Shown: in pieces, positions 1-39,801 of the stretch
Layout of the letters: every line of letters begins with the position of its first letter
Position numbering within the stretch: the first letter of the stretch is position 1
Source: a virus
Reading direction: 5' to 3' (one strand)
IMG/VR virus record: IMGVR_UViG_3300035670_000552
Span: 1-39,801 of that record
Length of the DNA stretch: 39,801 nt
Translations under genes and position numbers: made by a program
The notes under the pieces: model-generated
What the model saw: the letters and a program-made list of their open reading frames with translations, nothing else
The model's database searches: none
What the model was told of the DNA's origin: nothing

Positions 1-110
1 GTGTGGGGGGGGGCGTGGGTTGTTGGGGGGGGGGGGGGGGGGGGGGGGGCGGGGGGCGGGGGCGGGGGGGGGGGGGGGGGCGGGGGCGGGGGGGGGCGTG
101 GGGGCCGGGG
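1..110. repeat. G-homopolymer / low-complexity tract at window edge
   Basis: About 110 bases of almost pure G, broken by a few C and T. In the leftward nuclease frame they encode Pro with some Ala and Arg. The length of such a tract is unreliable in most sequencing data, and the frame beyond it should be treated as uncertain. Confidence 0.8.
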
Positions 111-1926
111 CCGGCGTGGCGTTGTCTGCCCACGGCGCGGCAGCGTACGGGAGCGTAGTGCCGGAGACGCGCTCCGCGACTTGGTTGATGATCAGCATAG
201 CCGTCTTTGTGTGCGGACGGGTGAACCCCTCACTACGCATGATCTCGACTACGTTGTCCGCGTCGATATGCCGATTCGCCGCGAGGTATCGGAACACCTT
301 GTCGCACACAGCGTTGATGCGGACGTCCTTGTGGCCCCAATCAACAGACGTAGGTTGATCAATCTGCGGAACCGGAGGAGACAGTAGTTTGTCGATGCTG
401 GCGATCTGCCAATCGAACGGCGTGCCGTCCTTAGCCCGTGGGGCGTTACGCGCCGCCGAGAGGGTAGCCACCGGAGCCCGCGCAGCCACGCGATCGAAAC
501 TCGCCGGCGTCTGGATGGCGAGAAGGGCGCGGACGGCGATGTCCAACTCCGGGTTGACCGGCTCCTCGACTTGCGGAGCGGGATCTGCCCCACCACTGAC
601 GGTCCCGACCTTGACGAGCACGTCGTCCGTACTCGGAGATCCAAACAGGAGGTTGTCCACGGAGACGTTCGCCAGCGCAGCGTACTCCGTACCAGCGAGG
701 GCTTCGGGATCTACGGCCGCGATAACCGCGTGATGGTACTCCTCCGGCACTAGTTCCGAGTTGAGCACTTCGCGCATCTCGGAAACCGTAAGCGGATCTG
801 ACGGCGTGTTGACCTCGCGCAGCACGTCCGCCGCCTCGCGCAGCATGGCGCCGGAAACGAGGTGCGGCTCGACAGGGGCCGCATCCGGGGGGATCACGGT
901 AACCGTGTCGGGCTTGCGGGCCGGGGCGGGCTTGGCCGGTTCGGGAGCGGGCTTGGCCGCAACGGCAGGTTGGGTAGGCGCGGAATCGGTACGACCCCGC
1001 AACTTTGAGAACAGTCCTCCTGACATGGGCGGATCCTCCTGTATGGTGTGCCCGTTACGAGCGGCGTCGAAGGCGTCGATCGCCGCGAAAAGACCTTTCG
1101 GTTTGTGTGCAGTACAAGTGTCGGCGAACGGGCAGAGACGCCCGTACGACCGGCACGCTGAGAGATTAGCACGAACATCGTCCTGCTGTGCAAGGTTACG
1201 CACACTTGACGCGACCTTGACCATCTCGCGGGCGACAACACCTTGGCGCTCCCAGTGCTCCATGATGTTATCGTAGTCCATCCGAGTATGAACGAGGAAC
1301 GATTGGGGTTTGATCCCCTTCTTGCTGACGTAGTGGTGCGTAAACAGCACGTCTCCGGGCTGGATCAGTCCGCCCTTCTGGAGCGCGGCAGCGTAGAGCA
1401 GCCCTTGCGCGTTCGTGGCCAACTTCTCCGGCGTCGGCATCCACTTCTTCGGGTCCGACGACGTTTTGTGATCGAGGACGTGGCCCGTAACATCGTCCGG
1501 CCAATCGCCACAATGGTACGGCGCGGCGTCACCCGTGGCCGGCAAGTACATGTCGATCTTGCCAACGACCGCCATCGTGGCCTCGGTGTCGTCTACGATC
1601 TTGACACGAGGTAGCCAACTCTCCACGTTGTATGTTCCGGGGGCCGGCAGCATCCCGAACCCCGCGCTCGCCCGTGCGACGTGCTCCGCCGTGACAGACA
1701 CGATCTCTCGGCCGTCGTTGTAGTCGCCCGGAGCGATGATCTCGCCCGTTTGTAGGTACTTCTCCAACACCAAGTGGACGGCCGTACCGAAGGCGAGAGA
1801 CGGATCTGATGCCTCTTTCTGTTGCATCACCTTGGCGAACCACCAACGACGAGAACAGGCCGTGAACGCATCCGCAGAGGACGCCGAGAAGAAGATCTCG
1901 CGCCCGTCGATGTTCGTCGCCTTCAT
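1..1926 (-). CDS. Cas4/RecB-like PD-(D/E)XK nuclease with Pro/Ala-rich C-terminal extension (partial at 3' end)
   Basis: One reading frame runs from ATG 1926 off the left edge (at least 642 codons). The first ~300 residues show the PD-(D/E)XK exonuclease signature: an FSASSADAFTAC start, H51 in FGTAVH, D125 in VGKID, D152-x-K154 in LDHKT, and Q174/Y178 in AQGLLYAA. Cys24 plus Cys258, Cys265 and Cys271 match the one-plus-three cysteine Fe-S cluster of Cas4, AddB and RecB-type nucleases. The likely role is DNA end processing in replication or recombination. After residue ~300 the chain continues without a stop into an Ala/Pro-rich linker and a second region, ending in a nearly pure Pro stretch encoded by the C/G homopolymer at the window edge. 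A strong RBS and ATG lie inside the gene at 1026, so the C-terminal half may also be made separately. The nuclease assignment is firm; the role of the extension is unknown. Confidence 0.85.
   Translation of the reverse strand, partial: MKATNIDGREIFFSASSADAFTACSRRWWFAKVMQQKEASDPSLAFGTAVHLVLEKYLQTGEIIAPGDYNDGREIVSVTAEHVARASAGFGMLPAPGTYNVESWLPRVKIVDDTEATMAVVGKIDMYLPATGDAAPYHCGDWPDDVTGHVLDHKTSSDPKKWMPTPEKLATNAQGLLYAAALQKGGLIQPGDVLFTHHYVSKKGIKPQSFLVHTRMDYDNIMEHWERQGVVAREMVKVASSVRNLAQQDDVRANLSACRSYGRLCPFADTCTAHKPKGLFAAIDAFDAARNGHTIQEDPPMSGGLFSKLRGRTDSAPTQPAVAAKPAPEPAKPAPARKPDTVTVIPPDAAPVEPHLVSGAMLREAADVLREVNTPSDPLTVSEMREVLNSELVPEEYHHAVIAAVDPEALAGTEYAALANVSVDNLLFGSPSTDDVLVKVGTVSGGADPAPQVEEPVNPELDIAVRALLAIQTPASFDRVAARAPVATLSAARNAPRAKDGTPFDWQIASIDKLLSPPVPQIDQPTSVDWGHKDVRINAVCDKVFRYLAANRHIDADNVVEIMRSEGFTRPHTKTAMLIINQVAERVSGTTLPYAAAPWADNATPAPAPTPPPAPAPPPPPAPAPRPPPPPPPPNNPRPPPH
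1024..1041 (-). promoter_or_regulatory. Internal RBS and in-frame ATG within the nuclease gene
   Basis: On the minus strand AGGAGG lies 8 nt before an ATG (1026-1024) that is in frame with the nuclease. It would give a separate product of at least 342 residues starting MSGGLFSKLRGR. The upstream frame is also open, so this may be dual translation or a fusion of two once-separate genes. Confidence 0.5.
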
Positions 1927-1927
1927 G

Positions 1928-2143
1928 CTACTCTCCCCGGATGCGGTTGCGGCGTCCAAGGATCTTGTCGTATTCGACCTTACCGCCAAGGTTACGGACC
2001 AGATGGCGGATCAAGATACGCCTCTTTTCACGGGCTAGAGGCGCGGCTCCAGAACGTACTTGCTCGATAAGCGCAACGATCAAGAACTTCTCGCCCAAAG
2101 AGGTGGGCAGATCCTTGTACGGATCGAAGTCTTCGCGAACCAT
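1928..2143 (-). CDS. Small charged protein (71 aa), unknown function
   Basis: The ATG at 2143 is preceded by a clear GGAGG RBS (AAAGGAGGATAG). The stop is one base before the nuclease ATG, so the two are translationally coupled. The 71-residue product is basic and highly charged (AREKRRILIRHLVRNLGG), mostly predicted helix, and has no motif I recognise. Its tight linkage to the nuclease hints at a helper or regulator of that enzyme, but that is context only. Confidence 0.6.
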   Translation of the reverse strand: MVREDFDPYKDLPTSLGEKFLIVALIEQVRSGAAPLAREKRRILIRHLVRNLGGKVEYDKILGRRNRIRGE

Positions 2144-2235
2144 CTATCCTCCTTTCCTCGATCCCCCCGCGTAACGATGCGCGGCGACAATGGCCGCGCA
2201 CCGGGGCGCAGGAGGACGGGACGCCCAAAGAGAGA

Positions 2236-2652
2236 TTACCTCGACATCTTGGCCGCGTCAAGAGAATCGTGGAGGATTCCGACGATCATGGTCATAACGG
2301 CCCCAAGCAAGGCATATCGAAGGTCGATAGCCCATACAGTGCCCATAGCCCATACCGAGATGGCGGACACGATCGCGTTGGAGACATGTCTATGCGGCTC
2401 GTTCTTGATCTCAATAACGACGCCCGATTTGGCCATGTCCAGATGCTTGATCGCCTCCTCGACGGTATCGAACTCCTCGGCAAAAGGCACGAACTTCCCC
2501 GACTGAATGACCGCCGGTTGCCACTTACCTCCGGGTTGTCGGATGCACGCCATGTTATTCACGGGGGCCGCCACGTCACCGATCGACTCGATGCTGACAA
2601 CCGTCCACTCCACTCCATCACTGTAAACGGCACGATGCGATGAATCAGACAT
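2236..2652 (-). CDS. Small membrane protein with N-terminal soluble part
   Basis: The 138-aa product starts MSDSSHRAVYSDG. I chose ATG 2652 because it falls 7 nt after the preceding gene; an in-frame ATG at 2694 would overlap that gene by 35 nt. The first ~90 residues are soluble, with a helical segment (EEFDTVEEAIKHLDMAKSG). Two hydrophobic segments near the C-terminus (around NAIVSAISVWAMGTVWAI and YALLGAVMTMIVGIL) suggest a two-helix membrane anchor. Not recognised as a known family. Holin is one conceivable role, but the large soluble N-terminus argues against it. Confidence 0.6.
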   Translation of the reverse strand: MSDSSHRAVYSDGVEWTVVSIESIGDVAAPVNNMACIRQPGGKWQPAVIQSGKFVPFAEEFDTVEEAIKHLDMAKSGVVIEIKNEPHRHVSNAIVSAISVWAMGTVWAIDLRYALLGAVMTMIVGILHDSLDAAKMSR

Positions 2653-2659
2653 GTTGATC

Positions 2660-2905
2660 TCAGTTAGCGACGTAGAGTCGCGCAGGGTTTCCATTTCCGT
2701 TGTGATGGCCCACGATCTCGATGCTGCCTTCTGCGACCATAGCGGCCAACACGGGGCGGAGACGCATGGGCGGTATGCCCAACTCGTACGCCAAACGACG
2801 GGAAGTGATCGGGTAGTATTGTTGGTTGAGATGCGTCAAGATCGAAGCCTTGGTCTGCTGGACCGTAGCCCTGCGTTGATCCTTGGCGTTCGATACCTCG
2901 GGCAT
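2660..2905 (-). CDS. Small winged-helix-like protein
   Basis: The 81-aa product from ATG 2905 contains a helix-turn-helix/winged-helix-like run: SILTHLNQQYYPITSRRLA, then a second helix (MRLRPVLAAMVAEGSIEIVG) and a wing-like tail. The start is uncertain. The frame stays open upstream, with plausible protein sequence back to a TTG at 2977 that overlaps the end of the zinc-ribbon gene, so the true product may be about 105 aa. A DNA-binding regulatory role is inferred from fold pattern only. Confidence 0.55.
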   Translation of the reverse strand: MPEVSNAKDQRRATVQQTKASILTHLNQQYYPITSRRLAYELGIPPMRLRPVLAAMVAEGSIEIVGHHNGNGNPARLYVAN

Positions 2906-2969
2906 ATTCACGCTGGCCTTGTGTCCCAAGAACCGCGCAATAGCCCGATCTTCTAGCGCGGCCAGCCAG

Positions 2970-3173
2970 TTAGGCAAGAGCCACACGGCGGCGCCTTGTG
3001 CCTGCCGAGAACATGAAAGGTCCGCTAGATCCGCAATCCTCACAGAAAGCACGATCATGGAAGACGGACACGTCATGGCCTCCGCAGTTTAGGCACAGAT
3101 CCCACATCTCCTCCGGCGCCGGTTCTGGCATAGCAGGGGGGAGCCAACTAGGGTCTTGATCTTCGTTTCGCAT
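2970..3173 (-). CDS. Zinc-ribbon protein (67 aa)
   Basis: Starts at ATG 3173 behind GAGGAG (CTGAGGAGAACACC). Two CxxC knuckles, CLNC and CEDC, separated by 14 residues, form a typical small zinc ribbon between a Pro-rich N-terminus and a basic RRRR tail. Such proteins usually bind nucleic acid or partner proteins. It lies in the leftward regulatory gene run. Specific function unknown. Confidence 0.65.
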   Translation of the reverse strand: MRNEDQDPSWLPPAMPEPAPEEMWDLCLNCGGHDVSVFHDRAFCEDCGSSGPFMFSAGTRRRRVALA

Positions 3174-3183
3174 GGTGTTCTCC

Positions 3184-3639
3184 TCAGAACTCGTCGGGAT
3201 AGTGAAGTGTAGCGTCTCGCAGCCGCGCCATGTCGGGCTCACGGTAGAGCAAGCCCTTGGACTCAAGATCTAGGACGACACGCCGGCCATCTGCATCAGA
3301 GAAGCCGTGTGCATCCCTAACCTCTGCAAACTTGCAGCCCTTGGGATCTGCCGCCGCGACTAGCAGGATGTCCTCGATCTCGCTTCGCGTCCATTGACGA
3401 CTCTCGCGGATCTGCTTGTCTCGTTCTCTGGCCTTGGCCCCCACGGCTTCAATGTTGTCGTAACGCGCCAACGCTGCGTCGGCACACGCGACACACACCC
3501 GGATATGCTCCGGCACCTTGCGGTTTGTGATCCGAAGCGAGATAACGCCCCGGCCCTCGTTGCACGCTTCGCGCAACTCGCAAAGTTCCGATACTACGCC
3601 GGAAGTGGCCATGATCTCTGTGAACCAACTCTCCTTCAT
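3184..3639 (-). CDS. Putative Cys-containing/winged-helix protein (151 aa)
   Basis: The ATG at 3639 has a perfect AGGAGG 5 nt upstream and overlaps the stop of the preceding gene (TAATGA). Cysteines near the N-terminus (ELCELREAC, then VCVACADAAL) could bind zinc. The C-terminal ~70 residues (SEIEDILLVAAAD ... FSDADGRRVVLDLESKGLL) look like a winged-helix domain. Probably a small DNA-binding or regulatory protein; the family is not recognised. Confidence 0.65.
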   Translation of the reverse strand: MKESWFTEIMATSGVVSELCELREACNEGRGVISLRITNRKVPEHIRVCVACADAALARYDNIEAVGAKARERDKQIRESRQWTRSEIEDILLVAAADPKGCKFAEVRDAHGFSDADGRRVVLDLESKGLLYREPDMARLRDATLHYPDEF

Positions 3640-4508
3640 TATTCCTCCTCAGCCCAAGCAAGCAAGGTGTGGATCGCACATTCAACCTCCTCCGACACTG
3701 GAGGATAGGATCGAAACAGGTCTTTGATTCTCGCCTTGGTGTATTCCTCTCCGCCCTCTGGGGGAAGGCCGCGCACAATCTGGTAGATCCGCTGATTAGT
3801 GAGGTTGTACTTGGCAGACAACTCCACACAAGTCAAACCGTTTACCCAATCTTTACGAATCTCGTCGTCCCTCTGGGGGTTGGACGGCCTGCCGCGACTG
3901 CGCTCAGGCATTAGATCGTTCGTTCTAAGGTACTCACGCAACGTGTTTATGCTCACGCCCATGCTGGCGCTGATTTCCGAGTATGCCTTACGTTGGGCGA
4001 GCATCTCCATGATCTGCGCGTGCTGCTCGTCTGTCGGCGTCCATACGCGGTGCCTCGGTAAGTCCCTGTATCGGTCCTCGCCCCGCAAGATCGACGCGAT
4101 TCGATAGACGGCGGCCATGTTCGGAGCACCGAACACGTCGCACATGTCCACCTTGGGGCGAGATGCGAAGTTGGTTACGATCTCAGCGAGCGAGTGCCCT
4201 AGTTGATCTACCAGATACTCGTGTCCTAAGAAGCCCGGACGGTACACCGCAGCAAACAAAGCCTTACCGGGCTCAGTCGAGGTGATCGCCTGTTCCCAAT
4301 AGTACTTGTCTGTGCGTTGCTTGTCCACGACCTTGCGGCCCGCCGGCGTCAGGAAGCCCTCGATCTGGGCATCCGTGAGCACGGAAACGTACCGGCGCGC
4401 AGAGACGAACGGGTGCTCCGGCGTCTTCGCCATACGGGCGATGGCGTCTTCGGGCGTGATCTTTACGCGCTCGGGTTCGGCAAACGTGCGGTGGAAGAAG
4501 GTTGACAT
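3639..4508 (-). CDS. DNA-binding protein with two helix-turn-helix motifs
   Basis: A 289-aa protein starting at ATG 4508 behind AGGATC. Two HTH-like runs are visible: EISASMGVSINTLREYL around residues 178-195, and LSAKYNLTNQRIYQIVRG around residues 230-250. A basic RGRPSNPQRDDEIRKD linker lies between them and resembles DNA-minor-groove-binding segments. The N-terminal half (residues 1-150) is not recognised. It is the largest likely regulator in the leftward region and a candidate for binding the repeated promoter elements of this genome, but nothing in the sequence proves that link. Confidence 0.7.
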   Translation of the reverse strand: MSTFFHRTFAEPERVKITPEDAIARMAKTPEHPFVSARRYVSVLTDAQIEGFLTPAGRKVVDKQRTDKYYWEQAITSTEPGKALFAAVYRPGFLGHEYLVDQLGHSLAEIVTNFASRPKVDMCDVFGAPNMAAVYRIASILRGEDRYRDLPRHRVWTPTDEQHAQIMEMLAQRKAYSEISASMGVSINTLREYLRTNDLMPERSRGRPSNPQRDDEIRKDWVNGLTCVELSAKYNLTNQRIYQIVRGLPPEGGEEYTKARIKDLFRSYPPVSEEVECAIHTLLAWAEEE

Positions 4509-4517
4509 TGTTAGATC

Positions 4518-4838
4518 CTACGGTGCTTTGACCAGTGTGTTGCCCGATGCGCCAAGCGACAACGACAACAGGATTCTATTGTGGTCAATACGACCAAGTA
4601 GATCGAGGTTGACCCTATCCGCTTGATCGTCTAACCATTGGCGTACGCCGTTTGGGGCGCGGAACGCCCCATCAAAGATCGCGAGCGGGGCGTATTTTCC
4701 GTTTTGCAGCCGTCCGATCGCGCTCTCGATGTAGAACGAATCGAACATGGCCGTCATACCGAAGACCACCTCAGTGATCTCCATCACGGCGGGGTCGCGC
4801 CAATCGACGCGGGCCGGACGGCTCCGAGTCGCCGGCAT
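4518..4838 (-). CDS. Hypothetical protein (106 aa)
   Basis: ATG 4838 overlaps the upstream stop (TGATG), and a GTG three bases earlier is an alternative. The stop lies 9 nt before the two-HTH gene, so they are co-transcribed. The protein is soluble and mixed in structure (DWRDPAVMEITEVVFGM; GVRQWLDDQADRVNLDLLGR). Family not recognised. Confidence 0.6.
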   Translation of the reverse strand: MPATRSRPARVDWRDPAVMEITEVVFGMTAMFDSFYIESAIGRLQNGKYAPLAIFDGAFRAPNGVRQWLDDQADRVNLDLLGRIDHNRILLSLSLGASGNTLVKAP

Positions 4839-5194
4839 CACTTAGACACCCCGATATGGTTGTTGATCTTGACGATAGCCCGGAACAGTTCGTCTTGGAT
4901 GTTGTCCTCACTCAAGTCGTCCGGGGGCTCGCCGATGATCTTGGAGAACCGTGCGTACATCTCCGCGATCTTCCACTCAAAAGCGTCCGCCGTGTTCTCG
5001 ATATGGCGCGTAGCGGAGATCAGGCTGAACGCTCCGCCCAACGCAATAAAGGGCGCGTTGCTCGGTGCCGCCTGCGGGATCGTGATCGTGGACCCGTTGG
5101 CGTGACGGTAGGTGTTGGCGCCCCGCGCAAAAGACAGCGGGCTCCGGGTATAGCCGTGCTTCTTGAGGTAAGCGGCTCGTTGACGAGTGTTCAT
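4838..5194 (-). CDS. Hypothetical protein (118 aa)
   Basis: Starts at ATG 5194 behind a strong AGGAGG (ACAGGAGGACAAC). The N-terminus is basic (MNTRQRAAYLKKHGYTRS). A short hydrophobic stretch (APFIALGGAFSLIS) is too weak for a confident membrane call. The C-terminal half is acidic helix. It is the first gene after a tandem TTGACA element at 5252-5268, so it probably opens an operon. Function unknown. Confidence 0.6.
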   Translation of the reverse strand: MNTRQRAAYLKKHGYTRSPLSFARGANTYRHANGSTITIPQAAPSNAPFIALGGAFSLISATRHIENTADAFEWKIAEMYARFSKIIGEPPDDLSEDNIQDELFRAIVKINNHIGVSK

Positions 5195-5251
5195 GTTGTC
5201 CTCCTGTTTTGCATCTTCTAACTGGGCGTAAGCCCCTGTCGAATGGTTGGA

Positions 5252-5268
5252 TGTCAAGCAAATGTCAA
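5252..5268 (-). promoter_or_regulatory. Tandem TTGACA element (11-bp period)
   Basis: Two TTGACA hexamers on the minus strand, 5268-5263 and 5257-5252, spaced exactly 11 bp. They lie upstream of the 5194 gene and overlap the end of the small membrane-protein gene. The CCCTAGCGCACA part seen in full-length copies is missing here. Confidence 0.5.
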
Positions 5269-5432
5269 GGGTCTTCCGCGAACGCCGCGTCGATGCACTC
5301 CACCGACAACGGCACGGAACACGGGGCTCCACCGAATAGCGGCGCCACTAATCCCCAGATCACGACCATGTAGGCGAGGGGCAAGAACGTGGCCGTAAGC
5401 CAGAACTCGATCTCGTTCTCCCGGCGCTTCAC
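5265..5432 (-). CDS. Small membrane protein (55 aa)
   Basis: GTG 5432 overlaps the stop of the upstream gene (GTGA). A longer start at GTG 5447 is possible. The product starts MKRRENEIEF, followed by one long hydrophobic run (WLTATFLPLAYMVVIWGLV) and a short tail with two cysteines. It is a single-pass, or at most two-pass, membrane peptide. The basic N-terminus suggests N-in topology. Function unknown; phage genomes often carry such peptides. Confidence 0.55.
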   Translation of the reverse strand: MKRRENEIEFWLTATFLPLAYMVVIWGLVAPLFGGAPCSVPLSVECIDAAFAEDP

Positions 5433-5719
5433 GACCGCCCCCAACACACGCCGGCGTTGAACACCGCACGGGTGAACCGGGGGAGGTTTACCGTCTGGTA
5501 GTGGTTGGGTTGATCCCGATCAAACACGCTCTCGCGTAGCGTTGGAAGGGGCTGCTCGGACTGCACACAGGCGCCACAGTCCTCGCACTCGTACTTCCAG
5601 TACGGATCGTGCGGCTCGATCGAGTACTCGTCGAACATCTGCAACTGATTCGGATCGAACTCGACGAGCGTCGGTTCGGGCAAGATAGATCCACAAGAAA
5701 GGCACAGTTCGTAGTTCAT
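5429..5719 (-). CDS. Zinc-ribbon protein (96 aa)
   Basis: ATG 5719 follows GGAG by 7 nt; an in-frame GTG four codons earlier is unlikely because it sits on the RBS. CLSC near the N-terminus and CEDCGAC near residue 48 make a zinc-binding pair. An acidic stretch (EFDPNQLQMFDEYSIEPHDP) lies between them. It shares the C-x-x-C ... CEDCG layout with the 67-aa zinc-ribbon protein at 2970-3173, so the two may be distant paralogs. Function unknown. Confidence 0.65.
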   Translation of the reverse strand: MNYELCLSCGSILPEPTLVEFDPNQLQMFDEYSIEPHDPYWKYECEDCGACVQSEQPLPTLRESVFDRDQPNHYQTVNLPRFTRAVFNAGVCWGRS

Positions 5720-5763
5720 GGTGTTCTCCACAGGCAGGGATGAAGTTTTCGGGTAAGACTAGA

Positions 5764-6360
5764 TCAGTCCAGCATCGACGACTGCACGCCGAACATGGAC
5801 CGGAGGCGGTACAGCGAGGACGCCACTCGATCCCACTTCCACGACGGGGTTTCGACGAAGGTCATCTGCCGGCGGGACAGCGGCATATCGTACTTACGAT
5901 CGCTCGGGTCCGCCGTCACCCACGCCATAATCTGCTCGGCGAGGCCCTTGCGGAAGTTGGAGCGGAAAGCGCCCTTGTAGTAGGTCTTGATCAGTGGAAC
6001 GATGTCGAAGACGACGTGGGCGTCAAGCGACAACAGCGCACGCTGGACGTTCTCGTCCCAGCGGGGATCGACGCCGGCGCCCCACAGGTACTTGTACTCG
6101 ATATGGCGGAGGATCCACTCGGAGGCGCTAAGGAACTCAGGGAGTTGCACCTCGATGATCTTGTAGTGGTTGACCTCGACTTGCATGTCGTTGTCGTACG
6201 ACACGCAGCGCCATACCGTCTCGTTGAGATCGTAGGTACGGCCCTTGTCCGTCGTGGCGATGTTGCCCTCGATAGATACGGCTTCGGCCAGCGGGGACAC
6301 CGTTCCCCAGTTCTCGCCGTTTTCCACAAAGATGATGTTACGCTTGACGATGTTGACCAT
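5764..6360 (-). CDS. Hypothetical protein (198 aa)
   Basis: Strong AGAGGAGG, then ATG at 6360. The protein looks soluble, with a beta-rich N-terminal part (VKRNIIFVENGENWGTVSP) followed by helices (ASEWILRHIEYKYLWG; VVFDIVPLIKTYYKGAF). No catalytic motif recognised. A tandem TTGACA/TTTACC element lies ~100 bp upstream, so it is likely the first gene of its transcript. Confidence 0.65.
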   Translation of the reverse strand: MVNIVKRNIIFVENGENWGTVSPLAEAVSIEGNIATTDKGRTYDLNETVWRCVSYDNDMQVEVNHYKIIEVQLPEFLSASEWILRHIEYKYLWGAGVDPRWDENVQRALLSLDAHVVFDIVPLIKTYYKGAFRSNFRKGLAEQIMAWVTADPSDRKYDMPLSRRQMTFVETPSWKWDRVASSLYRLRSMFGVQSSMLD

Positions 6361-6452
6361 GTTGTCCTCCTCTCGGGCCAGCCCCTCGCCGCCCCGGTGA
6401 ACTACATCTATCCCCGCCCTCCCAGACGTCCACCCTACAGCACAACTTATTT

Positions 6453-6469
6453 GGTAAAGCAGATGTCAA
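6453..6469 (-). promoter_or_regulatory. Tandem TTGACA/TTTACC element
   Basis: Minus-strand TTGACA (6469-6464) and TTTACC (6458-6453), 11 bp apart, upstream of the 198-aa gene. This is a degenerate member of the same repeated family. Confidence 0.45.
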
Positions 6470-6489
6470 GAGTCCCGGAGCGGCCGTTA

Positions 6490-6669
6490 TTATAGTTTGA
6501 CCCTCGATTCTATAATAAGGCTGACCGCCGCCTCCAGCGTGGCGGCCTCCACGGCCTGATTCTCAAGCACGATCACCACACCTTCTGGCCGGATCTCTAT
6601 GTACTCGACTTCGATTCCTCGCGTCCATAGGCGAGCATACGCAGTCTCCACACATTCTTGATCGTACAT
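6490..6669 (-). CDS. Small hypothetical protein (59 aa)
   Basis: ATG 6669 with GGAG 8 nt upstream; stop TAA at 6490. The 59-residue product (MYDQECVETAYARLWTRGIE ...) has a beta strand (VEYIEIRPEGVVIVLEN) then an Ala/Glu-rich helix (AVEAATLEAAVSLIIES), a typical small alpha/beta fold. It is divergent from the dCMP deaminase gene with 89 bp between. Function unknown. Confidence 0.6.
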   Translation of the reverse strand: MYDQECVETAYARLWTRGIEVEYIEIRPEGVVIVLENQAVEAATLEAAVSLIIESRVKL

Positions 6670-6758
6670 CTATCGACTCCGTGCTATCGTTGATAGCGTG
6701 TTCGGCCTCGGCGGTCCCGCCGTTAGGCTTTCAGATCTCTGCACTCTGGAGTTGCCCC

Positions 6759-7217
6759 TTGAAGGACAAGCATATCGGTATTCGGATCTCCCAATGCGCC
6801 ATGCTCGCCTCCGCGTCCCCCTGCCCACGCGCACGCTTCGGGGCCATGCTGATCGACCCAGAACGGAACACAGTGCTCGCCGATGGCTATAACGGCGGAC
6901 CCCGTGGGGGCTCTGCTCTGTGCGGCGGATCTGTCTGCCTACGAGACGAAGGCCAGATCCCCTCCGGCGTCTCCGTCGAAGTCGGTTGCCACCACGCAGA
7001 GATGAACGTGATCTGTAACGCGGCGGCAAACGGAACGGCCACGAGGGGGGCGTGGCTTATCGTCACGGGGGAGCCGTGCTTTCTGTGCGCTAAACTGATC
7101 CATCACGCCGGCATCTCTAAAGTGCTCTGCGTTCGCGGGGGCTATGCCGGTGGCTCTGCCGGTGTAGACTACCTACTCAACCACGGCGTCTCCGTGGAAT
7201 ACCAGAAGGCCGAGTAG
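6759..7217 (+). CDS. dCMP deaminase (cytidine/deoxycytidylate deaminase family)
   Basis: A 152-aa zinc deaminase converting dCMP to dUMP for dTTP synthesis. The zinc site is H79-A80-E81 (His ligand, catalytic Glu) and PCFLC with C107 and C110. The NG-G-PRG loop and LCGG...CLRD segment match phage/bacterial dCMP deaminases, and the length is normal. I chose TTG 6759 because GGAG sits 7 nt upstream; the frame is open further back but without good protein character. It is the only rightward gene in the left 12 kb. Its last 45 nt overlap the end of the convergent Ala-rich gene. Substrate (dCMP versus other cytidine forms) is inferred from family likeness. Confidence 0.88.
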   Translation: MKDKHIGIRISQCAMLASASPCPRARFGAMLIDPERNTVLADGYNGGPRGGSALCGGSVCLRDEGQIPSGVSVEVGCHHAEMNVICNAAANGTATRGAWLIVTGEPCFLCAKLIHHAGISKVLCVRGGYAGGSAGVDYLLNHGVSVEYQKAE

Positions 7218-7739
7218 ATCGGCCCGTTGGGCGGCGCGCTCGGTGGCGCGCTCGGCGGCGGCGGCACAGGCGGCGCGTTCGGCGGCGTAGGCGGCGGCGT
7301 CGGCGTCGGCGGCGGCGGCGGCGGCGTCGGCGGCGGCGTCGGCGGCGTAGGCGGCGTAGGCGTCGGCGTCGGCGTAGGCGGCGTCGGCGGCGGCGCGGCA
7401 CGCCTCTACCGTCACGGTCCCGGCCACGCATCCACGGGCAGCATCCACGGCGGCGCGCAGGACGGGCACGTCACCGGGGCGGGCATGGACCATCGCCCGA
7501 TCGGCGGCGCGGCAAGCCACCTCGACACCGACGGCGCGACCGCCACGAGCCCAGCAGCAGCGCAAGGCCCATACTAGATCGTCAACCTCGGGCGTCACCT
7601 CGGCCCACACGGAAAGCGGCACGGGTTCGTCGTCCTCGGGCGTACGGCCAAGGTGGGCGGACAGGGCGGCGATGCGGTCGTCGAGGTCGCAGGCACGATT
7701 GGTACGGAGTTCGGAGATGGTGATGGATAGGGTGTTCAT
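7173..7739 (-). CDS. Ala-rich repeat protein resembling putative immunity protein Imm-5 family
   Basis: 188 aa from ATG 7739 (GAGGAC RBS; an in-frame GTG two codons earlier is possible). The N-terminal part (DDLVWALRC, then VEVACRAADRAMVH) and the ACRAAADAAYADA pattern resemble Imm-5-like proteins, in which ACDCAE-type and Ala-rich helices follow a conserved WALRC segment. Residues ~112-175 are nearly all Ala, Asp, Glu, Tyr and Arg, encoded by GCC/GAC codon runs, and are likely one long helix or coiled coil. It sits directly behind a full TTGACA/CCCTAGCGCACA promoter element. In phages such proteins have no proven role; the name is by similarity only. Confidence 0.6.
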   Translation of the reverse strand: MNTLSITISELRTNRACDLDDRIAALSAHLGRTPEDDEPVPLSVWAEVTPEVDDLVWALRCCWARGGRAVGVEVACRAADRAMVHARPGDVPVLRAAVDAARGCVAGTVTVEACRAAADAAYADADAYAAYAADAAADAAAAAADADAAAYAAERAACAAAAERATERAAQRADLLGLLVFHGDAVVE

Positions 7740-7782
7740 GGTCACGTCCTCGGTTGTGCTGAGTCTTTATCTCTCAGCAGGC

Positions 7783-7817
7783 TGTGCGCTAGGGTCTATT
7801 TGTCAAGGGGATGTCAA
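7783..7817 (-). promoter_or_regulatory. Full TTGACA-TTGACA-CCCTAGCGCACA element
   Basis: Minus strand: TTGACA 7817-7812, TTGACA 7806-7801, CCCTAGCGCACA 7794-7783. The first hexamer is 17 bp from CCCTAG, the usual -35/-10 spacing. It lies 44 bp upstream of the Ala-rich gene start and overlaps the end of the gene before it. Confidence 0.65.
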
Positions 7818-8273
7818 CCCTGCGGCCTTGAAGAAGTGGTCGCGACCCACGCCGTTTCGGATCCACGGCGGAGCCATGCCGTCCAAGATCCTGAGCGTTT
7901 GGATCAGTAGACGCGCCGCCTGCTCGGGCGGGCTGATCTTGCTCGTCTTGAGGTAGTGATGGGCGCGCTTTGCGGCCTCTTGCATGTCCACGAGGCGGTG
8001 ATCCAACACAGTCTTCTGGACGTACACAGAGACGTAGAAGTCGAACAGGTCCAAGAGGTCGGTGATGCCGGAGATCGCCGCCTCCTTGCCGCCGGCGTAC
8101 CACTCCGTGCTGAGGAGCCACACCGCTTCATCGACAGTAAGATCGAGACGCTGCACCAGCGTACGCATGTCCACCGAGTCCTCGGCCCCCATGCCCGCCC
8201 GATCAGCCCAGTAGTTCTCGTACTTGTTGGAGTAGCCCGTCGTCTTCGCGAAGTGGATGGTGATGTCGTTCAT
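7803..8273 (-). CDS. Hypothetical protein (156 aa)
   Basis: ATG 8273 with CGGAGG upstream. Mostly helical soluble protein with several Trp and Tyr (NKYENYWADRAG; EAVWLLSTEWYAGGKE; LLDLFDFYVSVYVQK). It resembles phage proteins of unknown function that begin MNDITIHF. It ends inside the promoter element that serves the next leftward gene. Confidence 0.6.
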   Translation of the reverse strand: MNDITIHFAKTTGYSNKYENYWADRAGMGAEDSVDMRTLVQRLDLTVDEAVWLLSTEWYAGGKEAAISGITDLLDLFDFYVSVYVQKTVLDHRLVDMQEAAKRAHHYLKTSKISPPEQAARLLIQTLRILDGMAPPWIRNGVGRDHFFKAAGLTSP

Positions 8274-8334
8274 GGTGTCCTCCGGTGTTGTGCTGAGCCT
8301 CTATCGCACAACCTAGCCCGCGCCACAGCGGTTC

Positions 8335-8351
8335 TGTAAAGGGGTTGTCAA
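8335..8351 (-). promoter_or_regulatory. Tandem TTGACA/TTTACA element
   Basis: Minus strand TTGACA 8351-8346 and TTTACA 8340-8335, again 11 bp apart, ~60 bp upstream of the 156-aa gene. The downstream CCCTAG part is absent. Confidence 0.45.
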
Positions 8352-8359
8352 GACGACCC

Positions 8360-8893
8360 TTAGCGGAACCACCCATAGCACAGATCGTAGGTCGCGCTCG
8401 GCCCCTCGTCCGGGATTCGTGCGTTGTAGGTGTGTCTTGATAACCCGTGGTTCTGGTGAAGCCCTCCGGCCTTCTCCTCGGCGGACAGTTCCTTCGACTT
8501 CCAAGACCGCTTTGTGATCCTGTCCCGCATCTCCTCCACACTAAAGGGACGGCCGTATTCGTCCTCGATATGGACGCCGGGGGTGGCCCACACGCGCTCC
8601 CAATCCGCGAGGGATTGGATCCCCTCGTGGACGGCAAGACCGAAGCACCAACCGAACGAGGACTTCCCGATATGCAGCCGCCCCGGAGGGAAGATCAGGT
8701 TCTTCGCACGAGCAAAGAGGGGGTGGTCCTCCTCGATCTGCGACAGATCTTCCGCCTCACGGCCGTCCCGGAACCCCACGCTCCACGCCTCTCGCAGCAT
8801 GATCTGGACGTTTCTCCACGTCTCAAGCGGGAGCGTTACTTCGCGCTCGGCGTCGGGGTGGTCGTAGCCGACCACAAAGTAGTTCGTACCCAT
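8360..8893 (-). CDS. Conserved phage protein of the MGTNY / HIGKSSFGWCF type
   Basis: 177 aa from ATG 8893, chosen for AAGGAG 7 nt upstream and the characteristic MGTNYFVVGY start. It carries the LHIGKSSFGWCFGLAVHEG segment and a DEYGRPFSVEEM motif, a combination I recognise from many phage hypothetical proteins (MGTNYYL ... HIGKSSAGWCF). Residues between could include a Cys/His site in relatives, but no CxxC is present here. Function unknown in the family. The stop is close to the tandem TTGACA element. Confidence 0.7.
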   Translation of the reverse strand: MGTNYFVVGYDHPDAEREVTLPLETWRNVQIMLREAWSVGFRDGREAEDLSQIEEDHPLFARAKNLIFPPGRLHIGKSSFGWCFGLAVHEGIQSLADWERVWATPGVHIEDEYGRPFSVEEMRDRITKRSWKSKELSAEEKAGGLHQNHGLSRHTYNARIPDEGPSATYDLCYGWFR

Positions 8894-8897
8894 GCGC

Positions 8898-9299
8898 TTA
8901 CTCCTTTGATCCATGCTTCGTGAGCGCAAGCCACTCGACCACGCGATCATCGGCGTCGAGAAACGCCTGCTCCCAACCGACATCGTTGATGTGGTGTCCG
9001 CCGTCGCGGTGGATCCTTGCAAGAAGCTCGCCCGCCCAGCACTGGATATCCCGCAGGGCTTCGACTTCAGCGTGCAACGCCTCGACGGTGGCGGCGAGGT
9101 CGGGAGCGGCGGCGATGAGGGCGGCGTCTGGCGTGTGCGTGACGTACTCGCACACGGTCCAGCCCGATCCATCGTCCTCTACGCCGTCTCGCGGCGCTGA
9201 GTCCGCCTCCACCGTGTCATCCCTGTCGCGCCACGGCCCCGGCGTCGCTGCCTCCCGCAGCGCACGGGCCTCCTCGGCGGTGATCATTCGGTGGGTCAT
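8898..9299 (-). CDS. Ead/Ea22-like protein, paralog A
   Basis: 133 aa, ATG overlapping the upstream stop (ATGA). N-terminal MTHRMITAEEARALREAATP followed by GPW, then DAALIAAAPDLAATVEALHA, the hallmark of Ead/Ea22-like phage proteins: a GPW-containing N-terminus and an AAAPDL helix. Ends in a Trp-containing acidic tail. One of at least four adjacent genes sharing the same N-terminal cassette. The biochemical role of this family is unknown. Confidence 0.65.
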   Translation of the reverse strand: MTHRMITAEEARALREAATPGPWRDRDDTVEADSAPRDGVEDDGSGWTVCEYVTHTPDAALIAAAPDLAATVEALHAEVEALRDIQCWAGELLARIHRDGGHHINDVGWEQAFLDADDRVVEWLALTKHGSKE

Positions 9300-9775
9300 G
9301 GGGTCACCTCGCCAGCCGCCACGACAACGTAACCTTCGACCTCGTAGTCTAGGCCGCGCTCACGGAGCCATTCGCCGCGCTCCGACCCGTCATCACGGGT
9401 CGCCCCGATCACCTCCTCGGTGTGCGCTACGACGGCAAAGATCACGCACTGATCGTCGTGCGCCTCACCGTTGTCGTGCAAGAACTCCGTCATGAAATCG
9501 AGGGCGAACGCCTCAGCGTCCGATCGTGAGTCGAACCACTCCATGCTTTGCTCGGGGTGGTAGACCATCCAGCGGTTTGGGCCGCCCCCGACGAGGGCGC
9601 GCAGGGTTTCGATCTCGGCGTGCAGCGCCTCGACCGTATGGCAGAGGCTTGCCACGACTCGCGGGGCGCGGGTCAGCGCGTCGGGCGCACCAGCGGCAAG
9701 CATGATCGCAAGACCTTCCTCGCTCTGATGGCGAAGCGCACGGGCCTCCTCGGCGGTGATGATGCGGGGGGTCAT
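9296..9775 (-). CDS. Ead/Ea22-like protein, paralog B
   Basis: 159 aa, ATGA-coupled at both ends. Starts MTPRIITAEEARALRHQSEE and contains VASLCHTVEALHAEIETLRAL, matching the helix of paralog A, but lacks the GPW element. The C-terminal ~90 residues (WMVYHPEQSMEWFDSRSDAE; HDDQCVIFAVVAHTEEV) form a different beta-rich domain, so the N-terminal cassette seems shared while the C-termini were swapped. Confidence 0.6.
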   Translation of the reverse strand: MTPRIITAEEARALRHQSEEGLAIMLAAGAPDALTRAPRVVASLCHTVEALHAEIETLRALVGGGPNRWMVYHPEQSMEWFDSRSDAEAFALDFMTEFLHDNGEAHDDQCVIFAVVAHTEEVIGATRDDGSERGEWLRERGLDYEVEGYVVVAAGEVTP

Positions 9776-10101
9776 TCTGCACCCTCCTGTCGGCCCCGCG
9801 TAAACGCGGAGAACGCCCGGTGCGCAGCTTCGTGTGCCTGTATCGTGCGGCTAAACTCCGACGCGCTCAACGGCAACCGGATCGCGCCGAGATAGCCGCA
9901 CCGATCGCAGAACGTTTCCATTGTTCCTTCGCCGGTGCGCGCCTTCAGGCCGTCGCACGCGGCACCCACGGGGACCGCATCACGCGAGGGGTAGGTATGC
10001 CCGCGTTCGCAAGTGTCGTTGCCGTGCAGGCGACGTTCGCGAAACTGCCCCGGCGAGCCACAGGTGGGGCAGAATCCGTATGGTGTTCGGCGTTCGGTCA
10101 T
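9772..10101 (-). CDS. Zinc-ribbon protein (109 aa)
   Basis: ATG 10101 overlaps the stop of the 55-aa gene (ATGA). CPTC and a later C at LHGNDTC form one zinc knuckle set; CDRCGYLG near residue 61 forms another. The helical C-terminus is rich in Arg, Ala and His. Likely a metal-bound nucleic-acid or protein adaptor. No named family recognised. Confidence 0.6.
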   Translation of the reverse strand: MTERRTPYGFCPTCGSPGQFRERRLHGNDTCERGHTYPSRDAVPVGAACDGLKARTGEGTMETFCDRCGYLGAIRLPLSASEFSRTIQAHEAAHRAFSAFTRGRQEGAE

Positions 10102-10265
10102 GGCTTGTCTCCGGTGCAATAGTTCTTTGCGCGCCCACAATGGGCGCACGTCGGCGGGATGGGCCGGTCGTCGCGGTCGTAGGTGACCTCGGCGTAGGTG
10201 TGGCGGCTGCCCTGCTCCCACAGGGCACGGGCCTTGTCGGCGGTGATGATGCGCGGGGCGGTCAC
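10098..10265 (-). CDS. Mini Ead-like/zinc-knuckle protein (55 aa), paralog C
   Basis: GTG 10265 overlaps the upstream stop (GTGA) behind GAGGTGAT; stop TGA at 10098. The product begins MTAPRIITADKARALWEQG, clearly related to the N-termini of the neighbouring paralogs, then runs into PTCAHCGRAKNYC, a compact CxxC...C metal site. It seems to be a short hybrid of the Ead-like N-terminus and a zinc knuckle. Coding is supported by the shared N-terminal motif and the tight coupling on both sides. Confidence 0.65.
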   Translation of the reverse strand: MTAPRIITADKARALWEQGSRHTYAEVTYDRDDRPIPPTCAHCGRAKNYCTGDKP

Positions 10266-10681
10266 GGCATCACCTCAAAGTCAATCTTGCACAGGCGATC
10301 ACACCAATCGTCCCACGCCGGGTTGCACTGAGACGCGATGATGTCATACGCCTCGTCAAGCAACGTTTGGAGTTGCTTGGCGTGATCCCTCTCGTGGGCG
10401 AGTAGAGCGTGCAGCGCCACGACGGACGCGGCAAGGTCGGGCGCAGCGGCGACCAGCGCCGCATTGGCGTTCGCCACGATCTGCCCAACATGGGGCAAGT
10501 ACTCGCTGCCGTACACGGAGATAAAGCCGCTCCATCCAGTATACTGGAGTCGAGGCTCCCCATGCTCCGTGCTGATGTATACCTGACATTCACGCGGCCT
10601 GTCCTCGATCTTCCACGGCCCCGGCGTGGAATCCTCAAGGAGCGTCCGCGCCTCGGCGGCGGGGATAATACGGGTAGTCAT
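10262..10681 (-). CDS. Ead/Ea22-like protein, paralog D
   Basis: 139 aa; ATG 10681 overlaps the upstream stop (ATGA). Starts MTTRIIPAAEARTLLEDSTP with GPW, and has ANAALVAAAPDLAASVVALHA, both as in paralog A. The C-terminus (NPAWDDWCDRLCKIDFEV) differs. Function unknown. Confidence 0.65.
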   Translation of the reverse strand: MTTRIIPAAEARTLLEDSTPGPWKIEDRPRECQVYISTEHGEPRLQYTGWSGFISVYGSEYLPHVGQIVANANAALVAAAPDLAASVVALHALLAHERDHAKQLQTLLDEAYDIIASQCNPAWDDWCDRLCKIDFEVMP

Positions 10682-10959
10682 GCGGTCACCTTCTTGGGCG
10701 GGCGGACGTACGTCCATGCTGCTGGGTGGTTGTAGATCAGGCGAAACTCGATATTCGGATTCCGCCTTTGCAGGCGCTCAAGATCTGCTTCCGCGATCTC
10801 GGCGTCCCAGAAGAACTCGCCGATCAGACCCCACACATTTGAATCAGGGTGAAACCACTCGATCGCGTGGCGACCGTACTCGGTGCGGGTAAAGATATAG
10901 CAGCCCAACTCGTAAACGCTCTCGCGGGTGGTGTTCTTTGTCGTCATGTTGTCGGTCAT
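10678..10959 (-). CDS. Hypothetical protein (93 aa)
   Basis: First gene after a full promoter element. ATG 10959 or ATG 10947 could start it; neither has a strong RBS. The protein is soluble, with aromatic residues (YGRHAIEWFHPDSNVWGLIG) and a helix (DAEIAEADLERLQRR). No family recognised. Confidence 0.55.
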   Translation of the reverse strand: MTDNMTTKNTTRESVYELGCYIFTRTEYGRHAIEWFHPDSNVWGLIGEFFWDAEIAEADLERLQRRNPNIEFRLIYNHPAAWTYVRPPKKVTA

Positions 10960-11003
10960 CGTGTCGCTACGTTGTTGTGCTAGACCTCTATTCGGGTGGC
11001 GGC

Positions 11004-11038
11004 GGTGCGCTAAGGTTTCTTTGTCAAGGGACTGTCAA
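11004..11038 (-). promoter_or_regulatory. TTGACA-TTGACA-CCTTAGCGCACC element
   Basis: Minus strand TTGACA 11038-11033, TTGACA 11027-11022, CCTTAGCGCACC 11015-11004. Same 11-bp and 17-bp spacings as the other copies. Upstream of the 93-aa gene, overlapping the end of the gene at 11024. Confidence 0.65.
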
Positions 11039-11377
11039 TGGCGCAGCCTCCAAGGCGGCGATCAGGGCTTCGGCTTCGGTGGCGCCGTCACCCGGATCTA
11101 TCGCCTCGTCACGGTCGGAGCATAGCGTCCAACGCCCGTAATAGGCCATCGTGTAGGCCAGAGGATCGCCCCAAGCCTCCCGCACCAGCGCGAGCAGGCA
11201 GCCCAGCGTGGCGGGGTCGGTGAGGACGGGCACGGCGTCGGCGTGCTCCTCGATCGGTCCGGTGACGATGCGGAGGCCCCACGACCGTGGCGACGACAGC
11301 AGCATCCCCGGCATCCACCGCCAGCGAGGGCAGGCGACAGCGCGACGGGCGAGAGCGTCATGCTCGGCGGCGGTCAT
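11024..11377 (-). CDS. Hypothetical protein (117 aa)
   Basis: ATG 11377 overlaps the upstream stop (ATGA). The N-terminus MTAAEHDALARRAVACPRW is loosely like the TAEEARAL start of the Ead-like paralogs. RW-W-PGM and PVLTDPATLGCLLALVREAWG suggest a small alpha/beta protein of a type frequent in phages. The C-terminal helix TEAEALIAALEAA is common in such proteins. Function unknown. Confidence 0.6.
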   Translation of the reverse strand: MTAAEHDALARRAVACPRWRWMPGMLLSSPRSWGLRIVTGPIEEHADAVPVLTDPATLGCLLALVREAWGDPLAYTMAYYGRWTLCSDRDEAIDPGDGATEAEALIAALEAAPLTVP

Positions 11378-11616
11378 GGGGCCACCTCGGCGTTGTTCGC
11401 GAACCACTCCACGATGAAACGCTTTTGATCTGCGACGGTTTCAAGGCGCTCCAGTTGCGCGGCGATAGAACGGGCCTGAGCGATCGGAAGACCGTGGAAC
11501 TGCACGTCGTGGAAACCGTCGATCACCTGAGCGACGTAGTATGCGTTCCGGCGCCAGACGCGCTCGACGACGATCGGGTGGGCGGCCGTACGGTAGTCTG
11601 CTTCGGTAATGATCAT
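11374..11616 (-). CDS. Hypothetical protein (80 aa)
   Basis: ATG 11616 with GGAGG six bases upstream and an ATGA overlap with the 48-aa gene. Starts MIITEADYRTAAHP, a possible distant relative of the RIITAEEA start of nearby paralogs. Remaining sequence is alpha/beta (NAYYVAQVIDGFHDVQFHG; ARSIAAQLERLETV). Function unknown. Confidence 0.6.
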   Translation of the reverse strand: MIITEADYRTAAHPIVVERVWRRNAYYVAQVIDGFHDVQFHGLPIAQARSIAAQLERLETVADQKRFIVEWFANNAEVAP

Positions 11617-11759
11617 TGGGCACCTCCAGTAAGTTGCGCGTTGTATCGCGCCTTGTGTGCGCGCACGTTTGCCTCTTTCCAAACGATCTCCGCCTCGTTG
11701 ACGGCTTGCGCTGCGGCTTTGGCGGTGTGGGTTGCGGTGTGGGTTGCGGTGTCGTTCAT
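11613..11759 (-). CDS. Small Ala-rich helical protein (48 aa)
   Basis: ATG 11759 follows GGGGGGA; stop TGA at 11613 overlaps the next start. The product starts MNDTATHTATHTAKAAAQAV and continues as one amphipathic Ala/Glu/Lys helix. It has a good RBS and is coupled to its neighbour, and it is the first gene behind a full promoter element. Function unknown. Confidence 0.55.
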   Translation of the reverse strand: MNDTATHTATHTAKAAAQAVNEAEIVWKEANVRAHKARYNAQLTGGAQ

Positions 11760-11803
11760 GGTGTCCCCCCTCGGTTGTGATGGTGTCGTATCCTCGGGGG
11801 GAC

Positions 11804-11838
11804 TGTGCGCTAGGGCTAAGTTGTCAAGGCCGCGTCAA
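11804..11838 (-). promoter_or_regulatory. TTGACG-TTGACA-CCCTAGCGCACA element
   Basis: Minus strand TTGACG 11838-11833, TTGACA 11827-11822, CCCTAGCGCACA 11815-11804. Same geometry as the other copies. Lies 45 bp before the 48-aa gene. Confidence 0.65.
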
Positions 11839-12518
11839 ATGAACAGGGCCTCGCGCTCCCAACCGCCCACGGCGAAGACGTCGTACGGAGACGTGGCCGC
11901 GATAGACATGATCTCCACGCCCAACGCGAACGCCGTGTACGGACGCCCGTCGCGCTCGATCATACGGGCGCTCGTAGACTTCGGGGCCGCACCCGGAGGG
12001 AGCCACTCCTCACTACCACTCGGACCAGAATACGGATCGTGCGTCTCCTCCACCCAGCACACCCAATCAGGACCGCCCACCACGCTCGTAGGGAACTGGC
12101 CGTCCCCGAACGCCGTACGCGCAACGTACTCCCACGCCGTCTCGCCCTCGTCGGGCGGGCCGAACGCCACGCCCTCGGAAGGGACGCCGGGGGCCGGGGC
12201 GGACGCCGCGCCGGGGACGGGGACGGGGACGCCGGGGGCCGGGGCGGACGCCGCGCCGGGGGCCGGGGCGGACGGGACGCGGGGCACGGGGACGCCGGGG
12301 GACGGGACGGACGCCGCGCCGGGGGACGGGACGTCCGGGTCCGCAATACGCAGCACCATGTCCCGCACGCCCGCGATGGCGCGGTCGTAACGCTCCGCAC
12401 GGGAAGGGTCGTCCACGTCACGCGCAAGCGTAAGGCGGTCCGCCACGTCCAGCCCACGCGCCGTCACGTCAAGCAAAAGACCAAGGTACTCAAGGATTTC
12501 GTCAGGTACGTTCTGCAA
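11835..12518 (-). CDS. Protein with Pro/Ala-rich repeat linker (227 aa)
   Basis: TTG 12518 with GAGGAGG six bases upstream. Residues 1-60 are helical and charged. Residues ~63-113 are a low-complexity linker of PAPGAAS and PGVPVP-type repeats, matched by GC-rich DNA repeats at 12177-12335. Residues 114-227 form a separate folded part (GETAWEYVARTAFGDG; DGRPYTAFALGVEI). The layout suggests two domains tethered by an extended linker. No family recognised; it may be a virion-surface or host-interaction protein, but the leftward early location does not favour that. Confidence 0.6.
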   Translation of the reverse strand: MQNVPDEILEYLGLLLDVTARGLDVADRLTLARDVDDPSRAERYDRAIAGVRDMVLRIADPDVPSPGAASVPSPGVPVPRVPSAPAPGAASAPAPGVPVPVPGAASAPAPGVPSEGVAFGPPDEGETAWEYVARTAFGDGQFPTSVVGGPDWVCWVEETHDPYSGPSGSEEWLPPGAAPKSTSARMIERDGRPYTAFALGVEIMSIAATSPYDVFAVGGWEREALFI

Positions 12519-12581
12519 GGGTTCCTCCTCGCCGGCCGAAGGGCCGGACCCCCACACACTAAGGCGACACAGGCCACAGCA

Positions 12582-12610
12582 CTAGACCCCGCACGTCAAC
12601 TCCAAGTCAA
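12582..12610 (-). promoter_or_regulatory. TTGACT-TTGACG-GTCTAG element
   Basis: Minus strand TTGACT 12610-12605, TTGACG 12599-12594, then GTCTAG 12587-12582 at the same 17-bp distance as in full copies. It lies 64 bp upstream of the TTG start of the Pro/Ala-linker gene. Confidence 0.5.
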
Positions 12611-12858
12611 GAGACAGTACCGCGCACGGGGGGATCGCGGGCAAAGCACGGTAGAAGCAGGACAGTACGAGGCACAACCACCACGGCCAGCAGCCCGCCA
12701 GCAGCCCCCAGACCCCCGCACCCCCCGGAAACCAGCGGCCGGTAGGGGGTACGGAGACTGTGCGCTAGGGTAACAAAATCGGGCGAAAACGTAGGTAGCA
12801 GCACGCTTATCTCCGAATAGGGCCTTTAGACCCCCCTATATTACTTCACACCATAAAG

Positions 12859-12886
12859 TTGAATAAATATATATTTGTTATAGTAA
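12859..12886 (+). promoter_or_regulatory. AT-rich promoter for terminase genes
   Basis: TTGAAT (12859-12864), 16 bp, TAGTAA (12881-12886). It shares GTTGAATAA-N5-TATTTGTT with the element at 21993-22020 before the portal operon. The spacing fits a sigma70-like promoter. Confidence 0.55.
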
Positions 12887-12889
12887 AGT

Positions 12890-12907
12890 AATCAATCGTG
12901 ATTGATT
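12890..12907. promoter_or_regulatory. Perfect inverted repeat, possible operator
   Basis: AATCAATC, GT, GATTGATT: an 8-bp perfect inverted repeat starting 4 bp after the TA-rich hexamer, i.e. at the expected transcription start. Placement is typical of a repressor operator. Confidence 0.5.
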
Positions 12908-13128
12908 GTTTTAGGAGACCAAATATATGTTTATTCTACTTTCTCCGCCGAAAGAGTTTTCCGCCGGAAACGGGGCGAAACGGGGAGAAGCGAGGAACGG
13001 CCAGTGTTTTGGCCCGATTCGGAAACCCTAGCGCACAGCGGCGCGCACACGGGCGCGGGCGGACCGGGGCGCCGGGGGCGTGGACGGTACGGCGGACGGG
13101 GGATAGGTTGGATCGTAAGGAGACGACA

Positions 13129-13716
13129 GTGCGCTACCCAACCCCGCCGGCAGATCGGCCCATTAACACCGGCAACACCACGGCGGCCGGAGTGCTGAGG
13201 GCGTGCGACCTCGTGAGCCGGGGGATGGGATTCAGCAACGCCTGCGCGTTGGCCGGGATCAATCGCAGCCGTGCGGATTGGGCGCGGTTCGGCGAGCACG
13301 ACGTTTTCTGGGAGTGGGCGCTATCGTGCATGGAGTTGGCGGAGGCCGGCTTCGTGGGCAACGTGGAGTTGGCGCTGGGGGAGATCGCGTACACGAAGGA
13401 CGAGGAGGGGCGTCTACACAAGGACGCGCTCCGCGCCCAGCAGACGATCCTCAAACGGCGCAGCGAGATGTACGCGGAGGAGGCGCAGCGGCGCGAGACG
13501 ACGGGCCTCTCCATCACGATCGACAAGATTCAGTTGCTCCTGTCCGGGGCGACCGGGGCACCGGCGGCGGTGGTGGGCGCGGCGTTCCCCTCGCTCTCCG
13601 ACACGTCAGTGATCGAGGGAGAGGTGGACGAGGACACGGACGACGGCGCGCTCCCGGCCCACGTCACGACGGAGAAGCGGGACTTCGCGTTCAAGCGTAA
13701 GGCGGTGGAACGTTGA
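13129..13716 (+). CDS. terS: Terminase small subunit
   Basis: A 195-aa protein that recognises phage DNA and recruits the large subunit. The call rests on its position directly before TerL and on the N-terminal helix-turn-helix (AGVLRACDLVSRGMGFSNAC, then ALAGINRSRADWARF), typical of small terminases. A central helical region (QTILKRRSEMYAEEAQRR) probably mediates oligomerisation; the acidic tail EGEVDEDTDD precedes a basic end. I chose GTG 13129 for its AAGGAG; the frame is open back to 12898 but that extension has no protein character and crosses the promoter. The stop overlaps the TerL start. Confidence 0.8.
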   Translation: MRYPTPPADRPINTGNTTAAGVLRACDLVSRGMGFSNACALAGINRSRADWARFGEHDVFWEWALSCMELAEAGFVGNVELALGEIAYTKDEEGRLHKDALRAQQTILKRRSEMYAEEAQRRETTGLSITIDKIQLLLSGATGAPAAVVGAAFPSLSDTSVIEGEVDEDTDDGALPAHVTTEKRDFAFKRKAVER

Positions 13717-15341
13717 GCCTGATCCGCGACCCCCTGTCCCCTGACCGCCCACGGCCGTTCGCCTTCACGCCGTCGGGTCCGGTCCACTACGACAAAGATC
13801 TCCCCGGAGACAGCGAGTGGGAGGAGCAGGAGCAGATGCGGATGATCGCCGCAGTCACCACCCTGTCCGGCTTCATCCGTTACGTCTGGCCGATCTTGAA
13901 TCCGGGCCGCGAGTTGCTGTGGGATAAGCACCTCGACGTGGTGTGCTACGCGCTGGAGCAACTCCTGTTTGGCAACATCGAGGGCAACGAGTTGGTGATC
14001 AACATCCCGCCTCGCTCGCTCAAGTCCGTGTCGGTGTCCCAGTGTATGCCGGCGTGGGCGTGGCTGTACGCTCCGTGGATCCAGACGCTCGGCGTAGCGT
14101 CGGGCGAAAAGATCGCGGTGCGCGACACCAAGGCTATGCGGCGTCTAGTGTCGCATCCCAAGTACGTCCGGCTGGCCGCGTTCGCCAACGAGTATCTTGG
14201 GACGTTCGGCTACGGAACCAACTGGGAGATCACGGCGGACCAGAACCAGAAGATGCGCTTTGAGACGACAGCCGGCGGGCACCGCGTAGGTCTGGCCGCA
14301 GGCGCGGCGATCACGGGCGAGGGTGCGGACATCTTCATTGTGGACGACCCCATCGACGCGAAGAAGGCGATCGAGGGTGGGCGCGAGGCGATCATGTCCA
14401 CGATGGCAGAGACGATCGAACGCTACGGCGGTGTCTGGCACTCGCGCCTCAACGACCCCAAGCGAAGCGTCCGAGTCACGATCATGCAGCGGCTCCACGA
14501 GGCGGACCTCTCGGGGTGGTTGCTAGATCAGGGTGTGGCAAACATCGTGCTGCCGACAGAGTACAATCCCGACCACCCGCACAAGTGCGATCTGGATTGG
14601 CGCACGGAGCGCGGCGAGTTGTTGATCCCCTCCCGCATCGGGCCGGCTGAGGTGGCCACGCTCAAGAGGACGTGGGCGGCAGAGCACTACGCAGCACAGC
14701 ACGATCAGTTGCCTACGCCGATGGGTGGCGGCATGTTCCCGTCAGATAGGTGGCGACACTACACGGAGCACCCTCGTGTGGTCTGGCACCGTATGCGCAA
14801 GAGCGGTAAGGTGATCGCCTCCTACGACATCGCAAACAAAGTGGGCGAGCGCAACGCCTACTCGGTGATCTATGTTCTGGCCAAGGCGAACCTGACGAGA
14901 ACGATCTATGTCCTCGCCGAGTATCGTGGCCAGTGGGAGTACCCTGCGCTGGAGCGTATGATCGAACAGGTGGACAGCGATTGGTCCCCCTCGACGCACG
15001 TCATTGAAGACGCGGCCAACGGCACAACCCTTATCCAAGCCAAGGGCCGGAGATTCAAGATCACGCCAGTGCAGCCGGCGGCGTGGGGCGGCAAAGAGAC
15101 GAGAGCGAACTACACGCAGTCGCATCAGTCGGACGGATCTATCGAACTCCCGGAGCGCGAGGCGTGGGTGCCTGAGTTGATCCGAGAACACGCGACGTTC
15201 CCGCGAGGCAACTATGCTGACCGTGTGGACGCCTTGTCTCAGGGATGCCTGTTCTTGGATGTGATCGACAACCAACTATCGCACCCAACCAGCGGGCTGG
15301 ATTGGTTGAAGACCGTAGGCAGCAGGGCGTACAACTTCTAA
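13713..15341 (+). CDS. terL: Terminase large subunit
   Basis: 542-aa packaging ATPase-nuclease. Walker A-like PPRSLKS at residues 99-105 (K104), Walker B IFIVDD at 207-212, then the motif MQRLHEADLSGWLL typical of this family. The C-terminal RNase H-like nuclease carries acidic residues D372 (SYDIA), E432/D433 (VIEDAANG) and D503/D506 (YADRVDALSQ). It starts at TTG 13713, overlapping the TerS stop (TTGA); the next in-frame ATG is ~42 codons later and would lose conserved sequence. The length is standard. Confidence 0.93.
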   Translation: MSLIRDPLSPDRPRPFAFTPSGPVHYDKDLPGDSEWEEQEQMRMIAAVTTLSGFIRYVWPILNPGRELLWDKHLDVVCYALEQLLFGNIEGNELVINIPPRSLKSVSVSQCMPAWAWLYAPWIQTLGVASGEKIAVRDTKAMRRLVSHPKYVRLAAFANEYLGTFGYGTNWEITADQNQKMRFETTAGGHRVGLAAGAAITGEGADIFIVDDPIDAKKAIEGGREAIMSTMAETIERYGGVWHSRLNDPKRSVRVTIMQRLHEADLSGWLLDQGVANIVLPTEYNPDHPHKCDLDWRTERGELLIPSRIGPAEVATLKRTWAAEHYAAQHDQLPTPMGGGMFPSDRWRHYTEHPRVVWHRMRKSGKVIASYDIANKVGERNAYSVIYVLAKANLTRTIYVLAEYRGQWEYPALERMIEQVDSDWSPSTHVIEDAANGTTLIQAKGRRFKITPVQPAAWGGKETRANYTQSHQSDGSIELPEREAWVPELIREHATFPRGNYADRVDALSQGCLFLDVIDNQLSHPTSGLDWLKTVGSRAYNF

Positions 15342-15362
15342 ACCGAACTGCGCAGAACAACA

Positions 15363-15390
15363 CTGAACAATATTGTATATTGTATAAAAT
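15363..15390 (+). promoter_or_regulatory. AT-rich promoter-like element
   Basis: CTGAAC (15363-15368), 16 bp, TAAAAT (15385-15390), with the internal TGAACAA-N5-TATATTGTATA echoing the terminase and portal promoters. It starts 21 bp after the TerL stop. Confidence 0.45.
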
Positions 15391-15567
15391 AAGGGTACAG
15401 GTTGTGCGCAAGTGTTTTGTTGATCTTGGCGCCGATCACGTTTTTTGTGCTTTCAACCTACACTTTCGCCCGTTGTCTACACATAACACGTCTGTGATCG
15501 GTGTGCAAGTGCGTGATCTGCCGCATGTTGTTGCGGTCCGATCGTGTGATCTAGGAACTCCATCGTA

Positions 15568-15686
15568 GATCGGATCAGAGTGGTCTTCCTTGCTTGCTTG
15601 CCCGCCCGTCCGTCCGGTCCTTTCCGGCCCCGCCGCCGGCGAGGGTAGGGCATACATGTTGATCGGATCAGAGTTGGCCTCCTTGC
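15568..15686 (+). repeat. 26-bp direct repeat pair (GATCGGATCAGAGT...CCTTGC)
   Basis: Copies at 15568-15593 and 15661-15686 share the first 14 bases (GATCGGATCAGAGT) and the last 6 (CCTTGC). A related third copy with TTGATCGGATCA lies at 16755-16766. The core is an imperfect palindrome, so a protein-binding site is plausible. Confidence 0.55.
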
Positions 15687-15700
15687 CGCGCTACGGTCCC

Positions 15701-15735
15701 TTGACTTACGCTTGACAAGAACACCCTAGCGCACA
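15701..15735 (+). promoter_or_regulatory. Full TTGACT-TTGACA-CCCTAGCGCACA element (rightward)
   Basis: TTGACT 15701-15706, TTGACA 15712-15717, CCCTAGCGCACA 15724-15735. It is the only full copy on the plus strand and lies 46 bp before the rightward zinc-finger gene. Confidence 0.65.
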
Positions 15736-15781
15736 TCCCTCGGCGCGATACAGTCCCAACACCAGAGTCGAGGAGGACACC

Positions 15782-16081
15782 ATGACGAAGACGACCTACG
15801 CTTGCCCCCGTTGCTGCGGAACCGGAACCATTAAGGCGCACAGTAACGTCCTCGGTGGCGTCTGCTTTCGTTGTCACGGGTCTGGCCGCCTTGAGGGTAA
15901 GCCGCCCAAGGCTACGCCCGTGTGGGTGGTGCGGGCTACGCGGATTGAGGACGGAGAGCACATCGACATCTACACCACGAAGCACGCCCGCCCGGAGGTA
16001 GTCCGCGCAGAGGCCGAGCGCCGCTTCTCTAAGACGGGCGTGTACGATGTCGGCACGATCGAGATTCTCCCCGCGCCCTAA
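15782..16081 (+). CDS. DnaJ-type zinc-finger protein (99 aa)
   Basis: ATG 15782 behind GAGGAGG. Two CxxCxGxG-type units, CPRCCGTGTI and CFRCHGSGRL, make a DnaJ-like central zinc domain without the J domain. The C-terminal half (WVVRATRIEDGEHIDIYTTK) is beta-rich with a helix at AEAERRF. Small proteins like this are common in phages; role unknown. It is monocistronic, behind the plus-strand early-type promoter and ahead of a hairpin at 16101. Confidence 0.7.
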   Translation: MTKTTYACPRCCGTGTIKAHSNVLGGVCFRCHGSGRLEGKPPKATPVWVVRATRIEDGEHIDIYTTKHARPEVVRAEAERRFSKTGVYDVGTIEILPAP

Positions 16082-16100
16082 CCACAACCCCCCCCTCCAA

Positions 16101-16127
16101 CCCCCAACCCAGTGGGGGTCGTTTTGG
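16101..16127 (+). terminator. Probable terminator after zinc-finger gene
   Basis: CCCCC, loop AACCCAGT, GGGGG, then TCGTTTT. It begins 20 bp after the stop codon. The stem is short and the T-run weak. The loop and flanks recur at 19124-19139. Confidence 0.45.
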
Positions 16128-16393
16128 AAAAGCCACCCCCCCAGAGGGGCACCCCCCTACCGGGGGTCCAGAAGTCGCCCTTCTGCCCGCCCCCCAGCAC
16201 TGCCCCACGGCGCCCTCGGAAACGGCCTCCAGAGCGCGCCACGGGCCGCGCCCATACTCGCCCCGCCCTCCGCCGGCCGCGCTGCGAGAAGGCCCTTAGA
16301 GCGCGTCCTAGAGCGGCCTGTCCCGGAACGCGAAACGGCCCGACCTCGGGCGCCGCCGTGCGTGGGCAGCGAGAGAGATCGGGCCGGCCGGGA

Positions 16394-16411
16394 GCGAAAA
16401 AAATTTTTCGC
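16394..16411. repeat. A/T-tract palindrome (GCG-A7-T5-CGC)
   Basis: A hairpin of GCGAAAAA paired with TTTTTCGC and a two-A loop. It could end transcription from the zinc-finger gene (the T-run lies inside the hairpin) or be a bent or melting site. Confidence 0.5.
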
Positions 16412-16500
16412 CGCAAAACAGAAAAAAAATGTAAGTCCCCTAGTAGGGGTTTCGCGATCCGCGCTCCGCCGCCGCCCCCCTCGGGGCGGGGGGCGGGTGG

Positions 16501-16530
16501 GGTTGTCACGATTTGTCACGGGGCTTGACA
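16501..16530 (+). repeat. Left inverted repeat of the 16.5-19.0 kb cassette
   Basis: This 30-bp site reads GGTTGTCACG ATTTGTCACG GGGCTTGACA. Its reverse complement recurs at 18959-18998, differing only by one extra G and an extra GTGACAAATC unit. Confidence 0.75.
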
Positions 16531-16680
16531 CCCCCCTCCTATATTATAACACGCCCGCGCCGGGGGGTCAAGCCCCGCGTGAACTTTTTTTCGCTTTTTT
16601 TCGTGGTCCGTCGTGCGTTGTGTTGCGTTCATCGTTCCCCCTTATGCCCTTAAGGTATCGCACAGCGTCCGCAAAGTCAA

Positions 16681-16993
16681 CCCTACCGCACAACAAAAAC
16701 GAAAAAAAGTTTCGGGTACCGTGAAAGCGTAGGTTCAAGGCCCACTATTCCACGTTGATCGGATCAAGGGTATCCTTGGCACGCTTAGTGCATCGCGTGC
16801 GCGTGTACCTTGACGCGAACCGGCCCCCGGCCCCCGGCCCCCGGCCCCCGGCCCCCGGCCCCCGGCCCCCGGCCCCCGGCCCCCGGCCCCCGGACACGGT
16901 ACCCGAAACTTTTTTTTGTCGAATAGTGGGCCTTGAACCTACGTTTTTGCGATACTGAGGCCCCCCGTTCGTTTTTTTGTTGTGCGGTAGGGT
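16681..16993. repeat. Mosaic inverted repeats flanking the GGCCCCC array
   Basis: Three segments left of the array recur inverted on its right: CCCTACCGCACAACAAAAA (16681 with ~16992), GTTTCGGGTACCGTG (16710-16724 with 16895-16909) and a 23-bp segment at 16729-16751 with 16921-16943. The order of the segments differs between the arms, so it is not one simple hairpin. Confidence 0.7.
16822..16891. repeat. Ten-copy GGCCCCC tandem array
   Basis: A 7-bp unit repeated ten times without error, between the two arms of a mosaic inverted repeat. Copy number may be unstable in replication or assembly. Confidence 0.9.
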
Positions 16994-17085
16994 TGCGTTC
17001 CTAGTCGGCCGCGGATACTATCAAACCATCGGAACGCTGCACTGACGCGGTGCGCCGACTAACCGCCCAACCTTGGGGTCTTACC

Positions 17086-17319
17086 ATGTCGAACCGTTAC
17101 CATATCCACGTCGACGGCGAAAATATCGCAATCTTCCTTGATAAGGGAAAGGGCTACCGCAACCCGTTGGTGGAGACTATCACTAACCCCCACACGTTTG
17201 ACGCGTTGGTGTTCTGGGCGAGCAAGGGGTCCGATATGCCAGAGCGTAGCGCACGTGTCCACGCGCTGTGCGCGGCTATGGAAACGTTGGCGCGCGCCAA
17301 CGCCCGTGTGCAAGCGTGA
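17086..17319 (+). CDS. Small hypothetical protein (77 aa)
   Basis: ATG 17086 (MSNRYHIHVDGENIAIFLDK); the RBS is weak (TTGGGG). Likely alpha/beta: a strand pair, then helices (TFDALVFWASKGS; RVHALCAAMETLARANAR). First gene of the cassette operon; its stop overlaps the GTG of the next gene. No family recognised. Confidence 0.65.
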   Translation: MSNRYHIHVDGENIAIFLDKGKGYRNPLVETITNPHTFDALVFWASKGSDMPERSARVHALCAAMETLARANARVQA

Positions 17320-17447
17320 GTGGGCCTGTTCTAGCCGTGGGCCTAGCCGCCGCATCCGCCCTATCCGCTTGGGTCGGGCCCGAAGTTACCATTCACTCAG
17401 TTACGCTTGTGTGTTCGCTTGCCTTCCTGTTTACTTTCGTGGGGTGA
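17316..17447 (+). CDS. Small two-helix membrane protein (43 aa), holin-like in form
   Basis: GTG 17316 overlaps the upstream stop (GTGA); stop TGA at 17445-17447. The product starts MSGPVLAVGLAAASALSAWV and continues through a short polar turn (GPEVTIHS) into a second hydrophobic run (VTLVCSLAFLFTFVG). Two transmembrane helices joined by a tight turn is a holin-like layout, though at 43 aa it is shorter than most holins. It could equally be an exclusion or accessory peptide. Coding support: exact overlap upstream and a 3-bp gap to the next gene. Confidence 0.55.
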   Translation: MSGPVLAVGLAAASALSAWVGPEVTIHSVTLVCSLAFLFTFVG

Positions 17448-17450
17448 CCT

Positions 17451-18074
17451 ATGACGAAACCGAAGACTAAGGTTCAAACGGAAACCCTTACAGACGTTGC
17501 GGCGTTCCGTGCGACGTTGACAGAACGCGTGCAAGCGTACGTCAACGCGGATCGCGACGTGGATAACGCCACCGACAGGGCGGAACGGGAGCGTGCGATG
17601 TCGCGACGTCGCCACGCTACAACGCGGCTACGGTCGCTCGTTTCCGAAACCGTCGCGACGTTGGAGGAAGGGGTAACCCTTTCGGGCGGCTACCGTGCAG
17701 CGTTGACCGATGCACGAAAGGCCCTAGGGGCCAAAGGTGCGCCCCTAGTCGACGGGTTGCCCGTCGCGACGGCCCGTGAGTGGGACCCCGTAGCCGTTTA
17801 CCGTTGCCCTGCATGCTCGCACGTTGGAGTTGCGGTGGATGACTTCGGTGCGCGCCTTGACCCTATGCGGGTCGCCGTTGCGGACGTCGCGACGTTGCGC
17901 GCAACGTGGTTGGATCCCGAACACGGCCTAGCCCCTCGCCAGACTAGGCGTATCGCTTGCGACGTTGCGCGGCCGCATCCTACAGACCCTGCAGCGTGCT
18001 ATGTGTTGCGCCCCTACCGACAGTCTAACTGCAACGCGTGCCGAACCCTAGCCGCGCGCAAGCGTGCGGAATGA
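17451..18074 (+). CDS. Putative zinc-binding protein (207 aa)
   Basis: ATG 17451 behind GGGGTGA. N-terminal ~100 residues are helical and Arg-rich (RDVDNATDRAERERAMSRRR). The C-terminal half holds CPACSHVGV around residue 119 and later CNACRTLAARKR at the end, which together could bind one zinc ion. Many CTAG sites and few GATC sites, unlike flanking genes. The stop overlaps the start of the lipoprotein gene (ATGATG). No family recognised. Confidence 0.65.
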   Translation: MTKPKTKVQTETLTDVAAFRATLTERVQAYVNADRDVDNATDRAERERAMSRRRHATTRLRSLVSETVATLEEGVTLSGGYRAALTDARKALGAKGAPLVDGLPVATAREWDPVAVYRCPACSHVGVAVDDFGARLDPMRVAVADVATLRATWLDPEHGLAPRQTRRIACDVARPHPTDPAACYVLRPYRQSNCNACRTLAARKRAE

Positions 18075-18172
18075 TGCGACTAGTCGGCGCATTAGTCCGA
18101 CTTGCTGTGGCGTTAGCCTTTATCGGGCTGTTGTCCTGCAACCCTAGCAATACAATCACAAGCGAGGTTTAA
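18074..18172 (+). CDS. Very small lipoprotein (32 aa)
   Basis: ATG 18074 (or 18071, overlapping the upstream stop) to TAA 18172. MRLVGALVRLAVALAFIGLL precedes SCNPSNTITSEV: basic start, hydrophobic core, then a lipobox-like L-L-S-C. After processing only ~11 residues would remain, as in colicin release peptides and some superinfection-exclusion lipoproteins. Its C-terminus (SNTITSEV) resembles that of the next protein (NNTPQSEV) because the DNA there is duplicated. Function is not proven. Confidence 0.55.
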   Translation: MRLVGALVRLAVALAFIGLLSCNPSNTITSEV

Positions 18173-18377
18173 TCATGGATCCAGTAACTGCAACCGGCCT
18201 AGCCGAGGGGTGGATCGAAGGAAGCGAGGAAGCACAAATTGAGGCTTGGCAATACCTAGTCGACACCGGGTTGGCGTGGAAGTTGCAAGGCTGGTTCGGT
18301 AGAACGGCCAGTCAACTAATCCAAGCCGGCTATATCCGCCGTCCTAACAATACACCGCAAAGTGAGGTTTAATCATG
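18143..18377 (+). repeat. 35-bp direct repeat exactly 200 bp apart
   Basis: 18143-18177 and 18343-18377 share CCTA-CAATACA and GAGGTTTAATCATG, about 29 of 35 positions. Each copy ends one gene and provides the RBS (GAGG) and ATG of the next. Confidence 0.75.
18175..18372 (+). CDS. Conserved small phage protein (DUF7417-like)
   Basis: 65 aa from ATG 18175 (GAGG RBS). The segment IEAWQYLVDTGLAWKLQGWF followed by GRTASQLIQAGYI is a pattern I know from many small phage proteins (AWQYLIDTGLAW.LQG.FGR.A..LI..G), labelled DUF7417 if memory serves. Helical and soluble; function unknown. The last residues lie in the 35-bp direct repeat. Confidence 0.7.
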   Translation: MDPVTATGLAEGWIEGSEEAQIEAWQYLVDTGLAWKLQGWFGRTASQLIQAGYIRRPNNTPQSEV

Positions 18378-18611
18378 ACAAATAACGACGTCGCGCGCGC
18401 GTGGTCGCGTTCCATTCCGGCTAGAACCGCAAACCTTTGGACCGATGGCGGTAACTTGTATTCCTATCGCCTTCGCATAGGCTATACAGAACAGAACACG
18501 GGAAGGAAGGTAGTTCTAACCTACCGTGCGCCGAACGCTTTCCGTTCCATTACAACTTCTCGCCATGTTTCCCTTGCAACCCGTTACGCCGATACCTTGG
18601 AGGCACCGTGA
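18375..18611 (+). CDS. Conserved small phage protein (DUF8033-like)
   Basis: 78 aa, starting MTNNDVARAWSRSIPARTAN and running on to LWTDGGNLYSYRLRIGYT and SRHVSLATRYAD. This resembles a short family spread among tailed phages (NEQVAEAW...S.DG..LYSY.L.IG), which I recall as DUF8033. Beta-rich; function unknown. RBS GAGG lies in the direct repeat; the stop overlaps the next start (GTGA). Confidence 0.7.
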   Translation: MTNNDVARAWSRSIPARTANLWTDGGNLYSYRLRIGYTEQNTGRKVVLTYRAPNAFRSITTSRHVSLATRYADTLEAP

Positions 18612-18916
18612 ACCATACAGACGTACAATACAACGCCATCACGATGAAACGACACACTATGAACGCGTGGTATGCTTATTCCATGCAAGCGAAACAGGCG
18701 AACGTGTCACTTGACGCTGGACTAGTCGAACAGGTTATTTCAATGCTAGGTGAGGCTTTGGACACTTACCGGTATGTCAACGAAACCACAAGCCGGGAAG
18801 GTCTGTCCACTTATTCGGATGCAATGCTAGCGTGCAACGCACGTTTGGCCGAATACTTGACGGACGCTTACCGTACGCTCGGAGAAAGTATCCGCGCGCA
18901 ACTTGACAGTAAGTAA
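18608..18916 (+). CDS. Hypothetical helical protein (102 aa)
   Basis: GTG 18608 overlaps the upstream stop; ATG 18644 is an alternative. Entirely helical pattern (QAKQANVSLDAGLVEQVISM; LAEYLTDAYRTLGESIR). Last gene of the cassette operon, followed by a strong terminator. No family recognised. Confidence 0.6.
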   Translation: MNHTDVQYNAITMKRHTMNAWYAYSMQAKQANVSLDAGLVEQVISMLGEALDTYRYVNETTSREGLSTYSDAMLACNARLAEYLTDAYRTLGESIRAQLDSK

Positions 18917-18921
18917 ACACT

Positions 18922-18957
18922 AAGGGGACACACCGTTGCAAGTGTGTCCCCTTTATC
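18922..18957 (+). terminator. Strong Rho-independent terminator
   Basis: A 12-bp perfect stem, AAGGGGACACAC with GTGTGTCCCCTT, 8-nt loop, then TTATCTT. It lies just after the last cassette gene and just before the right inverted repeat. Confidence 0.85.
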
Positions 18958-18958
18958 T

Positions 18959-18998
18959 TGTCAAGGCCCCGTGACAAATCGTGACAAATCGTGACAAC
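18959..18998 (-). repeat. Right inverted repeat of the cassette, with three GTGACAAATC-type units
   Basis: TGTCAAGG-CCCC then GTGACAAATC at 18971, 18981 and a third unit starting GTGACAACC at 18991. It is the reverse complement of 16501-16530 with one extra 10-bp unit. Confidence 0.75.
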
Positions 18999-19109
18999 CC
19001 GGATGGGGGTACCTGAACGCGTGTTCAGGGGGGGTCTACAGCCTTAGGGTGGTGAACCGTCAGATACCGATCAACAAAATCGTCTCGGGCTTGCGTACGG
19101 CGGCCGAAC

Positions 19110-19140
19110 GGTCTAAGATCAGACCAACCCAGTGGGGTCT
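19110..19140 (+). promoter_or_regulatory. Possible attenuator-like leader
   Basis: AGACC at 19121-19125 can pair with GGTCT at 19110-19114 or with GGTCT at 19136-19140, giving two mutually exclusive hairpins. The second shares loop AACCCAGT with the terminator at 16101. Confidence 0.35.
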
Positions 19141-19214
19141 TGCAAAAATCTGACCAGATCTCCAAATAAAAACATAGGGGGTCGGATCAAAAATCCAGAG
19201 CGGGGGGGGAGCCC

Positions 19215-19934
19215 ATGTCCGTAGTGTTGGGAATCGAGACGCCGAAGTTCGTACTGATCGCCTCAGACAGCCAAGCCACCACCGCCAACGGGATCTTGAT
19301 GTCGTCCGGCAAGTTGATCGCCGTCGGGCCGCACGCCGTCGTCGGGCTCGTCGGTACGCTGCACTGGCAGAAGTGGGCCATGAACGATCTCTCGGAGTCC
19401 CAGCCGGAGTACGGTGCCGACGAAGACGCGCCGCGCCCTATCGGCCTCTCGGCCCACCGTTCCGCCGACTTCCGCTGGCTCCTCGACAACATGCCGGAGG
19501 ACGTGGGAGGGGACGAGCACTGTGCCGCGATGGCGGCTACCGCGCACGGGGTCTACCTTATCGACGGCGCGGGCGTGGTGCCTGTCATGCCTCACGACTA
19601 CGATGGGCGGATCAAGACCCCCGTCGCTATGGCCGCCATCGGAAGCGGGGCCGACTTCGTACTCGGGTCCGTCCTCGCCCACCTCGCGATCCTCAGCCAA
19701 GTAGAAACGGACTACGACGACCCCACGTTCCTCGTCAACGCCGTGTCGAACGCCCTTTCCACGGCCTACCGTTTCGACCCTTCGTGCTCTGGGCCGATCA
19801 ACTTCCGCCTGTTCACCAAGTCCCCCGACCTCGCCGTGGGCTCGGACCCGTTCTCGGACGACGGCGCGGACGATACGTTCTCGGACGAGGAGGACGAGGA
19901 GGACGACGACACGGACGAGGAGGACGTCCACTAG
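19215..19934 (+). CDS. Proteasome/HslV-like Ntn-hydrolase
   Basis: 239 aa from ATG 19215 (GGGGGGAG RBS). The N-terminus MSVVLGIETPKFVLIASDSQ, followed by ATTANG, aligns with HslV and proteasome beta subunits (T-x-hh-G-hh ... hhA-DSQAT). After Met removal the first residue is Ser1, Asp falls at position 17 exactly as in HslV, and Lys at 32 is one short of Lys33. The beta-sandwich continues (KLIAVGPHAVVGLVGT; VYLIDGAGVV; AIGSGADFVLGS). The C-terminus is a strongly acidic tail (DDGADD...EEDEEDDDTDEED) not found in HslV. It could process phage or host proteins, or be an inactive fold. No ATPase partner is visible nearby. The assignment rests on motifs only. Confidence 0.75.
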   Translation: MSVVLGIETPKFVLIASDSQATTANGILMSSGKLIAVGPHAVVGLVGTLHWQKWAMNDLSESQPEYGADEDAPRPIGLSAHRSADFRWLLDNMPEDVGGDEHCAAMAATAHGVYLIDGAGVVPVMPHDYDGRIKTPVAMAAIGSGADFVLGSVLAHLAILSQVETDYDDPTFLVNAVSNALSTAYRFDPSCSGPINFRLFTKSPDLAVGSDPFSDDGADDTFSDEEDEEDDDTDEEDVH

Positions 19935-19940
19935 GGCGTC

Positions 19941-20034
19941 CCCGTCCCGGTCCGTCCGGCCCCGTCCCGGTCCGTCCGGCCCCGTCCCGGTCCGTCCGGC
20001 CCCGTCCCCCGTCCCGTCCCCCGTCCGTCCGGCC
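19941..20034. repeat. 20-bp tandem repeats between convergent genes
   Basis: Three perfect copies of a 20-bp unit (starting CCCGTCCCGG, ending TCCGGC) at 19941-20000, then a degenerate C-rich tail to 20034. It fills the whole gap between the convergent Ntn-hydrolase and 79-aa genes. Confidence 0.85.
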
Positions 20035-20274
20035 CTAGCGGCCGGGGAGGGCCACGGCCTTGAGGCGGGGGCGGTTCGACGGCACGGGCTTGAGGGCGTC
20101 TTCGCCGAAGTGGAGCCGGAGGCCGGCGGGGGTTTCTACGGTGTACATGATCTTCCCGCGCCGCGCCACGGCGGGCTCGCTGACGGTGCAGTCGTACGTC
20201 CAGCCGCGCCCGTTGCGGGCGTCTACGCGGTCGCCGACGGCGAAGCGGGGGGTAAAGTCAACGGTGGTCTTCAT
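20035..20274 (-). CDS. Small protein with SH3-like GDRV motif (79 aa)
   Basis: ATG 20274 with a distant GGAC/AAGGA. FAVGDRVDARNGRGWTYDC and later strands (IMYTVETPAGLRLHFGE) fit a small SH3/KOW-like beta barrel; the GDRV turn is typical. Such domains bind nucleic acid or proteins. Last gene of the leftward block. No exact family recognised. Confidence 0.6.
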   Translation of the reverse strand: MKTTVDFTPRFAVGDRVDARNGRGWTYDCTVSEPAVARRGKIMYTVETPAGLRLHFGEDALKPVPSNRPRLKAVALPGR

Positions 20275-20289
20275 GGTGAGTGTGTCCTT

Positions 20290-20649
20290 TTAGGGTGAGT
20301 CTTCTACGGTTTTGGGAGACCCATAGATCTCCACGATTGCGGTACGGGTCGCCCATCCAAGGGCGATCTTGGTGTCGAGCGGGTAGTTGGGGTACAGATC
20401 TAGCGCCGTGTGTCTGCTCGTGGCCGGGAACCCCCGCGAGGCGATGTTCTGTTCCACGGCCGCGTACAGGTCCGGCGCCCTCGGGGCGTTCTGGAGGGCC
20501 ACGAGGGCCGCCACGGGGTCCGGCGAGAGATCGAGCACGAGGAGTGCGGGGATCTGGGCCGTCTCCGGCACAGGGTAGCCCAGCCACTTCTCCACGCGGG
20601 CGTGCAGCGCGGGGCGGAGCGCGTCGGGAACGCAGGCAAGGGGGATCAA
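20290..20649 (-). CDS. Hypothetical protein (119 aa)
   Basis: TTG 20649 overlaps the upstream stop (TTGA), behind GTGGAGGAGG. The frame is open further upstream but that part is Arg/Pro noise overlapping the next gene. Helical protein (VPDALRPALHARVEKWLG; DPVAALVALQNAPRAPDLYA), soluble. Function unknown. Confidence 0.55.
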   Translation of the reverse strand: MIPLACVPDALRPALHARVEKWLGYPVPETAQIPALLVLDLSPDPVAALVALQNAPRAPDLYAAVEQNIASRGFPATSRHTALDLYPNYPLDTKIALGWATRTAIVEIYGSPKTVEDSP

Positions 20650-20870
20650 GCCTCCTCCACGGGCTGCACCATCACGGGCGGCATGTACGCGGCGTCCTCC
20701 CCCGCCTCGGATACGCGGAGGTGGACCCAATCGCGGGCCTCCGCCTCGGAACCGAACCGCCGGCTTGCGAAGTCGAATCCGAGCACCATACGGACGGTCC
20801 CGGTATCCCACTTCCCGGCGGGGCGGACGGCGCCGTCGAACGGCAGCACGGCGACGAGTCGGTAGGTCAC
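20646..20870 (-). CDS. Hypothetical protein (74 aa)
   Basis: GTG 20870 overlaps the upstream stop (GTGA) with GGGGGG upstream. Sequence MTYRLVAVLPFDGAVRPAGK, then a strand and helix (EAEARDWVHLRVSEAGED) resembling small phage proteins with a GSEAEA-W segment. Function unknown. Confidence 0.55.
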   Translation of the reverse strand: MTYRLVAVLPFDGAVRPAGKWDTGTVRMVLGFDFASRRFGSEAEARDWVHLRVSEAGEDAAYMPPVMVQPVEEA

Positions 20871-21220
20871 ACGGCACCCCCCGCCTTCTGGCGCTCCGCC
20901 CAGAGGAGACGGACCACGGCGTCGATCTCCTCCTCCACGTCCTCGCGGCTAGGGTTTGGAGCGGTCACGACGTCGGAGGTATGGTTCAGCCAGCCCTGTG
21001 AGACGACACGCTTGATCCAATCCACCGCGCAGGCGACCCCCGCAGGCTCGTATAGATCTACGCTCGCGTCTTCGTAGTCGAGCACGAAGGTGTTGGCATC
21101 GTAGTCGATGCAGCGAAGCGTGCGGTGATCGTACTGGTATACGAGCCCACAGCGCCCTGCGCGGTCTACGACCGGGAGTCCGGCGGTGGCGATTCCGAGC
21201 ATGTCGGTTAGACGAGCCAT
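20867..21220 (-). CDS. Hypothetical protein (117 aa)
   Basis: ATG 21220 overlaps the upstream stop (TGATG); a GTG one codon earlier is possible. Begins MARLTDMLGIATAGLPVVDR with beta strands (GLVYQYDHRTLRCIDYD) and a helical C-terminus (REDVEEEIDAVVRLLWAERQ). Soluble; not recognised. Confidence 0.6.
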   Translation of the reverse strand: MARLTDMLGIATAGLPVVDRAGRCGLVYQYDHRTLRCIDYDANTFVLDYEDASVDLYEPAGVACAVDWIKRVVSQGWLNHTSDVVTAPNPSREDVEEEIDAVVRLLWAERQKAGGAV

Positions 21221-21534
21221 CACTTCTTACCTCGGGTCTTCTTGGGTTTGATCTTCTTCACGGGAGTGTTGGGGTGGACAGGGGTATTGTGTCGGACAGA
21301 GGGATCGAAGAAGACTTCTCGGTCCTGTGAGTACTCGTACGCCATGTTGAGGGCGCGGTCCCGCGAGCGGGTAGGTTTCTCGATCAAACCCCTTCGGCGC
21401 CAGATCTTAGCACCGTCGGACTTCCTGTTGTGCGTTTCGTACACGGCTGGTTGGAAGTAAGGGTAACCTCCGATGGGGACGCGCACAACGCTCACGACGA
21501 GATCGGGTGTTGTTTCGATGGCGGTGTCGGTCAT
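21220..21534 (-). CDS. Basic hypothetical protein (104 aa)
   Basis: ATG 21534 with GGAG seven bases upstream. The N-terminus MTDTAIETTPDLVVSVVRVP is followed by a basic body and a Lys-rich tail (KKIKPKKTRGKK). The tail suggests nucleic-acid contact. Longer forms of the frame overlap the lipoprotein gene and are not favoured. Confidence 0.6.
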   Translation of the reverse strand: MTDTAIETTPDLVVSVVRVPIGGYPYFQPAVYETHNRKSDGAKIWRRRGLIEKPTRSRDRALNMAYEYSQDREVFFDPSVRHNTPVHPNTPVKKIKPKKTRGKK

Positions 21535-21535
21535 G

Positions 21536-21859
21536 TCACATCTCCACAGAGGGCGCGAAGCCCCCGACATCGGCGAGGTTGTTGTCGCACCATACGCCCG
21601 AAGCGTCGATGTTCTGGAGAAGGACGTAGCACTGCCGGCCCTCCGAATCGTAGAACACGCACAGGCGGGCGTTCGGGGTAACCGCGTCACCCATGTCCAC
21701 GTCAATGATCCCCTCGCAGCGGGCCTCGACCACGGGCGGTGCGCCCGGAGCCGGGAGCGCCGGCGCAGCGGTCAGCGTGCGGCACCCAAACAGAACCATC
21801 ATCAAGGCCATCCGGCGCCACATAGGCACGGGGGACAGCGGGCTAAGCATACGAAACAT
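21536..21859 (-). CDS. Putative lipoprotein (107 aa)
   Basis: ATG 21859 with GAGGAGG four bases upstream. MWRRMALMMVLFGC is a basic start plus hydrophobic core ending in a lipobox-like L-F-G-C at about residue 26. The mature part has a Pro/Ala-rich spacer and three cysteines that could pair in the periplasm. First gene of the leftward block. It could be an outer-membrane-facing spanin or an exclusion lipoprotein; the small soluble domain fits either, and no partner inner-membrane spanin is seen. Confidence 0.6.
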   Translation of the reverse strand: MFRMLSPLSPVPMWRRMALMMVLFGCRTLTAAPALPAPGAPPVVEARCEGIIDVDMGDAVTPNARLCVFYDSEGRQCYVLLQNIDASGVWCDNNLADVGGFAPSVEM

Positions 21860-21936
21860 CGGACCTCCTCGGTTGTGCGGTAGTCTAAACCACCACCGCC
21901 GCACAGGCAACCTAGCGTCCAACCAAACAGGCGCCC

Positions 21937-21953
21937 TTGACAGCCTCTTGACA
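21937..21953 (+). promoter_or_regulatory. Tandem TTGACA element (rightward)
   Basis: TTGACA at 21937-21942 and 21948-21953, 11 bp apart. The CCCTAGCGCACA box is absent. Confidence 0.45.
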
Positions 21954-21992
21954 ACTCGGGCCGTTCCGCGAACTCGTCCCCAGCCGATAACG

Positions 21993-22020
21993 TTGAATAA
22001 TGCTTTATTTGTTCTATACC
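21993..22020 (+). promoter_or_regulatory. AT-rich promoter for virion operon
   Basis: TTGAAT (21993-21998), 16 bp, TATACC (22015-22020). GTTGAATAA-N5-TATTTGTT is identical to the terminase promoter. It would give a ~290-nt leader before the portal gene. Confidence 0.55.
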
Positions 22021-22176
22021 AAGAGAACTACCAAGTTCTACTATATATTTATTCTCTTTTCTCCCGGACCGGGAAGGTGTGGGTGCGTGATAGTGGGCAT
22101 TGGTCCGTTATAAGAAAATAAAATAAAACTATATTCAACATTCGCGGCCAGAAACGAGTTTCCAAAAACGCGAAAG

Positions 22177-22193
22177 TGTCAAGAGGTTGTCAA
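22177..22193 (-). promoter_or_regulatory. Tandem TTGACA element (leftward)
   Basis: Minus strand TTGACA 22193-22188 and 22182-22177, 11 bp apart, facing the leftward lipoprotein block 318 bp away. Confidence 0.4.
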
Positions 22194-22311
22194 GAGCCCC
22201 CGTACGGGCTTGCGCCCCGTGCTGGGACGTGGTATCGCACGCGGGCGTACGCTTGCGCGGCCGTGTGGTGGCGTGGGGCTATGGCCGTGTTATGCTTGGC
22301 TGGAGGTAACG

Positions 22312-24720
22312 ATGGTCCGTAAGCGTCTGCCGTATGTCGATGGGATCTACAACACCCTGACGGGGGTTGGTGCGGGTAAGGATACGTCCTTCGACGTTCT
22401 CGGGACGGGCGTGCTGGATTACGTCCGCCTCCGGGAGATCTATCGCCACGTCTCTTACGCCCGCCGTGCGTGTGATCTCCCGGTGGAGGACGCCACGTCC
22501 AAGGGCTACACGATCCCTCTTGAGGACGGTGCGAACGACGCCAAGTCTGTGGCGTGGCAGAACGAGCAGCGGCGGCTCAAGTTGGATCTGAACGTTGTGC
22601 AGCAGGCGAAGTGGGCGCGGGCGTTCGGTACGGCGTACTTGCTCCTGATCACCGAAGATGGATCGACGCCGGACAAGGCGCTCGACTTGGGTAGCCTCAA
22701 GCGGATCAATCAGGTCGTGTGTCTGACGGCGGACGAGTGTCGTGCGGATTCGTTCGGTTTGCTCTCGGGCATTGGCGAAACGTTCATGGATCCCGTGTAC
22801 TACCGGACTTACCTCCCGACGTTGGTGCGTAACGGCTTGGCGGAGATCCCTTCTGGTTGGGCCTCGGCGTTGTCGGGGACGGATAAGATCCACCACACGC
22901 GCATCATTCGCATGATCGGCCGTGAACTGACCCGTGACGAGATTCTCGGGCATTGGACGGAAGGCGACTCGATCATCCAAGCGATGTTTCGTGAACTGGC
23001 TCAGGCGGTTGGGGTGGACAACGCGGCGGCGATCCTTGCGGCCGAGATGAAGTTGGACGTGGTGAAGGTTCCGGGCCTCGACGCCGTGGCGGCGTCAGAT
23101 CAACGCGAGGCTTTTGAGGAACGCATGTCCCTACTCAAGCGGGGCAAGTCGCTGCTGAACATGATCATCCTCGGTCGGGACGAGGAGTTTGAGAGCCGTC
23201 AGGCTCCTGTTTCTGGATTCAAGGATCTCGGGCAGCAGGCGAAGGACGCACTGGTGGCGGCCACGGGCATCCCGGAGCCGATCCTGTTTGGCAAGGCTAC
23301 GAGCGGCATGGCCGGAGAGACGGGGATCGAGGGCGAGACGTACATGGGTCTGCTGAACACCCTGTGGCGCTTCCGCATCACGCCGGTGTACGAGCGGCTG
23401 TACACTGTGATCCGCGCTCAGAAGGCAGGACCGTACGCCGGCAACCATAGCGTGCAGTTTGAGGTCCATCCGGTCCCGCTGCGCGAGGAGCGCCCCAAGG
23501 ACGTCTGGGCACGCCGTTTGATGCAGGCGCAGATCGACAGCATGTACTACGCCGGCGGCATGGGGCCGATCCCCAAGGAGTACTTGCAGGAGCGATTCAA
23601 GGCCGCCGGTGGGTGGACGTTCGATCTGCCTCCGTACGACCCTAGCGTCTGGCCGACGGACATGCCGGAGCCCACGGGTGGTGGCGGTGGAGAAGGCGCC
23701 CCGGAGAACCCGAACACGTCGTCGCCCAACACGCAGGGCAAGAACGCGCCGGGGCAGATGCCGCCAGATCCCCTCAAGGTGGCTACACCTAGCCTCGGTG
23801 GCGCGGCGGGCGTCGATGCGCGCCCCACGAGCACCAACACGGGCCTCAGCCGATACGATGCCGAGTTCCCGAACCCAACCTCGGAAGATCGAAAGCGGCG
23901 CTACAAGATCCCCGAAGCCGTCAAGAACAACGCCAAGAAGGCGATCGAGTGGAAGGCGGAGTACGGAGAGGCCGTGCAAGGCGGTATCGACACGGGCTGG
24001 CGGCGTGCGCGCCAACTCGCCACCGAGACGTCTATCTCCGGTCAGGACGTGATCGAGATGGCGGCGTGGTGGGCGCGGCACCGGGAGACGTCCTCTAGCG
24101 TCTCGCCGGAGTGGAAGGACGAACCTTGGCGCGACAACGGGTGGATCGCCGGCCTTATCTGGGGCGGCAACACGGCGGACGAGTGGGTGACGCAGGCGCG
24201 GAGCGCGATGGGTCGCACGGACGCGGAGCCGGTCTGTCCGATCGAGACGCAGGACATCGAGGCCAACCTCGCCAACCGCCAGACGGCGATCGACAAGGCG
24301 CATTACGGCCCCGCGAATCCAAACGAGCCGGGGGACTACTGGTCCGGTAAGGCCGATCGTATGAACGCCTCCGTCGAGGAGGTGAGCGACATGAAGTGCG
24401 GCAACTGTGCGTTCTTCAACGTCAGTGATCGCATGGTTGGGTGCATCGCCAAGGGCGTTGGCGAGGATGCGTACGACGTGATCGAGGCCGGCCAGTTGGG
24501 CTACTGCGAGGCGTTCGACTTCAAGTGCGCCGCCGAACGGACGTGTGACGCTTGGGTTGTCGGTGGTCCGATCCGAGAGGACGGTACAATGATCGACAGC
24601 GAGGTCGTGGCGGACGTTCTGTCCGATCTCCACGAGGCTGTAGCCAACGCGGAAGCACCGACGAAGGCCAGCATCATGGACATGATCCTCAAAGCCATCA
24701 GTAAGGTGATGGGGGACTGA
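22312..24720 (+). CDS. Portal protein (DUF1073 type) with C-terminal extra domains
   Basis: 802 aa from ATG 22312 (GGAGGT). Residues ~1-455 match DUF1073-type portals: YRHVSYARRACDLPVEDATS, WARAFGTAYLLLITEDGS, and later ATGIPEPILFGKATSGMAGE. A Gly/Pro/Asn-rich linker follows (455-520). Next is a helical domain (YKIPEAVKNNAKKAIEWK to WARH...GWIAGLIWGG, ~530-660) of a kind often found in phage head proteins. From residue ~694, CGNCAFF, GYCEAF and CAAERTCDAW give a Cys-rich, HiPIP-like iron-sulfur or zinc motif. Portal rings form the DNA entry channel. The normal portal is shorter, so this is a multi-domain fusion. The stop overlaps the next start. Confidence 0.85.
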   Translation: MVRKRLPYVDGIYNTLTGVGAGKDTSFDVLGTGVLDYVRLREIYRHVSYARRACDLPVEDATSKGYTIPLEDGANDAKSVAWQNEQRRLKLDLNVVQQAKWARAFGTAYLLLITEDGSTPDKALDLGSLKRINQVVCLTADECRADSFGLLSGIGETFMDPVYYRTYLPTLVRNGLAEIPSGWASALSGTDKIHHTRIIRMIGRELTRDEILGHWTEGDSIIQAMFRELAQAVGVDNAAAILAAEMKLDVVKVPGLDAVAASDQREAFEERMSLLKRGKSLLNMIILGRDEEFESRQAPVSGFKDLGQQAKDALVAATGIPEPILFGKATSGMAGETGIEGETYMGLLNTLWRFRITPVYERLYTVIRAQKAGPYAGNHSVQFEVHPVPLREERPKDVWARRLMQAQIDSMYYAGGMGPIPKEYLQERFKAAGGWTFDLPPYDPSVWPTDMPEPTGGGGGEGAPENPNTSSPNTQGKNAPGQMPPDPLKVATPSLGGAAGVDARPTSTNTGLSRYDAEFPNPTSEDRKRRYKIPEAVKNNAKKAIEWKAEYGEAVQGGIDTGWRRARQLATETSISGQDVIEMAAWWARHRETSSSVSPEWKDEPWRDNGWIAGLIWGGNTADEWVTQARSAMGRTDAEPVCPIETQDIEANLANRQTAIDKAHYGPANPNEPGDYWSGKADRMNASVEEVSDMKCGNCAFFNVSDRMVGCIAKGVGEDAYDVIEAGQLGYCEAFDFKCAAERTCDAWVVGGPIREDGTMIDSEVVADVLSDLHEAVANAEAPTKASIMDMILKAISKVMGD

Positions 24721-25298
24721 TGCCTGTCCGCGAGGTTACGGCCAACGGTCGCCACGGATACAAGTGGGGGGAGAGTGGAGCGATCTACTTCTTCGACCCA
24801 GAATCCGAATCAAGTCGAGAAAGGGCGCGGCGGAAGGCGGAGATCCAAGGCTGGGTAATAAGCGAACGCACCGGAGAGCGGTACGAAGATAAGCGATCGT
24901 TCACCGGGACGGAGGCGAGCGAGCCCGCGCCCCCTAGCGATCAAATCAGCGGGAGCGAGACGAACAAGGCGGGAAGCGCGTCTACGACGAGGGGCGGGAT
25001 CGAGATCTCCTCGGCCGCCGAGAAGGTGCTCCGGCAGTACCTAAAGACGATCCCCGAAGACAAACGCAAAGGCGTCTCGATCGGCACGCTGAAAGCCGTC
25101 TATCGGCGGGGCGCCGGCGCATACAGCGCCAGCCACGATCCAAGAGCATCTAGGACGGGCTGGGCGTTTGCCCGCGTCAAGGCGTTTATCCGCCTACTCA
25201 AGTCTGGACGCCCGGACAATCCGAAGTACACAGGGGACTTCGATCTGCTACCTTCGTGGCATAAGAAGTCTCCAAAGCAGCGCAAGGATACCCCATGA
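24720..25298 (+). CDS. DUF5824-like head-associated protein (192 aa)
   Basis: ATG overlaps the portal stop (TGATG). The N-terminal ~45 residues (MPVREVTANGRHGYKWGESG, then RERARRKAEIQG) form a short motif common at the start of phage head-region proteins. The C-terminal half (TLKAVYRRGAGAYSASHDPR, WAFARVKAFIRLL, NPKYTGDFDLLP) matches the DUF5824 pattern. The central ~50 residues are a Ser/Glu-rich linker. Role unknown; probably virion or maturation related. Confidence 0.7.
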   Translation: MPVREVTANGRHGYKWGESGAIYFFDPESESSRERARRKAEIQGWVISERTGERYEDKRSFTGTEASEPAPPSDQISGSETNKAGSASTTRGGIEISSAAEKVLRQYLKTIPEDKRKGVSIGTLKAVYRRGAGAYSASHDPRASRTGWAFARVKAFIRLLKSGRPDNPKYTGDFDLLPSWHKKSPKQRKDTP

Positions 25299-26179
25299 CT
25301 GATCAAGACGCAATCAAGTACAACCAGAGATCTGCTAACGAGTTGGGTTGGACACCGGCTTGGTTTGGGGCCAAGGCGTTCGACACGGACTTGATCAAGA
25401 AGATCGTTGCGTTCCAAAAGGCCCACAAGTTGACGCCGGACGGGCTGTGTGGACCCACGACGTACCGGCACATCTTCACGGCACGCGAGGCGGGCAACGG
25501 CGTCGAGGACGACGAGAAGTCGATCATCTACGCAGGCAAGCCGTTCCGCATCAAGTGGGACAAGGTGGTCTTGTGGAACGAGCCGAAGGGGCTCCGACTG
25601 AACACGGGGACGTACACGCAGAACAGCATGTCTCGCCCAAGGCAGATCGGAATGTTCATCACACACTGGGACGTCTGTCTGTCTTCGGCGTCGTGTGTCA
25701 AGGTTCTGAATGATCGTAAGGTTTCGGTGCAGTTCTGTATCGACAATGACGGCACGATCTATCAACTCGCTGACATGCAACATACTTGTTGGCACGCGGG
25801 ATCTAGGGTCGTCAACGCCGCGTCTGTGGGTGTGGAGATCAGCAACGCTTACTCCACGAAGTACAATGATCTGTACGAGGAGCGGGGTTTCGGCCGCCGC
25901 CCTGTGATCAAGGGCCAGAAGGTCCACGGTAAGCCCCTCGGGGAGTTCCTCGGGTTCTACCCTGTGCAACTGGAAGCCCTCGCCGCACTCTGGGCCGCAG
26001 TACACGAAGCGGCGGGTGTTCCGCTGGAGATCCCTAGTGAGGGCCAGAGGGTGAGCACGGACGTGGCCTCCGGCAAGTTCAAGGGTTTCGCCTGTCATTA
26101 TCACGTCACAGAGCGTAAGATCGACTGCGCTGGATTGGACATGCAGGCGGTGCTTGACAGGTCAAAAGGGTTATGTTAG
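25295..26179 (+). CDS. Endolysin: N-acetylmuramoyl-L-alanine amidase with peptidoglycan-binding domain
   Basis: 294 aa, ATGA-coupled. Residues ~5-65 look like a peptidoglycan-binding domain (AFDTDLIKKIVAFQKAHKLT, PDGLCGPTTYRHI). Residues ~115-285 form an Amidase_2 domain: H124 in ITHWD, E181 in SVGVEIS, and H268/H270 with C278 in CHYHVTERKIDC. H124, H270 and C278 would be the zinc ligands, spaced as in T7 lysozyme. It cleaves the amide bond between MurNAc and L-Ala. No signal peptide or membrane helix, so export would depend on a holin. Its place between portal and protease genes is unusual. Confidence 0.9.
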   Translation: MTDQDAIKYNQRSANELGWTPAWFGAKAFDTDLIKKIVAFQKAHKLTPDGLCGPTTYRHIFTAREAGNGVEDDEKSIIYAGKPFRIKWDKVVLWNEPKGLRLNTGTYTQNSMSRPRQIGMFITHWDVCLSSASCVKVLNDRKVSVQFCIDNDGTIYQLADMQHTCWHAGSRVVNAASVGVEISNAYSTKYNDLYEERGFGRRPVIKGQKVHGKPLGEFLGFYPVQLEALAALWAAVHEAAGVPLEIPSEGQRVSTDVASGKFKGFACHYHVTERKIDCAGLDMQAVLDRSKGLC

Positions 26180-26237
26180 AGGATCTTGACAGCGCCCTTC
26201 GGGCGTGTTACCTCGATCACGGAGCAACCCAAGGGAC

Positions 26238-27428
26238 ATGAAAATCGTCCGCGTTTACCGACAGGATCGGCTTGATGCAGATCTCTCGGCACCCGTTGAG
26301 GGTCCGGGCGGGGCGCTATTCCTTGAGGGCTTCGCGGCACGGCCGGGGATCTACCTCTACCGCAACGAGGACGGAAGTATCCGCCGGGAACTTGTCCCCC
26401 GCAGCCGACTCTGGGATGAACGTTCGATCGTGTCTCTTGGGCGCGCTCCCTTGACGTTGGAACACCCGCCCGTCTTCGTCACGGACGAGAACGTGCAACA
26501 GTTCGGCGTCGGCGACGTCGGCGACGAGGTGATCGAGGGTCCGGGCGGATTCGTCCGTGTACGCATGGCCGTGCGGACTCGGGCCGCCAAGGACGCGATC
26601 GCGTCCGGCAAGGTCCAACTGTCTCCCGGCTACATCGCGGAGATCGACGGAACGCCGGGAGTGGACCCGGAGTTTGGCGAATACGACGCCGTACAGGTTA
26701 GTCGTGAGTACAACCATCTTGCGATCGTTGATCAAGCAAGGGGAGGCGAGGACTGTCGTGTCCGCGTTGACTCTCTCGATTGGACGATCTCGGAGGCCGA
26801 CATGAAGAAGAAGGTCGATGCGGCGCACACTGAGCCGCCGATGAAGGACGCCGAGATGGCGGCCGAAGGGGAGATGCAGGCTGAGGAGCCTATGAAGGAC
26901 GCCGAGATGGCGGCCGAAGGCGAGATGGCCGCTGAGGAGCCGATGAAGGACGCCGAGATGGCGGCCGAAGGCGAGATGCCTGACGATCCCTCGATGGAGG
27001 AGGAGCCCTCTATGGAGGCCCCCGGATGGTTCATGTCGTGGGCTAAGGAGTTCTCCGCAGCCATGCCGGACATGATCAAGGCCGCTATGGACGGCTACAT
27101 GGCTAAGGACGCCAAGCCGGAAGGCGAGATGGCGGCAGAGGCTAAGATGGACGGCGTTGACACCGATCGTATCGCGTGGTACAACGAGCGTAAGAGCCTA
27201 GCGGTTCGTGCGGACGCTCAAGGCGTTCGTTACAACGAGTCTGAGTCGAACGAGAAGATCGCCAACGCGATTCTCACCTCGTTCGGGATCAAGACGGACA
27301 ATCTGGACGGTCGTTCTGTCGTCTCTATGGCGATCCAAATGCCCTCGACGGTTGTCAAGAAGACCGATTCCGATTCTGGTGTCGGTCAGATCGTTCCCCC
27401 AACTTCCTACGGACCCAAGCGGGTCTGA
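26238..27428 (+). CDS. DUF2213 prohead protease with acidic scaffold-like repeats
   Basis: 396 aa from ATG 26238 (AAGGGA); a start 11 codons earlier lacks a good RBS. Residues ~1-180 match DUF2213 proteins (FLEGFAARPGIYLYRNEDGS, APLTLEHPPV, VQLSPGYIAEID). In other phages these are head maturation proteases. Residues ~188-255 hold three copies of a 16-residue repeat (PMKDAEMAAEGEM-AEE), highly acidic and Met/Ala-rich, likely scaffold. The C-terminus is helical. Protease and scaffold appear fused in one chain, as in several myophages. Confidence 0.8.
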   Translation: MKIVRVYRQDRLDADLSAPVEGPGGALFLEGFAARPGIYLYRNEDGSIRRELVPRSRLWDERSIVSLGRAPLTLEHPPVFVTDENVQQFGVGDVGDEVIEGPGGFVRVRMAVRTRAAKDAIASGKVQLSPGYIAEIDGTPGVDPEFGEYDAVQVSREYNHLAIVDQARGGEDCRVRVDSLDWTISEADMKKKVDAAHTEPPMKDAEMAAEGEMQAEEPMKDAEMAAEGEMAAEEPMKDAEMAAEGEMPDDPSMEEEPSMEAPGWFMSWAKEFSAAMPDMIKAAMDGYMAKDAKPEGEMAAEAKMDGVDTDRIAWYNERKSLAVRADAQGVRYNESESNEKIANAILTSFGIKTDNLDGRSVVSMAIQMPSTVVKKTDSDSGVGQIVPPTSYGPKRV

Positions 27429-27446
27429 TCCTTTTAGGAGACTGCG

Positions 27447-28628
27447 ATGAAGGATAAGTTCCATCAGCGCCCGCAGGACGTCACGACTTTCCGTGATCCG
27501 GGTTACGCTGGTCAGCCCCTCAAGGGCGATGCCTCGGAAGGCAAGGACGCGATCAACGCCTCCCCGGCGTTGGCGCATAAGGTCCGCCTCACCCCGACCC
27601 CTGCGGCCGGCGGCGAGACGTTTGGCTTTACGCTGACCCAGAGCGGCGAGTCGATCACCTTCTCGGCGACTGTCGCTGCCAGCGACAATACGGCCGCTGA
27701 GGTTACCGCTGCGCTCAAGACCGCGATCGAAGCCGACGCCGAACTCCTCTCTTGCGTCTACCCCGTGGACAACGCGGGCACGCTGGATCTGGTTGCGTAC
27801 GTCCCCGGCACTGATTCGGCCTTCACGCTTGCTTCGCTCGTCGGCAACCTCGCCCAGAGCACGCAGGCCACCGGCGCCGACGCGGTTGAGATCCCGTTCG
27901 GTCGTGCGGTTGTTGCGCTCGACTCGTTCTCCAGCGGTTCGGCCTTCGCTGCCAAGCAGGCCCGCGCCCTCAGCGACGAGATCTGCGCCCTGCCGTCGTC
28001 CAGCACCCTCCCGGCGAAGTCGATCGCGTTTGCGTTTGGCGGCACGTTCACCAACACCGACGTGTTCATCGTCCAAGGTTCCGTCAAGTACAACGGTCTG
28101 GCGATCCCTGTCAGCGCCTCGGCCAACGACTCGACCCTCGATGCGGTGGGTGCGGCCCTTGAGACGTACATTGACGCCCTGTCGCTCAGCATGATCGCTG
28201 CCACCTACAACTCCAGCACCAACGTGCTGACGGTTGCGGCTTCGATCCCCGGTGTTGAGTTCGATCTTCACATCGCTATCGCAGGCACCTCGACCGTCAC
28301 CCGCACGGCGACGAACGAGGGATCGTTCCTCGACGCCAAGATGCTCGGTATTGCGCGCTACACGCACGACACCGACAGCGACGTCCTCGGCCAGTTCGCC
28401 ACCGCGTACAAGCCGGGAGAGGGCGTCAAGATCGTGTCTCGCGGCGCGGTCTGGGTTGAGGTTGCCGGTGGTTCTCCGGCCGCTGGCGGCACGGTGTACG
28501 TCGGTACGGCTTCGGGCGAGGAGGGCAAGTTGTTTGCCGCTTCTGGCGCCGGTCGCTGCCCGTTGTCTCCGGCCAAGGCCGTGTGGCGCAAGGCGAGCGG
28601 TTCGTTCGGTCTGATCGAACTGCTCTGA
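27447..28628 (+). CDS. Capsid decoration/cement-like structural protein (393 aa)
   Basis: ATG 27447 behind AGGAG. Rich in Ala, Thr, Ser and Val, with repeated beta modules: two segments resemble each other (ETFGFTLTQSGESITFSATV with EVTAALKTAI, and TDVFIVQGSVKYNGLAIPVS with VGAALETYI). The C-terminus GEGVKIVSRGAVWVEVAGGS, then GTVYVG...GLIEL, resembles DUF2190-type head decoration proteins. It lies between protease and capsid genes, where cement proteins usually sit. Virion role is an inference. Confidence 0.7.
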   Translation: MKDKFHQRPQDVTTFRDPGYAGQPLKGDASEGKDAINASPALAHKVRLTPTPAAGGETFGFTLTQSGESITFSATVAASDNTAAEVTAALKTAIEADAELLSCVYPVDNAGTLDLVAYVPGTDSAFTLASLVGNLAQSTQATGADAVEIPFGRAVVALDSFSSGSAFAAKQARALSDEICALPSSSTLPAKSIAFAFGGTFTNTDVFIVQGSVKYNGLAIPVSASANDSTLDAVGAALETYIDALSLSMIAATYNSSTNVLTVAASIPGVEFDLHIAIAGTSTVTRTATNEGSFLDAKMLGIARYTHDTDSDVLGQFATAYKPGEGVKIVSRGAVWVEVAGGSPAAGGTVYVGTASGEEGKLFAASGAGRCPLSPAKAVWRKASGSFGLIELL

Positions 28629-28654
28629 TCCAACCCATTCTCTGAGGAAATACC

Positions 28655-29776
28655 ATGACGACTTTCCATCTGATCGGTGACGCCTTCGGGCCGTCCTCCG
28701 AGAACGCCGTCCGGGGTGCCCTCCGCCGCGTGCTGGGTGATGCCCGCACGGTGGCGGCGGCCCGTGGCGACGGTGTGGCCTTCGACCAGTTCGTGTCGGC
28801 TCTCGACAAGCACGTTGATTCGCAGTTCGCGACTCTCCGTGCTGACGGGATCGGCCCCACTGGCGGCGGTCTGGGCGCAGCCAAGTTGCGCCACGTCTAC
28901 AGCGAGGTTCTTGAGGAGGAGCGTCCCCTCCCCAACGGTCTTGCGATCTTCCCGACCGACACCTCGGTCCCTCTCGGGGCCAAGGATCACGAGGTTACCC
29001 GCGTGTATGCGTCGGGCGAGGCTCGCGTCTGGCGCGGTGCGGGTTCGCAACTCCCGACCGTCAACATGGCGCAGGCCAGCAAGGTCTTCCCGGTCCGCTA
29101 CTACGTCACCCAGATCCTCTGGGACGTGTTTGAGGATCTGGCGGAGAACGTTGCCAACATCGGCCGGCTCCAACTCCTCGCCCGCGCTGCTCGCGACGTC
29201 CTTGAGTCGTTCGCGAACCAGAAGGTCTGGTGGGGCGACGACGCCTCGGGGATCTACGGTGTTCTCAACTACCCGTGGGTTACCCGTCTGACCCTCAACG
29301 GCACGTTCGATCTGGCCGCGAATCCGTCGGACACTGAGTCCTACGTTCGCGAGTTGGTGCGCCTCGTGTCGTACCCGACCCTCAACAGCAAGCAGGTGTT
29401 CGCTCCGAACCGTCTCGCGATGGGCACGAAGATGCACGCTTTCCTTGCCGGTACGCTTGTCAAGACGGCCTCGGCCCTCACGCCGATCTCCCTTCTTGAG
29501 CGTTTCCTCGCGGCGAACCCCTACATCCGTTCCGAGTCGCAGATCGACATCTGCTGGGAACTCGACGATGCTTTCGCCTCCGGCGTTAGCGCGGTCGTCG
29601 CGTTCCGTCAAGATCGGAATACGGTCGCGAACGTTATCCCCGGTGGTGGGATTCAGACGCTTCCGATCGTGGACGAGGGCTTCGTCAAGTACCAGCCTAT
29701 GTTCCTCGCCCACGGTGGTATCGTGATGCGCCGTGTTGGGGACGTGGTTGTCGGTCTGGTTGACACCTCCGCGTGA
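28655..29776 (+). CDS. Major capsid protein (DUF2184 family)
   Basis: 373 aa from ATG 28655 (GAGGAA). Matches DUF2184-type HK97-fold capsid proteins: SEVLEEERPLPNGLAIFPTD, ARVWRGAGSQLPTVNMAQAS, FPVRYYVTQILWDVFEDLAE, YGVLNYPWV, and the C-terminal LPIVDEGFVKYQPMFLAHGG. High codon regularity fits strong expression. It forms the icosahedral shell. No long N-terminal scaffold is present, which fits the separate scaffold in the DUF2213 protein. Confidence 0.88.
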   Translation: MTTFHLIGDAFGPSSENAVRGALRRVLGDARTVAAARGDGVAFDQFVSALDKHVDSQFATLRADGIGPTGGGLGAAKLRHVYSEVLEEERPLPNGLAIFPTDTSVPLGAKDHEVTRVYASGEARVWRGAGSQLPTVNMAQASKVFPVRYYVTQILWDVFEDLAENVANIGRLQLLARAARDVLESFANQKVWWGDDASGIYGVLNYPWVTRLTLNGTFDLAANPSDTESYVRELVRLVSYPTLNSKQVFAPNRLAMGTKMHAFLAGTLVKTASALTPISLLERFLAANPYIRSESQIDICWELDDAFASGVSAVVAFRQDRNTVANVIPGGGIQTLPIVDEGFVKYQPMFLAHGGIVMRRVGDVVVGLVDTSA

Positions 29777-29867
29777 TCGACTAGCCGGTGACGGGGCGGG
29801 ATAACGAAGGGGTAGCGTGATCCCGTCCCGTCTTCTACCCCAAACGCTGCCCCCTGAGAGATCATTC

Positions 29868-30146
29868 ATGGCTACCGAGACTGACGAGATTCGCGATACG
29901 GCGACGTACCGCGTTACCAACGCTACCGAAGGCATGATCGAACTTCCCGCCGTGGAAGGGGTTGAGGCTTCGCAGCGTATGCTTGGGACCAAACTCGACG
30001 AGCAGATCGTTGGGTCTAAGTCCTACGAGATCTCTGTGACCGGCAAGGTTCTCAAGAACCTGTTTGGTAACCGGATCTTTACGGCTCTGGTCGATCGCGG
30101 GGACATCAATGTCCATCGTGGCCGGGTTCTGTCTCCTCGTCCCTGA
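29868..30146 (+). CDS. Small head-region protein (92 aa)
   Basis: ATG 29868 after a weak GAGAGA; GTG 29817 with AAGGGG is an alternative adding 17 residues. Sequence YRVTNATEGMIELPAVEGVE followed by SYEISVTGKVLKNL looks like a small beta protein. Its place right after the capsid gene suggests a minor head or decoration protein. Not recognised. Confidence 0.6.
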   Translation: MATETDEIRDTATYRVTNATEGMIELPAVEGVEASQRMLGTKLDEQIVGSKSYEISVTGKVLKNLFGNRIFTALVDRGDINVHRGRVLSPRP

Positions 30147-30161
30147 TAGGAGTGGCCGTCA

Positions 30162-30542
30162 ATGTCTGCTGATTCTACGCTGATCGAAACCAAGATCGGA
30201 AGTATGGACGCAACATTGGCGGCCTTGCCGTCTGTGGATTTCTGGATCGAGGAGTCTATCACGGCGCACAACAAGGCCGCGTGGGGGAACGTCTACCACA
30301 CGGCTATGGCGTGCTGGGTGCTGCACCATCTAACGATGTCCGCCCGCGAGGCGGGAGGAGGGGCCGGTATTGCCGGCCCTGTGCAGTCTCAACGCACGGG
30401 AGACGTATCGGTCACTTATCTCGCCAGCCCCGGCTTGAGCGGGATCACAATGAACGAGGGCGACCTCCCCGCTACGACTTGGGGACGGCTATACCTTCGT
30501 TATAGGGCAACGAGAGCCGTCGGCCACGTCGGAGTGATCTGA
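30162..30542 (+). CDS. DUF4054-like head-tail connector
   Basis: 126 aa behind AGGAG. FWIEESITAHNKAAWGNVYH, then MACWVLHHLTMS, a Gly-rich loop, QSQRTGDVSVTY and WGRLYLRYRA match DUF4054-type proteins, which are gp6/gp15-like adaptors that dock on the portal. The four-helix layout is visible. TGATG overlap with the next gene. Confidence 0.78.
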   Translation: MSADSTLIETKIGSMDATLAALPSVDFWIEESITAHNKAAWGNVYHTAMACWVLHHLTMSAREAGGGAGIAGPVQSQRTGDVSVTYLASPGLSGITMNEGDLPATTWGRLYLRYRATRAVGHVGVI

Positions 30543-31312
30543 TGGCCATACCGGCGATAACCGCTGCCGCAAGAGTGGTGGGCGGCGTAGCCGCTAGAGT
30601 GCTCCAACGCCGGATCCTTTTCAACGCTATGAAAGATGCGTTCGGCGGGCCTAGTGGGCCGGAGACAGGTCCGGGCACAGCCCCAACGATCCAAGTAGGC
30701 GGCGTATTCGGGCGTATGAAAGGATCTGGATCGTTCTTTAGCATGGCTACTATGATGGACAACCTCAACAACGAGGTTTTGATCGGCATCAAGAAGTCTC
30801 ACGAACACACACGCGGAGACGGTAGTACGATCCCGACGTGGCGCCTGTTCGGCATCTTGGAGTACGGAGCACCCAACAACACGTTGTTTGGGCGTCCGGC
30901 CCCGATCCCTCCACGACCGGCGGTTACCAAACTCCTGCGTAAACGCAGGAAAAGCATCAACCGGCGCTTAGCCCGAATCGTGAAGCAGGCTGCCGTGCAG
31001 AAGATGCGTAAAGGACAGATCAAAAGCGAATACGAGCGTTTCGCCGCACAGGTGGTTAGCGAGATCAAAGAGTCCATCATCAATAGCAGAGAGCGGGCGA
31101 ACACTATCGCATGGCAGAAGGTTAAGGGGTTCAACTGGCCCTTGGTGCATGATGGCGATTACGTTGATTCGTGGACCTATCAGGTGATCAAACGCAGGCC
31201 CGATTCCCAAACCTTGCGTAAGGCGCAAGAGGCGGATAGACAACTTCGTAAGATGCGTATCGGCCCCAACAACGTCTCGGGCGTAAATCGCTTCTGGAGC
31301 CAACTAGAATGA
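30542..31312 (+). CDS. Neck / tail-completion protein (256 aa)
   Basis: ATG 30542. The N-terminal ~100 residues are Gly/Ala-rich with a helix (FNAMKDAFGGPSG). The C-terminal part, IPPRPAVTKLLRKRRKSINR to YERFAAQVVSEIKESI and NWPLVHDGDYVDSWTYQV, follows the plan of HK97 gp10-like neck proteins (P.RP.l...l...G..a...i...I ... PL..tG.l..s). It probably joins head and tail. It overlaps the next gene by 4 bp. Confidence 0.65.
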   Translation: MAIPAITAAARVVGGVAARVLQRRILFNAMKDAFGGPSGPETGPGTAPTIQVGGVFGRMKGSGSFFSMATMMDNLNNEVLIGIKKSHEHTRGDGSTIPTWRLFGILEYGAPNNTLFGRPAPIPPRPAVTKLLRKRRKSINRRLARIVKQAAVQKMRKGQIKSEYERFAAQVVSEIKESIINSRERANTIAWQKVKGFNWPLVHDGDYVDSWTYQVIKRRPDSQTLRKAQEADRQLRKMRIGPNNVSGVNRFWSQLE

Positions 31313-31695
31313 CTCCGATCATCACGAACGGCACGCTGACTCGATACAGACAGGCCGAAGGCGCCTACGATCGCGGTGTCTGGGTTCCGGGAGCGGAGAC
31401 GAGCGCGACTTCGCTGGCCTCCGCACAGCCGGAACAGGGGCAGTTCACCAAAGACGCTGGATACGGAGATCGTTCAGCCGACTACATCAAAGTCTACGTC
31501 TCTGCCTCCTTCGACTTGCGGGGCGAAGACCAGTACGGAACCAAGGGTGCGGACGAGATCGAGCACACGGCTTTCCCCGGAAACCGCTACCGCGTGGTGC
31601 GCGTAAAGAGCCACCAGTTCTCCCCTATCCTAGCCCACACCCACGCCGTTTGTGCGCGCATCGACGAGGGGTCTGAGGAGGCGAAGAATGGGTGA
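31309..31695 (+). CDS. Head-closure-like protein (128 aa)
   Basis: ATGA-coupled. TLTRYRQAEGAYDRGVWVPG, a QPEQG...DR segment and beta strands (DYIKVYVSASFDLRGEDQYG; NRYRVVRVKSHQF) fit the small beta-barrel head-closure or stopper proteins of the connector. Position between neck and terminator genes supports this. Exact family not certain. Confidence 0.65.
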   Translation: MTPIITNGTLTRYRQAEGAYDRGVWVPGAETSATSLASAQPEQGQFTKDAGYGDRSADYIKVYVSASFDLRGEDQYGTKGADEIEHTAFPGNRYRVVRVKSHQFSPILAHTHAVCARIDEGSEEAKNG

Positions 31696-32245
31696 TTACA
31701 GCCGTATCGACGTCTTTGAGGCGATCAGGCTTTGGCTTGAGGAGACGATCGAAACCGACGACTTTGCGTGGTTCACGCCGGACACCGTATTGAACGAGCC
31801 GGTGAACGGTCCCCGTCCGTCTGGCCCGTACATGACGTTGCAGATGATCGTACACGGCGAGCGTATCGGTACGGGGGATGCGGGCAGACAGCACGACTTC
31901 CCTCAGCAGATCGTTCAATCCGTTGTCCGTGTACAGGCGTTCGGACAAGACGCGATCGACGCTCTTGCAACGGCACTCGACTACATCTACCATCCAGACG
32001 TTCTTGAGATCACACAGACTTATGGCTATGTACTATCGGACGATGGGATCGGCCTAGAGGACTTGACAGGTCTGTTGGAAACGGATATGGAGTCCAGAGC
32101 GTTCGTGGACGTGATCTTGGGTTGCACGCGAGTCGGGCAACGTGTTATCACAGGAGTCGATACGGTCCGGGTGGATTACTCCGCCGACGACCTTGCCGAA
32201 GGCGGAACCACACAGATCAACATCGACATGACCGTCGAGGAGTAA
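31688..32245 (+). CDS. Neck terminator / tail terminator protein (185 aa)
   Basis: ATG 31688 behind GAGGAGG, overlapping the previous gene by 8 bp. VFEAIRLWLEETIETDDFAW, NGPRPSGPYMTLQMIVHGER, then strands (QIVQSVVRVQAFGQDAIDAL) match the gp12-like neck terminator family. These proteins cap the tail tube and bind the head connector. Followed directly by the sheath gene. Confidence 0.75.
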   Translation: MGDYSRIDVFEAIRLWLEETIETDDFAWFTPDTVLNEPVNGPRPSGPYMTLQMIVHGERIGTGDAGRQHDFPQQIVQSVVRVQAFGQDAIDALATALDYIYHPDVLEITQTYGYVLSDDGIGLEDLTGLLETDMESRAFVDVILGCTRVGQRVITGVDTVRVDYSADDLAEGGTTQINIDMTVEE

Positions 32246-32246
32246 C

Positions 32247-33425
32247 ATGGCCAACGACATCCTTCTCAGCCACTCGGACACGATCAGCATCACCGTCTCG
32301 CTCGCGGCACTCCCCGGAGCCGTTGCAGCGTTCGACAAGATCCTATTGATCGACAACAAGGCCAACAGCACCTTGGCGGGCTTCGGCTCGGAAGTGACCA
32401 TCGGTAGCCACGCATCCAAGTACGTCGAGATCGGCGCTCTGAGCGAGGCACAGGACGCCAATACCACCACGGCCGGTTCGGTTGGCACCGCCCTCCTCGC
32501 GGCGATCACGGCGCTTTTCGGCCATAGCCGTTCGCCCACCACCGTCGGGATCCTCGCAGTGGACACCGCTGGCGGAGATAACTACTCGATCCTCAGCACG
32601 CTGGACGATGCCGACTACTCGGATTGGTACTGCGTTGTTCCCGTTACGTCCAACATCGTGACGATCGCCGACATCGCCGCCGCTACGGTGGCCACCTCGG
32701 CTCGCAAGCGTATTGTGATCGCCTGCACGGACGATTCGGACGCGCTCGCCAGCACGGCGACGTGGGAAGCAGCGTTCGTGGACGGCAACGGAGATCCGCT
32801 TCCAGAGACGACCCTCGACCGTATCCTGATGAACTACTACAACGGTTCGGGCGGCCTCAATAAGATGGCGGCGGCCGTTGCCTCGTGGGGCCTTTCCTAC
32901 GATCCCGATACGCAGTCGCTCCCGTGGACGTTCCCGGTCCCTGCGATCCCGAAGATGGCGTTCCCGGCCGGAACCACGATCACAACCGCCAAGAACAACC
33001 TCCGGGACAACAACATTAGCGTTGCTCTGCCCCTCGGTGGTACGGACGTCTGGCTCGATCCGGGCAACTCGCAGTCTGGTCGCCCGTTCTACGCCCTCGT
33101 CTCGGCGGATTGGTTTGAGGCGCGTATGCGCGAGGCTATGGCAGATCTCAAGGTCCGCTACGGCTCGCTCGGCCTCAAGTTGCCGCTGAACAGCGATGGG
33201 CAGCAGATCGTGCTTGCGCAGATCAATGCCATCTACGAGCGTGGCGTCAACGCCGGCCACTTCGTCTCTCGGGCTCAGGCGACTGCGCAGGGCAGCGAAG
33301 TGATCATCCGTGCAGAGGCTATCACCTCGACGGACCGCGCCAATCGCCGTCTCCGTTTCACGGTCCAGATCCCTATCCTCCTCGACGGACGACTGATCTC
33401 CATCAGCGTCACCATCACGCAGTAA
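32247..33425 (+). CDS. Tail sheath protein (DUF3383-like)
   Basis: 392 aa behind GAGGAG. Thr/Ala-rich N-terminal domain (KILLIDNKANSTLAGFGSEV), a central domain with SDWYCVVPVTSNI and RKRIVIACTDDSDALA, and a C-terminal barrel (RRLRFTVQIPILLDGRLISI). This plan and the position before a tube gene fit DUF3383 sheath proteins of small myophages. It marks the tail as contractile. Shorter than T4 gp18, normal for this group. Confidence 0.8.
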   Translation: MANDILLSHSDTISITVSLAALPGAVAAFDKILLIDNKANSTLAGFGSEVTIGSHASKYVEIGALSEAQDANTTTAGSVGTALLAAITALFGHSRSPTTVGILAVDTAGGDNYSILSTLDDADYSDWYCVVPVTSNIVTIADIAAATVATSARKRIVIACTDDSDALASTATWEAAFVDGNGDPLPETTLDRILMNYYNGSGGLNKMAAAVASWGLSYDPDTQSLPWTFPVPAIPKMAFPAGTTITTAKNNLRDNNISVALPLGGTDVWLDPGNSQSGRPFYALVSADWFEARMREAMADLKVRYGSLGLKLPLNSDGQQIVLAQINAIYERGVNAGHFVSRAQATAQGSEVIIRAEAITSTDRANRRLRFTVQIPILLDGRLISISVTITQ

Positions 33426-33435
33426 GGAGACATCA

Positions 33436-33927
33436 ATGGCTAAGTTGGTCGCAGCCCCGCGCTTCTACAACTTCGCGAACGTCCACTTTTCGATCAACGG
33501 TGTCGTCCTCTCGGATTACGGCGACGACGGTGGTATCGAGGTTGAGTTCCCTACGACGGACATCATCGAGTCGATGGTGGGCGCGGACGGTCTTGTCCAC
33601 GCCAACTACGTCAACGACAACCGTATGCGGTTGACGATCACGTTGCAGGCTCTCTCGGCCTCGGCCCAGTACATGCACAGCCTGTGGTACGCTTTCCAAG
33701 CGGCTATGGAGTCTACGGGCGTTCCGGCCCCGCTTGTGGTCGCGATGTATGATCCGGCCTCTGGGGAGCAATACTCCTCGGCCTTCGGATACTTCATCAG
33801 CGTCCCAGCGTTCAGCAAGGGCAAGGAGCAAGGCACCCGCGAGTACGTCATTGAACTGCCCTACGGCCGGGACGCTTCGTTCCACAACCCTGCCGATGCC
33901 GCCGTTCCCCCGATCCGAATCGGGTAA
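33436..33927 (+). CDS. Tail tube protein (DUF3277-like)
   Basis: 163 aa behind AAGGAG. NFANVHFSINGVVLSDYGDD, IEVEFPTTDIIESMVGADGL and later RLTITLQALSASAQYMHSLW form the beta-barrel pattern of tube proteins that stack inside the sheath. Size and position are typical. Confidence 0.8.
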   Translation: MAKLVAAPRFYNFANVHFSINGVVLSDYGDDGGIEVEFPTTDIIESMVGADGLVHANYVNDNRMRLTITLQALSASAQYMHSLWYAFQAAMESTGVPAPLVVAMYDPASGEQYSSAFGYFISVPAFSKGKEQGTREYVIELPYGRDASFHNPADAAVPPIRIG

Positions 33928-33969
33928 CTCGGCAAGGATCTTACCCCCATTTGAGTGGAGACTACCCCC

Positions 33970-34437
33970 ATGTCTGCTACGCCTATCCACACGTTTACGC
34001 TCCGAGATCGCGACGGTACGTCGCACGAGTACGTTCTCCGCGAGCACCCGACGGACCCCGGCCTTGAGGTTGTTGATCGTCTTCTGCAACTCGGCCTTGG
34101 ACCGATCTTTCAGATGCTTATGGAGACGGTAAACCTGCCCTCCGATTTCTCCACGTTGTCGGCCGATAAGAAGGCGGAACTGTTCGACGAAGTGAAGAAG
34201 AAGGTGGACGTCGGTCAGATCAGTAAACAGGCTCTTGAGGGCTTGTCTCGCAGTGGCGGCCTCCGCGCCATCGCTCCGATGTTGCTGGCCTATTGCGATC
34301 GAGACGGCCAGCCCCTCAAGGACAAGATGCACTTCGCAGCCGCGTACCAAGCCAACTACGGCGAACTGATCGGTGCTTGCCAGAGGTCGATCTCGCACAA
34401 CGGTTTTTTCGATCTACTTACTATTTCCATCGAGTGA
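33970..34437 (+). CDS. Tail assembly chaperone, short form
   Basis: 155 aa from ATG 33970 (GGAG; GTG 33955 is possible). Helical, acidic, with SADKKAELFDEVKKKVDVGQ and a C-terminal FFDLLTISIE. It lies between tube and tape-measure genes, where G/GT-type chaperones that bind the tape measure are always found. It ends at TGA 34437 and overlaps a -1 frame. Confidence 0.75.
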   Translation: MSATPIHTFTLRDRDGTSHEYVLREHPTDPGLEVVDRLLQLGLGPIFQMLMETVNLPSDFSTLSADKKAELFDEVKKKVDVGQISKQALEGLSRSGGLRAIAPMLLAYCDRDGQPLKDKMHFAAAYQANYGELIGACQRSISHNGFFDLLTISIE

Positions 34438-34712
34438 AGGACAGGGTAGATCAAAACAAAGGATCTGCCGATAACGTCAAGATGCGCCTGTCTTTTGGGG
34501 AGATAGAGAAGACGTCTGCGGTGGCAATCACAGACTCGTTGCGACTACGTTTGATCATTCACCCAGATCTACGCATGTCGCTAACGGACGCTAGACAAGC
34601 GTCTCTCCGTGAGTTAGTGATGTTGCATGGTGCGCTAGATCTTATCGACCATAAGAAGCAGGCGGCACAAGACGAGATGTCGAACAAGATCAACTCGATC
34701 CGCAAGAGGTAG
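33970..34712 (+). CDS. Tail assembly chaperone, -1 frameshift fusion (G-GT type)
   Basis: The slippery heptamer T-TTT-TTC at 34404-34410 sits in the correct phase (codons GGT TTT TTC). A -1 slip continues as FFRSTYYFHRVKDRVDQNKG and on to TAG 34712, adding ~100 residues for a ~247-aa product. The added part has the basic/helical look of a T domain (LRLRLIIHPDLRMSLTDARQ) and ends 2 nt before the tape-measure start. This matches lambda G/GT and Mu-like tail chaperones. No strong independent start was seen for the second frame. Confidence 0.75.
34404..34410 (+). other. Programmed -1 frameshift site TTTTTTC
   Basis: X-XXY-YYZ type heptamer in frame with the chaperone gene, 27 bp before its stop codon. 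Confidence 0.75.
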
Positions 34713-34714
34713 AC

Positions 34715-36352
34715 GTGGCATTACCCGGAGGATCTAGCGGATTGGCGGGTTCGGTTGTAAGCCTCGTGAACCTCGTCGTCCAAGTGCATAACCAAGATGC
34801 TATCGGGCGAATGGCTGGAAGTTTCGGCAAGTTGCGTCGAGGCTTCCAAGAGTTCGGCGTCACCACGATCTTCTTGGATCGTTTGATGCAGTCATTCGGT
34901 CGAGGCTGGGAGGCGCTTACCCGCATCCTAAACGTAGACGACTTCACAGAGCAGGCGTCGAAACTCAACAAGATGTCCGCCGGCCTCGGTATGCAGTCCG
35001 ATCAACTCAGTGCGTTCGTCGGCCTATCGCAAAGATACGGTGCGGAGATCAACGACGTACCAGACTTGATCGCTACAATGCAAGATAAGTTGATGGAGTT
35101 CGCCGACGGCAACAAGACTGTTGTGGACGATCTAAAAGGCACGAACCTACTGCCGGAGGACTTCGTAGGCAAGGGTCCGCTAGACAGGTTCTTGACGCTT
35201 GTGGATGGGCTCAAGAATCTCGACAGACAGACGAGATCTGCCGTTATGTCTCGGTTCTTCGGCGACGACGTGGCGCGTAAGTACGCCCCGCTTGCGGACC
35301 GTGGATCGAAGGCGATCATCGAGGACATGAAGGCTATGGCCGCCTCGGGCCAAGTATTGACCAAAGCACAGATCGAGATGGGGGAGGCAACTAGGACGTC
35401 TCTCGGCGTTCTCTCCGGCGTGTTTACAGGCTTCCGCAACAACATGACGCAATCCCTGCTGCCCGTGGTCAAACGAGCCGCAGAGGAGGCGGCCGTGTAC
35501 ATGGTAGATCTTGCGCGGGTTGCGGCGCAGCACTTTGACGAGATGTCGGGTATGTTCCAGCGCCTCTACACTTGGCTTACGGGACAGGACATCTTCAAGG
35601 GTTTGATCACAAACGCGAACGACGCTTTCTCAGCGATCCAAGCCGCTATTCTGGGACTAGTCACGATGGCGCTGCTGTATCTGGCGCCATTGATCTACTC
35701 GGCCATGTCTTTCATCGCCGTGTGGGCGCTACTGGGTTTGGCGGCACAAGACTTCTACGTCTACATGCAGGGCGGCCCCTCTTTGATCGGAGACATGCTC
35801 AACAGCGGCAACTCGTTCGTCTACACCTTCCTCGGAGGCATCTACGCGATCTACAAGGCCGTAGTGATGCTGGGAGAGGTGGCTTTTATGATGTTGAAGG
35901 AGATCCTACAGAGTCCACTGCTGCCTGTGTTCTTCGCCATGATCGTGGCCGCGCTCGGGTTCCTGCTGATGTCGATTACGGCCTTCTTCGGCGTCGTTTT
36001 CGCCTTCTTCCGCATCTTGAATACGATCATTCTGGGGGTTATCGGCGTTCTGGAGGTCGTTATCGGGATGATTGCTGCCATCTACGGCGCTTTCGTCAAA
36101 CTGTTCTTTGGTGAGGTGGGGCAGGGTTTGCAAGACTTCGGTAAGGGTTTGACTAAGACGGGCGGAGGTAGGATCAAAAACCTATTTCAACAGGACATCT
36201 TCGCCGCTGGGTACATGCCGACGAACGGCAAACCGCCTACGCAGAACAACATCGTCGTAAACAATACCGTCAACTCGGTGAACGCCCCCCAGACGGCGCT
36301 GGCCATCATGGGCGACTCCGCAACTCGTATCGGCGACAAGGTGCGCGAATGA
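34715..36352 (+). CDS. Tape measure protein
   Basis: 545 aa from GTG 34715. N-terminal helices (FGKLRRGFQEFGVTTIFLDR) and repeated helical segments, with long hydrophobic regions at about residues 305-345, 368-390 and 400-465 (FFAMIVAALGFLLMSITAFF). Such regions are typical of tape measures that insert in the host membrane. It sets tail length and is ejected with DNA. At ~545 aa the tail is likely short to medium. The C-terminus (NNIVVNNTVNSVNAPQ) is beta-like. The stop overlaps the next start. Confidence 0.85.
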   Translation: MALPGGSSGLAGSVVSLVNLVVQVHNQDAIGRMAGSFGKLRRGFQEFGVTTIFLDRLMQSFGRGWEALTRILNVDDFTEQASKLNKMSAGLGMQSDQLSAFVGLSQRYGAEINDVPDLIATMQDKLMEFADGNKTVVDDLKGTNLLPEDFVGKGPLDRFLTLVDGLKNLDRQTRSAVMSRFFGDDVARKYAPLADRGSKAIIEDMKAMAASGQVLTKAQIEMGEATRTSLGVLSGVFTGFRNNMTQSLLPVVKRAAEEAAVYMVDLARVAAQHFDEMSGMFQRLYTWLTGQDIFKGLITNANDAFSAIQAAILGLVTMALLYLAPLIYSAMSFIAVWALLGLAAQDFYVYMQGGPSLIGDMLNSGNSFVYTFLGGIYAIYKAVVMLGEVAFMMLKEILQSPLLPVFFAMIVAALGFLLMSITAFFGVVFAFFRILNTIILGVIGVLEVVIGMIAAIYGAFVKLFFGEVGQGLQDFGKGLTKTGGGRIKNLFQQDIFAAGYMPTNGKPPTQNNIVVNNTVNSVNAPQTALAIMGDSATRIGDKVRE

Positions 36353-37242
36353 TCAAGAACACCAGTGCATATGGTTGTTTCGTGATGGCGTGCCAGATCG
36401 AGGACGCCGGCTACCCGCAGATGTTCGCGCTGCCTTTCTTCTCTACGATCTCAGAGCAGTTGAGCATCACGAACAACGTAGCCAAGCACCCGCTGGATAA
36501 CGGCCTGTTTGTCAACGATCATGTGAATCAGGAGCCGGACACGTTCGACGTTGCGTTCAACGTGTCCGAGATGCTGATCGGTGCAGAGGCCGTGTACGTT
36601 ACTCAGTTCGTGGGACAAGTTAGGTCTTCGGACGTATACGAAACGCAGCGAACGGTAACCAACACGGACGAGACGGGGCAAGTTCGATCTGTCAGCGTCA
36701 ATCTGCGCCGCAATATAGTCTATGACGAGGACGTGCTCCGCAACATGGTTGGCGAGAAGATCGCGGCATACGAGCGTGTTCTGATGCAGTACCGCAACAT
36801 GAAGTGGGAACTGAACACCACACGGCACGGTGTTCTGGACGACTACATGATCACTTCTGTATCCTTCAACGCAGGAGCCTCCGCGCAGTCTGTGGAGATC
36901 AGAATCAACTTTCAGAAGGTCCGCTTCGCCACGTCCAGTAACGTCCTGCTGCCTACGATCCCCCAAGCGGTCAAGGCAGCGGCCACTACGTCTACGAGGA
37001 GCCGTGGGGGTAGGGCGATTGGCGGCCTCCAGATGAAGAAGTTGGATCTCGGAGGCGGTTTCGATCTCAACTGGGATTTGGGTAACCTTATGCCGCAACT
37101 AGGCGCGGAAAGCCTTGCGCGCAAGTTGTACTATGGCAGTAGCGGATCACCCGGAGGCAACCCTCTGGCCACAGACGGGACGGGAACGTTCCCTGTGTCT
37201 ATGCCAGAAGTGGAAGATCCACTTGCCGTCTCTCTACCGTGA
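36349..37242 (+). CDS. Dit-like baseplate/tail-tip protein (297 aa)
   Basis: ATGA-coupled to the tape measure. FFSTISEQLSITNNVAKHPL, then DNGLFVNDHVNQEPDTFDV is the Dit-like N-terminal signature (S-E-..tN.v..HPl..G..v.DHv...P). The C-terminus has a low-complexity linker (TTSTRSRGGRAIGG) and a short tail. Probably links the last tube ring to the baseplate hub. Confidence 0.75.
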   Translation: MIKNTSAYGCFVMACQIEDAGYPQMFALPFFSTISEQLSITNNVAKHPLDNGLFVNDHVNQEPDTFDVAFNVSEMLIGAEAVYVTQFVGQVRSSDVYETQRTVTNTDETGQVRSVSVNLRRNIVYDEDVLRNMVGEKIAAYERVLMQYRNMKWELNTTRHGVLDDYMITSVSFNAGASAQSVEIRINFQKVRFATSSNVLLPTIPQAVKAAATTSTRSRGGRAIGGLQMKKLDLGGGFDLNWDLGNLMPQLGAESLARKLYYGSSGSPGGNPLATDGTGTFPVSMPEVEDPLAVSLP

Positions 37243-37251
37243 GGCTATGAC

Positions 37252-37593
37252 ATGGACGTATACTACTTCGACACGGAACTGCCTGTTTTCAGAGAAAGGA
37301 TCCTACTCCAGCAGAAGGCGTACCTGTTCGATTTCGATTGGAACACGCGATTGTCGGATTGGCGTGTAACCGTTACCCCAGAGGGTGAAACAGAGCCGAT
37401 CGCCGTAAACATGCGGGTGGGCGAGGGGTGTACCGTGTTCTTGACAGACGGCGCGGCTATGTTCTTCGGCAAAGAGCCGTATCAACAGAGCGCGCTAAGG
37501 GATTACACGGTGTTTATGATCACAGCGACTTTGGACGAGATCAATAGCGGCGTGAGCGGGTTCCAGAAAGATCCGCTGCCTGAGTTGGTGTGA
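37252..37593 (+). CDS. Baseplate plug-like protein (113 aa)
   Basis: ATG 37252. YLFDFDWNTRLSDWRVTVTP with TEPIAVNMRVGEGCT resembles the small plug proteins described in the Pam3-type baseplate (beta domain with F..N.R...W...v). Position between Dit-like and hub genes supports it. Stop is 1 nt before the next ATG. Confidence 0.65.
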   Translation: MDVYYFDTELPVFRERILLQQKAYLFDFDWNTRLSDWRVTVTPEGETEPIAVNMRVGEGCTVFLTDGAAMFFGKEPYQQSALRDYTVFMITATLDEINSGVSGFQKDPLPELV

Positions 37594-37594
37594 C

Positions 37595-38479
37595 ATGGAT
37601 CGTTCTCAGATCTTCCGTGGCGATACGCTGTTCGGACGCAGCATCGTGTTTGAGATCGGAGAGAGCGGCGGAGAGGGCCGCCTTTTCAGCACAGATCAGG
37701 GTTTCGATCTTGAGTTCGATGTGATGTACGACTGTTCTGGCGAGCCCCCTAGTGCCTCCTGCACGATCTACAATCCGCCAAGAGAGTTCGGGTCGTTTAT
37801 GCGGCGCGTGCAGTCCAAGAGTTTTGTTGGGATCAGTGCGGGCTACGGCAAGGACGTCACTAGGTTGTACGCTGGTAATGTCGTAAAGGATTCGATCAAG
37901 TTCGCTAAGAACGATGCGGATTGGTCGATCTTGTTTGAGTGCCTTTCGGCGGGGGAGAAGTACCGTAACAAGATCTACTCTAGTGGCGATGCGCGGAGCC
38001 AGACGTTTGAGGAGGTATTTAGATCTGCCGCCGCTGCCGCAGAGGTAGAGGTCAAGGCGCTAGATCTAAGCGGCCTATCAAGCCAGACTATGCCACGCGG
38101 CAGGGTCTACCACGGCCCCGCTTTTCGGTTGATGGATCAACTCGCCAAGATGGCCAAGGCGCAACTCGTTTTCGACGGCAACTCTGTGTCTCTTGTTCGC
38201 TATGATCGAGGACATAACGTGCTTGAGTTGGTGCCTCGGTTCACTACAGAGGACGGCACGCTTATCGGTTCTCCAGAGGAGATCGAGAAGGGTTTGAGCA
38301 TCAAGGTGCTATTGACCCCGGAGATCCTTCCGGGCCAGCAGATACAGGTCGAATACTTTGATCGTTTCGACGGAGCCATGCGTACGGCTCGTTTGATCGC
38401 TCAAAAGGTAAAGCATACGGGCAACAACACTGCCGGCGATTTCTGCACGGAGATCGAAGGCCGCCTCTACGAGAAGTAG
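37595..38479 (+). CDS. Baseplate hub protein (gp27-like, 294 aa)
   Basis: GRSIVFEIGESGGEGRLFST, then FDLEFDVMYDCSGEPPSASC and YNPPREFGSFMR show the N-terminal tube-like domain of hub proteins. Later RGRVYHGPAFRLMDQLAKMA and STDQ/ILPGQQIQVEYFDRFD fit gp27/gpD-like hubs. It would form the trimer that holds the spike. Confidence 0.75.
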   Translation: MDRSQIFRGDTLFGRSIVFEIGESGGEGRLFSTDQGFDLEFDVMYDCSGEPPSASCTIYNPPREFGSFMRRVQSKSFVGISAGYGKDVTRLYAGNVVKDSIKFAKNDADWSILFECLSAGEKYRNKIYSSGDARSQTFEEVFRSAAAAAEVEVKALDLSGLSSQTMPRGRVYHGPAFRLMDQLAKMAKAQLVFDGNSVSLVRYDRGHNVLELVPRFTTEDGTLIGSPEEIEKGLSIKVLLTPEILPGQQIQVEYFDRFDGAMRTARLIAQKVKHTGNNTAGDFCTEIEGRLYEK

Positions 38480-38487
38480 GAGGGCAA

Positions 38488-39105
38488 ATGCAGTCTTTTC
38501 TCCAAACCTTCCGAAACCTGATCAACGAAGACCTGTCCGATCTACACACCATGATGATCGCCAAGATCGTCAGCGTGAACATGGACACCTTACGGGTGGA
38601 CGTGCAGCCTCTCGTCCGCAGGCCCAGCGTAAAGCGCCACAACGTAGAGATCACATACACCTCGCTGCCCACGCTGTTCGACGTGCCCTTGGCGTTTCCG
38701 AGAAGCAGTGTAGCCATGATCACGCACAAAGTGGCCGTTGGCGACATTGTGGAGATCCGTTTTGCTCAGCACTCACTAGACGAGATCCTTTCTGGCGATT
38801 CATTGGACGAGATCACGGCGCAGGACGTACGCAAGCACGCCCTACAGGATGCTGTGGCCGTGCCCATCTCGTTTGGCCCAGTACATGCCACCTCGGAGGG
38901 GGCAGATTACGAGATCATCGCGGCTGACGTACGGATCGGGAACCCGTCTGTGTCTCAGTTTCTAGTGCGCGAGGACTTGCAGGACGTTATGGATACGATG
39001 ATTGGGCAGATCAACGCAGCCCTATTGGCCATCTCCACCAACGTGGCGTACACGCCGGTGTCCAACGTGATCGTACCTACAACAGTCAACCTAAAGGGGT
39101 CGTGA
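38488..39105 (+). CDS. Baseplate spike protein (gp138/gpV-like, 205 aa)
   Basis: ATG 38488 behind AGGAGG. AKIVSVNMDTLRVDVQPLVR, LPTLFDVPLAFPRSSVAMIT and HKVAVGDIVEIRFAQHSLDE form the OB-fold of gp138 N-terminal-type spikes. The C-terminal ~60 residues would form the beta-helical tip. The stop overlaps the next start (TGATG). Confidence 0.8.
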   Translation: MQSFLQTFRNLINEDLSDLHTMMIAKIVSVNMDTLRVDVQPLVRRPSVKRHNVEITYTSLPTLFDVPLAFPRSSVAMITHKVAVGDIVEIRFAQHSLDEILSGDSLDEITAQDVRKHALQDAVAVPISFGPVHATSEGADYEIIAADVRIGNPSVSQFLVREDLQDVMDTMIGQINAALLAISTNVAYTPVSNVIVPTTVNLKGS

Positions 39106-39524
39106 TGGCCAGCGATGTTCTCCGCACGGGGGAAGACTACGATCTAAACCCCAGCGATGGGTATGTAGACGACGATACCGATCCCCGTCTAGTGGAGCAG
39201 CACGTCCGCGATTCTCTCAACATGTTCCGTGGAGAGTGGATCTTCAACGGAACCTACGGCATGGATTGGCTTAGGATCAAGAGCAGCAAGTTGGATAACC
39301 TGACGTTTCTGGCCGCTGAGATCCGGCGATTCGTCGCAGCGATCCCCAACATGCGGAACGTAAACGTCGCCTCCACGGAACGCGAAGGGCGCTCGATCTC
39401 CATTACATTGACGGGGCAGTACAACCGCGTACAACAGGACATCCGCGTCTATATCCCCCTTGCCACCACCAGCAACGTGGGTTATAACGGGATGGCCCAC
39501 GTCTACTTCCGTGCGCGGGGCTGA
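39105..39524 (+). CDS. Baseplate wedge protein (gp25-like, 139 aa)
   Basis: ATG 39105 (GTG one codon earlier possible). DPRLVEQHVRDSLNMFRGEW, then IFNGTYGMDWLRIKSSKL and RNVNVASTEREGRSISITLT fit GpW/gp25 proteins, with the EW-sheath-initiator pattern. Probably starts sheath assembly at the baseplate. Confidence 0.75.
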   Translation: MASDVLRTGEDYDLNPSDGYVDDDTDPRLVEQHVRDSLNMFRGEWIFNGTYGMDWLRIKSSKLDNLTFLAAEIRRFVAAIPNMRNVNVASTEREGRSISITLTGQYNRVQQDIRVYIPLATTSNVGYNGMAHVYFRARG

Positions 39525-39557
39525 TGATCTGGTTAGTCTATATGGGAGGATCCATCC

Positions 39558-39801
39558 ATGCCTATGACGACTAACGGATACCGCCCTCGCAACGCCGGAG
39601 AGTGGTACGAACTATTCAAGACGACGGCGGAATCGGCTCTCGCTTCGATCGGCAAGCCCGCCCCACGGTGGCAACCGCACGAGTTCCTGACGCTCCTGTT
39701 CTCGACCACCGCTATGGCGGTAGCGGAGATCGACGAGGCCGTTAGTGCAATCCAAGATGCCCGATCTATCTACAATGCTTCGGGAGCATACCTCTACGAA
39801 C
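39558..39801 (+). CDS. Baseplate J-like protein, partial at 3' end
   Basis: ATG 39558 with GGGAGG upstream. Only 81 codons are in the window. YRPRNAGEWYELFKTTAESA, the AVAEIDEAVSAIQDARSIYN segment and SGAYLYE match the N-terminal helical arm of baseplate J/gp6-like wedge proteins. It continues past the right edge. Confidence 0.7.
   Translation, partial: MPMTTNGYRPRNAGEWYELFKTTAESALASIGKPAPRWQPHEFLTLLFSTTAMAVAEIDEAVSAIQDARSIYNASGAYLYE

Follow-up and report, generated by a model that had tools for sequence, protein, structure and literature searches.

A family of putative regulated promoters sharing a tandem TTGACA pair in an uncultivated tailed phage

The window analysed here (IMGVR_UViG_3300035670_000552, positions 1–39,801) is a 39.8-kb fragment of a tailed phage and carries contractile-tail genes (portal, terminase, head protease and sheath). 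Six related sequences, the putative promoters P1, P3, P4, P5, P6 and P8, precede genes starting at 5194, 7739, 8273, 10959, 11759 and 15782, gene starts being the calls of our own simple gene caller. A deoxycytidylate deaminase-like gene (PF00383) lies at 6681–7217 (+), its neighbours being on the other strand. The sole relative found, G001 (49,822 bp), is about 99% identical to the window across 28–7243 and 18343–39801 and about 80% alike across 16820–18177; the block at 16820–18343 differs strongly from G001, which is elsewhere 99% identical. G001 lacks 7243–16820, the region holding five of the six promoters, and P1 lies outside that region. As G001 spans the gap between the two ends of the window, a composite of about 59.6 kb was built from both, and whole-genome counts and matrix ranks refer to this composite (119,102 positions scored). 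Low-complexity tracts rich in G and CCCCCGG occupy 1–120 and 16820–16893; the G001 contig also starts at the latter, so both tracts probably break assemblies.

A sequence-only reading of this DNA had described a 35-bp promoter-like element in four full copies and a fifth variant. The four sites, at 7783–7817, 11004–11038, 11804–11838 and 15701–15735, are all present with the claimed spacings, and these sequences and fixed spacings are directly seen. Not all are full copies, however: the site at 11004–11038 carries CCTTAGCGCACC, and the first hexamers are TTGACG at 11804–11838 and TTGACT at 15701–15735. With up to three mismatches allowed, TTGACA-N5-TTGACA-N6-CCCTAG occurs five times in the window compared to 0.00 expected in shuffles, and TTGACA-N5-TTGACA (up to two mismatches) occurs 15 times compared to 1.65 expected. 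Exact TTGACA pairs in the composite number six at a spacing of 11 and one at all other spacings from 6 to 59 together. An unbiased dyad count of intergenic DNA placed TTGACA-N5-TTGACA and CCTA-N3-CACA among the strongest. The position before genes is equally plain in the DNA: ten of 16 pairs sit 40–110 nt upstream of a same-strand start, compared to 4.4% of positions (p 2e-10). This preference for gene starts in the same orientation speaks against the sites serving replication or partition instead of transcription, a reading that draws on the boxes flanking AT-rich and inverted-repeat regions (12759–13037 and 16681–16992) and that we regard as very improbable.

The candidate −10 block emerged when the twelve best pairs were aligned with the pair as anchor. 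A TA dinucleotide lies exactly 31 nt past the pair in six of the twelve, which are P1, P3, P4, P5, P6 and P8 (binomial p 4.9e-7; equalled in 7 of 20,000 random rotations), the core having been derived from the very six sequences on which its spacing was tested. It begins a hexamer of the type TARAGR, and a conserved A follows (within CACAAC in most), then a ribosome site and the start codon. We infer that this hexamer is the −10 and that transcription would start at the conserved A. The shared register of about 66 bp thus runs from TTGACA-N5-TTGACA over exactly 31 nt to TARAGR, the putative A(+1), the ribosome site and the start codon. The unit is therefore about 66 bp, not 35 bp as first described, since its conserved register extends through the −10, the +1 and the leader. 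At −7 the hexamer does not have the T that a sigma-70 −10 would be expected to carry. A matrix scan of the kind that the sequence-only reading had proposed recovered the whole family: with a 66-bp matrix and leave-one-out scoring over 119,102 positions, each of the six promoters outscored all non-members in the composite. Scored by themselves, the last 29 nt (−25 to +5) placed four of the six within the top 7. P1 was recovered mostly via its pair, its downstream part alone ranking 1781. The six promoters may be recent duplicates, in which case their conservation could partly reflect shared descent.

Five of the promoters are on the minus strand. P1 (5208–5268, −; gene start 5194) has its pair at 5252–5268, no box, the hexamer TAGAAG at 5215–5220 and a putative +1 at about 5208; its sequence is identical in G001. 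P3 (7757–7817, −; gene start 7739) combines a pair at 7801–7817 with the box CCCTAGCGCACA at 7783–7794, TAAAGA at 7764–7769 and a putative +1 A at about 7757; it ranked 4 of 119,102 when left out, with only other members ranking higher. P4 (8291–8351, −; gene start 8273) has the pair TTGACA/TTTACA at 8335–8351, a degenerate box, TAGAGG at 8298–8303 and a putative +1 at about 8291. A perfect inverted repeat, GTTGTGC-N12-GCACAAC, lies over the P4 −10 at 8287–8312, and GCACAAC recurs at other start regions. P5 (10978–11038, −; gene start 10959) carries its pair at 11022–11038, the variant box already mentioned at 11004–11015, TAGAGG at 10985–10990 and a putative +1 at about 10978. In P6 (11778–11838, −; gene start 11759) the pair TTGACG/TTGACA (11822–11838) is followed by a box at 11804–11815, TACGAC at 11785–11790 and a putative +1 at about 11778. 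P8 (15701–15761, +; gene start 15782) has the pair TTGACT/TTGACA at 15701–15717, a box at 15724–15735, TACAGT at 15749–15754 and a putative +1 at about 15761. Two of these members had been overlooked, with minus-strand pairs at 5252–5268 and 8335–8351, where CCCTAG is missing or barely kept.

With the TA set as −12, the pair falls at about −60 to −44, a location suited to the binding of an activator or another regulator; it ends about 8 bp upstream of the −35 position. In four of the six promoters CCCTAGCGCACA occupies −37 to −26, its CTAGCG covering precisely −35 to −30, and so takes the −35 place, not the −10 place. The sequence-only reading had instead taken the first TTGACA as the −35, CCCTAG 17 bp further on as an unusual −10 for a special sigma or other factor, and the second TTGACA as a regulator site. 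The 17-bp spacing is indeed exact in four sites, with CTAG also present in the fifth variant. However, CCCTAG matches TATAAT at one of six bases, occurs elsewhere without the pair, and is missing from two of the six, P1 and P4, both of which retain pair and downstream core. That assignment also leaves the conserved TARAGR/+1 block unexplained, the TA-containing hexamer lying exactly 31 nt past the pair in all six, with a plausible A(+1), a ribosome site and a start immediately after it. Sigma region 4 (PF04545) gave no match in the two phage contigs (G000 and G001), although a very divergent sigma would escape such a search. Nor does the TTGACA of either repeat suit the −35 role, as no fitting −10 lies 16–18 bp away: none of the six promoters appears in the sigma-70 promoter listing with a consensus −10 at that distance from either TTGACA of the pair. 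We therefore consider this assignment of −35 and −10 quite improbable, whereas the wider claims of a repeated promoter family tied to gene starts, with a site for a special factor, and of the second TTGACA as a regulator half-site, are supported.

Pair and box are separable, as is seen directly from their occurrence apart. The consensus box CTASCGCACA has nine exact copies in the 59.6-kb composite, all nine of them intergenic (intergenic fraction 17%; p 1e-7). These copies take both orientations relative to genes and several have no TTGACA pair, while pairs are also found without a box, as in P1, which lacks CCCTAGCGCACA, or with a degenerate one, as in P4. Box and pair are thus probably the sites of two proteins. 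Without a pair, CCCTAGCGCACA occurs at 12759–12770 (−) and, divergent from that copy, at 13026–13037 (+), and CCCTACCGCACA occurs at 16681–16692 (+), inside an inverted-repeat region, and at 16981–16992 (−), where the core TGTGCGSTAG is kept in G001 although the stretch around it is otherwise about 80% alike. A further copy, CTACCGCACA, lies at 21874–21883 (−) in the leader of the gene starting at 21859. As CCCTAGCGCACA recurs at other intergenic places, it is most simply explained as the site of a second regulator that would tune or repress these promoters.

The regions around some of these sites have features of their own. AT-rich islands with GTTGAATA inverted repeats lie between divergent gene clusters at 12830–12960 and 21990–22140 and have boxes or inward-facing TTGACA pairs on either side. 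Dense inverted repeats surround a CCCCCGG tract at 16500–17000 and 18960–19000, with GTGACAA repeats of 10-bp period in inverted copies at 16500–16524 and 18966–19000; these repeats are a possible replication origin or packaging region. A promoter candidate at 16981 (+; TTGCGT-N17-TACTAT) was rejected, as it is not kept in G001.

Not every pair belongs to a promoter of this type. The fifth variant of the sequence-only reading, P7 (12582–12610, −), retains a degenerate pair (TTGACT/TTGACG, 12594–12610) and CTAG, but its downstream promoter core is not conserved and it falls outside the top 16 matrix hits. A degenerate pair, TTGACA/TTTACC, lies at 6453–6469 (−) upstream of the gene start at 6360 and is followed by a reversed box at 6433–6444; in G001 both of its hexamers are kept and one spacer base is changed. 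Exact pairs at 21937–21953 (+) and 22177–22193 (−) point from opposite sides into the same AT-rich divergent intergenic region. The pairs at 21937 and 22177, and those at composite positions 52739 and 56903, have no −10 at 31 nt.

TGTCAAG is part of the L5 stoperator, and CTTGACA is its reverse complement. Pair and box might then be repressor operators of the stoperator kind, scattered in a temperate phage and blocking promoters or elongation. The box is asymmetric and multi-copy, with exact copies exclusively intergenic, and a monomeric repressor with two DNA-binding domains acting on an asymmetric site has precedent in the L5-type stoperators of cluster A mycobacteriophages (PMC9283540). Against this, the fixed phasing of the pair to the start-proximal core fits an activator, the boxes are of mixed orientation relative to genes, and we noticed neither an integrase nor a lysogeny gene in the proteins that were examined. 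We regard operators of this kind as unlikely, and prefer a regulator acting positively through the pair, activation being likelier than repression because of the position of the pair.

Our preferred reading, which we hold on balance, is that the phage has at least six regulated promoters with a weak −10 and no normal −35, controlled by a protein on the TTGACA pair, with the box as the site of a second regulator. The main RNA polymerase of the host would start at an A about 12 bp past the start of the weak −10 (TARAGR). Polymerase binding would be helped or controlled by a DNA-binding protein occupying the tandem direct repeat (about −60 to −44), whose two TTGACA half-sites share one face of the helix, and the box over the −35 position in four of the six promoters (−37 to −26) may provide a second control point, tuning or repressing. 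The family would drive operons of mostly small, non-structural genes without assigned function. Two TTGACA hexamers one helical turn apart, upstream of a non-standard core, probably require a special DNA-binding protein to turn these genes on or off; both activation through the pair and the identity of the bound protein are inferences. The same phage has a near-perfect sigma-70 site, TTGACC-N17-TATAAT, at 16571–16543 (−), which suggests that the host probably reads ordinary consensus promoters, so that the weak cores of the family stand out and look deliberate. No annotated gene lies directly downstream of that site, which perhaps serves a small RNA.

Which protein might read the pair? A candidate regulator, already suggested by the sequence-only reading, is a 289-aa protein encoded at 3639–4508 (−), in the operon behind P1, whose downstream genes include it. 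The two helix-turn-helix (HTH) domains noticed in its sequence are present in the AF2 model, in tandem at residues 160–196 (pLDDT about 80–90) and 211–245 (about 70–86). The mean pLDDT of the whole model is 51, and its top hit in a fold search, the Tc3 bipartite DNA-binding domain (E 0.094), is no more than a lead. The protein weakly resembles Mor/late-activator-type transcription activators of phages. Common descent of the two domains was not significant by sequence, 346 of 1000 shuffles scoring as well. We tentatively propose, as a rather doubtful extension, that this protein founds a family of activators: its two HTH domains would recognise the two TTGACA half-sites, which are one turn from each other, recruit host polymerase to the −35-less promoters and control its own operon via P1.

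An OmpR/PhoB-type regulator from the host would suit the format of the repeat just as well; under this special form of the preferred reading, phage genes would follow a host two-component signal. Sites of this family consist of two tandem hexamers with a 5-bp spacer and an 11-bp period (PHO box, HP1043 box; PMC4415409, PMC8345958), and the TTGACA pair is a tandem direct repeat with just this period. The phage contigs contain no Trans_reg_C (OmpR-type) domain, so such a regulator would be the host's, and some cyanophage promoters are bound by host PhoB (PMC10976474). However, repeat format alone is weak evidence, prediction of pho boxes in phage is unreliable by that paper's own account (PMC10976474), and the pair-plus-box pattern had no matching DNA among 84,980 genomes. 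We judge a host regulator of this type improbable.

Pattern scans of viral and genome collections for the motif gave no matches, nor did a search of Rfam. Searches with terminase, portal, HTH, polymerase, helicase and sheath returned the one 99% relative and otherwise matches of at most about 30% identity, and those of the latter that were examined lack the motif. Phages often govern many small takeover genes via one repeated promoter. The family supplies an exact 66-bp criterion by which such genes can be sought in a phage that is uncultivated and has hardly any known relatives, and it points to two separable sites of control and a single candidate protein.

How does this layout compare with known systems? 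Lambda CII and T4 MotA act at phage promoters that lack a good −35 and have an activator site near the −35 position; the direct repeat recognised by CII has its halves about one turn apart and flanks the −35, while the MotA box replaces it. The present promoters resemble these in lacking a good −35 and, for CII, in the spacing of the repeat, but their pair lies further upstream than the CII repeats or the MotA box. PHO boxes typically overlap the −35, whereas the pair here ends about 8 bp upstream of it, and the phage encodes no Trans_reg_C protein. L5 stoperators share with CTASCGCACA a short asymmetric site in many intergenic copies, but the box consensus differs, here a second, tandem site is phased to a promoter core, and lysogeny genes were not noticed. 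In cluster K mycobacteriophages, ESAS elements are repeated intergenic sequences of about 46–47 bp, each a putative promoter plus a repeat, before several non-structural genes of a single phage, with seven such elements in phage Adephagia (PMC3203893, PMC11373665). ESAS elements combine an inverted repeat with a SigA-like −35/−10, whereas the present family has a direct repeat upstream and no consensus −35; none of the six promoters has the SigA-like −35/−10 plus 17-bp imperfect inverted repeat of ESAS, and the sequences are not alike, judged from published descriptions. The layout matches none of the compared known systems (ESAS, L5 stoperators), and ESAS, as repeated promoter-bearing elements upstream of non-structural genes, are nearest to it in kind.
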